A DNA stretch of 64,000 nt from Gavia stellata (Eukaryota; Chordata; Aves; Gaviiformes; Gaviidae). Location of the stretch: the NCBI RefSeq assembly GCF_030936135.1, contig NC_082595.1, positions 19,915,930 to 19,979,929 of the forward strand, written 5' to 3'. Of this stretch, positions 1 to 64,000 are shown piece after piece (position 1 is the stretch's first letter; each line of letters opens with the position of its first letter). The notes beneath the pieces were generated by a model. That model made no database searches. It was not told the origin of the DNA and saw only the letters and a list, made by a program, of their open reading frames with translations. Made by a program: the position numbers and the translations under genes.

Positions 1-598
1 AAACAGCCTGAACAATACAGGGGGAAACAGCACTTGGGGGTGGGTGAAGGGGCAGGAAGAGAGACAGACAGGACAGCCCCCTTCCTTGCCCACCCCCATC
101 ACAGCTCCCATCCTTCAGTCCCAGCAGCTCTAAGCCAGGCGGGTGAGATGAGAGCAAAGGGACGTGGCAGGGGACAGCTCTGTGACCCACGTGGCATGGC
201 TCTGCCTTCCTCCCAGGACAAGGCTCTTTAAAGCAGCTGTGTCCTGTGTGGAGGCCAGAGGTTTTATTTTGGGCTGCCCTGTCTTTCACCCTCTTTCCCT
301 GTCGCCGTCTTGCCTGGCTGTTTGCATAGCTGGAGTGAAGGTTTGTTTACAAAGAGGCTGAAAGGGAGGAGGCAGCTTCATCCAAGCCATGCTGGAAGAG
401 GGGTGGGAGGAGGACAGGACAACACTGTGGTTCTCGGCTCTGACCCATAAATCTCTGCTTAGGACTTAAAGTCAAGGCAGGAGTCAGCTCTGCACTTCCT
501 TCCTGCTCCAAGCCATGGATGGCAGCCCCAGTGAGAGCCGTGGCTGAGGGGCCTGGGGATGGAGACTGCCTGGGCATTTGCTCCCTGCCTGTGCTTAC

Positions 599-3500
599 CC
601 ATGTGAAGAGGGCAGTGAGACTCCGTCCCGTCCAGTCAAAGACATTAAAGAGCAGGAAGCAGGAGACAGGGATAAAGTAGAGACCTGCAGAAGGGGGAGA
701 AGGTCACTGATGAGCCCAGGGTGCCCCAGGCCCTCCTGCCAATTGCACGGAGACTGTCTTTCAGGTCTAGGCCCTCCTGGTTTCCCACTAAGGGCTGGAA
801 TGCTCTCCCAGCCAGGCCAGTGTCAGCATCCAAACCATCATACACAGTGGTTTCCTCTTTCCCTCAGGCATACCTACTACTTCAAGCCCCACTTTCTTTT
901 CTCGCATTTACCTTGTTTCCAGTTCCCTCCTACCCCACCCCATCCCTGGCCACACTTACCCCATCTGTTTCCCTCTCCGAGGACAGTGGACACCTTAGCT
1001 GTGATGGAAGGAAAGACGCCGATGGTGACAGTGAAGACAAGGCAGACAGACACAGCCATGACCCAGAGCTAGGCAGATGAAAGAAAGAGGCTGGTACCAA
1101 ACACAAGGCAAGAGACCAGTACAGGGCTGGTCTCCTCTTCCCATGCTCTCCTACACCTGCACCCATCCCCTGATACGAGGGGCAGGGCAGGAGTTGCTGG
1201 CAACTCACAGACCTTCTTAAAAATAGTGATGACTGAGGGCTTCTCGTCAGGGTTGTGGATAGGGATGATCTTTGAGTTATTCTGCTCCATCCCATTGGGC
1301 TCATCTGCAGGGAGAAACACAAGTAGAGCACAGCAGGCCCCAGAAAGCTGGGATCTAATTTAGTCCTTCTGTGTCGTTCTTCCTCTCAGCTCTTCCTTTT
1401 TTTCCTTCCTCTTCCTCCTCTCAGCCCCTCACCTTTCTTAATCAGGTCTCTCTTGGTCTCCAGCTCTGCATTGTACACGTGGTACTCTGTCTTGTCCTTC
1501 ATGGAGTAGTATCGGAAGAAATCCTGCACAGAGACAGCCACAGAGAACTCATTCATGCATGAGGAAAGAAGGCTGCCAGGGGCTGTGTGGTAATAGCAGA
1601 TATGGGCAATATGGACAAATGCAATATGGGCAAAATATTCCTTCCACTTATGTCCGATACTTATGCTTTCTTGCTCACCCAGGGGCTCATTTCCACAGCA
1701 CCCCAAGGATACTGGGGTATCTGAGGTGGGAATTATCCCAGAGAGCTCCCTTGGGACAGGGGAGGGCTTGCCCTGATCCAGGAGGTGGAGGCTGGTAGGA
1801 GCCAAGGCTGGTAGGAGCCAAGGCTGGGGTGCTAGCGGGCCACGGTCTTTGTGCTGTGATGTGCAAAGGTCCCAATGTCCCCACACCCTTCCCCAACAGG
1901 ACGACAAAAGTCTCACCATGTGAGGCAGAAGGATGTAGGAGAAGATTGCCAGCATGATCGCCACACAAGCTGTGGTGAAGTAACCAATGAAGCTCTCAGG
2001 TTGCTCGGTGCCAACTGGGAGCACAGGAAGGGAAGAGACGGGGGGAAAAGGAAAAAGATGACAAGGGCTGAGAGGAGCGAGGCCCTGCTGTCATCTCCCA
2101 CCCAACCCTGCAGTATGACCCCAGCAGATCCTGGTGATAGCAGTGCTCTGGGAAGACCCTGTCACCTGCAGAGCAGGGATTACTCACTGGCAATACTGAT
2201 GATCATCGCCAAAGCAGCAAAGGTGCCCGCCAAGCCCTGCCCACTCATGATGGGAGCTGTGTAGCTGGCAGGCAGGAGCCCTGCCAGCCCAAAAAGGCTG
2301 CTCTGGAGGATGGCGCCGAAGGCTGCGAAGGGGAAAGATGAGCAGAAATGAGAAACGAAAGGCAAGGATGGACTGCAGGGAGCCAAGGCCCCCGCCCTGC
2401 GAGGCGAGGCAAGGCAGGTCCCCCTCCTCCTTGGCTCTGCCGCAGTGAGGTTCATGCTCTTCTCTCAGAGAAGTCCTATCCATGGGGCTGTGCCCCTTTC
2501 ATTCCCCCCGCTGCCTCACGCACAGTTGATGAAGACGATGCTGATCATGGTAAAGATGAAGAAGGGAAGAGGCTCCATGGCAACCTTCACCATGATCGCG
2601 GTGACTAAAAACACCAGCCCGATGGCCACCAGGCTGCCTGAGATGCGGATCTGCTGGGGAATCCTGCAAGAGAGCGTCTCAGTGAGGAAAACTCACCCCC
2701 CAAAAGCCTCTGAGGCTGGGGGCAAGCTCTCCCATGGGAATCCCAGCCAAGCCCCAGCACAGGAGACCTGTGTTTTGCCTTTGACTTGATTGAACAGGCT
2801 GCGTCTTGGTTCAGTGCTGGGGCAGGAGGATGGGGCAGGGCTGGGCAGCCCTATGGGGGCTGGCAGGGGCAAGGACAGGGCAAGGCTCACCGCTGGTGGA
2901 TGAAGGAGTTGAGGCAGGTGAAGATGAGGAGGGGCACCATGGCGCAGAGAGTCATGAAGTTGTCAAACATGGACTGCAGGTAGGACAGGGGAAAGGCAGT
3001 CCCACCGGTCTCGTTCAAGAAGCGGCCTATCTCCTCCAGGTCCGCAAGGCGGCTGATGAAATACTGCAAGGGAAGGAGCCTGATGGGGCTGAGGTGCTGC
3101 GAGGCCTCCCCCCAGCACACTTAGGCCACCCTTGTGCCCCCTCCAGCCCCATGCCCAGCCCAGGGCTCCTCCTGCTGCCTCAGTGCCACTTGTCCCACCC
3201 AGGTCACCCACACTTCTGTCTCCTGCATGCCAACGTGGGGCTTTACGCCATGCCGTGCCACGACACCTACAGCATAGTCCCTAGAGGTGACAGGGGACAA
3301 TTAGTGTCATGAGCAGCAGCAGGAGGGAAGCCCTCACCTCCCTGGCAGTCATGAAGAAGTTCCATGGCAGCAGCGTTCCCAGGCCGAGGACGAAGAAGAT
3401 CAGCCAGACACCCTTGTACCTGCGGAAGGGACAGAGTGGTTTGGAGCAGGACTCTGGGCAGCGCAGAGGACGGGCATCACTTCCAAGTGTCCCTGACACC

Positions 3501-3958
3501 ATGGCCAGAGGCACCAGGAGGAGGAGGGAGGACGAAATTTATTGCCTTGTCCATGCCCCACAGCCCCTGCTAGCCTGGGCTGCCGGAGGAGACGTGGTGC
3601 CCCAGAGGGACCATGGGAGGCCCTCCCTGGGAGGGTACAAAGGCAGGGGGAGACTGTCTGCTCCTCAGCATGTGGCACCCAGACACACAGCTGCCGTCGC
3701 CAGAGCTGGGAGGGAGTCATGCTCCCCAGGTGTGTCCCAGTGCCGGGGACTCTTTACAGCCCGCTTGCTATGGAAAAGATGACGGAGAGAGTATCTCGGG
3801 GAGGAGACAGCTTGGTAGACCAGTGAGCATGCAGGAAAGGGGGTCCCCCAGATGCTGGGTCCCCCTGTTCTCCCTGACCTTCTGGTGTCCTGGATGGGAC
3901 CCCACACCCACCCCGGAGCCAGGGTTTACCTATCTTGGGGCCCGTCTCTTGCTGTCAT
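599..3958 (-). CDS. SLC29A1: Equilibrative nucleoside transporter 1 (ENT1), N-terminal 345 codons; 3' exons lie off the left edge
   Basis: This gene encodes a plasma-membrane facilitative transporter of purine and pyrimidine nucleosides (SLC29 family, 11 transmembrane helices). Ten coding exons join in frame: 3930-3958, 3338-3419, 2891-3063, 2524-2663, 2188-2322, 1917-2014, 1433-1523, 1213-1304, 960-1068 and 599-684. The ATG at 3956-3958 is set by an in-frame TGA six codons upstream and by the N-terminus [15 protein letters not shown], close to human ENT1. Family landmarks are [15 protein letters not shown] in TM1, a glycosylation-type NET in the first outer loop, [20 protein letters not shown], and the [10 protein letters not shown] segment. 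The [20 protein letters not shown] stretch matches ENT1 rather than ENT2. Human ENT1 has 456 residues, so about 110 residues are missing; I find no matching exon in 1-598. One donor (1212) reads GTCTGT, which is weak, but it gives the only alignment-consistent join (FKK-LWVMAVS). Confidence 0.95.
1789..1828. repeat. Short 16-bp tandem repeat in a SLC29A1 intron
   Basis: The unit AGGCTGGTAGGAGCCA occurs twice in tandem plus a half copy, in the intron between the coding exons 1917-2014 and 1433-1523. It has no visible coding or splice role. Confidence 0.7.
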
Positions 3959-4012
3959 CTTGTGCGGCAAGGGTCAGCACAGGTCACAGCAGGTCTCGTG
4001 GCTGCTCTCCGT
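3930..4012 (-). other. SLC29A1: SLC29A1 start-codon exon with 54-nt 5' leader
   Basis: On the minus strand a pyrimidine-rich tract ending TTTCCAG gives a good acceptor just before 4012. The exon runs to the donor GTAAAC at 3929. It holds 54 nt of leader, then the ATG and 29 coding nt. An acceptor before the start exon means at least one non-coding exon lies upstream, at a coordinate above 4012. It was not located with certainty; the CpG island at 19.3-20.05 kb is a candidate. Confidence 0.7.
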
Positions 4013-7000
4013 CTGGAAAGCAAACAGAGGATTTTATGGTGGAGTGAGGGACGCAGGCCAGGCAGGGGCAGTGCTGGTTTTAACGCCCCAGCCGTGCCAC
4101 CATGTAAATGCTCCACAGTATGGGGACCAAACAGAGCCAGCAAATGACAAGAGCACAGTGCAGCAGCTTTGGAAACCTGCTGCTCAGAGCCCTTCAGCTG
4201 AGTGGCCGTGACACACAGCCTTATGCCGCTGGCCATGGGACACGAAGCCTTCCCTCCGAAAGGGAAACCGCTTTCCTGAGATGCCCAGGCTGCTCAGCAC
4301 CGGCTGCCTGGCTGCTCCGCAGCAAGCTCTTAAGGGATTTGTGAGCCTGCAGCTCTCTGTGCCCCCAATCCTCAGGCTGTGAGCAAAGCATATGCGCAGT
4401 GGGCTGTGTGTCCCCGCCCGCCCTCCCCACGTCCCTCCAATGTCTGGGGCATGGCGGCACAAAAGACATATTTAATTCAGCAGCGTCCAGAACCACGCAA
4501 ACCACCCATTTTCAATTCCTGCTTCCCTGGGGCTCTCGCAGCCCTTTCCTGGGTCACCTTGGAAAAGACAAGGGCGTCCCTGGTATTGCTGTCCCCTCCC
4601 CGGTGCCCACTGCTCCTTTTCCCCCATCACCACCTGCCCGGCCCCTGCCACTGCGCTTCTGTTGCTTTCCCCGCAGACAGCCCCAGAGACGCAGCCCCAG
4701 GACCCCTGAGAAGGGACCTTCCCTCCCCAGTCCCCCTCCTCTTCCTGGAGCAGAGCGGGATTAGCCGCCCCAGAGAAGCAGCAGGCCTGCCTTGTCCTTT
4801 TCCAGTCCCGGCAGCGCAGCATGGGGTGCTCCGGCACCTCTTCCAGGGCTTCATCTGCAGTGGGGCTCCCGGCGCTGAGCCCCCGGCCCCCCCAGGGCAT
4901 GCCCCTCAGCCGCCTGCACCGCTGCTGGCTGCAGCATCCCTGCCTGCACCCTGCCAGGTAGGGCGTGGGAGGAAGCAGGCAGGAAGCAGCATGCTGGGAT
5001 CTGTAGTCCCTGCCAGCCCCGGCATGCATTAAAGGCAGCGGAGCCCGTCCCTTGTCGCAGGTGCCCGTGTGGTTCTGGGCACAGCTCGCCTCCTCCCCCG
5101 GTGTGGTCCTGCGGGTGGGGGAGCCTACAGCCATGATGGAGCTGAAACGTAGCCGGCAGGATGTGGAGAGGGATTTGGGAAACCCTTTGGCTGCTTGGAA
5201 AAGCCAGAGCAGGCTGACAGGTACGTCTGCATGGGACCGAGAGCCCCACCAACCCGGCAGGTGCCACCCCATGACGCCGGAGCCGTCTGCAGAGCTGCTT
5301 CCCTGCCTTCCCACGCAGACAGCTCAGGGCATGACAGCTCCTGCCTTGCCCTTGTGAGCCACCCGGCCTTCCAGAAAACATCCTAAATTCCCCCCCTGGC
5401 AGCCTGCCAGTGCCTCTGTGGGCAGGGGACGCCCCAAGCCCTGACCCGGGATTAGCAGCGGGATCTGCAAGCACGACTGCCACCCCCTCGCACACAGAAA
5501 CCCCGCCAGGGCCGCTGCTTGTCCCCGAGCAAACAGATCTCTCCCCCAAACAGGCAGGAGAAGACCAGCTCCCCCAGCAGGTCCCCAGCAAGCCCTCAAC
5601 AAGCTGCCCCTTGCCCAGCAAAGCCCCCAGCCCCCCACCAGGTCACATCAGTGTCCCAAGAAACCAGGGCACAGACCAACCCCACAGACATACCTGGGGA
5701 GGACGGAGCCAGGGAAAGCCCCGTGTTCAGCGTATTTGAAGGCGGCGCAGTCCCCCCCCCCTTCCGCACCCCCCTGCTCTTGGGGGTGAGCGTCAGGCCC
5801 CGGCTCAAGTCACGGGGGCTGGGGCCATGTGGGTCTAGCGGCATCCGCAGAGGAGGAGGAGAAGAGGTGTCAGGTACCACAGCTGGCACATGGCCCGCAT
5901 CCCACTGCCCAGGCGCCTGTCCGAGGCACCCAGGGAAGGGAGGAAGGGAAGGGTGTTGCAGAGGAGGTGGCAGGGAGGAGGTGGTGGGGGTCTGGAGTGA
6001 GGCTCTGGGCGTTCCGGGGCAAGACGCTGCGTTCTGCTCTGCCACACTGCTTTCCTGGCCGCCTCCTGCTTCCGTCCAGAGAGCGCCCACATCCCTGCGT
6101 CAGGAGCCCGACCTCCTCAGCAGGCGCTGCCCAGCTGCCCAGCCACAGCCTCCTGCCTACTCTGTTTGTTTTCTGTCTCACTTTGCTAAGTGCCTCCTAA
6201 TTTTTTCCACAAAGAGCCGCTGCCTGCCAAGGGGCGCACGGGTCAGCGCTCATTACGGCAGGAAACGCGTCCAGCCGCCGGCTCTTACAAACAACCCTAC
6301 AACAAACAGAAAAGGTCACACAAACCAACACCAGCAACAGGTGGCAACCCTGCTCCCACCCGTCGAGATCAGCCTTACAGACGGAGGCCACCGGCCAGCC
6401 ACCTGGCTGACGCAGCACAGCTCTAACTACTTCCCGGAGGAGTCTCCTGATGTTTAGTCCGGCCACCAGCTCAGTGGCTGCGCAGTCTGGGGGACAGGGG
6501 AAAGGCGGAGCGATGTAGGGCTTTGGTGTAAGGACATCCATTTTGTTCCTGGGTGCAGAGCGGTCCGTCTCATCCCCTCGGAAGTGATGTGTAGGTGGAA
6601 GGAGCACGATAACAAGGAGTGGGCTTAACAGACCCCAGGCTAGCGCCTCTGAGCAGGTACAAACAAGAGATGGCACAATTTTAATTGCCCATTTGCACCG
6701 CACAAAGGCCTTGACAGACGCCAAGTGATACCTGCAGTATTGGGCCACGCACAGTCCCATTGCCAGCCAAGCCCTGGGAGCTCACGGCAGGGCCAGCCGT
6801 TGCCAAAACCACCTAACCTCCCCAAAAAAACTTGCACTGCAGGACAGCCACCCCTGCAGGCAGCCGTTTGTCACCGGGCTTCAGAGATTTCCCTACCTCT
6901 CCCTTCCGAAGCATTGACTTTTCTTCTGCTTCTGCTGCCTTCACCGAAGGTGAGCCCAGTGCACACTTGGCTTTACATTCAAGAGCAATATCATGGTGTC

Positions 7001-7644
7001 GGGTAGCCATGCTACGGGTTTATACCCAGAACCACCAGCTCTTTGAAGAAAAGCCCTTTATGCCACACCAAGCCGTAGCACCATCCTTGTGGTCCCTAGA
7101 CAAGGGGCTGCCAGCAGACCCAATGGTGAGCACGCCGTGTACTCGTGCTGCCACTTGTAGGGGATCACTTTGCAGGGATAAGGTCAGCACTTCCTCCAAG
7201 CAGGCCAAGTCAGGGCAGGGCCAGGTGCCTCACCAGGCTTCACCCCATCCCCTACATCTGCTCGCCCCTCTGGGCGACACCAGAGCCCTCCCGGCAGGAA
7301 GGCTGATCTGGGGCCCCACTGAGGTTTACCGGTGGGCAGGAAACAAGCCCCGCACGGGTGTGCGAGTCGCATGAAGCCCTGGTGGCCGTGACTCAGCTGG
7401 AGCATGGGAAATGCTCTGAGACCGCCTGCTTCATGAGATTTCATGTGTGTGCCTGACCTCTAACCACACCGCTCACAGTTCCTCCTACCTTGTGCTAGGG
7501 TCCAGGGAACCAGGCTCCTGGGCAGCGTCCTGCCTGCCTCCACCTTCAGCCACCAGCCGCAAGGACACGTGTTTGTATTTCACAAGACGTATGAGTGTGC
7601 GCGATTGTGCACCATCACCACGGCACTGGGACAAGTGCAAGCCC

Positions 7645-7760
7645 TCCCAAAATAAGGGCAGGTACCCTGGGTCAAACCAGAGGCCAGTCTGGCTCAAAAG
7701 CTTGTCTCCCTCAGAGGGCAAAAGCAGATGCCAAGAAAGGGTAAGAGTGACACAGGCTTA
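7645..7760 (+). repeat. Degraded ancient interspersed repeat fragment (SINE/CR1-tail-like)
   Basis: The phrases GGGTCAAACCAGAGGCC and CAAAAGCAGATGCC resemble a dispersed sauropsid repeat carrying 'gtcagaccaaaggtccatct' and 'caaaagcagatgcc' motifs. The assignment is from memory of such repeats. The copy is diverged and I cannot name the family securely. Confidence 0.4.
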
Positions 7761-8329
7761 GACTAACTCCCCAACTGCTCCCCCAGCCTCCGAGCTGAGA
7801 GGGATATGCTGTTCAAGTGTTTTGTGCCCACAGCAGCTTTTGCTTCTGTGAAATCCCTGCTTCCACCTCTAAGTCAGGAGCCTCTGAGCGAGGGCAGCAT
7901 CTCTCCCCGTGCACAGGGCCTCAGCTGGGGCTCCCTCGCTGTCAAAGGGTGGATGAACACCGGAGTGGCTTCTTCATGCCAGCCACGGCTTTACAGGCCT
8001 GGATTGTATCCACCCTACAGTACGTTTTCCAAACAGAGAAATTCTAGCTCACTTAGTCATCCAGGCACGGCTCCACGCCTTTGGTCTTCCTTGTTGCTTT
8101 CCTCCCAAACTTACCCATCTCCCCTCAACCCTTCCAGAGATGCTGGGGCTGGGGACACACAGTGACTGCAAGGGGGCGAGCAGTGAATTTGAAGAGCAGC
8201 ACAAGGCTTTCCTGCTCTGTTTCTGCTTTGTCACTCAGAAAGATGATTTGATGTGTTTTTATGCACACCGAGCTATCCGAAACAGCCCCAGGCCTTGCTG
8301 CGAGTGGCCAGCTCAGTGTGTAATCTTGT

Positions 8330-8715
8330 TTGCAGATTTGGGGCTTCCTCCCCCCTCATCTATCATTTGATATTTATCTAAACTGAATTTCATCTCCCTA
8401 CCGCCCAGTGTTGTAATGGTTGTCTGTACTCTTTCTAGTTGGCACTTGTCCCTACGAACCCAAGTAATCCAATCGCCTCAGCAAGCCCTGTCATCTCATT
8501 GCTCATTCCCTTTTCCAGGTCACTCACGAACGCATTGAAAAAACACGGGACCCAACGCAGTGATCTCTTTCCACCGCACAAACTGACCGCTGAGTCCTAC
8601 ACCCTCCTTCCTGTTTTCATACCAATTACGGAGCCATGTGAGGACCTTCCCTTTTGACCAGCCAGCTCCCTTAAAAACTGGGCTGAAAGCCCTGGTTGAA
8701 TGTTTTTTGGGAAAC
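8330..8715 (+). repeat. Old interspersed amniote repeat fragment (CR1-like or related)
   Basis: The stretch follows the order of a common amniote dispersed element: a 'ttcatctccc.accgcccagtgttgta' start, 'cattgctcattcccttttccaggtcactcacgaac', 'acgggacccaacgcagtgatct', 'aactgaccgctgagtcctacaccctccttcctgttttcataccaatta' and 'gagccatgtgaggacct'. The copy carries many substitutions and indels. No intact ORF survives, so it is a fossil. The family name is an inference. Confidence 0.6.
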
Positions 8716-11700
8716 AGCGTGGGTGCCACGAGCCCAGAGTCCCTATGAAGCACTGCCCCAGCTTGTGCGCCCCTTGGCAGGAGCCTTCCCACCTGCACAT
8801 GGACCCCCTCCCTGCACAGATGCCTGGGACACACAGATTTACTGGTCAGCTTTTCCCTGAAGTTCCCTTCAGCCCTTCTTAGAAATGAACGTCACATCTT
8901 TCCCCCCTCCCAGTCCCTGGGGCCAGGGCAGTTGTGAATGAATGACTAGAGGCCATACGTGACAGCCAGCCAGTTCACCCTCCCTTTCCTTTTGGTGGAC
9001 ATCGCCTGGCCCTAGTGACTTGTTGCTGTTTAGCTTTGCTTTCTAACCTTTCCTCTGCAGATGCTCTGAGGAGCCCCCCAAAAGAAGGTGGAAGAAACTG
9101 CTCAGGCTCTTCTGGAGCGGACAGAGAGGCAAAAGCTTCATCTGGCTTTTCTGTTATGGCCTCTTTTCCTCCGATCCCCTGTCCCTCCAAGAGACTGGCA
9201 GGCTTCCTAATCCTGATGTGCTTTGCGAGAAGTTTCCATCAGAGCGCTGATAGCACTTCCTATTATTCTTGTTCTCCTTTCCGAGCCCTGCCTCTCTGCA
9301 AACAGGCTTGCTGCACCATCCGCTCCCCCCCGGCGCTGCTTGCGCCTGCGTCCCGAGGAGGGAGCTTGGCGAGGCAGCGGGAGGGGGGCATTTCTGCCTC
9401 CCCTCTTGCCTCACTGCATGCAGACAAATCCCTCTGCATTGTGAGGGCTTGGCAGGCAGAAAGAACCTCCTGCAAGGCAGCCTGTGCAGCATCCTTACCC
9501 CACAGAGGTTTCCACACCGTGAGCAGCAGCTGTGCCTCCTCAGCACCTCCCTAGGAAGCGTCCCAGCCCTGGGCACTGTTTCTGACCCTGAGCCTGCTTC
9601 ACCTTGCTCCCTCCAGTCCTTCGTTGGCAAAAGGAGAGGCAGCTGTAGACCCTCTCTGCCTTCAGGCTTGCAGCACTCGCAGCCACCATGCAAACTCCTC
9701 GCAGAGCAGAAGCTATGGAGGCCGTCCCCCCTCCCAGCACCTGCCACCGGCTGTTATCTCGGCTGCCGGGTGGCATGGGGAGCCGCGGGGGGAGCAGTCA
9801 GCCCCGCAATGTGTTTTGAACTGCGCACACCAGCCAGCTGCAAAGTCCCTTATCTGGAGAGTTCAAGGAGCCCCGAGAGGCTCCCCAGGGCCCCTTGCCC
9901 CTGGCAGGTAAAGCCACCCGGCTGGGTGGCAAATTCACCAGGGCCATGTGGGATTCCTGCGCTGTACCTGAAGGACTTCCCACCAGGGAGAAAGGAGCAG
10001 GCAGTAACGGGGCAGAGCCAGCCATAAAACTCCCCCAGGCCACGCAGCTGGGACTCTTGCACCCATCACCGAGTCCCACAAGGCTGTGGGCATCCACCTC
10101 CCCACCGGTGCTCCTGAGTGGGTTTCCAGCCCTGAGACACATCACTGACCAAATACCAACAAGGGGTCCCTAGCAATGGCAGCCCCATGATGAACGCACA
10201 CACCTCTCTCTCCAGCACGTACTGACTGCCCAAGCCCGGGCACGCCTGGTCCTCGGGCCAGAGAAAACCCCTCCAGGCACCCATGCAACCCCCTGGAGCG
10301 GAGATAGGTGCTCTCGCTCAGCATCCCATCAAATGCTGCAGGGGGACATTTTAATGTCACAGCAAGAAGCTTACCAGAAGGGCAGGTTTGTCCCAGACCC
10401 TCACTCCTGGTCACTTCAGCCCACGGGACTGTGGGGACAGCACAGCCTTGGGAGAGGCAGGAAAAGCCCTGCAAATATTTGAGCAGTCGCCAGCTCCAAG
10501 GCCAGTGGTTTGGGGGTGCAGGAGGAGATACAGCGCCCAGGGGGGCAGGAGCTAAGGGAGGACGTCATTTCTGAGGAGGCATCAGAGGAGGAGAGATAAG
10601 CTGCTCTCGGGAGCCTGTTTGCAGAGACAGGATTCGTAGGGGCTCTTCCAAGGAGCTGGTTTCCCTGATGGCACCCGCTCAGGCTGCTGTCCCCAGGGGA
10701 AAAGACCATCCCCTCCAAGCCACAACCCTGACCTGCTTCTCGGTAGACTGCGGAAGGAGGCATGTTTCTCCAGGGCTAGGTTCAGGCTCCATTTGTTGGA
10801 AATTTAGAAAACTAAAGACCCTTTCTCCCAAGGGCAGAGGGATTTGCTCAGGACTCGACTCAATGCAGCTGCAGAAACCTCCAAAACCAGGCAGAAATCA
10901 CCTCCAGGACCTGGATGGTGCCTCCAGGCAGCTCTCAGCACCTCCAGGGGCTGCCTGGAGGTGGGAAGGGGAAGGGGGATGACCCACTATGGGCAGGCAC
11001 AGAGGCTCACACCAAGCTCATGCCATCTGGCCATGGCTTCCCATGGGACCGCTATAGGTTCAGGGAGAGCCGGGGGATGCCTTGCCACAGACCTTCATCC
11101 TCGCCCAGCATCCTCTGCAGCCAGCAGCCCCCCACAGCCCATGTCCTCAGGGCTGCTCCGAGCCCCCTGCGGGTGCCAGTGTGGCTGGCAGAGGTGCTGC
11201 CTGACTCTGCCCAGGTGCCGCGGGGAGCAGGGGTGCTGCAGGAAGGGGTGCTCCCCCAGGGTTGGCCGGGGGGCCGCGGCAGGACAAAGCACAATGGGAG
11301 GAAGCCACATTTCCGCTTCCCCATGGAGAAAACCCTACAGGACCCCTGGGGAGAACAACCGGACACCATTAATGTAAAAACCAGCTGGGAGCCCAAGGAG
11401 TGGCCAGAGGCAGACCCAGGTTGGAAGTGGATCCTCCTTGCATGGAGGAGCCTGGGGCTTGGTGCACTGGTGGCACAGGCCACCACGTACCAGGACAGCC
11501 ATGCACAGAGGGCAGAGGCGATCACAACCATGCTATAGCACAAGGCACAGTGCTGACTCCTGCCTGCCTGCAGCCCAGCTCTCCTGCAGGCAGGTGACAC
11601 TCCTCATTTCCACCCAGTTGGGTGGGAAGAGGGATGGTCCCTGGTGGGCTGGGACAGCGCTTAGGTAAGACCCCCTGGAGCATGGCTGCCAGATGCATCT

Positions 11701-14700
11701 CTTCTGCTTTAGTAGCTTTCCCCCAGTCATGCTCGGGCTTGCTCAAGAGGAATCCCCATCTGTACAGATGATATCTCAGCCGGCCGCACCTTGGGCAGCA
11801 GCAACAGCACGTCAGAGGGATGGGCTGAGCCTACGGGACCATGTCCCCGTTTCCCCCGCACATCTGCAGCTGAAAGGAGTGGAGGTGAAACCCGTAAAGA
11901 GGAAGCACACAGCAAGACAGGATGAGACCAAAACAGCCCGTGGCCAGACAAGTCTGAAGATAAGGGCTCAATGAATGCACAAGAAGAAACCCAGGCAGGC
12001 CAGGCTGGGAGAGAGTCCCGTGGATGGGGAATGAAAGAGGGGCAAGATGAGTTTCTCCATGCCCTGCTGTATCTGCCAGCAACACGTGGCTACCCCAAGG
12101 TCACCACTCAGGGAGCAGTACCAGAGGGGAGGAACAGGACTGCAGAAGGCCACCTGCCCATCGGTGGCCCCCAGGGTGCTGGGATGGAGAGTGGAGAGGG
12201 TTCCTCCTTCATTGCTTCATGTTCCTGGCCCCAGGACTGAGCTCAGAGCTGACAGACCTGGAAAGGAGTCAGGCCAGGAACGACACAAGGGAGCTGAGCA
12301 TGGAGCAACCTGTGGTGAGGGGCTGGGGGAGAAGGATGGGTACAGCTTACGCTGCAGCTGGGAGGTGCTCAAAACTGCCCTGCAGTGAGGGCCAAGGCAG
12401 GGGGGGCTGTGTAATCATTGGAAAGCTCAAAAGCCCCTCTAAATTCTTCCCCAAGCTAAGCACGGAGCCCCCGTTACGCATGGAGCCCCTGGCGGAGGAG
12501 GCTTGGAGGGCTCAGCTCAACCTCAAACACACTCCCCCACCCCAAATGCCCCTCTGCACTTTACGGGGGCTCCTCTCCCCCAGGAGAGCCTGAGCCCAGG
12601 GGTCGCTTGCTTGTCCCCAAAACAGGGCTGCTTCTGAAAGGGCAGGAAAAGCTGGCAGTCAACCAGCAGCGAGAGCACCTGCCCACAGCAGCCCCCTGCC
12701 CACTGCCACCCAGCTGCCTCCCGCACCCCAGGGCACGTTGGCCTCCCAGGGGAGAGGCTTTGTCCTTCCAGCTCTGGCTCATGCCTGTATGAGGACGGTG
12801 CCGGATGCAAACGTACAGAGCTGGCAGCAGGCAGAACCCTCAACCGGCGAGACCCGCCTGCACCCAGCGGGAGCTGCTGAACCACATGCACCTGGGCCAC
12901 ACTGCCCCCAATCCCGAGCCTCCCGAGCAGGTGGGAGAGCATCCCCAAGGCTGGATGGAGCGAACCTTGCCCCTGCACCCAGAGGACGGGCGGAAGGGCT
13001 GCAGCAGGCTGCCAGCTGTGCTGGGGGGCTGGCGCAGGGGCACAGCTCATTTTGCCCCAGCTCAGCAGTTTTTCAGAGGCTGGTCCAGGCTGCACAGCTG
13101 TTTCCAATTTAGGGGGGGGCAGAGGAGTGAAACCAGAGCCAGAATAACACAATCGTCCCCCGGCATCACCATCTCCCCAGCTCCCAAAATTTGGAGGGGC
13201 GATTCCTCCCTGCTGACCAGCAGCCCCCTGGCAGAAGCTGGGACGGACGTGCGGGGACTAACCACTGCTGGGCCTGCGGTGCATCGAGGTTGGCTCCGTC
13301 CTCCGCGTGTCAGCTGTGCCCAGTGGCTGGGACAGAAATACAAGGGCTATTTTGGGTCCTCGCAGACCAAAGTGGCCTTTCCCTTGTAGGCCAGGTCAGA
13401 AACAGGGGCCTTGGATGACTGCTGCTTTCGGCATGAAATGTCTGCAGCCCTACTGGGAAAGGGGATAGCGAGCAGGGAAGCAGGTTTTGGCACCCACCAT
13501 GGTCCCTCATGGTCCCTCTGCCAGCTGCCTGTCCTACCAAGATCCCGCTTGCTGCTCGGACAGCTGCAGCATCTTGCAAACCCTGAACTGGCTTCAGCTG
13601 CTAAATGCAGCCATTTCACAATGGACAGGGGCATGGCAGCTCTGCTCCAGGAGATGGGGCACATCTGTCACTCCCCCCACCCCCAAACACCCTTCATCTC
13701 AGCCAAGGGGCACCCCACATCACCAGAAACAAAAGGAGGCACAAGAGATGGATGCCCTGGCTGGGTTTGCTCTCCCGCCGTGGACCCTGCCCAAAGCCAA
13801 TCACTTCCAAAGTTGCAGCCAGCTCTGAGCAGCAGGGCAAAGCAGCCGTCCCCCCAAGTCCTAGGAGCTGGGGGCATTCCAGGAGCCAGACACATCTGCA
13901 CATTTCCCAGCTGATTTTAAATTTGGCTGAGGGGAAGATGCTCCCTGCTGAGAGCCAGGCTTGCCACGTGCCTGCTCTGCAGCAGCTCCAGAAGAGCTGT
14001 GTAGGCAGCACATGGTCTGGAAAGCCAAGGTAGCAGCACGCCAAGGACTTGGAGTAAACACCCAGGGCGGAAATGCCACCTCTGGCACCCCCTTCCCTCC
14101 TCCCTGAACAATTCAGCTTCCCCAAACACCCTGGCAGAACTAAGGTCTCAAACGTGGAGCCAGAGCAAGGCTCAAGGCAGACACCTCCTTCGGAGGGAGT
14201 AAGTCAGAGCCCAAACCTCCAGCCCTCTGCACTGGCCTCGGCTAACCTGCAGCAAACAGGAAAACGTTTATGTGAGTAGGATCAGGCAGGGAGAGCCAAC
14301 CGGAGGTAGGAAGCTCACCCCCGCGTCTGCCCAAACCCTGGCAAAATACACTCTCCCTCATGACCAACAATAATAAGCCTGGCCACAAGTCAGGAAAGGG
14401 CAAGTCACATCCCTTCTAAATCCCAGCCTACAGACGCTGCCTCATCCTTGTAACCAGCCACTAGCCGGTGTGCCACAGCCACGAGGTCCCGGGCTGCCTG
14501 GCACCACGAGCATTATCAGGGATGCCTCAGGTAGGCATGGAGAGCCCCACCTGAGAACCCCCAAGTGCTCTGCTCATGCTGAAATGATGCTTTGGAGAGG
14601 CAGGCATCAGCCTGCAGGCTCCACAAGCACCCCAGCCTCCCCTGCATTAATTTGGGGAGCAGAGGAGATGAGGTCAGCTCTGATACTCCCCTCTGAGAGA

Positions 14701-17700
14701 CCCAAGGGTACCATAGCCTCCATCAGAGTGGGCTGACTATCTGGCAAGGCGTCCTGCCGGAGCTTGCCCAAGTGCCTGAACACGCTGGGATGCTGATGCA
14801 CTCCCATGGCGATGCTGGGCGATAGGGAGCCCAGGCGCTGACCCCTGCTGAAGCAAGCCCTTTCTGGCACACTGCATCCCCCTCGCAGCCACGGGGGAAG
14901 GAAGGGACAGCTGGTGACAGATGACTTCTGTTTGTTTATTGGCAGCCAGGCAATTTACTGCTGTTGGGTTTTGTTTCTAGTCGAAGGCTCCTCTTTTGGA
15001 GCAAGCCCAGCTGCAGAGCCCAGGCAGGGGGAGAGTGGGGCCCTATGGCAGCTCCCTCGACCCCCTGCGAGGTACAACTCCTGCCCCGCATCGCCCGGGC
15101 ACCCCGCACCTGCTGCCACTGGGGTTACAGCCCCGTCCAGGAACATGCCGGCAGATCAGTTCCCTGATGTGGTTCACCATGCAGTTACACCAGCCTTGTA
15201 TTGTCATGAGGAGAGGGTGTGAAGACGGGAAGGAGAAGCTGCAGGGGAGGGTGGATCGCTTCTTAATAGCTTGGTTGTGTTGCTGTTGCTCTGCCTCCTC
15301 CTGTGGTTAATGGATAACGCTCCCGCTCTTGTTAGGACAGCGTAGAGACCTACCCAACCCCGCCATCCTCAGCCGCAGCCCAACACCTACAAACCCTGAT
15401 GGGCTGAAAGCACTGTGCTTTCAACGTGTACCCCCCAGAAGCAAACTCTCCAAGGGGGCAGAGATCCTGTGTGGAGCAAGTACCATTGGGGAGCTCATCC
15501 ACAGCACCGAGGGAGGATATCCCAGGCAAAAAAATAGAATTGCCTCCAACTTGGTCCTGAGGCCAGGAAAAGACAAGGCCTGTCAAAGGCAGGGCAGGCA
15601 GGTCCTTCAACCCTGAGCCCCTGGCCAGGACCAAGAAGGGAGCTGTGCCACCAGTCCCTCCTGCCTCCCCAAGCTGTTCTCCAGGAGTAATCCCCAAGCC
15701 TAAAAGGAGGGAGCTCCTCTCACGAGGGTTTCCCACGAGCAAAGCTGTAGCAAAACTCTAACAGGGCTGCCCACCCCAAAGCTCTCACCATCTTTGAGCT
15801 CCTCCAGGTGAGCCGGACTTCGGCCACAGGTGTAAATCACCTGGCTCCCTGTCCCTGCATGGCATCGGTGGGTGGCTGTGCTAGGTGTGATGAAGCAGGC
15901 AGGGGTGAGGACCATGCCCAGAGCCGCAGCATGGGCAGCAGCAGGAGAAACCAAGCGGCGTGGCCCAGGTGGGACGCCCCTCTCCCCAGCAGCCTTGCAG
16001 GAGGCTGGGGCCATTTCAGTGGCAGTCCGGGGGCACTGGTATGCATTCAGGTTGATGGCTTGCCCCCAGCACAGCAAGACTGATGACCCAGTCCTGCTGC
16101 CCTGACTCAGCCTTGGTACGTGGCTGGAGCGGGCTGCTTGCTGGGCAGGAAGCTGACAGCACGACCCTCCGGTCCTGCCGCTGCTCCCAACCCAGCCACA
16201 TGCCTCCCAGCCTTGCTCTTCTCCACCTCCAGCCCCTGCCTGCCTCATCCCTCTGCGTCTTCCCGATCCACTCACTCCATGAATTTCCAGCTGGAAATTT
16301 CACAGCAAGGTGCTTTCCCATCAGACAAGTCCTAAAGGAAATGAACGAAAGCAAATCCCACTGGCAGTAGTGTGGTGGGAAGAAGGCAAGAAGGCTCTGT
16401 GGAAATCTGCCTAATTTCCTTCTGGCTTCTTCTGCATGAGCCGGCAAGCAGGCAATAGGTCTCTGCTCCCCTTTGGCCTCAAAAAAAGCTGATCTCTTGG
16501 AGATGAAGTCTGACTGTGATCATCCACGGCTTAACGAAGAGGCTGAAAGAGAGCTTTGAGCACTGCACCCAGAATGCCAGGCTCACCGATATGTGTCACG
16601 GATGGTGCGTGACAGCCACGCATACCCAGTGCTTTAAGCCTCCCCTTTCTCAGGGATCAGTGAGACCTGGGAAAAGCCTGCTGCAAGCCGAAGCAGGACC
16701 ACAATGTCACAACAGTGATGTTCTTCACACCACCAGCATCAGCAATGAAGTTACAAAGGGCTAGCGCTATCCCTACGCAACAGATTCCCTTGTCTCATGG
16801 GAGCAACAACCCTTGTACACATTCCTCACGCAGCACCATGGCTCATCTCCCACACGGGGACCCCAGAGCTCATGTACAGCCAATCCCGCGACCAGGTCTT
16901 CGGGGTCTGGAGTGGGAGATGGGGTGCAGCTCAGCTGGGGGCAGTGGGGTCCCTCCAGACCACACATCCTGAGGTAACCAAACCCACCCAGGGTCTACCC
17001 CTACTCCGCACGCTTCATTCCCCATCCCACGTCTTGCACACTGTTAACCTAGAAAGCACTTAGTCTTTATCGCACTGCTTAATCAAATCCTAATAGCTGT
17101 GTGGCTGTTAAAACCCTGACTCCTGCCCATCTGCAAATGCCTGTAGCTCACATCGCACAGTGCTTTGCATCTGAGCTTGCTGGTAGCTGAGTACAAGTTA
17201 GCATGGAGATATGACCCTGAGAGCTCGTGGTCCTGCAGCCCCAGCAGCACCAGTCACAAGGCAGAGCTAGGCGCTGGGGGGGCTCAGGAAAGCACAGAGA
17301 GGTGAGCGGAGTTTGCACTGTGGGGTCAGTACAGAGCTGGCAAGGACTGAAAGCAAACAGCACTCTGCTGATAAGAACGGGTGTTGCAGCTTCCTTAACA
17401 CTTGCCAAGGCCCTGGATGTTACGCTGGACAAAAACAACTGACATCTATATCTGTCCTACAGAAAGCACTGGAGGCTGCTTGTTGGCTTCCCAAAGCCCG
17501 TGCCCGGTGCCTTCCCATCTGGACAGGGCAGGCAGGTGCTCGTGGGCTCCCTCTGGCCCAACGGGCCGGTCCCCAGCCCTGCCCCTGCCAGTGGAGCTAG
17601 GAGTGGAGCCAGGCAGAGCAAGGAAGGTGCAGCACGGGAGTGGGTGAATGGGTGCTTGTCCTCCTCGCCCTGGCTTCTGCCCAGACCATAACAAAGAGGG

Positions 17701-19299
17701 AGACAGGTCAGGCCAGGGCAAGGACAAAGCCCATGGCTCATCTTCAAAGAGAAAGAGGCTCATTAATACCTCCCAGCCCAAAATAATGACAGCAGGGATG
17801 CCATGATGGGGAAATGATGCCAGTAGTTAATTACACAGCTTGGGGAGGAAGGGAAAAGAGGGACAACTGCAGGATGGAGGTGCCACACTGCCCTGTGTGC
17901 TGGCACTACATTTGATGCTTCAGGCTGGAGTGAATTTCTTCATCCTCTTCACTCCAGGTACCTGGTACAGCGTAGGCCCTGGCCTCCCATCTGTGCTAGC
18001 TGGGGAGGAACAGCCACTCTGCAAACTATCTATCTTCTGCGACCTACATTACAGCCCTCGGTGCAGTAAGAAAAGCACCCCTGCTCTGTGAAGACCTTCT
18101 CGGTGAGCCAAGAGCGAGCTGACCTGTCTTTTCCAGGAGCAAAACGCAACGGCAGGAGCAGGAGTGCTCCAGAGGGCACATGCATGATGTCCGCACTGCA
18201 CTGACACTGTATCAACGGCCCATGAGCTGCACTCGGACAACCAGTGAACCTGAGAGAAAAGCATCCCTGCCTAGTCATGTCCTGAGATAGCTTTGTAGGG
18301 ACGGCAGGCCTGAGGGAGCCCAAGGCTGTCCGGCAGCTCACAGGGGCTGGCGAGCGGAAACGATGCCGCCAAGCCGGGATGCGGTGCGGGAGGGGAGTGG
18401 GATTTCCCGTGTCGGCATTCACAGAAGTCCCTCAATTGTGTCAGCTCACAACAGGCAACTGAGGGGCCATCGGGCTGCTTCCTGCTTCGGAGCAGCCGGG
18501 AAGTGCATCCAGCTGTGGCCAACAGCTGCACGAATTCCTCCTGCAGCCCCTAGCCCGGGGGAATCTACTGGGCTCAAGGATACAGGCTCACTTGTCTGTG
18601 ATCCCGCAGCCCCGAGGCTTGGCCGCTGCTGCCTTCCCACACAGCCCGCAGCTCCACAGCCCGTTCCCAAAAGGCAGATGGGAGCGCTGGTGAATAGAGG
18701 CAGGGACTGTGTCAGTCTGGCAGTATTAGCACCTAGCAGGGGTGAGAGGCTCAGATTTAACTACAGGGGTGGGAAGGACAGCACAAAAGGGCTCCAGAGG
18801 AGCTCTCGGCGCTCCTGCCTGGACCAGGCTCTCCGTTAACACAGCTGGTTTGCTCAGGAACAGAAAGAAATGCTTACTGAAATCTTCCACAGCACCCTAC
18901 AGCCAACTCAGAGCATTTTCTTGAGCAGGACCTGGAGCAACCCCGGCCCAGTGGCTTTGCTGCCAGCCAAGGGGGCTCTGCCCTGCTGCTTGCACAGCGG
19001 CACATGGCACCCAGCCCACGCGCCTTCCAGTGGGTCATCCCAACGCGCGCCTGGCCGCGGCACCCAGCAGCCGCTGTTGTGCACACACACGAGTGCTCGG
19101 CAGAGATGCACATCCCTGCAGCCGGAGGACTGCTGAACAACCCCTCGGTGAAGTCCTGCATCCCAGGCATCAGAGCACTAGCGCGCTTCACATCCCCAAA
19201 GCCCCAGGCTGGCTGCTCTGCTTCGCATCCCCAAAACCACATGCTCTCCCCCCGGCAGTACCTACGAAAGGGGATTTGGAGTTGCCGTGCGAGGCAGCG

Positions 19300-20055
19300 A
19301 GGAAGAAAACCCCCCTTCCCGAAAGGCAGCATCTAGGCAACACCTCGAGCCGCGACCCACACGCCGCCTCCCCCCCACGCTGCGGCGTCGGATCCTGAGC
19401 TTGCAACCCGCCCCGCCGCTCCCCCCGAGGCGCCTAGCAGCGTTTCAAAGCTCCTAGCAGCAGCTGCTAGCAGCGTGGGGAACCCACGCACCCGGAGGGA
19501 GCCGGGGGGGCTGCAAGCTCAGCGACCCTGGGCCAATACCTTAAACACGGGCGCCCACCGCTGCCCCCCTCTCCTTGCCGGCTCCGGCGCCTTCTGTCCC
19601 CGATGCGGATGGGAAAGCACCTCCTCTCCCCCCGCTTCGCAAACTCCTCCCCCTCGTCTTTTTGCCGCCTTCAGCACCACGCGGTTCCCGCGTGGGGGAG
19701 ACGGCGGGTTTTCCTTCCTCCTCCCGCCTTCCCCCGCTCTCCGCTCCCGGGGGGAGGCGCCGCGACCCTCTGCGGGCAGCGGTACCCACCCCACGGCTGG
19801 ACCCACCTGCCCCGCGCTCTTCCACGCCGCGCCGCGCCGCGCCGCTTACTGGTGCCGGCCCTCGCTGTGGGCTTGCCCGCCCCTGGCCCCCCCCCTTTCC
19901 GCGCCTCCCCGCGTGCCCACGCCCCGCAGCCGGCGGGGAAACCCGCGGCCCTCCCAGCCCGGGCTTCAGGCTGCTTTAGCAATGCACAGCCCTGGTGCAA
20001 GGACAGCAACACCCCCCCACTATGCTCCTGAGCTGCACCCAGCTCCGGGTTTGCA
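19300..20055. promoter_or_regulatory. CpG island, candidate distal promoter / first exon of SLC29A1
   Basis: This dense CpG block is rich in GCCGC and CCCCGC motifs and includes a (GCCGC)n run at about 19,826-19,846. No protein with family features is encoded. On the minus strand a strong donor GTAAGC follows position 19,850, and a second (GTGGGT) lies near 19,801-19,806. Either could end a non-coding exon that splices to the SLC29A1 acceptor at 4,012. No TATA element was seen. Promoter use and direction are inferred. Confidence 0.5.
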
Positions 20056-20231
20056 TTAGTACCCACACGTTAGTAAATACTATAGCCCTAAAGGGAGCTA
20101 CACATTGTATTATGGCTCTAAATGGAGTGTGAACTAGCCCCGTTCGCTAGATCCATCACTTGTCCCCACGCTGCATCCTGATCCAGACAAAAACCCTCTC
20201 TGCTGGCAGTCACCGCTTATGGGTGTAAATT

Positions 20232-20292
20232 TTTATATATATATATATATGGGTGCATATATACGGGGGTGTGTATATACGTGTATATATAA
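20232..20292. repeat. TA-rich microsatellite
   Basis: This is an interrupted (TA)n tract with TATATATA runs broken by GGGTGCATA and CGTG units, lying just 3' of the CpG island. It is a simple repeat only. Confidence 0.85.
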
Positions 20293-21479
20293 CTATCTTG
20301 GGTTGCGGAGAGGGTTGAAGACAGCCTTTTGCACTGTGCATTCATGGTGGTGCCACCCGGGAAGGCAGACAACGTGCTGACCCCTCTGAAATCTAGCAAT
20401 TCCCCTGTACCCAGAGGATATAAGTATCATGTGAACCCAGTATCCAAAGGGCAGGCGTGGACTCTAAGCTGGGTTTTTTTTCAGGCTGCTGGTCTCCAGG
20501 CTCCTATCTCTCCAGAATAGATATCCACTCTACTGTGATAAAAGCCTGTTGTTCTACTTAAGTGCCAAGCTGCAGCAGGACTCCGGGTACTTTGTCCCCC
20601 AGCAAAGGGGAGTGCACCTGAATTCAACCTCATATCTGGGTGGTTAAACGGTCTGTAGAAACCTTTTTTATCTAGCTCGGTGTTTTAAGGTGCTTCTGCC
20701 GGGAGCACAGAGCCCTTCTCAGCTCTCTCCGTTCATTTATGCCATGCGGCCGCAGGCAGCAGCACCAGGAAGTCCCTGCTGCAGCTTTGACTGCGAAAGC
20801 GTTTGCTCCATTAATAAACAGCCTCAGAAAATTCTCTGCAGACAGCGATCAGTTTGGGTTAGAAATTAAAATCAGAAGTTAAAACACCCCCAAATGCTCT
20901 GGCAGATTCCCATCCTCACTATCTCTCAGCAAGATGATCTCTAACACACATCTCCCTGCAGAATCCAAACACCAAGCTTGTATTTTAAGACAAACCTGCA
21001 AAACATTGCCACGTAAGCAAAAAGTCCCCAAGACCTGAGAAAAAGGCAGTGGGGACAGGGGTGAGATGGCTACCGGTGCTTTCTGAGACTCAGTGATGAC
21101 ACTGTGGAGTGTCACCCTCAGGAAGCGACTTCTTCGCTGTCCTGCTCAGTGGCAGCGTCTGCCGCTGGATCTCTCTGCACTGGTGGTTGATGTTTGTGGC
21201 GGTTATGGGTTTCTGGGGTGAGATAGCAGGGTGCACTGACAACATGAAGTGAGCAGCAGACAATGTTGTCAGGTAATAAGACAGGAGGCTCTTGTCTTAA
21301 ATGTGAGATTCATATCAGATCAAATTAAATTTAAAAGCTCCCATCTCCAATTAAGCTCCTGCTGCATCTCCCAGGCAATGACGGATCCAAGCCCTGGGCC
21401 TGCCTTTCTTCAGCCTACTTTCCCTAAGCCTTTCTGATCTGGAAGATCTTCTGGGGGAACTGCAACACAGGCAAAACCT

Positions 21480-21527
21480 CTCTCCTCTCCCTCTCCCTCT
21501 CCCTCTCCCTCTCCCTTCCCTCCTTCC
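21480..21527. repeat. (CTCTCC)n / (CTCCCT)n pyrimidine microsatellite
   Basis: Tandem hexamers of CTCTCC with one or two variants make one strand almost pure pyrimidine. It has no coding role. Confidence 0.85.
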
Positions 21528-24250
21528 ACCCCAGTATAAAGGGAAAAACATGAACCACAATCATTTCAAAGTAGACAGGGGAAAAAAAGGCAAAATAGAA
21601 GAGCAAGGTCGCCTGCTTTGGGATGTTTCACGTCACCTCCTCTCTAGCTTTGAGATGTGCCGCATTGTCACCTACGGAGGCCTATGAGCCTCTATGGAAG
21701 TCCCCGGGACATCAATGCTGCAGCACCTTGGGCCCCATTTTTCCCCTCGAGATGTCCACACTCGCCACTCAGCAGCATTGAGCTAAAATTTGAGCATCAC
21801 TACAATTTTATTTTTCTATATAAACTCCAACTTTAGCACAGGCTAAAAGCTGCGGGAACCGATCCCCCAGGGACTCCCGAGCATGGGGTCCAGACTGGCG
21901 GTGCCCAGCCAAACCACCACCACGGTTCCAGAAGCCAGGACAAAGGCTCTCAGCATCATTAAGAGCCTCAGACCCCACCGGGAGGAGGAACACCACAAAA
22001 TTTACCTTTGACTGGATATTCCAGGAAGTCTCTGCTTCAGGATGGGGTGTGTATAGCCGCTGCCTCACCCCAGGCTTTCAGCAGCCGAGTGCATAGCACT
22101 TACCATCCCCAAAGTAGGGGATTAAATGTCTTCTAATTCACAGCTCTGGTCCTGTTCACAAAGCCACTCCGGAGCACTGAAATCAACATCTCTCAGTAGA
22201 GCTGTCTCTCAGTGGAGATGTGGGGTTTGAAATCCATTAGCGCTGAACGGCGTCGCAGCCACCGGTGACTGCAGGCAGACAGGAGGCCAACAGCATACCC
22301 GAGGGCAGGTGAGGAGAAAGGCAGCTTCCAGTTCCAAAGTACAGTGTGGGCCTCCAGCTGCTTCTCTGCATGCAAACCTGCGCTCCACCCACCACCGACT
22401 TGCAGGATGGGCTCTAACGATGCCTTCCTTTGGGCAAGCAGGAGACCCGGAGCGAGCAAGACACTGTGGAGTGAGAAAAGCTAAGGCTGGAAGAGAGTGT
22501 CCTTTAAAATCCAGCCCTGGCTGGCGCAGGACAGAGGAGATGTCACTGAAGGGTCTCATCTCGGGAGAGGCACTTCAGGCCCTGGGGAGCACATCCGCCC
22601 TCAAGAGCAATGCATGGTCCATGGGCTGGGTGACACCAACGCCAGCGTGTAGTCTCAGGGGGCTGACACCTCCTCTGTGAGGGAAGGTGATAAACTGCAC
22701 GGCCGGTGACAACTCACTTGTCACCCCGCAACCACGAGCCCTTGCTGAAGGGCCAAGCTGCCTTGCTTGATCTTGATGGGATGCGTTGCCTTTGCGGAGC
22801 CCTCTGCTCCCAGATGACTCTCATGTTATCGTGTTGGCTGTTGTGAGTATAATAACAAGCCTCCCAGAAGAAGCAAACAGCTACAGAAACAGTTTCTGCT
22901 CCAAACTAGAAATAGCTGGTGCTTTGCCCAGCACTGGTACTGGGCCGACCACAGTACAACACCAGTACGACACACAGAGCTAGATCTTTCTCCCCTGTGT
23001 AATTTGGGCAAGGAGAAAAGGCAGCCTCAAGCGGGGCCCAGGGACTTGTTGCTCTTCCACCCTCTCCATCCCCGAAGCAGCAGTGTCGTGCCAAAATACG
23101 CTGCTGCTGTTGGCAGATTGCTGTGCTCCCCTGAGCAAAGGGAGAAGGCAGAGCCCTGCTTTCCCGGAGGAAGACAGCCAGCAAAGCCTCTCCCTTACAC
23201 AAGGCCGGGAGTCCCATGGACACGTTCCCCAGGACATGCCAATGGGGCGCAAGCTGCCCCCCAGCCCTTCGCGTTTGCTTTGTGAAACCTCAAATGTGCG
23301 CCGCAGGCATTGCGACGCCATCACCTGGAGCCCAATTTGTACGCTCTGCTCAAAACTAGGGTGTAACAGGCAGAACAAACAGGCGAAGTGCTCTCCCTTC
23401 AGAGGTGCTTGCTGCCAAACCTTTCACAAAAGCTGCTTTTTTTTCCCCCCTTGTAGCAATTCCCCGCTTCAACCAAAGCGACGAAATCCAAAAGGGGAAA
23501 GCAAACAAACAGCTGGCTTGGAAAGCAAGAGCAAAAAGGGAGATTTATTCCAGGCTGTGGGTAATGCATCATATGAGCTGAAGGAATATTTTCCATGCCT
23601 CTTGGGCAATATTTGAGTTTTAGGGCCTGAGGAGCTAGGCAGCATTTGCAGGCAGTTAGCGTTTCCAGGCTCCTTTACACTTGGCACCCACGTCAACCGT
23701 TTTCCTTGGAGATTTGCAAGCACTTTGCAACCGTACATTAATTATCCCACCAGCCCTCCTCCTCCACAATGAGATTTCTCTTTCCCTCTAATGTGCCTGT
23801 GATAGGGGCAGGGGAAACTGAGGCATGGCGAGGCTGTCAGCCTGCAGCAGGGCTGAGGTAGGGGGGCTGCATGCTGTCCAGCTCCCCTTTCCATTGCAAA
23901 ACTGCCCTTCCCTTCACAAAGCGTGATCCACAGTGACAGTGTTTCCCTCCACCAGGCGCTTCCCACCCCATCCCCGAGGAAGGCACAGGCAGATCAGCTC
24001 AGAGAGCCTCAGTACCACAGAGCAGAGAAATAGAGAACCAGTGTGCTTAAAAGGCCGAGCAGGCAGGCAGGAGTGGGGTGGCAAGCAGATTAGCAGCCGT
24101 ATCCGATTCTCTGCACGTGTGACAAGGCAGCGGAGCACAGTCGGGTTGGGAAAGGGGGAGAAGGGGTGTTTTAATCAGTCACATGGAGGGAAACACGGAA
24201 GATGCTGGACCTCTGTCAAGTGCCAGCAGGTTATTAACCTACTAGCCAAT

Positions 24251-24263
24251 GGGGGGGGGGGGG
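24251..24263. repeat. Homopolymer G13
   Basis: This is a run of 13 G residues. It is a likely sequencing-error or length-polymorphism site, and could form a G-rich structure. Confidence 0.9.
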
Positions 24264-27200
24264 AACCCTTACAGGCTCCTGGGAATTCAGTTATAACGGG
24301 ACTGCAACAATCCTGGATGCTTGGATAATCAACAAAGCATCTCAGCCTCTTGCTGAGATCAGCAAATGGCTCAGGGACCGTTTTAGTTTTGCTGTTTCCT
24401 CGCTGGCCCCGGCTGGCCCCGGAGCAGGGTCCTGGTTGCAGAGCTGCCGGCAGACCCTTTTTGGGATGGGGGTTCTCCAGTTGTTGCTTGTGGGGCTCCC
24501 GATGGTCACCCCCTGGGACCTTGGTGCCCTGCGCTGCATTTTGGGGTGGGAGGTGGCGGGGCGGAGGTGATGCTCACCTGATGGCCTGAGCCTGGCTGGG
24601 ACGAGGTGAGGAGTGGGGCTGTGATCCCCTCCCGAGCTTTGCCCGTGGCACGGAGATCCAGCCGGGCACGTCACCACTCACAAGGAGCCACGCAGATCTC
24701 CAGCGCGCTGCCGTCCCTCTGCTTCCTCGCACGACCCGACCTGCCGGGATAAAGTCAGGCAGCTGCCCGTGACTTCTTCACTAGTGGGCAGAGGGCAGCA
24801 GGAGCTCGCTGCCAGCAGAGGAACAGCCCTGGGCGAAAACCTGCAAGGAGAGGCAGGGGAGAGGGAGGCACTTGCTGCTGATCGGCCCCACTGCCTCCCC
24901 ACACTCAGCATGCCCTTCGCTGGTAACACTGAGGTGAAACGGGGTGACACCGAGATGCAACAGGGTGACACCGCTGCCCCCAAAGCTTGTGTGCCCGGTG
25001 AGCAAACGGCCTGGAGACGCGGCAGGGAAGGGCCTTGGCCCTGAGCACCTCCAGCCCAGTGGTGGGGTGAGGAGGGGCCACAGGGCCACCGGTGTTTTCC
25101 AGCTGGGCAAGCAGAAACAAACCCCATTGTCCACCCGGCGGGCGCAGCTCAGCAAGGGGCCTGGGGCTGGTGTGGGTGGTGGGGTCCAGCCAAGCTCCAG
25201 CCCCTATCAAACTGCTGGAGGGGAGGGCCTGGTGCCCCTGTGGGACAATAGCATCTTTGGGACCAGGGTTACCCCCCAGCTGGCAGACTGGGGTGGACAC
25301 AAAGCCCTCTGCCCCAGCCACTGCTGAGGATCTCCTGTCCCTGCCACCTCCTGGGCACCATTGTTCCCGCAGCAATCCCTCCCTCCTCCATCCCCATCCC
25401 TGTGCCTCCCTCCCTGCACATCTTGCCTCCCTCCCTGCACCACTGCTGCCCTCTCCTCAGCTCCAGCTGCCCATTTGCTTACTCTTACAAGCATTTACTG
25501 CCTAATGACACCAATTAGCCGCGGAGTTGCTGGGTGGCTAGTTATTGAGTAACAGCCATGCAGCCACTGGCCAAGGGTGAAATGTTACCCCTGCAGCAGG
25601 CACTGTCCACCTGCCAGGGGCTGAGCTGAGTCCTGGGTAAACTCAAGACACGCAGTGCAGGCTCACACTGGTACTGGCGGAGCCAGGGTTAACCCCTGTC
25701 TCAGAGGCAGGCAGGAATGCCCTGCAGCATTTAGAAATGGCAGCCCTGGGGGCATGGCCACCAAGCACCCTGTGTCACCCTGTTGTGGTCTCACGCTGGG
25801 GTGTCCTTGGTGCAGGATGGAGCTGGCGTGCGTGGAGGGAGCCACACTATAGTCAAGGCCATCCGGGCTATTGAAGCAGTGCTGGGGGCACATCCCACTT
25901 CTTGGCTGGCAGCAGCAGCCTCCCGCAACAGAGCAGAGGCATTGAGGAAGGAGCTGGCTGGCGCCCAGCCACCCTTTTAAAACACCACCAGGGAGCTGCA
26001 GGCGGCTGGGAATGAGGGAATCTGGCAGGAGGAAGGGTGGGCAGCAGCCGCTGTGTGGTCCCACTCTCCCCCACAAAGCCCATCCACACCCTGGCAGAGC
26101 CAAGTGCCCAGCGGCTCCCTGCATTTCCGTGCACCATCTAAAAGGCAGAAGAAGCCTTTCTGGAGGATGGCTGAATCCCAGCCTCGAGGGATAGCCTGAA
26201 GCCATGGCTCCCCATCAGCCCTCCTGAGGCACCTTGGTGGCTCCAGTGTGCTCGGGCTCTCAGGGAGTTGCCGCCACAGCTGGGGGCTGCCTGCCCTGCA
26301 CGACAGGGGCAAGATGCCTGCCTGCTCTCCCAGCCAGCCTGCTCCCTGGGCAGGCTCTGTGGCCACCAGCACCACAGGGACCATGGCACATGGCCACCTG
26401 CAGAGACAAGGGCTCCAAACACAGCCCCAGGAGCTCTCACGGCCATGCCGGCCCTGGTCTGTGCCTGGCCCGACAGTCGCTGGCTGGCGTGGAGGAATTC
26501 AGCTCTGTGCAAACGTCTGGCACAGCTGACCAAATCCTGTTTGGAAACTAAGCCCGTCCTGTCATGCTTTCCCCCATGGGCAAATTGGCGGTGGAGCTGT
26601 GGCTGAATGCTCCCAAACATCCCCCAGGGAGATCTCCAGGAGGGCCCTTTCCCACAGCTTCCAACAGCACCAGCCGTTCATTACTCCCCCTCCCTGCCAG
26701 CCACACTTCCGTGGGTTCCCAAGCTGAAACACGGCCCCCAGGCCACCTGGCAGAGCTCAACCGTGAGATGCCAAAAGAAAGGCAGGCCAAACGCACAACC
26801 GGCAGCCCGGCCGTTGGGTATCGCCTGGGTATCGCTTGGAATGCCCTCCCTCCCTTGGCCCCTCCGCCACGGTGAGAGTCTACCCATGGGCAGAGGTGCC
26901 CCAGGGGTAGAAGGAAACCCTCGGAGGCTCTTGCACCCCTCAGGCGTGGGGCTGGAGTACACTGCTGGGAGCCTGCGGCACCCTGGGCTCATGTCGCTGG
27001 GGGGGCCCTGGCAGCTGTCCCCAGAGGGGAAGCACCCGCTTCTGGCCCCTGCCCGCCCTCGCTGCAAAGCTGCCTGACCCCGAGAGGGGCTTTTCTGGGC
27101 GCTCTTGCTGGGGGCTGTGGTGGGGACCCCCCAGCGCAGCGGCAGAGCACCCACAAACTCATCGCCGGGAAGCGCGCGGGCCGGTGCTGCCCCCTACCGG

Positions 27201-30200
27201 CGGCAGCCCGGCGCAGCACCCCCTTGCGGCGGGCACGGGACGCGGAGGCCCCCGGATGGGCGGCGGGCAGCTGTGGGCCCCCTCCCGTGACCGGGGAGCA
27301 CGGGGAGCCCACGGGGAAAGGCTTAGCCGGCCTATAGGTTTAAGTGGCCCCGCGGCATGCGGGAGGGAGGGGAGGGAGCACAGCAGTGGCGTGCTCCCAA
27401 AAGTGGGGAGCTAATGGATGGTGGGAGAGGATCCGGCCTTTCTGAGTCAGGGAGCATCCCAAGCCGCTCCCCTGGCAGGGGGCTCGTAGGGAGAGGCAGG
27501 CGAGAGCCTGAGCACTGGGACCCCAGGCCCCCCGTGTGGATGAGGAGGCAGTGGGCTGGAGCAGGGAGATGGGGCATCACCGGCATTGGGAGCTGTGTGT
27601 GCGAAGTGGGAGCAGGCACCCTAAAGTGTGGGCAAGGATTTGGAGGGCTTGTTGCGTGTGCTGTGCTAACCCACGGCTATGCTGCAGAGGGGGGGGCTAG
27701 GGATGAGCGAGAGCCAGGAAATCTGGGGGTTAAGCAGGGAAGTCCAAGGGCAGAAGCTCCAGCTCTTGGATTGAGGGCAGTGAAAAAGAGAAGGGCAGCA
27801 TTTGCCTGTAGGTAACATACCATGGAGAAGGGCAGGGATGGTGTTAGGAAGCAGATTTCAGGGTCCTGCTGTCACCCAGGATGGATCACATGAGGACACA
27901 ACGCAGTGACATTCACCCTGAGCACGATACCTTTCCTGTGGGGCTGCGCTTGCAGCTCAACTGTAGGCCACAGAGAAAGGGGTCCTGGCTAGTCCTCTGA
28001 GAGCCCTGAGTCTTGCAGGGGTAAGATGGGATGGGATGGGACAGGGAAAAGCACGAGGTGCACCTCCTTGGCGTAGCTCACTTCTCAGAAGTCAGCTCGC
28101 CTGCTTCTCCTCACCGCCCTGGGCTATGAGGCAGCCAGGAGCATCCTTGTGCCTCTGCCAAGTGCCATAGGGCCAAGAGGGGCTTCTGGCACTACCTTCC
28201 AAGGGGCTCATGGCCTGCGGCTCACTCAACACATTCATCCTCAACTGCCTGGGACTCACAGACAGTATCCGGGGAAACACAGCCTGCTCTGCTAACACTG
28301 CGACCCAGACCCAGGAAACCTCCTTTGTGGCAAGCCAGAAGGGGAAAGTCAGCCCTGACAACCATGGTGGCTGGCTTCCCACAAAGACCCCCCCCATTCT
28401 GAGAAGGAGCTGCAAGCATTACCTACTCCCTGCATCACTCTCCCTGCAGGACCTGCCATCTCCAGTGGGTGCAAGCAAGTGGAAAAGCCTCACCTGGTTT
28501 TCGCTAGTGCTGTATCCTGGGATGGCAGAGCTGGGAAGCTTTGCAGCAGGGCTGAGCTGCTGCGCGGTGCCCAGCAGTGCTGGTGCTGTGCTGCTGCTGG
28601 CCTTGCGTTGTAGCTGCAGTCATGGAGGTGCTGGGATCCCTGCAAAAAGCCAGGCTTCTCGAGAAAAAAAAAGAGCTCCACAAAAGCCTGGCTTCCCAGT
28701 AAGCCCCGGAGTGGCTCGTTGCTGACAGCAGCTCAGGTCAGGGCTGCCCGCTCTGATGCAGGACAGGGCCGCTCTAGATGCTCTTGGCAGGGAGCAGGGG
28801 CTCCTTATATATCTGTGCACGAGACAGCCGGCACAGTGCAAGCAGGCCAGCACCAGCACGTAGCCATGCTCCTCCACCATGTCCTCCATCATCTTTCCTG
28901 CACAGGCCTGGGGACCACGACCGTTTCACTATCTCCTACCACCTGTCCGTGTCTGCTTCCCTCGCTCCCTACCTTTCCCCATCCATCACAGCCCCTACAG
29001 CACCCACTCTCTCCCCAAGGCAGCACCAGGGCGCAGGAGGGATAGGTTCAGCAAGCAGTAGCAGAGACCCTCTTTTCTTACCTCTTGCATGAGACCTTTA
29101 CCGCAGCAGCAGAGCAGCACCCTGACCTTAAAGAGGCACCACAGATGCGTGGGCAAGGGCCATGCCACGAACCCTACGCTGCCTGTACCTTCGTCCCTCT
29201 CTCCTCTGCACGAGAGGTCAGGCTCCTGCAAACAAGCCCTGGGCTAAGCCTCGGGCCCTGGGGGCAGCCGGGACCTCTGCACCAGGCCAAATCACGCTGA
29301 GGGCAGCCGGGGAATGGTGCCTGGGGAGGAAGGAGCTTCATGGGGAATGGTGCAAGGGCAGAGGGCGGGCTCGCAGCTCCCAGCAGTCGGCCTACAAATA
29401 GAAAGGGTCATGGGAGAGTGCCCGGCTACGGGGACAAAGGGCCTGCGAGAGGCGGATGGGGGTGCAGCAGAATCTCTGGCGGGGGTGGTACAGCACCAGG
29501 GCCTCCAGGAACAGGGAGGGCTCTCCGGTGGTGTCCCCTACAGTGCAGGCACCCCCAGGAACATACAGGAACATATGGGACTGGTGGGGCAGGGAGGGAG
29601 CCCGTGCTCAGGGAAGGCTGGGACTGACAGAAGAAGGTAACAGGGGCCAGTAAGAGGTGGCTTAGCCAGCCCTGGGGTGACATCCCCACGGGCAGGCTAG
29701 CCAAACACCGTACCCAGCTGGCTGGTGCTGGGGGGGGGTGGGGGGGAGGCGTTTGCTGCCCCATGGCACTGTCCTGCTGCCAGCCATATCTCTCGGGACA
29801 GCTCCCCTGCCCAGCCCTGTGGGGGGTCCCGGAGGGGGAGAAGAAGGCAGCAGCACCCAGTACAGACAGGAGTGCAGAGCCGAGCATGTTGGGGTCAAAG
29901 CACCCATCGGACGGCCTGCCACCCCCGCAGCACCCCAACCTCGGCTGCCCTGCACTGCCACGGGCCGGGTGCCAGGGCTTCCCCTGAGCGTTGCCACTGC
30001 CTCTACCAGGGTCCCCGCTCTGCCCCAGCACCCACCACTCCCGGGCAGCAGGCACCGGCCCATAACCCCGTGCCCCGTTTACAGCCTGCGGCAGCAGTCC
30101 CCAGCCCTCCGGCCGGCGCGTCCCTGCCCATGGCACGCAGCGCAGGGAGCTCCTGTCCGGCCCGGGGTGGCCCGGGGCACAGCCACGCTTGCTTACATGT

Positions 30201-32827
30201 TTTTTTCCGGAGCTGGCAGGCTCCTTCCCGCGGTGCAGCCGGCGGACAAGGCAGGATCCCGCACCGTTCAGGCAGAGCGCTGCCAGCAATGCCTGCCTGG
30301 GGCTCGCCAGGTCCTAGCGCGCTGCCTGCCACGTCAAGGACACAGCGCAGACGGGAGCAGGACAGCGCTCAGCCCCAGCCCAGGGCCGGCCCTGGTGCCG
30401 CCGGCACTGCAACCCGGTGCTCCCACCCCTGCCTAACCCTGCCTCTCACCCCGCTCTGCCCCGGGCCCCCCAGCTGCAGCACCCGCAGCTGCGAGAAGGA
30501 TGCTGCTGGGGTCGTCCCGCTACCGCACCCCGGCACAGGGGTGCCCCGTCCTCTGGCTTCTCTCAGTGCATCCCCCTCCTCCCGGAGCAGATGGCTGGCC
30601 CGCCTGCCCCTGCGCCCTCCTGGGGACCCTGCCCCGGGGGTTCCTGCCCTGGGAGGGGGGCATCGCTGCGCTGTGAGTTTGCCCAGGCAAGGAGGGGAGG
30701 GTGCCGGCAGCCAGCCCCACCACTGCTGCTCCCCCTTTCACCCTGACCCCTGCAGCGGGCCCAGGCTCCAAACCCTCCTTGTAGCCACGGGACCAGAGAG
30801 CCCCGGCTCCTGGTTGGGGTCCACCCGGGGTGGGGGAGCAAGGCAGCAGCTGATGGCTCCAGGAGCTCAGCACAGGCCCCCGGCTGCAGGGTGACCTTGC
30901 AGAAGGACTGCCGTGCAGCCAAAATGGGGGGCAAGTCCTTGGCTCAGCGGAGCCGGGCTTGGAGCCGGACCCCTCCCTGGTACCCGGGGGAACACGGCAC
31001 AGAAGGAGTAGCGCTTGCTCTGCTCACCCTGTTGCCTGCACCCTGCCCACACCCTGCCCTTACCTCGAGGGCTCAGCTCTCCTGGTGCCAGCTGATGCTG
31101 CCTGCAGCCTCCTCACTGCCTGGCGCCAAGTGGGGTCGTGGTTTCCTGCAGCGGCCGGACCAGGGTGCAGAGGCTCCACTGCCCCGCAGGCTCTGTAGCC
31201 GGAGCGGGTTTCAGAGACCTGATGCTGGCTGGAGCCAGCTGAGCAGGGCTCCTGCTGGCTCAGCAGGTGGAGGCTGCATGCACTGGCGGATTAGCGGGGG
31301 GGAAGTGGCTTCTGCCATACGAACCGCAAGCAGGATTCGTCAGCGGGTTGCAGCGGCCGAGCGCCAGCATGGGGAAGGAGAGAGGGGAGGCTGTGTGAGG
31401 GCAGCCGCGGCAGAGGGACAACGCAGCCCTTGCAAGGGGTATAGCCCTGGGCACCTAGAGCGGTGCTGCGAGTGCCAGCGTCATCCCTGGGATGGGGGCA
31501 CCTCTCCAGTGGCACACGTCACCCTGCACTGCTGTGCTTGTCTCGGGCTATGGTGGGACACTTGTTGAGCCCCCACCCCACCACGGGTCTGCATAGGCCC
31601 GCTGGGGCCCGGGCGGGGGGGGCCCTCAGCAGAGCACCCTGCACCCGCTGCTCCCTCCACCGGGCCCCTCAGCTGCTCAGGAATGAACTGGCGCCTGCCC
31701 ACCGGCTGCTCTCCTGGTATGTGTGGCCGGAGCCATGAATGCCGTGCCTCGGCCTCCTCCCCAGCCAGCCGGGGCTGGCCCCCTCCCAGGGCATCCCCCC
31801 CCAGCCCCAGCCACCCTCTCGCCTCTTCCCATTAAGGCAGTGCAGGTGGCCGAGCTTCAGTGCTGGAGAAAAACAGGTGCCAGAGCCAAAAGCAATGGAG
31901 CTGAGCAGAGGCTGGGGAGAAGTAGGGGGAGCACAAAAAGCACACACTCCCCCACCTGCATGGCAGTACCCCTTGCCCACACTTCTTCCCATCCCCTCCT
32001 TGGGACCATGGAGAAAGCCCCTCTGCAGGTGACACTGGTGTGCCCACCTCCACCTCCTTGCCTGTCCCCAGCCCCAGGGAGGCTTCCCCCCCCCTCCGTG
32101 GGGGGGGAAGAAGCGGTGGTCGGAGCAGCCCTGCACCCACGTTTCTCCTCTCCCAGCCCTTGCTGCAGAGCTGGGCTACAGCCAGCACTTCTATTTTAAG
32201 CCCCACAATGTGGATGAGGAGGCAAGGGGGTGTGTGGCCAAGCCTCGCAGCCTGCTGGGGAGAGGGCTTGCTACCCATGGCCCCGGAAGCTTCCCCTTCT
32301 TCCCCCGGGGCTGGTGCATGCTCAAGGGCAGTCTGGGTCAGCAGCTCTTTCCCCTGCCCAGTGCAGGCAGGAACCAGGGCAGCTGAAGCCGGCATAGCCC
32401 AGTGAAGTTATTGCAAAATATCAGGGATGGAGGAAGCCCTCCATGGCACGCAGCATCCGCTGGCTGGGACCTGGGCCCGCAGCCATCCTGTGAGAGAGGA
32501 AGGGCAGGGCTGCGGGGGCAGGAGGATTTGCTCTACAGGCTGTGGCTTCCCTGCCAAGCTCCTGCGGCAGGGAAAAAGGGCCCAGGTGCCCCATGGGATT
32601 AGCTGGGCTGGGTGCAGGCACAGAGGAACCACAGGACAAAGCATCCTTGGGAGAGGCACCAGATGGCTCAGGCTTCTAATGAGCAGGACTGAACCCCACT
32701 GCAGGGGCCCCCCTCACCTGAAGCTCCCCCCACCCCTTAGCAGGGACCACCTTGCAGAGCCCCTCTCCTCCTGCGCTGATAGGTGCTGCTGGAGAAAGAA
32801 CCTCCCAGACTAAGTGTCTGTTTGTTT

Positions 32828-32833
32828 TTTAAT
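32828..32833 (-). terminator. Candidate poly(A) signal ATTAAA of the spectrin-like gene
   Basis: On the minus strand ATTAAA lies about 315 nt past the stop codon at 33,147, in an A/T-rich patch that stands out from the GC-rich surroundings. It is a reasonable end for a short 3' UTR. The same patch also reads AATAAA on the plus strand (32,831-32,836), but no plus-strand gene ends there. Confidence 0.5.
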
Positions 32834-33146
32834 AAAAACAACCCCCCACCCCCACCCCTGCTTGTGCTGTGTGTCAGCAGGATGCCTGGGGAGCTGGCGG
32901 CACCCAGGGAGAGCACCCAGTGGGCAGGCAGGAGGGGTGCTCAGCGCCGGGCTGAGGCTGGGGGCAGTGGTGGCTGGGGCATGGTGCAGCCCCGGGGCCG
33001 GCTGGAGCGGAGCCGCTTGCCACAGCCTCTCTCCCCCGGGCAGGCGGTGAGCAGTGAGCTGGTGCTGGGAGCGGAGACCATGCCACGATGGCACCCAAGA
33101 GGAGGATAAAGGGCAAGCTAGGGCTTTTCCCCTCCTCGGCTGGGGC

Positions 33147-34369
33147 TCATTCCTTCTTCCCAAAGAACTTCTTGAAGACGGATTTGTTCTTGGGGCGAGG
33201 GGGGCCTGGAGTCTTCTCCCCCAGCGTGTCCCGCGGGCTCCCAGGCTGTGCCACAAAGGAGTGGCAGCGTGCTCGGGGCACAGCCGGTGCTTGCTCCCCG
33301 ATGTACAGCGTGACGGAGTAGCTGCTCCCGGCCTCCACTGGCTCCTTGGGCACAGCCACCGGGGTGATCTTCTGGTAGGTGGCTGCAAGATGGAGCAGTT
33401 ACTGGGGAGGGCAGGGTGCCAGCAGGAGCTGCCAGCCCTCCCCGAGTGGGGGCTGCAGCCCAGGGCACAGGGATGTGGGACAGGGTGGGTGCTAGAGCAG
33501 CATGGCACCTGCCCTCAGGTGTCTGTGGGGACAAAGGCAGTAGTGCCACCTCCTGGCAGTGACAGTGAAACCAGGGCTGTACCTGAGGTGAAGGAGTAGG
33601 ACCTCCTCTTGTTGGCCACCAGCCCGTAGTCTTCTTGGCAGCTGTTGTCCCACAGCCCAGGGGACCCCCTAGGTGACCACTGCTGCTCCCTGTGCCCGGC
33701 CCCATGAGCATCCTCTGAGGCAGAATGGAGACACATCACAAGGCAAGGCCACCACGAGACACCCCTGTGTCAGCCCCAAAGAGGACCGGGAAATATGCGA
33801 TCGTCCCAGTATTACAGGAAGTAAAGGAAGGTAAGTGGTCCTTCCCCCAACCCCAGTCCCAGGCATGGGCCCTGGAACTCCTGATCCAGACACCACCGAG
33901 TTCAAGACTGACCGACAACCTTCAGCTTCCCTCAGTCAGCTCCCTTGCACCTCTCTGGGCTGGGGAGAGGAGTCGGGGGACAGCAGGAGCCCAGCCAGGC
34001 AGGAAAGTCACCTGTTGCTGCCACAGCCCCGTTGGCTGGGCCATCCTGGCTGCCCAGAGGCCACTGCGGCCGTGCCTTTGAGTGGGGTAGCACCACGATC
34101 TCCTGGCTCTTGGTGGTCGCAACCTGATGATGTCCCTGCAGGTGGGAGCTCCCAGGGCTCGGGACCTTGCTGAAACTGGAAAGTAGCAGAGATACAGTGA
34201 ACCAGACTGGCCCACCGATGCCCTGCTAGAGCAGCACACACCGGCAAGCATGGGAGACAGTTGTACCAACGCGACACGGTTGGCCGGCTCCTGGCTACTC
34301 ACCCCCCAGCACTGCCGGTGCCCTCGACACATTGTGCCGCTGCCTGGAAGTAATCCACTTCAGGGAAAC
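33147..34369 (-). other. Spectrin-like gene, exons 30-33: C-terminal tail (residues 1922-2120)
   Basis: Exons are 34303-34369, 34012-34175, 33583-33714 and 33147-33382. The tail is largely unstructured (FPEVDYFQAAAQ, an SQEIVVLPHSK segment, NKRRSYSFTS, then SYSVTLYIGEQ). It ends in a Lys/Phe-rich motif, SVFKKFFGKKE, comparable to the short basic end of long beta-spectrin isoforms. Joining phases are 1-2, 2-1, 1-1 and 1-stop, and the frame ends exactly on the TGA/TAA/TAG-type stop. Confidence 0.8.
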
Positions 34370-37300
34370 CTGGGGGCACAGCAAACATCCCGCTGGGTGC
34401 TCTAAGTGCACAGGACTGTCCCATGGAGCCCGCCCCAGCTCTGGCTGGCTGAGCTGCCTAGATGCCCGTGCTGCAGGGCTGGCCCCTCCAACCTCCTGCT
34501 GTAGCACCTGCTCTTGGTCCTGCCAACCAGCCTAGGATTTCACGGCAGGGCCTGAGCCCCCTCGGGTATGGGTACAGCAGCAGGAAGACCTCAGTATTAC
34601 AGATCTCCTTGCCTGGAGGACTGGCAAGGGGTTTCCAGGCCTCGCAGAGGACATGGAGGAAGACTGAGGCGCAATTATAATTTTCCTGACACTGGCTTTT
34701 TGCTGCTGAGGCTCCACTGACGTCAGTCGTGCTATTCCTGATTTATAACTGTGTATGTGGTGTGAAAACAAAGTCTCCAAATCCTGCCTGGAAGAGAACT
34801 GCTGTTCCCGAGGCAGGTTAGGAGGATGCATAAATCAGAGACAACGCCGTGCTGCTTCTCTTCTGACACACCCCCCCCCCCGCCATGTATCAGAGGGCTC
34901 GATGGGGGCTGCACACCCATAGTAACTGCATACAGCTGGGCCCCCACTCTGCCAGCAAGGGCTGCTCACCTGAGTTTTGCTGCAGCTTGGAGACCCATTC
35001 GTTCATGAGGGGCTGGGAGGGGGCCCTCAGGAGGTACTCAGAGCCATCCCGCAGCCTGTGGGGGGGGAGAACAAGTCAGCGATGAGAGATGTGGGGTGCA
35101 GATACCACAGCCCCTGCCAGCCTGGGAAAGAAGGGAAGCAGGTGAGAAAGAAAGAAGGAAATCCTCCTCTAAGCACCAGACCAAGCTGGCCCTGGCTGGG
35201 GGTGTTGGTGTGTGTCTGTCCCAGCAGAGACATTAGGCAGGGCTGTGGCTATGAGACCCCGGCTGCCCTGGGCTGGGGTGACTCACTGAAGCCTGAAGCA
35301 GTTGGTCTTCTTGGTGTACTCAGCGTCCGGGGTGCAGACCGCCCCAGAGAGGTTCAGGGGAAGGGCCACCACGGAGCTCTGCAGCACAGGAAACAGCAAG
35401 AGCAACAGCGGGATTGGCAGGCTTTCCCTTCCCTGGCCGCAGGAGTGAGGGTGCCCCACTACCTGCCCCCCACCCCACTGCCAGCCCGTTCCCATGTCAC
35501 CCCGGTCTCCCCCACCGCACCTTGAGGCTGTCCCTGCGGTCCTGGTAGAAGCACAGCGTCTGCCTCATCAGCACGGCATGGAAGAGGCCCCAGGCCCGGC
35601 AGTTGGCCTGCGGGACACGAGCAGGGGACAGCTGTGATGCCAACATATTCAGGAGAAGACAGGCAGCCCCTGCCACTCAAAATGCCCCCCAGCCCCGGTG
35701 GGCTCTGCCCTCCCAGCATGGCCAGCAGCACTGCCATGGTAGTGCCAGGAGCATCCCTGGCTTCACTGCTGCCCCAAAACCTGGACGCCCCCCGCCATGT
35801 CCCAGCACACCAGTCCCGAAGGAGCCCCACAGCCCCACAGCCATGTACCTTCCTCCCTCCTGACTGCAACACGTGCTTCCTTTCCAGCGTCCCCTCCATC
35901 ATCTGAAACTCCATTTTACCGGGAGGGCCCTGCAAAGGGACAAGGGGTGAGCAAAGCAGCGCTGTGGCCGGCGGTGCCAGCTCAGGCCCCACGGAACACG
36001 GGATCTGTCTGACCCATCCCTGGCGGGCAATGCCAAGGTGGGAATGGGACAACAGGAGCAATTTTCTGGCCGGGGCAGGGGCTGGGCTGTTTGTAGGCTT
36101 TTGGGGTGAAGTGCTGCCTTGCTAAGGCTGAGGGCTGGCAGGGGAGTGCATGCTGCACAGACCCACAAATTCAGCACCTATCTCTTCCTCACCCCGCCAG
36201 CTGGAGCAAAGGGGCCACTGGAGTTGGGGAGTCCCCAGACATAGGTCACGTTTGCTGGAGCAGGTAACCCAGCTGCTGCCTGGGGTGTCCCCCAACCACC
36301 TGCCTGACCCTGAGGGAAAGCCCCCAGCCCACGGCTCTCACCTTGCTGCCCTCTCTCTCCTCTTCCCCATGCCTCCACCGATCCCAGGCGCCGGGGCTGT
36401 CCAAGGGGGCTGCAGACACCAGCTCCTCTGCGTGGGGGCACACCCTGTGCCTGCTGGGACTGTCACTGCCGCTGTGCCCTGTGCCGGGGCTCTTCTCTCC
36501 CAACGGGCTGTGGAGGAGCCGGGCGGAGGTGGGAAGGGTGAACTTGGCCACTAGCACGTTGTTGGCCGACGAGAGGATGAGGGGCCCGCTGGCGGTGGCA
36601 TCGGGGCTGGGCAGGCTGCCTGCTCCACTCCCCGGCCGGTGGCAGGCACGGCTGCCTGCCGACGGGCTGGGTGCCTGCCGCTCACCCGCCCCGTTCCAGA
36701 TGGCCTGCAGCTCCTCCTCCTCTTCCTCAAACTGCCCGTGGGCAGGGTGGCAAACCTCCCTGGCACCCGACACGGCGCTGGGGGGCTGTGGAGACCCCAG
36801 TGCCCACTCGAAGACAGAGAGCTGGGTGGGGGCGGCAGGGGAAGCCAGGGACTCTCCGGGCTGGCCGCTGCCAGCTGGCCGCTGTGCACGGGCAGTACCA
36901 GGGATGGTTCCTGCTCTGCCTGGGATGCTGGCAGGGGACGGCCCAAGCTCCAGCCGAGCGGCTTCACGATGCCTGGCCCTGCCAGTGGCACTGGGGCTGC
37001 CTTCCTGGCCCAGCCGGGCAGCCAGCTTGTCCCCCTCCCGGCTGACCCACTTGTGCAGCCCACCTATGCGGGACGGCCGGTTTGGCCTGAAGTCCAGGAT
37101 GTCTTCACTGGCACTGCCGGGGCACCGTGGGCTCCAGCGCGCCTCTTCAGCACTGTGTGCCCTTTGCTGTCTGTAGCTGGGGTTGAAGCTCACCTCCTCG
37201 AACCATGTTCCTCGCTCGCTCTTGGGGGATGTCCCCAGCCCCTTGCCGGGCCCCTGGGGACTATGCCCATCCACACCTACCTCCTCCTGCCATCCAGCCC

Positions 37301-40300
37301 TATGCATGCCTGTGGGGTCCCATGGCCTCAGCCCCCCACCCTGCCGCTGTTCCTGCCCCTCCACCTCCTCCTGCTGTACCATGGACCCTTGGTGGCAGCC
37401 CAGGACCACCCTGTCCTGGGGCAGCTCCAGGCTCAGCATGGAGCCCAGGGAAAGGTGGGGGCACGTGGTTTTCGGGTCAGGGAGGTGGGGGTTCCGGGGG
37501 GCAGCCCCACATTCGGCATCGATGTCCCGCACCAGGGGGTTCCTGACGTAGAGCAGCAGCTCCCCGAGCGGGGGTCCGGCGGCAGCCGCCCCCAGCCCAC
37601 CCTTCCTCCAGCCGCACTTCTGAGGCCATGTGTTGCTGGGGCCATGGCACTCCTCAGGTGCAGGCTGCAGGGAGCTGGCGCCCATGATGCCCTGCAGTGT
37701 CAGCAGCTGGGCCTGCTCGGCCCTCGCCCGCTCCCGCCGCTGCAGGCTGTTGAAGAGGGAGCCGGCCCCAGCCTTAGGGAGCGTGTGGGAGGTGGCCGGC
37801 GTCCCGCTGCTGGATACTGGAGGGCTGCCCATGGCAGCAGGTGGTCGTTTCGTGCTGGAGGTTTTCCCAGACTCCACCTGCACCTGGGGACACAGAGAAG
37901 GAGAGAGGGGTGACCCCCATGGCCGGAGCCTCCACCACCCCGCACCGACTGTCCCCTCTCCATGGTGTGCCTGGGCAAGCAAGGAGGCGGTGGGGGCAGG
38001 CAGCTGAAAACCCTTGCCAGCAGCACATACAATCTGGGAGCGGCAGGGCTTCACGCCAGCCCCCTGATGGCTGCTCCCATCTCGGCACAGACAGGGAAGA
38101 GGCAGGCAGGGGAATGCCTGCCCATGATGGAGTCCCCCAGGTGTGGTGCAGTGGGGGCTGCCTGTGCAATACGGCTCTCCCCTGGCACCGCTGCCCTCCA
38201 AGCCACCACTTTTGGGTGGCTATGGAGACTGCAGTCACTGCTGCCTGTCCCTGCTACCCCTGCATGCCCCCAGGCAGCAGAATGGGCAAATGGAAGGGCA
38301 GGGGTTGAGCACAGCCCCTTCCCCACAGAAACCCTCTCCAGCCCAGCTGCAGCCCCTCTCCTGGGTTTCCACAGCTGCAAGGATGAAAGCGAAGGGCTTT
38401 GCCTGCAGGAGCTGGGGCAGTGTCCCCCTGTACCCCTTAGGCCGGAGGGTGCCCGTTACAAAAACCCTCCTGGCAGCGGGGCAGCCCCTCGCCCTACCTC
38501 GATGCCCTCTGGCCTCCTGCCCTCTCCCTCCGGCTACCCACCCTGACTGGGCAGGGGGCCCAGCGGAGGCTGCCCCTGGGGCTCCTCACACACAGCCCTT
38601 CACACGGGCTCCGGAGTGACAAACGGATGCAAGCAAAATAACGGGCTCCCAGCCCAGAGTTACAAGCCATGCAACCCGGAGCGAGCCCCCTCCCCAAAAC
38701 ATGCACCATTGCACAGCCCCATCCACCCTTGTCCCTTTCACTTCGCTGCACAAGGGACTCCTGCTGCCTCCCAGCAGTGGGGTGGAGAGGCTCTCCCGCT
38801 GGCTGCCAGCCTGCCCTGCCTCCCGTGGCCACCAAAACCACTTACCTGGGGGGCCAAACTGCAGCCAGCGCCATCCAACTCCCCTCCTCGCATGCGCCAG
38901 CACCCACACTCTGGTGCCCATGGCACTGGGATAGTTTCCCCTCTCCCAAGGGACCACCACTGGCAGGGCACAGCGGCACAGCCAGAACGGTCGGTAGCAG
39001 GCAGGTTCACACCATGCAGCCACTCCGCCCGGCATGCGGCCTCCCCAGGGGACGTTACCTCTTCCACTGGCTGGCGAGGCGGCTTTCTCTTTCGCTTTAA
39101 ACTACCCCAAGTGTTTCCTAAAAGCCCCTGGCAGCGCTTCCAAAAGGTTTTACAGCCTGAGGGTTTAGTGGTGGGGAGCTGAGCAGAGGGGGGAAAGAGA
39201 GACAGAGAGAGTTGAGGGCAGAGTGGGTGAGGAGCCGCAGCAGGAGAGCGCAGGCAAAGGGGGTGGTGCAAGCTGGTCCTCAGCCCTCGGGCATCGCTCA
39301 GCATCAGCACAGCCAAAGGTCCCTCTCCTGAGACTGATACTAGCTCCAACAGCTCGCTTGGAAACAGCCTGGTGTGGTCCCAGCACAGGGCCTACCCCAC
39401 AGACCTCAAAGCCTCCCCCTCTGCATGGCTGCACAGCTCCAGGGAGCCGTGGCTGCATGGTGGTGGCCGGCCCTGGGACAGGCACTGGGTGCTCACCCAT
39501 GGTTCTACCGAAGCCACCTACCGTCCCCCACGTACCATCCGCAGCGCCTCCTCCCCCAGCTGCTCGCTGCTGGCCACCGGCTGTGCCTTCTTCTTCTCGC
39601 CCTTCTTGCCGATGCTGAGGATGAGGTTGACCGTCCCCCCCAGCCCGCCAGAGCCCCGCGGCGGCAGCAGCAGCGTGGAGGTCTCGGCAGGATCCCAGAT
39701 GACAGCCTCCTCAGGGGGTCCTGCACCGTGGGGTGTTGAGCTGCCCCAGCTCTGCTCCACTCCCGATGGGGCATCTGAGATGGGTGATGCCAGTGGGGAG
39801 ATGGCCATTCCTGCTGGTAGCCACGGCTCCGATCTTTGAACGGGCTTGAGGAGGGAGCAGGGCGTGAACTCCACTGGGCTGTGGATGCTCTCCAGCTGGG
39901 GCCAAGCACAAGGGGCGTGCTGCTCCTGGGGAGCAAGGCAAGAGAGAGAACGTGGAGGAAGGGCTGCTGGGGCCAGGCACTTGCTCAGGAAAATCTTCCC
40001 TTTGCCCTGCTTGAACCCCAGGAAGTCCCAGAGGTATTGGCACACATCCCCCCCCCCCCACTTCTGCACCACCCACTCCATCCGGTGCCTTTGCTACCCT
40101 CAGCCTTGAGGCCGGCCCTGCTCCCCGACAGTCTCAGCATGGCTGGGTACTCACTTGGCCAGTGGGGGACAAGCCCAAGGGGCTCTCCAGGTCCCTTCTG
40201 TCCTCCTGCTTGCTCCCCAGGTCCCGCTGGTGCCTCTGTGCTCGCCAGCGTACCAGCACCCAGCCCAGCATGCTCTGCAGCTCCTCCAAGCGCTCCTTTA

Positions 40301-43300
40301 TCTGAGGGGAGGAGAGATGCTGGGCAGCCTGCAAGGACCCCTGGCCCAGGGACACTGGCCCTACCAGGACACCTCACTACGGAACATTGTAGGAGGTTTT
40401 TTGGACCAGGATACAGTCAGTCACATCACCTCAGGTCTCAGCATCCATTGCCCTGAGGATGCATGGCTGGCCCCGTACCACTCACTGGGGCTCTGCACCT
40501 GCACCTTGCTCTCTCTGCTAGGGACTGTCCCCAGAGGATTTGGGGGGCTGCTGAGGCTTTCCCTGACCCCATTTCCCCTGTCCTTACTGTCGCACTCAAG
40601 TAATGCTCCTCAGACACCAGCTGCTGCCCCAACACCGCCAGTGCTTCAAACTCCTTGAGCTTCCCTTCGATCCTCCTCTCCAGCTCCTCACACGGAGTCT
40701 CCGGGAGGCTGTGGCTGCTTGGGCTTTCAGAGAAGATCTGAGCCCGTGTGTCCTCCGTCCAGGAGCTGTGGGCACATGAAAGATGGGCTGAGGGGGCTGA
40801 GGAATGACCCAGCCCCTCCTCAGTCCTGCAGGCCCCAGGGAAGCCATTCCCATGCTCAGGGATGACTGGAAGCAGCTCACTGGGGTAGCGGCAAGTCTGG
40901 TGAGGCAGGGCAAGATGCCGTGGGACTGCCCCATGCCAGGCAGCCCTGGCATAGCCCTTTGTTTCAGGCTCCCCATGGTCTTGCCTGGCTGCAGCTCTGG
41001 CACTGCCCACGTACTCGCCAGCAGCCCGTGTTCTGGCAATGCCATGCTCTCACCAGCTCCCCCCCAACCACTGCAGAGGCAACCCCGACGGCTCATTGCC
41101 GCTTACATCATGGCTAAGTAATCCTTGAAGAAGTGCCGCAGCCGGCTGGCCTGCTGCACACGGGCCCGGGTCTCTCGCAGCAGCTTCTGCAGCCCTGTCC
41201 AGGCCCACAGTGTCCCCTGCACCTCCTGGCTGACGGGGCACAGCTGAGCAGGGCAGAGCTCTTGCAAGCGGGCAGCTGCCCTCTCCAGCTCCTCCAGCTG
41301 CCCCTGCAGGCTCTCTGACACCTCATGCTGAAGATCACAAGGCAGAAAAGGTTCAGGATGCATCCAAACCCTCTGCGCCCAGGCTGGACTCCCCTGCGTT
41401 CTGGGATGCAGGGATGGAGGGGAGGATGGAGGGGAGGATGGAAGGGAGGATGGAGGGGAGGATGGAGGGGAGGATGGAGGGGAGGATGGAGGGGAGGATG
41501 GAGGGGAGGATGGAGGGGAGGATGGAGGGGAGGACGCAGGCACAGGGCCTGCAGGGAGTGGACAAAGCCACCCTTGGTAGGGAGGACAGGCAGAGCGGAG
41601 GGCTGCCTGGTTTCCCCAGTCTGCTCACGTGAGTCACCTCCCCGCTGGCAGGAAGATGAGTGAGGTGCTGGCAGCTGGGCGCTGGCACACAGGAGCTGAT
41701 GCAAGCTCTCTCCCCTCGCCTCGCCCGCACTGGCGGAGGGGAGTGGAGCGGGGCAGGGCTTGGCTCCGCTGGAAAATTCCAGCCTGGCCCACAGCGGTGT
41801 GCCAAGGCTTACAACACCTGGGCCCCCGGGGGCCAGCGCCTCCTCGGGACGGCCCCAGCCAGCCTCAACATCTCCCTGCCACGGGCACGACTGGCTACAG
41901 TGCTCCCTGGGTCTCACCTCCATCTCCTGCTGCCGGCTCAGCAAGCCCTGCAGCCCCTGGAGGTCCTTCTCGCTCTTCACTGTGGTGAAGCTGCTCTCTG
42001 CTTGGGTAGTGTCACGAGCCAGTGCCTCGGCTCTGCATCGAAGGGCCTCCAGGCGCAGGGGTACCTCCGCCACCTGGATGGGAGGGGGAGGGGTTGGGGG
42101 GTGAAGAGATGAGCCCCGGTGGGGGACCCCCTGTGCCACCACTCGCCACGAGGCCCCAGCCCACCCCAGCCTGGGGGCACCCTGCCATGCACCTGCAAAA
42201 GGGCAGGGAGCACCAGCCACAGGAGGGACAGGGATACCAGCTTCACACAGAGTGGTCCCCATGTATCCCAACGCCCTTGTGTCCCACTGGGACCAGCCAA
42301 GGTGCATGCCGTGTCCCAAACAGCCAGAATGTCCAGCTGCAGGTGGAAAACCTGGCTGCATCCCTAGACCCCCTGCCTCCATCCCCTACCAGGCGCTCCA
42401 GGCTCTCTCTCTCCGCTGCCACTTCCATGACCCGTTCCCGCTCCTTCGCGGCATCGTTCAGCATCTCCACGGCCTCCTGCAGCTCTCCCAAGGGGCGGCT
42501 CATGTCCTCGCTGCTCAGTGGCTGCCCAGCCTGGGCAGAGAGCAGGGGAAAAGACCCCTGCGAGCTGCAACGCCCACTCCCTGGCTGAAGCCAACAGAAA
42601 CACTGGGTGTGAGGGAGATGGGAGGAAACTTCCCAGGCAGCTGGGCCAGAGTGGGGGCACCCCTGGGGTCTCCCCTGCCAGCCACAGACCAACCCTTAGG
42701 CTGGTCCCAGTTGCTGGGTGATCCCACGGGATGCCTGGCCCTGCTGCTCACCGCTGCAGGTCCCTGCTGGCTCTGCGCTTCCTCCTCTTGAAGGTCCTGC
42801 AGGAACTCAGACAGCACCAGGGAGTCACGCAGGTCTGCCGCCCGGCGCCGCAGGGCTGCCTGCACGCGTGCCAACCTGTGGGGACAGGTGCTGATCACAG
42901 GTGCTGGCACCCTCCACACCTCCTCGGGGCGAGCATCCTCCTCCCCGCACCTCCTTGGGTGCCTCCTCGCACCTCCACAGGATGAGCATCCTCCTCCCTG
43001 CCCACCCCGGGGACCAGAGAGAAGGAACCTTCCCCTGGGACTCACTTCTCCTCCACCATCTCCACCTTCCTCTGCATCTTCCTTGCACCTTCATGCTCGG
43101 CGGGTGGCTTGCCCGCCGCCTCCTTCTGCAGCGCCTGGAGCTTGAGGCCACACAGCAGGAGCTGCCTCTCCAGCTGGCCTGTGTCCTCCAGGTCCCGACG
43201 CAGCTCTGCCGGACTTCTCATGGTGGCTGGCTCTGAGAGTGACCCAGCCACAGCTTGCAGCCACCGCTCAGCACGGTCCAGCTCGCCCACCAGCCTCAGT

Positions 43301-46300
43301 GCCTGCGGGAAGAGTAGGGACCCCATCAGCCTGGCCCTGAGCCACCCAGGGGCAGCAGGAGCCATGCTGCCACCCCACTGTGGGTACCCAGGGCACCAGC
43401 AGCTTGGGCAGCACAGCTGGAGCAGCACATGGGCTGTGAAGCCAGCTGGAGATGTCACTGCCAGCACTGCAGCTCCTGTCCTTGTGGGCACAAACCTCGC
43501 TTGCTGATCCCCAGCAAGCTGCTGCGATTGGGGCATGCCCCTGTGCCCACCCCAGCCCTGTGCCTGCAGGTACCTTATCAATTTCCCGCAGCACGGCGCC
43601 GTTCTCCTGGTGCTTCCTCTGCAGGTCCTCCCACAGCTCTCCCAGCTCCTGCAGCATGGCCTCCACCTGCGGGGTCCCCGGGGGCCCCCCCGGCCCCGGC
43701 CCCTCCTGGGAGGCAGGGAGGACAGTTAGGACAGGCCCTGCCTGGTGTACCCTCCCCAACCCACACCAGAGGGGGCTCACCAGGAGCACAGCCCTGGCAC
43801 TGGAGCTGGGGTCCAGGGGCTCCTGCTGCATCCGTGCTGCCTCCAGGCTCTCCACGTCCCCCACCGGACACGGGGGGACTCCAGGACCCGTGACCTCCTT
43901 GTGCGGGGACACAGTTTGCTGAGGAGCAGGGAGACATGGTGCATTAGTGCCCAGACCAGGGATGGGTATGAGTGCACAAGCATGCATGCCCACGAGCAGC
44001 GGGACAGGGTCGAGGAAGGGGTCTCCTTCGACACTGGCTCCCCTGGCCAGGCTGGGAGCAAAGGGGGCTCTTGGGGAGACATTACTGCATTCACTGCCTG
44101 ACAGACATCCTGCACCCGGGGCTCCGGCTGCTGCATCCCCCACTCAGCCTCCGCCTCTCTCCTCTTCCTGCAGAGAGGGGGACAGTCAGAACTGCAAGGT
44201 CCCCCCTTTGCACAGGGGACCCCCATCCCCATCTCCTCTGACTCCATCCCACTCCCCACAGCCACATCCATGAGCTGGTACCTTTTGCTGTCGCTGCCAT
44301 GAGGGGGCTGTCCCACCGCTGGGGAGCCAGGGCTGCTCTCCTCCCCTCTCTTGTGCTCCGCCATCTTTCCCGGCATGTCCTTCAGCGCCTACAGCACAAA
44401 GGCTCCCATTCCTCCTTTGCCAGCCCAAAGCATGCAACTCTTTGCCCTGGGCCTGGCACTTATCTCCTCCCATAAGCAGTGGGGCCAGGTCACAGGTGTG
44501 CTCAGCTTGGGCTTTGCCCAAAACCCAAGCACCTTTCCCACAAGCTCCCTTGTCTTCCCAAGGCAGAGGCGCTGGAGATGCCAGGAGGAAGGCAGACGCC
44601 TACGCTCACCGTGCTCCCGAGGCCTCTTGTCCGTTTGTCTCCTGCTTCCTTCTCCACAGCCCTATGGCCGCTATCGTCTCCTCGGGGCTCAGCACTCAGA
44701 GCTGCAGCTTCACCCACCGGCGAGCTGCTTGCCACTGGCGGAGCCTTCTCCGTCCTGGGAAAGAGGAGACAGAGACAGCCTGACAGGGGCTAAACCAGGT
44801 CTTTCCCCAAGGCTCTGGCTCCAGCACTGGGGGGGTCAGGGTTGGGGCCCTGGGGCTCCTGCTGGGCTGTGCCCTACCTCAGCACCTGCTGGAGCTGCAC
44901 CCAGCTCTCCTTGACGTCTCGGTGCTTGGGGGCAACTCGGTCTGCCAGGCTGGGCTGCAGGCTGAGGAGCTGGGACACGGTCACATCCAGCATCTGGAGG
45001 AGAGAGAGCAGCCGGGGAGTGATGACAGGGCTGGCAAGGGACAAGCCACGGCGGCCATGGTGCGAGTGCGTGATGGCAACCCACCACCAGCCCTGTGGGA
45101 GCAGGAGAGGTGGTGTGTGCTAAGCCCGGTCTGCTGCTGCTGCCAGGGAGGGTCCCCTGTCCATCACACAGCCCCGGCCACCCCACGTGGCCATGAGGTG
45201 CCCACCAAACCCCCAGCCCTGCCGGTGCCAGCGCTGACCCGAGAAGGCACACAAGCTCCCCTCTGCCGGGATGCTCCCGAGGGCTCAGAGGATGAGGCAG
45301 AGCCTTGCACTTACCATCACCTGGCTGGCTATGTCCCTGACGTCCTGATCCCGGCCTGGGTCCACCTGCCCTGGCTTCCCCACACTGCAGACACTCCTCT
45401 GCTGTAAGAAGAAGTTGCAGCCAGTGGTGGGAGGAGGACAGGGCCCTGCCCTCGGCTCCAGCAGAAAGGGACACTGCAAAGCTGAGCTTGCTGCTCTGGC
45501 TCCCCATCTTGCATCAGGCTCTGTTCCCAGCTCTCTCCCCGAGCCCCAGGCTGAGGGTGCTGGGACCACAGCAGCCCCCATGCAGGGGACGAGAGCGAGG
45601 TGCTGCCCGCCCAGTTTCACTCTAGCTGTGCAACAGCCCCGCACCAGGCTGACCCTGGCTCCAGTGTGGTACCTTGGTGTGGATAGCCCCGAGCAGGGTA
45701 TCCGCTTGCTGGAGGAAGGCAGCCACCTCCAGGGCCAGCTGCAGAGCTTCGTGGTGCTCCTTCAGGGTCCCCTGCAGCCGCAGCCACCTACAGGGGTGGA
45801 AGGGGAGATGTGAAGGGCAGCCTGTTCCCCCCTGGGGAGCTGTGCAGAAGTTGGGCAAGGAGAGGGAGGCAGGAGGTTCGGGGGTCCTGCTTCCCAGCCC
45901 ATCATCTCCCTGCCCCCAGCTCGGCCCTGCTTGGCCCATGTGTCCTCCACTCACGTTTTGTTGAGGTGCTTGCGCCGGGCTGAGATACTCCTGCTCTCAC
46001 TTTTGCCTTGTTTCTCCAGCTTCTGGGCCAGACTGTTCAGCTCCTCGTGCAGACTCTGGAACTGCTGCTCCTCCTGGACCGAGCAGAGAGACAGACATCA
46101 GCATCCTCCGGCCGTCCCTCCTGCCCCCCTCTCAGGGACCTGTGCCATGCCGCAGCCTCGTGGGGTTCAGGGTCCCTGGCATGCTGGTGGCCCTCCAGCA
46201 GCCTCTCACCTGCTTCAAGTCAAGGATGCGGCGGGTGAGCTGGATCTTGTCTGAGTTTTCCTGCAGGAGGGCTGCCAGGGAGGGCTTCTCCTCCTGGGCC

Positions 46301-49300
46301 AGGGGAGAGTATGAGAAGGCAAGGGGACAGCCAGGCTGTCCCCCTCCCCAGACTGCGCTCCCCACACCCCACACCTTGTGCCTGATCCATGCCTCCAGCT
46401 GCTCGGCCTTCCTGTTGAAGTCCTGCAGGCTCCGCAGCCCCCCCAGGGCTTTGCTCTGGCTGGCAGCCGTGTGCTTCAGGAGCTGCCACTGGTCCTGCAG
46501 GGCCAGCAGCTGCCTCCGCACCCCCTCGGCGCTGGGGCTCGCCCGCCACATCAGATGCTCGCCCATCTGTGGGGCCAAGAGACCTGCTCAGTGTCAGGGC
46601 CTCCAAGGAACCCCCCCACTGCGGAGAGCCCAGGGTCACGGGTGCTGTGGGGAATGGGAGCCGTGCTGCCACCCAGCCTCACCTGGTTGAGCTTTATCAG
46701 CGTGTTCTCAAAATCCTTCATGTCCCGTTGCAGGGTCTGAGCCACCTCCTCCCAGTCCTGGAGGTCGCAGCCATCCTTCAGGTCCCGCAGCTTGCCTCGC
46801 ACCCAGCCCTCCGCCTGCAAGGTGGCAAGAGCCACATGGACAGGCACCTCTGCCAGAGCCCTGAGGACGTGCCGTTGGCGACCCAAGCCCAAATCCCACC
46901 AAAGCCACAACAGGGACCGAAGGGCACCCTTTCGGCTGACAACCCCTTTGCTCCAAGCGAGAACAGGTCAGCAAAGGGGCTCAGGATGGCAACAGCGGTG
47001 ATGGGGGCAGGAAGGTGAGCGGCATCTCACGTCTTTCCAGCATCTGCCTGCCCCAGCCCAGCAGGAAAAGCCGGGGCCCCCCAGGCAGGTCAGACTGGGG
47101 GTCTCCGCGCAGGACATCCCTGCACGAAGCATCTCTTCTCCCTGCGCTCAGCTCCCCTGTGCAAGCACCCATGCACTCTCTCCAGCATGGCGTGAAGTAG
47201 CCCTCACCCCCCATCCCCATTCCCACACTGCTGAGGAGGGACAGGGGCTGGGAGGAGAAGGAGGAGGATGGGGGAACGGGAGGAGCGTGTGCACGTGGGG
47301 AGGAAGCAGGGCCCTGGTGCGGGCTGACCCCCTCTCCCTGGGGCCGACAGCCAGGGAGAGGCGGCCAAACATGATCTCATGCCACAACCATGGCTTCGCT
47401 CGGGGCCGGGAGTTCAGCCCTTCCCACCGCGCACCCCACCCCGCAGCTCACATGAAAGGCTGCCGGTGGCACTGCCGCCCCACTCCCCACACAGCCCCTT
47501 GGGCAGACGCCCTGGCTGGCCTCACCTGCAGCATCTCCCGGTTGAACTGGGCTACCAGAGGGCTTGGGTCAAGGAGGGGGGACGCTCCTGCGCCACTTCG
47601 CCCACCACATCTCAGTGCCGCTGTGGGCTCCTTGCCCTTCGGGCTCTCTTTTCGGGGTGACGCCAATGGGGGTCCTGCCAGCTGGGGTGGGCAGAGGTGG
47701 AGGGGGTCAGCATGCTGCCTGAGGCAGCCCTCCCCATGACCTCCCAGGAACGTTTTGGAAACCCAAATAAAGGATGTCAGCCTGCCTCATCCCTGATTCC
47801 ACTGTTTCACTGACATATTTGGGGTTCCCTCCCAGCACCCCACCCTGAGGCACAGCTCCCCTCTACCAAAGCTGCACCAGTGGCTTTTGCAGCCTCGACA
47901 GGGGGTTGCCAGGCTGTCCCTCAGCCCTGGGTCACTCCAGGCTGGCGGGCTGGCACCCAGCGCCCGGACTGGTTCCCACGCCTACTTTGGAAGCAGATGC
48001 AGCGCTTGCTGCCCCTCCAGCCTGAGGCTGCACATCCCTGCAAGGAGCATTCGTGTCTGTGGCATCCATTTGGTGTCACCCTGGGGGACACTGCCAAGGG
48101 ATGGGAAGGGGGGAGCCACAGGGCAGGGTCCCCAATGAGCTCAGCCCGCCCCTCCTTCAGAGGGGCCCCTCCTTTCTCCCACCCAGAGACCCCCATCCCA
48201 AGGGAGCAGCGGCGAGGGTCAGGAAGCGCAGCATCTCCTCCGGGGCTGAGCCTCGTGGGCAGTCGGTGCTGACGAAACCCTGTCAGGGCTCCAGTTCTGC
48301 CAGGGGTGACAGCGAACGTCAGCCAGTGAAAGCGCTGGCCCCCCTCTAAGCTCAGCCCCGGGGCCCAGCTGCACACAGCCCAGGGGACAGCACAGCCACC
48401 TGGGCACTCGCTTCCCACCCCGCTGCCTGGGGACGGGACCTGACTGCACACTAACCAGGGCTCACTGCCTCCTCTAACCAGGCAGAAACTGCTCCCAGGG
48501 CCAGCCAGGGCCAGCCCTCCCTCCCCAAGGGAGATGGGTGTGAGCTGCCCTGGGGGGTCCCAGCCGCCCCTGAGCCCGCCAGGGTGCAATCTCCTGGGAG
48601 CCTGTGGAGCAGTGTAGTTTGGGCAACTGTTTCAGGCTCTCTAAGCACTCTGGCATGTGCTGTCCTGCTGACGGCATGGGAGTCACTTTTCAAAGCCTTT
48701 CTGCCTAACCACAAGAACTAGAGAAATCCTCTGTATTTCTTTTTTTTTTTTTTTTTTTAAATAGCAACAGATTCTCAGGCCCTCCTGCGACTCCAGGCTC
48801 TTCAGTCTCTTGACACGGCCAGGGCTGGAGGAGCCCGTAATCCATCCCCCTTGGAAGTGATAAAACCCCTGGGTGCTGGCCTGGGGGCTATCCCCTTGCA
48901 CCATCATGCCCAGCTTGTCTCCTCGCTCACTGAAAGTGGCGAGGCTCCATCCACACCTGCGCCGGGGGAAGACCACCAGTGGCCACCCTCACTTACCCAG
49001 CCACAAGCTGCGCAACTGGGTCAGACCCTCTAAACGGCAAGGGCAGGGGGACGTACCGCATAGAAGGGGGAACCTCTGTCCACCTGAGAGCAGAAACCAC
49101 CAGCCCGGGGACTCCTGGCCTCCTGCTGCTCATCCTCCGCATCCACGTCCTTCCTGAGGAAGACCTAGAGACGGGAAGGCGCAGCAGTGAGCCTGGAAGT
49201 GCTTGACCATCCCAGCAGCTGAGGGGAGGGAGGAGCATGTGCCTGCCTCCCCCTGCCCTGGGCCAGAGGAGGCTGCTGGCAGTACCCAGACACTGCTTGG

Positions 49301-52300
49301 CCAAGCTCTTGCCCGTCCCTCCTTAGGCATCCAGGCCAGGATCCTCCAGGCAGCATCCGCAGCTCCTGCCACGCATTCAGCATGTGGCAAGAGCTCCTAA
49401 GCTTGCTTTGCTCAGCACCTTCTCCATTTTAGCTCTCACACACCCTTTTCCCCCTTGAATTGACTCCAAAGCCAGCAGAAACCCATTCAGTGGTCACCAC
49501 TGGCCCCTGGTCGTCTAAGGATACTTGGGGTCAGACCACCCTGCCCGTCTCCAGGACAGCAGGGCAGAGGCGCAAGAACACAGGACATCAACTCCACTGG
49601 CATGAACCTGAATCCTCTCAGCTGCCAATCCCTGACCTCAGCCTGGCCAGGAGGCAAGAGTTAAGGGGGCGGCTGGCTCGCAAGGAAGGGCTCCCACAGG
49701 ACCAGGGTGAGTGTGGGAGCAGGAGAGGCAGGAGGAAGGAAGGCCTCCTCAGCCAGGCGCAGAGAGGAGGTCCAGGATGAACTCTGCATTACCTTATCCT
49801 TAATGGAGCCCAGCCCCAGGAAGAGAGGTGCGTGGGATTGCTTGGATCGTACACAAGGGCAGTCACTCTCACCCTCTACGGATGAATCTTTTCTTGAGCT
49901 GTCGGATATAGCACGCCCATTTAGGGACCTCCTTCCACCCCCTCCCTGGGGCCACCTTGCTGTCTCTGTAACAGCCATCCAAGCATGCACAGGGCAGCAC
50001 GAGGTGGTGGGCAACGTGTGCTGCCCCAACACCCCCTCCCTGGTCTCCTCTGAGGCCACAGCACACAGGGCAGTGGGTCAGCCAGAGCTGGACCCAGCCC
50101 ACCACTGGGCAGACCACTCCAGACTGGGGACAGTGTCCAAGGGGAACCAACTGAGGTGAAGCAGGACTCACTCCCTGCCCAGAAAGCAGCTTCCTATTGT
50201 CTCTGCAGGACTGAAGAAGAGTCCCAATGTGGATGTCATCCCCCACCACTAAAGCTGCTGCCACCAGAAAGGCTCAGAGCCTCACAAACAGCCCAAGAAC
50301 CCTATAACTCCTGGGAGACCAGCACCACCAGACCTTTCCAGGGGCCTGCGGAACCCGGCTGGTGGCCACAGAGGACAGACCACCGCCCCACGCCACAGCA
50401 TTCCATCCCAAGCAGGAAGAGCAGGCAGGGACCGAGACTGAGTCATGGCCCGGCAGGCACAGCGAGAGCTCAGCGCATCTGGCAGGAGGGTGCCAGAAGG
50501 AGAAGGCACCCCCCTGCTCGACCGCAGGGCTGAGAGGTTTGGCTGCCCATTTAGGGAATGGCGGGGAGCTAAACGTGAAGTGCTCACAGGGCATAAGACC
50601 CCAGGAAGCCCCTCTTCTAGGCAGCAGCGTTCCACGCTGGCTGCAGCACGCAAACCCCCCTGCCAGGGCTTGTCTCCTGCCGTGGGAGACAAGCCTGCAG
50701 GTGACACGGGAGCTTTATTTAAAGTCCCCGTCTCACGATCCATCAGCCACAGGAAAACAGGGCTGCCGGCACAAGGATGACTTCATCCTTCCCGCAGAGC
50801 TGCTCCACCGGGACTGCCCCTCCTCCCCAGTCCCTCCAGCCGGAGCCGGGTCCTTGCTCCGGCAAAACAACAAACTCTCGCAGCAACTGAAGGCTGGGAG
50901 AAGGAGCGGTGCCTTCCTCGGCATCCCTGAGGTGCCGTGCTAACTGATCGCCAGCAGGACCCCAGGCTTCACGACATGAGCAACGCTACATGTGAAACGA
51001 GTGCAGCGGCCTCAGTTGCCTCCTCTGTGAATGCTTCTTTCCCTTGTTAAAAGCAAAATTAACACGGCACACGTGCTCACCGCATTTCCATAGAAGGGTA
51101 GGTGCCAATGACTTCCCACGAGCAAGATGAGCGGGGTCAGACCCTTCTGGGCTGCACTGTGCTCATCCCAGAGGAGTCCCCCATTCCTACAGGGCAGGAG
51201 CAAGGGGCAGAGCCAGGGGCCAGGGGGCACGCTTGGGAAAGCCCTAATGTGCCCTGGCTGGGGGACAGTGTTCCCTTCTCTCCTCTGGCTGCCGTCCTGC
51301 TTAACGCACGCTTTTCCCTGTGCCCTGGCTCTCCCTCTCCCTCCTAAAGCTCCATCTTGCAGCCTGCCCCCCCTTCCAGCTCCACCTCCCCAGGCCGGAC
51401 AGGCAGGAGGGGCCGATCCTGGCAGCCTCCAGGGAGTCCCGCACCACACTACCATGCCAAGCATGTGTCCCTACCTTATATGAAAGAGGGGAGCCCTTGT
51501 GCCGATGCCCCTTGGGCTGCGCAGACTCCGGCTGCCCAGCGAGGAGCTGCCTGCGTGCCGGAGGAAGCGGCAGCTCTTGTGAGGCTGTGCCTGGCCTTTA
51601 TTGGCAATAAAGACGAGGGTTTTGGCAGTGGGCTGTGCGGCTCTCCCTAGCGCTATCCCGCCGGGAAACCAGCTGTTGCAGGTCAGGGTTAAATCCCAAG
51701 GAGTTCCTGCCTGCTCTTGCCAGCGATGGCGAGGTCTCTGAACTGCCTTCCACCCCATCCCAGCCACACAGGGGGTCTCCTGGCTCCAGCACTGATGGAG
51801 GATTCGGACCTCAGCGACTGCTAGCACTGAGATTTGGAGGGTGGGGTGCCGGGAGCCCTGGGTCCTACTTTAGCCTTGTCCCAGCTCTGCCTGGCTGTGT
51901 GGCCCTTCATGAGTCACTTCCCTTCTCCCAGCCTCTGTTTCCCCTCTGGTAAACGGGAGAGTGAGTTCCCAGATCCCCGCACACAACTGCATCATCATGG
52001 GCATCCCAAGAGCTGAGCCCTCCATAGCTGGGCTCTGAGGCAGAGCTTTTCTGGGTCATCTTAGCCCCAGGGAAAGCTCTCTCCAGTTCGCCCGCAAAGA
52101 CCTCCTGCCTTCCAGCCTGATGGTACAGAGAAGTGCGTGGGGAGGGAGGCAGGAGGAAAAGCAACTACACCAGGAGCCCTGTAGCGAGTGCTGCCTGGAG
52201 GCTGTGGGGTGAAGGCATCAGGAATCCCCAGCCTGGGCGCAGCCTCCCCAGGACCTACCCGTCCCATGGCAGCCAGGAACGGGGAACCGCAAGGAAGCCA

Positions 52301-52766
52301 GGGAGACAGCGGGGTGCAGGGTACGGGGAGCGCTTACCTTGAACTGAGCTTTCCCTGTCCTGCTGTTGTTGTTGTTGTGGTTCCTCTCGCCGCCGGTCCG
52401 GGCAGGGTCCCCAGGTCCCCCTGCGTCCCCTGCACCAGCCTCCCCATGCCAGTTGGACAGCGTGATCTTCTTAATGGAGCGGGCGAGGGAGTTGCGGTTC
52501 AGCCGCTCCTCGTCGGTCCCCGCTTCCTCGCCGGGGCTGGGGCTGTGGGGGCGGCCCTCGGGGGCGGCGGGGCTGGCCCGGGTTTGGGCCAGGTAGAGGG
52601 AGATGCGCTCGTTGAGGCTGCGGCGGAGGCCGCGGTGGTTGTCCAGAGCCGAGGCGAGGGCGATGCCGGGGCAGGCGTCCCCGGGGAAGTCGGCGGCACA
52701 CTTGGGCAGCGAGAGCTTGGTGCTGATGGTGAAGGGCTGGACCTTCCTCGCCGTGCTGCCCGACAT
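33147..52766 (-). CDS. Large beta-spectrin-related protein: spectrin-like repeats plus PH domain, no CH domains (about 2,120 aa)
   Basis: Thirty-three coding exons with GT-AG borders join in one frame from the ATG at 52,764-52,766 to the stop at 33,147. They total 6,363 nt, or 2,120 residues; frame and phase agree at every join. Layout by residue: a unique N-terminus (1-231), helical spectrin-like block 1 (about 222-513), a low-complexity linker (514-624), helical block 2 (about 625-1122), a long disordered region (1123-1806), a PH domain (1807-1921), and a tail ending NKSVFKKFFGKKE. The PH domain and basic tail are of beta-spectrin type, which suggests a peripheral membrane or cortical cytoskeleton role (inferred). 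Unlike beta-spectrins it starts without paired CH actin-binding domains and has fewer repeats. I do not recognise the gene. The ATG has A at -3, and no in-frame ATG lies upstream in the open frame. Introns are short, mostly under 600 bp apart from a few longer ones toward the 5' end. Confidence 0.9.
34970..35929 (-). other. Spectrin-like gene, exons 26-29: beta-spectrin-type PH domain (residues 1807-1921)
   Basis: Exons are 35849-35929, 35521-35607, 35287-35378 and 34970-35055. The order of elements matches the pleckstrin-homology domain of beta-spectrins: MEGTLERKHVLQSGGRK (first strands and basic loop), AVLMRQTLCFYQDRRDS, LPLNLSGAVCTPD, KKTNCFRLQLRDGSEYLL, and the closing helix MNEWVSKLQ with the invariant PH tryptophan. 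Beta-spectrin PH domains bind phosphoinositides; whether this one does is inferred from the basic first loop. Confidence 0.88.
36342..39925 (-). other. Spectrin-like gene, exons 23-25: long disordered region including a 1.54-kb exon (residues 1123-1806)
   Basis: Exons are 39536-39925, 39059-39178 and 36342-37883. Exon 23 ends in a basic segment (SIGKKGEKKKAQP). Exon 24 encodes a Lys/Arg-rich 40-residue cassette (TFWKRCQGLLGNTWGSLKRK) of phase 0-0, so it could be skipped without a frameshift. Exon 25 (514 codons) is mostly Pro, Ser, Gly and Ala, but contains islands that look constrained: SEDILDFRPNRPSRIGGLHKW, an acidic run followed by LQAIWNG, and GPLILSSANNVLVAKFTLP. Confidence 0.8.
40155..43918 (-). 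other. Spectrin-like gene, exons 14-22: helical block 2 (residues 625-1122)
   Basis: Exons are 43781-43918, 43574-43705, 43046-43302, 42752-42875, 42390-42530, 41918-42073, 41107-41327, 40588-40765 and 40155-40301. Long amphipathic helices are rich in Leu, Glu, Gln and Arg. Repeat-like signatures are ELWEDLQRKH, AERWLQAVAG, LWAWTGLQKLL and the pair EELQSMLGWVLVRWRAQ. Length fits about four spectrin-like repeats. The hydrophobic, tryptophan-rich end (SMLGWVLVRW) is unusual for a repeat helix and may be an interface. Confidence 0.8.
41413..41532. repeat. 12-bp minisatellite, 10 copies, in intron 19 of the spectrin-like gene
   Basis: The unit GATGGAGGGGAG repeats ten times over exactly 120 bp with one substitution (copy 3). 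On the transcribed strand it reads CTCCCCTCCATC, a pyrimidine tract that starts 86 bp upstream of the exon 20 acceptor. It is simple sequence and is not translated in the gene's mRNA. Confidence 0.95.
44086..44754 (-). other. Spectrin-like gene, exons 11-13: low-complexity linker (residues 514-624)
   Basis: Exons are 44610-44754, 44282-44388 and 44086-44167. They encode Ala-, Ser-, Gly- and Lys-rich sequence without a visible fold. Exon 13 has two usable donors in the same phase, GTAATG at 44,085 and GTGAAT at 44,091, so its end is uncertain by six nucleotides (two codons). Confidence 0.65.
44878..46814 (-). other. Spectrin-like gene, exons 4-10: helical block 1 (residues 232-513)
   Basis: Exons are 46683-46814, 46375-46566, 46210-46293, 45955-46073, 45673-45787, 45315-45401 and 44878-44993. 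The translation is almost entirely helical with heptad-like spacing. It carries the tryptophans typical of helix A in spectrin repeats (AEGWVRGKL, QDQWQLLK, LEAWIRHK, TWLRLQ, ESWVQLQQ). Length and period fit about three repeats of roughly 100 residues. Segments such as DMKDFENTLIKLNQ and TRRILDLKQ have the look of a strongly conserved vertebrate protein. Confidence 0.8.
48740..48760. repeat. Poly(T) run in intron 2 of the spectrin-like gene
   Basis: About 20 T residues end in AAATAG. It could be the A-tail of an old retroposed element on the minus strand, but I cannot make out the body of one. Confidence 0.8.
50664..50697. repeat. Perfect 11-bp inverted repeat (hairpin) in intron 1 of the spectrin-like gene
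   Basis: GGCTTGTCTCC and its exact reverse complement GGAGACAAGCC are separated by seven bases. The stem extends two more pairs past a one-base bulge. It is too short for a standard microRNA precursor and could be chance or a protein-binding palindrome. Confidence 0.6.
51597..51611. terminator. Back-to-back poly(A) signals on both strands
   Basis: AATAAA is present on the minus strand (51,597-51,602) and on the plus strand (51,606-51,611), three bases apart, in intron 1 of the spectrin-like gene. On the minus strand this is the first AATAAA I see downstream of the MYMX stop, so it could end a MYMX transcript or a short product of the spectrin-like gene. Use is unproven. Confidence 0.4.
51860..51965 (+). 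repeat. MIR-like SINE fragment
   Basis: Pieces such as CCAGCTCTGCCTGGCTGTGT, GAGTCACTTCCCTTCTC and CTCTGTTTCCCCTCTGGTAA follow the MIR core and its 3' part in order. It is diverged and lies inside intron 1 of the spectrin-like gene. Confidence 0.65.
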
Positions 52767-53560
52767 CCTCGCCTTCCCCGCCGCCGCCGGCGGGCAGAGG
52801 GGCAGCCGTGGGGCCCGGCCCGGGCACCGCGGGGCGAAGCGGCAGCGCGGGGCCCCCGCCGCCCGGGAGCGCCGGTGATGGAGACTGCCCGGGCGGCGCC
52901 GGCTCCTTCCCCGGGACGGGCGGCGGCGGCGGCGGCGGGGCCGCCCCTTCCCGCGGGGGCACTCAGCGGGGCGGCCCCGCGGCGGGGGGCAGCGGGGCGG
53001 GGGGCGGCCCGGCTCCCATGGCCGCAGCGGCAAGGCGCGGGCAGCCGTCCGGCCTCGGCTGCCTGGGCGGACCCTCCCGCCCCCGCCGGGGCGCGTCCCC
53101 TCCCCTGCCCGGGTCCCTCCTCCCGCGGCGGGCAGGGGAGGCGGGGGAGAGTCGCCGCGCCCTGCCCTGCCCTGCCCTGCCCCGGCCGGCTTCAGTCGTC
53201 CACCTTCTTGCGCAGGTTGAGGAGGCAGAGCAGGCAGGTGAGCAGGGCCTGGCGGCTCTCCCGGGAGCGCAGCCGGCGCCCCAGGCGGCGGAGCGGCGGC
53301 AGGAGGCGCTTGCGGGCCAGCGGCAGCAGGCGGGCGAGCAGGGCGCGCAGCAGCGGGGCGGCCAGTGGCGGGGCGGGCATGCTGCCCCCCGAGCCTGCGG
53401 GCGCACCGTCAGCCCCCTCCGCCCCCCCAGGCGCCTTGGCGGATCGGGGGGTGCCCAGGAGCTCCTCGCGCTTCGGAGCTTCCGACCCGAGCGGGATGCG
53501 GGAGCCCAAGCGTGGTGCGCGGGGGTCCGCACCCCTCTGGGAGCGGGGGGCTGCCTGGGG
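52340..53560. promoter_or_regulatory. CpG island over MYMX and exon 1 of the spectrin-like gene
   Basis: This is a very CpG-dense stretch with GGGGCGG-type Sp1 motifs. It contains the whole MYMX ORF and the first coding exon of the spectrin-like gene. The part between the two frames (52,767-53,191) is the likely promoter or leader of the spectrin-like gene. It includes a (CCTGC)n run at about 53,159-53,181. No TATA box is visible next to the spectrin-like ATG. Confidence 0.7.
53192..53380 (-). CDS. MYMX: Myomixer (myomerger/minion), muscle cell fusion microprotein, 62 aa
   Basis: The product is a small single-pass membrane protein that drives myoblast fusion together with myomaker (MYMK), acting at fusion-pore formation. 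Visible features are a hydrophobic segment at residues 5-21, an Arg/Lys-rich amphipathic stretch (23-43: ARKRLLPPLRRLGRRLRSR), and the family signature AxLyCxL at residues 45-51 (ALLTCLL). The layout matches mammalian MYMX, and so does the position between CAPN11 and SLC29A1. It is shorter than the 84-residue human protein because most of the polar C-terminal tail is missing: the frame stops after LNLRKKVDD. The ATG has A at -3. The frame stays open upstream but has no other ATG. It sits in a CpG island with E-boxes upstream. Confidence 0.87.
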   Translation of the reverse strand: MPAPPLAAPLLRALLARLLPLARKRLLPPLRRLGRRLRSRESRQALLTCLLCLLNLRKKVDD

Positions 53561-53704
53561 GAGGCTCGGAGGAGAAGCAGTGGAGGGGACCGCTCTCCCC
53601 CCCACCTCTTCCCCTGGTTACTCTTACCCTCCTTGGGATCCTTCCTGCTCTGGGACACTGCTCAGCCCTTTCTCCTAGAGGAGCCGGTACTGCTCAGCTC
53701 CCCC

Positions 53705-53789
53705 CAGGTGGACCTGCCACCACCCCAAATGGCAGGAACAGCTCCCGAGCAAGGGACAACAACAAAAAAAAACAGCTGCCCATTTAAAT
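53705..53789 (-). promoter_or_regulatory. Candidate MYMX promoter: two E-boxes and a TATA-like element
   Basis: Read toward MYMX there is ATTTAAAT (53,782-53,789), then CAGCTG (53,773-53,778) and CACCTG (53,705-53,710). The E-boxes lie about 325 and 393 bp upstream of the ATG. CAGCTG and CACCTG are the classic binding sites of MyoD-family factors, which are known to activate MYMX in mammals. Position and identity as the promoter are inferred. Confidence 0.5.
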
Positions 53790-54984
53790 GCCCCCTCCTC
53801 CCAGGCCAGACACATGCTCCCTGAAAGTGATACTGCTCCTGAGCCCAGGACCTCATTTGTCGGGGTGGCAGTGCCGGGGCGGAAAGGGGGGTGAGGGAGG
53901 AACAACATCTGCCCACCACAGAAATGTGGGCTGGCAGGATGGGGTCCTGTTTCACCACAAGGCTTCGCTGAAGCCCCTGAGCAGGCAGCCGCGTCCAAAT
54001 TATGCTTGCCTGTCATTCTCTGCCAGCGCCAGCAATTGCCACCCTGCTCCCACAAGGGCCAGGAATGCAGACCCGGCATACTGCCAAGGAGAGCGGGCAA
54101 GGGATGCCCCAGGGAGCCCTCCCCTGGGGAAGAGCTGTGATCTGGCTCAACGTGGGGCTCCAAAGCAGGCTGGTAACCAGTGTCCCATGCTTTCCAGCTG
54201 TGCTCCCAAGCTGAGCTAGCTTGGGGCAAGCAGCCAGGGCCCTGCAGACCAGGGAAGTGCAAGCTAGCCAGTGTGAGGGTGCAGGCAGGAAGGTCCATGT
54301 CTCACGTCTGTGCCCTTCCGCTTCCCTCCTGCGCCTAACCTTTGTTTTGTTCCTGGTGGCTGCCTGGCTTCACTTCCTCCCCTTGTTGTTCCCTTCAAAA
54401 ACCCTGCCAAGGCCCTACTCTTGGCTCCCACTCAAGCAGAATTTAGGAGAATGAACAGACACAAGGGACTGAAAGCTACTGCTCCGCCTCCCAGCCTGCC
54501 TGATGCAAGCTGTCCCTTGCCCAGCGAGTCCCATCCAAGGTTAGTTCAGCCAGGGTGACCTTTCCCAGCCCTGCGGATTCCTCTCAAGGAGCCAGCCATG
54601 GATGAGGAAAACAGGCTGGCCGTGCCTCAGCACAAAGACACCATGTGCCGAAACCAGAAACAGCTCCCCAACGGCTCAAGGGGAGCTGCAAGGACCGGGG
54701 CTGACGTCAGCCCCTTGGGACTGGCCTCCCGGAGCCTCCCGGGCTCCGGGTCTGCTGCGGTCAGAGGGCTCCAGCGCAAGCGCACTGCTCTGCTGCGTGC
54801 TGCTGCTGGCCCCACTCCAGCGGTGTTGTGGGGAGTGGGAAGAACCCGGGCGAAGGAAGCAGGAGCCAAAGCTTTGCTGCAGCTGTGTCAGGGTTTACAT
54901 TTCCCTGGGAGGGAGCTTCTCCCCTTTTACCAGGGAGGCAGCGGGTGCAGTGCTTGGCCTTCTCTTGTGACTCCTGGGTTCGCT

Positions 54985-55045
54985 GTGCTGCGACTGACCC
55001 TGGGTAAGTCGCTGCCTCGCTTGGTGCCTTGATTTCCCCAGCAGT
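54985..55045 (+). repeat. MIR-like SINE fragment
   Basis: CTGACCCTGGGTAAGTCGCTGC followed by TGCCTTGATTTCCCC matches the MIR core phrase 'gaccttgggcaagtcactt ... cctcagtttcc'. The fragment is short and diverged. Confidence 0.55.
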
Positions 55046-55659
55046 ACAGCCCCAGCAGAAATATCCCCTCCCTGTGCAGAGGGCCCTTGCAGCACCCTGC
55101 CTCTGAGCAGGCTGGGGACCACTCGGATGAAAAGTGCAGTGTCCCTGGTAAGCGGTAGCGACTGCAGTGATGGAAGGGAACAGAGATCTTATTTCCCAGA
55201 GAGCCTTACCTATTCCTAGGACAAGCTGTGCCTGAGCCGGGGGAACCGCCCATCCTACCATGCCTGCCGGGGGAATCCTGTCTTTCAGTCCCACGGGGAA
55301 AGGGAGGTGTCAGCCGGGTGCAGAGGTGTTGCAGCACCTTCTTAGGGGCATTGCGTCTGAGGGTTACGTGGCAGAGATACACAAGGAGGGGGGTGGAAAA
55401 TCCCTTGGGAACAATGGGGCTTCAATGTGTGGCCTCTGCAGAAACCTGCTCCTTCCTAGGGAGCGAGCGCAGGTAACAGCAGGAGGGGTTAGCCTGCTGT
55501 GAGAGCCAGATGCTTGCAACATCCCAGCACTGGGTGGAAAGTGGGGCAAGCCTTGTTTGCCAAGCTCTTGGGACTTGTAAAGAGGCAGATTTTTATTTCT
55601 GCCAAAAATGCAGAGACATTGCCGAGCCCCTTTCCCTATCTGGAAGGTCAGGGGCTTTA

Positions 55660-55790
55660 GCCTCCCTTCACAGTTGGGCAAAAGCACAGCCTAGGGAGGT
55701 GAAGGGACTTAGCCCTGCTCCTCTGCTGAGTCAGGCACAGAGCTGGGAAGAGAATGCAACCTCGAAAGAAAACAAAATCTCCCCAGTATC
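55660..55790 (+). repeat. MIR-like SINE fragment (opposite orientation)
   Basis: CTTCACAGTTGGGCAAA, AGGTGAAGGGACTTAGCCCT and CAGAGCTGGGAAGAGAATGC correspond, in order, to the reverse complement of the MIR consensus. Confidence 0.55.
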
Positions 55791-58700
55791 TACTTCCAAA
55801 CGCAAGGTTTAGGGCACCGGAGTCCTGTGTACCCATGTGTTCCATGGGCCAAGGTGTGTAGGGCTGTGCTGTAACCTCTCTGATCCACGGAGGACTTCCT
55901 GCCTCTGCAGTCACTGCTCTGTCTTTCTCTCGACTCTTTTTCTTGCCTATCCATCCCTCTTCACCAAGGGGCTCAAAATCCCTCACCAGGTGGCTGGCTC
56001 CTTTTCTGCCCGGTACATATCAAGGCCACTTCCTTTCGGGTGTCCACTTTTTTTTAACATACCAATGGCACAACCAAGTATCCCTATTTAATTGTCAGAG
56101 AGGGCTGGGATCCACTTCCTGAGCCCAAAGAGGGACTGCGTACCCCTCTCTAGCACTTGTTTCTCTCGGTTGGTCAGTTTAGCAGCTGGGCATCAGCAAA
56201 CAAGCAGCAGGAGATGCTCCCAGGCGGCATGAGGTGGGCAGAGGGTCCTGGGAAGCCTGTGGACAGAGCACCACCGACAATGGGAGAGCAGGGCTGGAAG
56301 GAGCCCAGCTGCAAGTCTGTCCTCAGGGTAGTGGCAGGACTGTGCAGAGTTGTCTTCTTGTCTTCTCTTCCCCGCTATCCCAAAACCCTGGGGATTCAGC
56401 ACGCCCAAAGCCCAGCCCCTTCCTTCTTGCTGCTGAGCAGGGGTGAGCTCACAGCCCACACATCCTCTGGACAGATCCCGGGGCTGGAGCCAGCCAGCAC
56501 CTCTGTTTTCTCTGGGAGAGGATGACCCGCTGGGCGGCCACCTTGGAGGACACAGTTGGAGGGTCAGGGCTGCAGAACCCTCCAGCCTTTGGGCAGGATG
56601 CGGCTGTGCTACCTCTGGGCACGACCCCTCTTGGTCGCTGCTGCCTGTCGGCGGAGGGCAGGGCAGATGAGCAGCCCCATGCCCCATCAGCCGACAGGCA
56701 AAGCTGGCACAGGCTTTGAGAGGGGGCCAAATCCCTGGCCTTTGCCCCATGAGTGACCTGCCAGCACCCAGCCTGCTCCCAGGACAGCATCTCTGCGTCA
56801 TGGGAGGGTGAGACCCTTGTGCCACCTCAGGGGCAGGCGCAAGGGACAGAGCAACCATCGGCACCTGCCAACGATTAAAGCGGCTGTTGCATGGTTAAGG
56901 GTCCAGAGGATTTAGCAGGGAGCAGGGATGCTGGGAAGAAGGGCACGACCCTTGGGCATCTCTTCACAAGGTGTGTGAGATTTGCTGCAAATCTTGCTCT
57001 GGGCATGGCACTGGGAGCTAACAGAAATGGGTGGGGGTCGGGGAAGGAAGATGAGAAGTGGCCAAGAGTCATTTCTGTGAGGAGACCTCATCCTTCTAGT
57101 GGGGACCTGAGAGGGCATTGGTGGTGGGGACACTGATGGCACCCGAGCGCCTGGCCCCGCGCAGGAGGAACGCGGGCCATTCCTGCCGGGGAGGGATGCA
57201 AGTGCTATAAATAGTTTGTTTAACACACCGTGGCCAGGCCCTGGAAAGCCCCAGCCCAAGCACATTCCCCGTTGCTGGCGCTGAGACGACAGCTGTCGAA
57301 AAAGGCCGAATCCAGCAGCTGCTGCCCCGTGCTGTCGGCCTCCACCCCGCACCCCCAGCCCTCTCGCTCCCCTCGCAGGGTCCTGAGCCCACGGCATCCC
57401 TTGGCACGGGTGCCAAGGTTCGCCATGGAGGTACCAGCTCTGTGCTGGTGTTGGCGCTGCTCCCCAGGCTGGCAGTGGCTGCAGGGTGCTCCCACAGCCC
57501 AGCTGCTGGTGCTGGAGGGGCAAGGAGGATGGGGAGGAGGCTTTCCTCCCTGACAGCCCCTGCAGCAAGGGGAACGCTGCCGAGCCTGGCTGGGAGCTGA
57601 GAGGCCATGCTGGTGGCAGCTGCTGCCCACACACGTGCCTTCAGCTGCGGCTCTCCCCAGTCCCGGCTCGGGCTGCTGGCCTGGGCCATGGCCTCCACCC
57701 GCCGGCTCCATTCACACAAAGGCCTCTTGTGCCCACGGGACTGACATTCCTGCGGCCGCGGGCCCGGGGCAGAGTGAAGCACAGCTGAGGGGGAGACAGG
57801 GCCAGAGCCCAGCTGCTGGGGCAGCTGGTGGGGCCAGGTGGGGACGGGTGGTGGTCCTGCCCCCCCGCCCCTCCTGGAGGATGGACATGAGCAACTGGTG
57901 GGAGAGGGGGGACCCCCAGGATGGGCAGGTGGCTCCGGGAGGCCGGGGCACAGGGTGCGGGAGGAGATGCTGGGGAGCAGGAGCAGTGGTGCTGTGCCAC
58001 CCGGAGCAGTGGTACCTGCCCACCTTGGGCACTCCCACCCAACACAGACCCCTGGGATAGGTGTGGGAAAGGTGGGAGTGGGCTGGCTTTCACTAGCTAG
58101 TGCCCAAGGCAAGACAAACCCAAAGCTAAGAGCAGTTTTGGCCACATCTAGCCCCCAGCCCCTCTTGCTCCTCACCTTACACCAGCATTTAAGGACTCTG
58201 CTGATCCTCCTCCTTGTCCCCTTTGCAACAAGGGGGACGAGCCAGGCTACTCCTCGTGGCGTTAGCTGGCAGCTGGGGACCCCCTGCCTGCCAACCCCCT
58301 GCCGATACCGGCCTGCCAGCTGCCGGGGCCAGTGAGGGAAGGGATTTGGCAGCTGGCACCCAGAGGGAGGGAGGGAGGGGGCTTCTGGTAAGGCTACGCC
58401 GGGGGCACCTGTCATCCCAAAGCCAGGGCGTCACTGTGCCCTACAATCGGGCCTGTGTGCGCATGACAAGGCCCTGCAGCTGGGACAGTGATGACAGCTC
58501 TGCATGCTTGCCCCTGTGTCCCATCCCCCTGCCTCCAGCCCTTGTTTCCCAGGGGCTTTGGGGTTGCACGGAGGAGCAGGGAGCCCGGGCTGGCAAGCAC
58601 CAACGCACCCACAGGGGGCAGCTTAGCTCACAGGTAGCCAAGAGCCAAGTGCCAGTAGCCCACCTCCATCCAGCCCTGGGGAGCCTCGGGAGGAGAGGGC

Positions 58701-60016
58701 AGCCTGGGAAGGTGGCTGGGGGTTTGCTCCCTCCTGCTGTTGCACCTCAGCTCTCTGAGCCAGGCTGGCTTGCCCCAGAGCTGAGTGCTGCCTTGTCATG
58801 GGGAGAGTGGTCCCGGAGAGCTGGGCTGGCACAAAGGGCACCCACGTGAGGGATATGGAGATGCCAGGAGGGTAAGATGTGCAAGGGCACTCCTCTTCCA
58901 AATGCTGAGCACCTAGGGCCATCTGGGCTTCGATGCCCTTCTGGGGTGTCAGCAAGGGGCAGGGTGCACACGCTGACAGCAAGTCCAGCTCTGAGCCATG
59001 CATCGAAAAGCACCACCTCCCAGCCCTCCGCTGTTGTTTTCGTGGAAGGCTTTTGCCTCTAGCTGTAACTTGCATGGCCTCAAAGGAAGCAGGGGAAAAC
59101 TCTGACCTCCCACAGCCCCTACCCAGGGTCACATACCTCCTGTAGTCCCTTTCCAGGGTCCAGAGCTCCAGGCTGCCCTCCACTCCCACCCGCTCCACAG
59201 TTAACTCCATCCTATCCAAGCAGACCCTCTTTCCCCTCCCCAACCTCCCCAAGACCCATTTCTTTAAGAGCAGACCCCAGCTCTGCCACCAGCAGAGGAG
59301 ACCTTGTCAAGGGGCCAGCCAGGGCAGTAAACCGTTAATCCACCCCAGTGCAAAGTCCGCTGGGCCAAACCTAGCCTCATCTGCCGTCAGCCACTGCCGG
59401 GCCGTTGGTAAGGCATGGGGACAGTGAGTTTAAACTGCTCCAGCCGCTTGCATGGCAGAGGCACCTGGCAGTGCCCTGGGGAGGCCTTTGGGACACTGTG
59501 GCCAGACCCAGGGCTCCCCTAGCTGAGCAGGAGCACGGCTGCACCCACATCCCTGGGGTAGAGGCTGGGGTGAAGCTGCCCCGGCCCCCCATCCCAGCCC
59601 GGTGCTAATGCACTCCTCCTCCCACTGACACCAGGGAGCAAGCACTGGCTTTTCCTCCACTTGAAAAATCCCTGGGATAACCAAAGAGCCCCGCTAGCAG
59701 CTTCTGCTTGCTCTCACTTTGAAGAGCAGTGCTCCCTTACACCTCTCTTTTAAATGGTGCTGCCCCTCTGTGTCAGTGTTAAGGCGCCCCTGCAAAGGAA
59801 GAGGCGAGTTTTATAAAATCGTAGGGGATATGGACCCCCGCATCCCCACGGCAAGACCTGTATCTGGTGGTGCTCCTCCACCCATGGCCCAGGCTGGGCA
59901 AGCAGCACGCCTTGGGCTTGGCTCTGCATCTCATTCCCCCAGCCCAGGCCATGGCAAGCAGAGGGAAGGCGCAACCCCCAAATCACTGCCTGGGCCACAT
60001 GTCCAACAGATCTGGA

Positions 60017-60022
60017 TTTATT
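60017..60022 (-). terminator. CAPN11: Candidate poly(A) signal AATAAA of CAPN11
   Basis: AATAAA on the minus strand lies 1.2 kb past the CAPN11 stop at 61,232. I did not see a clear AATAAA closer to the stop, so a 3' UTR of about 1.2 kb is plausible. Confidence 0.5.
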
Positions 60023-61231
60023 CCTGGAGTGCGCAGTGAGTGGGGTGAGGAAGCAGAGCTGCCAGGCGGGCAGCAGTGGTTATTGCTGCAGGTGCATCCT
60101 CCAGCGATGACAGGGGTCTGGGGGAAGCTAACTGCCTGCCTGCATCTACAGGGCAAAGGACGGGCTGTCACCCACCACCAAGCTGGAGCCACCCCGTTAC
60201 CCCAGAAGAAGGTGAGGGGAGTGGAGGAGCACAAAGTGCAAATATGTTGGCACTGGAGCCCATCCGCACTGGGCAAAGGAGCCTAAGGGAAGAGGAGAGT
60301 GTAGCAGTGTGGGAGGGTGAAGGAAAGGGGGAAAACCCTCACAACTGTGTGCAGAACACCCCCCCAAACCACCCCCCCCCTCCTCTCTGGGGGAAGGCAT
60401 TGCCTTTTAGGTGCTGGCCCCTCCAAGCCCTGCTGTGGGCCATAAGCAGGGGCAGTGGAGGAGCTCCCAGGGATGGGAGGGGAAGCCAAGCCGTTGTGAT
60501 GGTGGTGGCAGTGCTGTTCCCACACAGAAGAAAAGAGCTTCTGCTGCACTACAGGGTGGCACGTGTTCATGTGGTGGGGGAGCCCCCAAACATTCAGTGC
60601 TTAAGTTGCAGGGATGTGTTGAAGGCCACCTAGAAAGAGCCAGTGGCTCCATACTTTGGTCATGCTTAGTGGTGATGAGTGCAGTGCAAGGGCTTCAAGA
60701 AGAAGAGTATGGCCCTTCCTCCTCCCAGAAGGCTGCTCCGGCTCCCTGGGAACCCACTGCATCTGCCTGAGCAAGGCAGTACCTGCTGATGCTCCCAGGC
60801 CTGTGCAGAGATAGGCAATGCATGCCAGCAGGGATAGGACAACACTAGAGCAAGCGATATGAGTCCCCCCTCTCTTTCCCCTGCAACTCCTGCCTCTCTC
60901 TGCTCTGCAGCCAGCCCCCAGCCTGTTCCTTCACTCCCACCAAGCTCAGTGCAGGGTTGCACAGGTACCCCATGCTGCTTGCCCTCCTCCTGTTCGGGGG
61001 TGGGAGAGAGGAGGGGTGGGAGTGGAAAGAAGGCCAGCCCAGAAGAGGAGAAGGGCACCCCCTGCCTGCCTTGACCCCTGGTCCACCGGAGATGGTGGCA
61101 TGAGGCTTGCTGGGAGGCAGGGCTGGTGGCTCAGCGTGGGATGGAGCAAGGGGGGAAGAGTATCCTGTGTCCACAGATCCAAGGGCCTGGCCTGCCGGGG
61201 TGTCCCAGCCACAGCAGATCTGTCATGGCTC

Positions 61232-63978
61232 CTAGCCGCACATCGTCAGCAGCAGCCACTGGGAAGGAGAGGGAGAAGGGATGAGCAAGGGCTGGTGCAT
61301 TTTTGACATGCCCTCATTGTGTCAACTTTGACAGCCCTCCAAGAAACACAGAGCCTGCAGCAATCCCATTTTCTCATCTTTATCTTTTACGGGTTCTTTC
61401 CCTACCCCAGGGGCTGGAGGGCTTTCTACCATCCACCCCAGGTGCTCCATTCACTCTAATGCCTTGTCCCCTTGGCTCCCACCCCACCTCCCACTGCCCT
61501 GAGCTCTCACCTCAGAGAGGTTCATGACGGCGGTGCCAGTGCCTTCGGGGTCCATGCTGTGGAAGAACCCTGCAGGAGCACAAGAGCAAGGTGAGCAACG
61601 CATGCCTCTGCCCCTGCCCTCCCTGCCTCAGAGCCACCACTCACTGAACATGGCCTCCAGCTTTACAAGGCAGCAGACAAAGTTGTCAAAGTCCACACCC
61701 ATGTCAGCATCTGCATAGCGGGCCACCACCACCTGATGCAGCTTGTTGTTCAGCTTGAAACCTGCAAAGTAGAGAGCAGTCAGCACCACAGGGAGGCAGG
61801 AAAGGAGAATGTAACTATGAAAGTCCCTGCCCCCACCCGAAGGGGCCACCAACCCCCTCAAGGAAGGGCACAGTGCCCAGCCTCAGCAGGAAGAGGGGAT
61901 GCTCTCCCTGGAGCCATACGACTAGTTAACTTACTGAACCACCCCAGGCCTCTGCTTTGCCAGGATGGGATCCTGCAGGTCACAGGAGGACAGAGGCTGG
62001 GACCACCTTGTGTGCATCCCTAACTCTGAGGCTCCAGCACTTGGCACAGCTGGGTTGGAGAGAGGCCAGCGCAGACATGGGCCACATCTCACTACCACTA
62101 CAGGTTGGCTCCAAGCACACAATACAGGCTGGTTTCACTCTTCTCCAGCTACTTGGGACAGGGTTCTGACAGCTGGAGCCCCCTCCCCAGCCCCCAACCC
62201 TGCCCCATCCTCCTCCAGACCTACCGGCTGACTCTAAAGCCATGCGCATCTCATAGGAGCTCATGGTGCCCGACTTATCCAGGTCATGCTGGCGGAAGAT
62301 CGTCTGCAAAAACATCACAGAGGATGTGAAGGGCAGGGTCTCCTGTGGCCTCCAGCCTGGTTGTCCCCTCACCCTGCTGCCCCAGGAGGGGTGCTACCCC
62401 TGCGCAGTACACCATGGCCCCCACTCCCCCTCACCAGCCAGCTGCGGATCTTGTTCCACAGGATCTGGAACTCCACCAGCCCAAGGCGGGCACTGCCATC
62501 TTTCTGGGGAGCAGAGGGTCAAGGAGAAAGCAGCCAGCAAAGGGGGAGGCATAAAGGCAAAGCCATCAGATCCCAGCCACCTGAGGCGAGAAAAACCTGG
62601 CCACACTTGGCCTGCCCAATTTCCCCCCCCAACTTCCCCTCTCTGTCCTGCAGCATCAGCAAGATTGGAGCCCACAACCCGGTGGGGAAAGTGCAAGGCT
62701 TAAACTAGCTGCCATGCTACTCCCTGGGAGCAGCTGTGCTGCTGCTGTAGGAAGCACATCGCTGTGGTGTCCCTTGAGCAAAACCGGGCTGGCCTGCTGC
62801 AAAAGGGAAGCTGCAGGGCCAGGCTGGAGAAGGGCTCGGAGGTGCTCCTCTACCCTCGCCTGACCCCTCAGCTGCATGTCCTTGTGCAAGCAGGAACACA
62901 GGCTCCTGTTGCTTTACACCTCTCATCCTCAACTGCTGGACAGGGTGGTTTGGGTGGAAAGAAGCCCAACAGCCCTTGTTCCCTTCCAGGAGCGCCTCAA
63001 AGGCTGGGTGGCATCATGGCACATCAGGCGGGGAAGCCAGCAGGGAAGGGAAGGTTCCTGGAGGGGAAGGTTGAAGGTACGAGTGGGACTGGGCTGGGAC
63101 TGGTGGATCCAGGGCCCAAAGCAAGCAGGGGAACTGATGGCCCTTTCCAAAAAAACTGCTGCTAAAGCCCAGGGGTGTAGGGCAGGTGGCCCTGAAGCCA
63201 CAAGGACCCCTTCCTTCCTTCCTTCCCCTGACTGAACAGCCTCGGGACAGTTGGAGAGCCAAGTCCCAGCTCCTGCGAAGGCTTGCTGCCAGCAGTGTGA
63301 GCACCAGGGAAGCCGGCCTCTGCCCGCAGCGTCAAGAGGATACATCCATCAGGTTGACCATGTTGCGGCAGGAGTCCAGGCTGAACCCATCTGTCTTCAG
63401 ATCTTTGTCTGAGGAGGAAGGATGAGGTTGAGCATGTGCATCAAAACCCAACCTGCTGAGCAGGCCTGGGCCGCAGGGAGCAAGGGGCGGGAAGGGCAGC
63501 ACTTACGCCTAGCGATGACTCTGTTCAGAATAGTCCGGAGCTCGAAGACGCTGATTTCCATGTCCTGCAGCAGGATCAGAGTTAGCAGCAAGCTTTGCCT
63601 GCTCTCCAGCCCACTTGTGGCCATTCTCCCCCTCCTGCCTAAACATCTCTCCCTTAGTCACAAAACATCAGGGTGCCATTGCATTTCCTGCATGCCCAGA
63701 AGACTTTGGGCCACAGCTGGATGCCCCTTCACCAAATCTGCTCTTGTCACACCACCCCTGGGGGCAGCTGGGCTGAGCCGTGGCAGAGATGGACTTGTCT
63801 GCAGGATGGGACTGAGTGAGCGTGGGGTGGGCTGGAGCTCTCACGGCCAGGGCTCCCATCCTGTCTCCTTCCCAGGCCAGGGCCCCCCAGAGCTCAATGC
63901 AGTCGTACCCACCTCCCCTGCCAGCTGCTGGAACATGTTCTTGAAGCCGTCCTCTATGTCATCCTCAGTTATTTCCTC
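61232..63978 (-). CDS. CAPN11: Calpain-11, C-terminal penta-EF-hand domain; 5' exons lie off the right edge
   Basis: This gene encodes the large subunit of a calcium-dependent cysteine protease; only the calcium-binding PEF domain is in the window. Eight exons join in frame: 63913-63978, 63507-63564, 63344-63408, 62435-62503, 62225-62303, 61645-61761, 61511-61569 and 61232-61258. They total 540 nt, or 179 residues and a stop, with the exon sizes typical of classical calpains (58, 65, 69, 79, 117, 59, 27). EF-hand parts are visible: [68 protein letters not shown] and [15 protein letters not shown]. The last exon encodes WLLLTMCG, of the WLQLTM type found in calpain-1/11, not the WLSFSVL of calpain-2. 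The choice of CAPN11 over CAPN1 rests on synteny with MYMX and SLC29A1. The papain-like core is not in the window. Confidence 0.9.
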
Positions 63979-64000
63979 CTGGCGTGACGCAGGCCAGAAA

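Follow-up and report, generated by a model that had tools for sequence, protein, structure and literature searches.

A strongly diverged gene, assigned by sequence likeness to the beta-spectrin group and without a detectable CH pair, lies between MYMX and an SLC29A1-like gene in Gavia stellata

Beta-spectrins are defined by linking actin to membranes. A sequence-only reading of a 64,000-nucleotide stretch of Gavia stellata DNA (here, the window) had placed a complete 33-exon gene with spectrin-like repeats and a beta-spectrin-type PH domain and tail between SLC29A1 and MYMX, which raises the question of whether such a gene is real and intact, which part of a beta-spectrin it resembles and where it came from. 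Its location was borne out by matches on either side:

53192..53380, minus strand: myomixer (MYMX), 62 aa, a separate neighbour (Pfam MINION 2.5e-17)
52766-33147, minus strand: the spectrin-like gene (exon-chaining model)
about 3.96-0.2 kb: ENT1/SLC29A1-like gene (its first 227 residues match the structure of human ENT1 at 265 bits)
63.9-61.2 kb: calpain C-terminus

The MYMX stop lies 425 bases from the spectrin-like start codon.

The gene is an intact, multi-exon gene of the minus strand with these ends. Its start at 52766 and its stop at 33147 were returned in all 16 settings of an exon-chaining gene finder, and the model scored 349.5, against a maximum of 39.2 over 25 controls (28.9 for the opposite strand, a mean of 16.6 and a maximum of 31.6 among 20 dinucleotide shuffles, and 22.9-39.2 for four other stretches of the window). 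AG/GT splice dinucleotides are present at the ends of the 21 exons common to all settings. Over 33 candidate exons chosen by hand, GC by codon position (0.68/0.50/0.79) shows the periodicity typical of coding DNA, and the exon's own frame scores highest in 28. The precise figures of 33 exons and 6,363 nt did not hold in the same way: exon number ranged from 27 to 59 and coding length from 4326 to 7554 nt, with 33 exons in two of the 16 settings (coding lengths 4674 and 6123 nt), and that model is to be taken as plausible. The earlier argument that a gene is real if every splice join keeps frame reached the right conclusion by a weak route. Exon chains are stop-free by construction, and kept frames alone are weak proof because the finder, run without a length prior, chained 93 open exons on the plus strand; the case for the gene rests on coding statistics and homology. 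As for completeness, both ends stand, and the 5' side is uncertain, the model being weakest where it connects exon 1 with the rod. Neither ARAGORN nor Rfam (at gathering scores) gave any match in the window. The parts of the gene are as follows, with counts out of the 16 finder runs:

52338..52766, minus strand: first coding exon, 143 codons, starting MSGSTARKVQPF, in a GC-rich stretch, with donor GT (16/16)
49101..49164, minus strand: tentative exon in the interval from exon 1 to the rod (14/16; log-odds +5.0 over 21 codons; no homology seen)
47526..47681, minus strand: tentative exon directly before the rod, ending ...PLVAQFNREMLQ (37-nt version 47562-47526 in 11/16)
44878..46814, minus strand: rod block 1, spectrin repeats; seven exons, 46814-46683, 46566-46375, 46293-46210, 46073-45955, 45787-45673, 45401-45315 and 44993-44878 (each 16/16; AG/GT at ends)
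43781..44754, minus strand: inter-block region; stable exon 43918-43781 (16/16), the others uncertain: 44388-44282 (14/16), 44754-44718 or -44610, and 44167-44107 or -44095 (each version in 6-8 runs)
40155..43705, minus strand: rod block 2, spectrin repeats; eight exons, 43705-43574, 43302-43046, 42875-42752, 42530-42390, 42073-41918, one ending 41107 (three alternative starts, in 5, 4 and 7 runs), 40765-40588 and 40301-40155 (seven of the eight in 16/16)
39536..39925, minus strand: probable linker exon (11/16, with a 79-nt version in the remaining 5; highest score in its own frame, GC3 0.78)
36342..37883, minus strand: proline/glycine-rich linker before the PH domain, 514 open codons, forming a single long exon or split over two to three adjoining ones (internal exon ends vary by run)
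34970..35929, minus strand: PH domain; exons 35929-35849, 35607-35521, 35378-35287 and 35055-34970 (each 16/16)
33147..34612, minus strand: C-terminal tail; last exon 33382-33147 with the stop (16/16), and tentative exons 34612-34528, 34369-34303, 34175-34012 and 33714-33583 (5, 9, 13 and 13 runs, respectively)

At the 5' end, the first exon has a log-odds of +32.4 in its own frame (GC3 0.89), the next frame (+9.3) being antisense and stop-containing, and it matched no Pfam family and no known domain. Between 52338 and 46814 no exon is present in all 16 runs, the best being 49164-49101 (14), 49029-48997 (11) and the 37-nt version before the rod (11). The longer version of the latter has an acceptor score of 3.6 at 47681 (phase 0), and the coding score of 47699-47526 is poor (-10.4), with another frame scoring better.

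The spectrin-like repeats were confirmed by Pfam Spectrin matches of 8e-17 in rod block 1 (two stretches) and 2.7e-17 in rod block 2 (four stretches), giving six stretches where 17 repeats were not seen, and by solved beta-spectrin chains at the top of the structure matches, led by 3edv (8.4e-12, 47.9 bits). The structure, Pfam and repeat-ranking queries of the rod omitted 44878-43705, including the stable exon 43918-43781. In that interval 44754-44610 has no coding signature (log-odds -10.3, GC3 0.56), and this exon of one earlier chain is probably wrong. An alpha-spectrin was rejected: the top five beta chains all outrank the best alpha chain (6.3e-5), which does score above some of the remaining beta chains.

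Pieces of human beta-II spectrin were searched by phmmer against 1898 stop-free segments from both strands of the window. The best matches of R14, R15 and R16, like the three best PH matches, fell inside the gene, on its strand and in collinear order, the individual repeat matches being weak: R14 at 46046-45957 (E 3.4) and 46425-46357 (E 12) in block 1, and R15 at 41333-41166 (E 3.3) and R16 at 40352-40242 (E 0.18) and 40761-40582 (E 0.93) in block 2. The first 51 bases of the best R16 match lie upstream of exon 40301-40155. When the gene's repeats were ranked against beta-II, the highest scores were R16 (17.2 bits), R14 (17.1 bits) and R7 (14.7 bits); R14 scored highest with the second repeat of block 1, narrowly above R7, and the last repeats of block 2 were closest to R15 and R16. 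The R14 label is soft, because R7 nearly equals it and because tblastn with full-length beta-II placed the first rod exons best on residues 697-808 (E 0.004) and 907-994 (E 0.013), not on R14.

The linker that precedes the PH domain has no in-frame stop, against 1-11 in the other five frames, and none of 2000 dinucleotide shuffles reached zero (mean 8.4); its log-odds is -12.4, yet this is the highest of the six frames. It matched no Pfam family, and the sole Pfam match of the exon 39536..39925 was at chance level (TonB_C 0.075). The beta-spectrin type of the PH domain is well founded, with Pfam PH_9 at 8e-14 and matches to the solved beta-spectrin PH structures 1btn (7.8e-17), 1wjm (4.1e-13) and 1dro (3.3e-9). 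It carries the R-x-W lipid motif as R-A-W at 35598-35590; R-x-W, described for ligand binding in beta-spectrin PH domains (PMC3344901), is also present in ARHGAP21. The last exon has a log-odds of +12.0 in its own frame. As for the basic tail of a beta-spectrin, the protein's last residues, KNKSVFKKFFGKKE, resemble by eye the FGKKK end of beta-II, and the beta-II tail query gave no match in the last exon among the 1898 segments of both strands.

The remaining parts of a beta-spectrin were sought in the same way. Across the 1898 segments, the best CH1, CH2, R1, R2, R17 and tail matches fell outside the gene's exons. For the CH pair, phmmer gave best E values of 2.8 (CH1) and 7.6 (CH2) and tblastn a best of 0.34, all outside the gene and none of the tblastn matches significant; Pfam found no CH domain in 18 of the longer open frames of 46984-52164. 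A D-L-x-D-G motif at 46784, within a spectrin repeat, and a second CH1 match in the rod (E 5.9) are taken as chance. R1 matched best on the opposite strand (E 2.6), and R2 elsewhere (E 5.9), with a second match of E 9.9 within rod block 1. For R17, no minus-strand match among those listed fell in 40155-35929, where so short a repeat could escape at such divergence. No DH (RhoGEF) domain was found by Pfam in the rod blocks, the linker 36342-37883 or the PH block, which puts out a RhoGEF with spectrin repeats; an ordinary full-length beta-spectrin is likewise out, CH, R1 and R2 not having been found. On these likenesses the gene is assigned to the beta-spectrin group, and it resembles the C-terminal portion of such a protein set behind a new N-terminus, with a linker of about 514 codons. 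We consider it probable that it is an intact, protein-coding and strongly diverged member of the group in which the CH pair and the first repeats are missing, and probably the partial repeat at the end as well.

A full beta-spectrin with diverged CH exons hidden in the 5.5 kb from exon 1 to the rod would fit the fact that no exon of this stretch is stable in all runs, CH exons being short, and a CH pair that had diverged as far as the other parts of the gene might escape these searches. It is very improbable, however, given that CH domains are normally well conserved and that neither the best tblastn and phmmer matches, all outside the gene, nor the 18 open frames point to one. That the whole is a pseudogene in decay, or open frames chained together by chance, is scarcely credible: GC-rich DNA is expected to hold many open frames, as the 93-exon chain illustrates, and chains that are stop-free by design leave a small probability to a recent pseudogene without lesions, but the control scores, the intact splice dinucleotides of the 21 stable exons and the 514 open codons of the linker stand against both and put chance frames out.

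The PH domain also bears on the origin of the gene. It is 36.3% identical to that of beta-II (37/102) and 28.2% to that of Drosophila beta, where beta-II and beta-III share 61%, and in a five-sequence PH tree the gene fell outside beta-II, beta-III and Drosophila beta (bootstrap 82, with a long-branch risk); the sequences for both analyses came from structure matches, with two beta-II and four beta-III end residues added. That reading also raised a putative loss or relocation in mammals, nothing being known to lie between MYMX and SLC29A1 on the human 6p21.1 map. With CH and R1-R2 not found, R17 not found at limited sensitivity, and the PH domain far from the compared vertebrate beta-spectrins, an undescribed spectrin-like family, as the sequence-only reading suggested, is possible, though the gene may already carry a name in current gene databases, and no title among the literature matches listed (open-licence papers) concerned a CH-less beta-spectrin-like gene. 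It seems unlikely that this is a sixth vertebrate beta-spectrin class pre-dating the four classical genes, and perhaps the insect-vertebrate split too, which would act without actin or alpha-spectrin binding as a phosphoinositide-anchored scaffold, perhaps share control with MYMX in fusing muscle, and have been lost in humans. That the gene is a known one whose human orthologue, one-to-one and already named, sits at another locus, moved rather than lost, is quite unlikely: no solved chain is close (3edv remains the best), and no protein in humans is known to us that combines repeats of beta-spectrin type with a PH domain while lacking a CH pair. We entertain more seriously, if tentatively and at somewhat less than an even chance, a duplicate of SPTB, SPTBN1, SPTBN2 or SPTBN4 that arose in vertebrates (as a 2R ohnologue or afterwards), evolved fast and no longer has its 5' half. 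The PH domain is nearer to beta-II than to Drosophila beta, the best matches run in the order R14-R16-PH, and the local succession of calpain, spectrin and SLC29A would be reminiscent of CAPN1 - SLC29A2 - SPTBN2 on human 11q13; the PH tree, subject to its long branches, speaks against a duplicate by uniting the other three without the gene. In PMC6298421, SPTBN2 and SPTBN4 occupy two of the four paralogon members; we infer that the remaining two hold SPTB and SPTBN1, and a lost fourth 2R copy is disfavoured because this placement would leave no free slot.

If the gene is, as we favour, a diverged beta-spectrin-group member without a CH pair, its product would be a membrane-skeleton adaptor and not an actin crosslinker. 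A classical actin-spectrin lattice is not expected of a protein that lacks CH1-CH2, which bind actin, R1-R2, through which alpha-spectrin is paired side to side, and R17, which provides the tetramer end. The PH domain would anchor the protein to phosphoinositide-rich membrane through the R-x-W site of beta1-beta2, the rod would bind partners, with ankyrin predicted as a possible one through the R14-R15-like part, and the new N-terminus and long linker could recruit others; the protein might then act beside the classical lattice or compete with it. This putative function is, as a whole, read from domain content.

Among known systems, TRIO, MCF2 and PLEKHG4 are RhoGEFs that share spectrin repeats and a PH domain with this gene and carry a DH before the PH, whereas no RhoGEF was seen in the pieces scanned here and the PH is of beta-spectrin type. 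SPTBN5/beta-heavy spectrin is likewise a diverged beta-spectrin class with a PH domain, set apart, by description and not by sequence, by its CH pair and about 30 repeats. The short beta-IV form Sigma6 comes close in kind, being a beta-spectrin product without CH domains, and so without the actin-binding domain, that keeps C-terminal repeats and PH; it is, however, a form of a full-length gene, and no full-length version lies within this window. Compared with SPTBN1 and SPTB (CH-CH, 17 repeats, PH), the gene shares spectrin repeats, whose best, individually weak matches run R14, R15, R16, followed by a beta-spectrin-type PH domain with the R-x-W motif, and differs in having no detectable CH1, CH2, R1, R2 or R17, six Pfam repeat stretches, at least about 300 additional residues separating the R14-like part from the R15-like one, the linker of about 514 codons, its own N-terminus and a PH domain 36% identical to that of beta-II. 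A gene with the membrane and rod end but no actin-binding end would reveal what the C-terminal half of a beta-spectrin does alone and, if humans are without it, would be one more lost cytoskeletal gene, here adjoining a muscle-fusion gene.

The minus-strand gene at 52766-33147 resembles the beta-spectrin family in its repeat exons and its pleckstrin homology (PH) domain. The features concerned are as follows.

53380-53192, minus strand: myomixer, a 62-codon frame
52766-33147, minus strand: spectrin-like gene
46814-44878, minus strand: rod block 1, spectrin-repeat exons
43705-40155, minus strand: rod block 2, spectrin-repeat exons
37883-36342, minus strand: proline/glycine-rich linker
35929-34970, minus strand: PH block, four exons

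The rod blocks matched Pfam Spectrin (8e-17 over two stretches; 2.7e-17 over four) and the PH block matched PH_9 (8e-14) and PH (1.1e-11); exon 1 and the linker matched no Pfam family. Among solved chains, the rod's top match was a beta-spectrin (3edv, 8.4e-12), with the top alpha chain at 6.3e-5, and the PH block matched beta-II, the SPTBN1 product (7.8e-17), beta-III (4.1e-13), Drosophila beta (3.3e-9) and ARHGAP21 (8.6e-7).

The gene model was examined with a purpose-written gene finder using human codon frequencies, skewed to GC-rich third positions, and splice-site weights; a length prior was added in a later version. Scanning the window, it predicted a single long minus-strand gene between 53 and 33 kb. 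With the prior, this gene scored 349.5 (40 exons, 5034 nt), against 28.9 for the opposite strand, a mean of 16.6 and maximum of 31.6 for 20 dinucleotide shuffles, and 22.9-39.2 for four control stretches in which no gene is known (5000-24690 and 12000-31690, both strands). The sequence-only reading had proposed a complete gene of 33 exons and 6,363 nt between SLC29A1 and MYMX, and its ends held, with start 52766 and stop 33147 in 16/16 settings; across these, exon count ranged over 27-59 and coding length over 4326-7554 nt. The 21 exons common to all settings are flanked by AG 5' and GT 3', except at the first exon's start and the last exon's end. Chains are free of in-frame stops by construction, and intact frames by themselves are weak proof, since the finder without the prior also chained 93 exons on the plus strand. 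Between rod exons, at 41370-41560, a short tandem array (~12-base unit, SILP or MEGR repeats depending on frame) leads exon finders astray.

Codon statistics were taken from 33 candidate exons picked by hand (2082 codons), a compiled set rather than one of the tested chains. GC was 0.68/0.50/0.79 at the first, second and third codon positions, and the own frame scored highest in 28 of the 33, the exceptions being 47699-47526, 44754-44610, 42875-42752, 35929-35849 and 34369-34303; at 34175-34012 it was best yet negative (-3.6). The linker (514 codons) scored -12.4, all other frames far lower, and holds no in-frame stop (shuffle mean 8.4; stop-free shuffles 0/2000).

Four genes were recognised in the window, all on the minus strand: the spectrin-like gene, myomixer, a calpain C-terminus (top match mu-like calpain, calpain-1 second) and a transporter gene resembling SLC29A1, for which ENT1 was the sole chain among the matches listed (265 bits). 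The transporter is called A1 rather than A2 from its neighbours myomixer and calpain and from the human gene map. The myomixer frame is shorter than its human counterpart, which has 84 codons. Its stop is separated from the spectrin-like start codon by 425 bases (52767-53191) on the same strand; GC is 0.716 over 52001-54000, and this gap may possibly hold a promoter, with control shared with myomixer. Between the SLC29A1-like and the spectrin-like gene, four scans covering both strands of 5000-31690 gave no chain of gene-like exons over most of the stretch (scores 22.9-39.2).

To place the rod, a human SPTBN1 protein sequence, backed by its own matches to solved chains, was cut into pieces and compared with 1898 stop-free segments from both strands. 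Top matches fell at 46046-45957 for repeat R14 (E 3.4), 41333-41166 for R15 (E 3.3), and 40352-40242 (E 0.18, starting 51 bases upstream of an exon) and 40761-40582 (E 0.93) for R16; the top three PH matches were PH exons (E 0.0055, 0.27, 0.61). All lie on the minus strand in collinear order. In full-length tblastn the best positions for the exons at the rod start were beta-II residues 697-808 (E 0.004) and 907-994 (E 0.013), which counts against this placement. Repeat by repeat, R14 led R7 narrowly at the rod start (17.1 and 14.7 bits), and R16 led clearly at the C-terminal end (17.2 vs 9.9); the latter end is thus the better placed, given the narrow R14 lead and the tblastn disagreement. Among the same segments, the actin-binding pair CH1 and CH2, R1, R2, R17 and the tail had their top matches outside the exons of the gene; second-rank matches within the rod for CH1 (42877-42779, E 5.9) and R2 (46043-45966, E 9.9) are at chance level. 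No CH domain was found by tblastn (top E 0.34 at 21.3 kb, plus strand) or by Pfam in the 18 longer open frames scanned in 46984-52164.

PMC4735990 and PMC3344901 place the inositol phosphate site of the beta-spectrin PH domain between the beta1-beta2 and beta5-beta6 loops; in the latter paper, the beta1-beta2 loop contributes to ligand binding through an R/K-x-W motif. At the aligned position (35598-35590), the window gene reads R-A-W. In beta-spectrins, R1-R2, R14-R15 and R17 have roles in alpha-spectrin and ankyrin binding. From R-A-W at the ligand loop and these roles, the product would most likely be a phosphoinositide-anchored rod unable to hold actin classically.

The PH domain matches that of beta-II at 37 of 102 positions (36.3% identity); identity is 33.0% with beta-III, 30.0% with ARHGAP21 and 28.2% with Drosophila beta. 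For comparison, beta-II shares 61.0% with beta-III and 41.9% with Drosophila. A maximum-likelihood tree of these five sequences grouped beta-II, beta-III and Drosophila beta (bootstrap 82), the window gene adjoining the outgroup, both on long branches; the tree holds little signal, since Drosophila pairs with beta-III at 30. PMC6298421 assigns SPTBN2 and SPTBN4 to two members of a four-member vertebrate paralogon and reports both on scaffolds in chicken. We infer that SPTB and SPTBN1 occupy the other two places, so that the window gene would be an extra.
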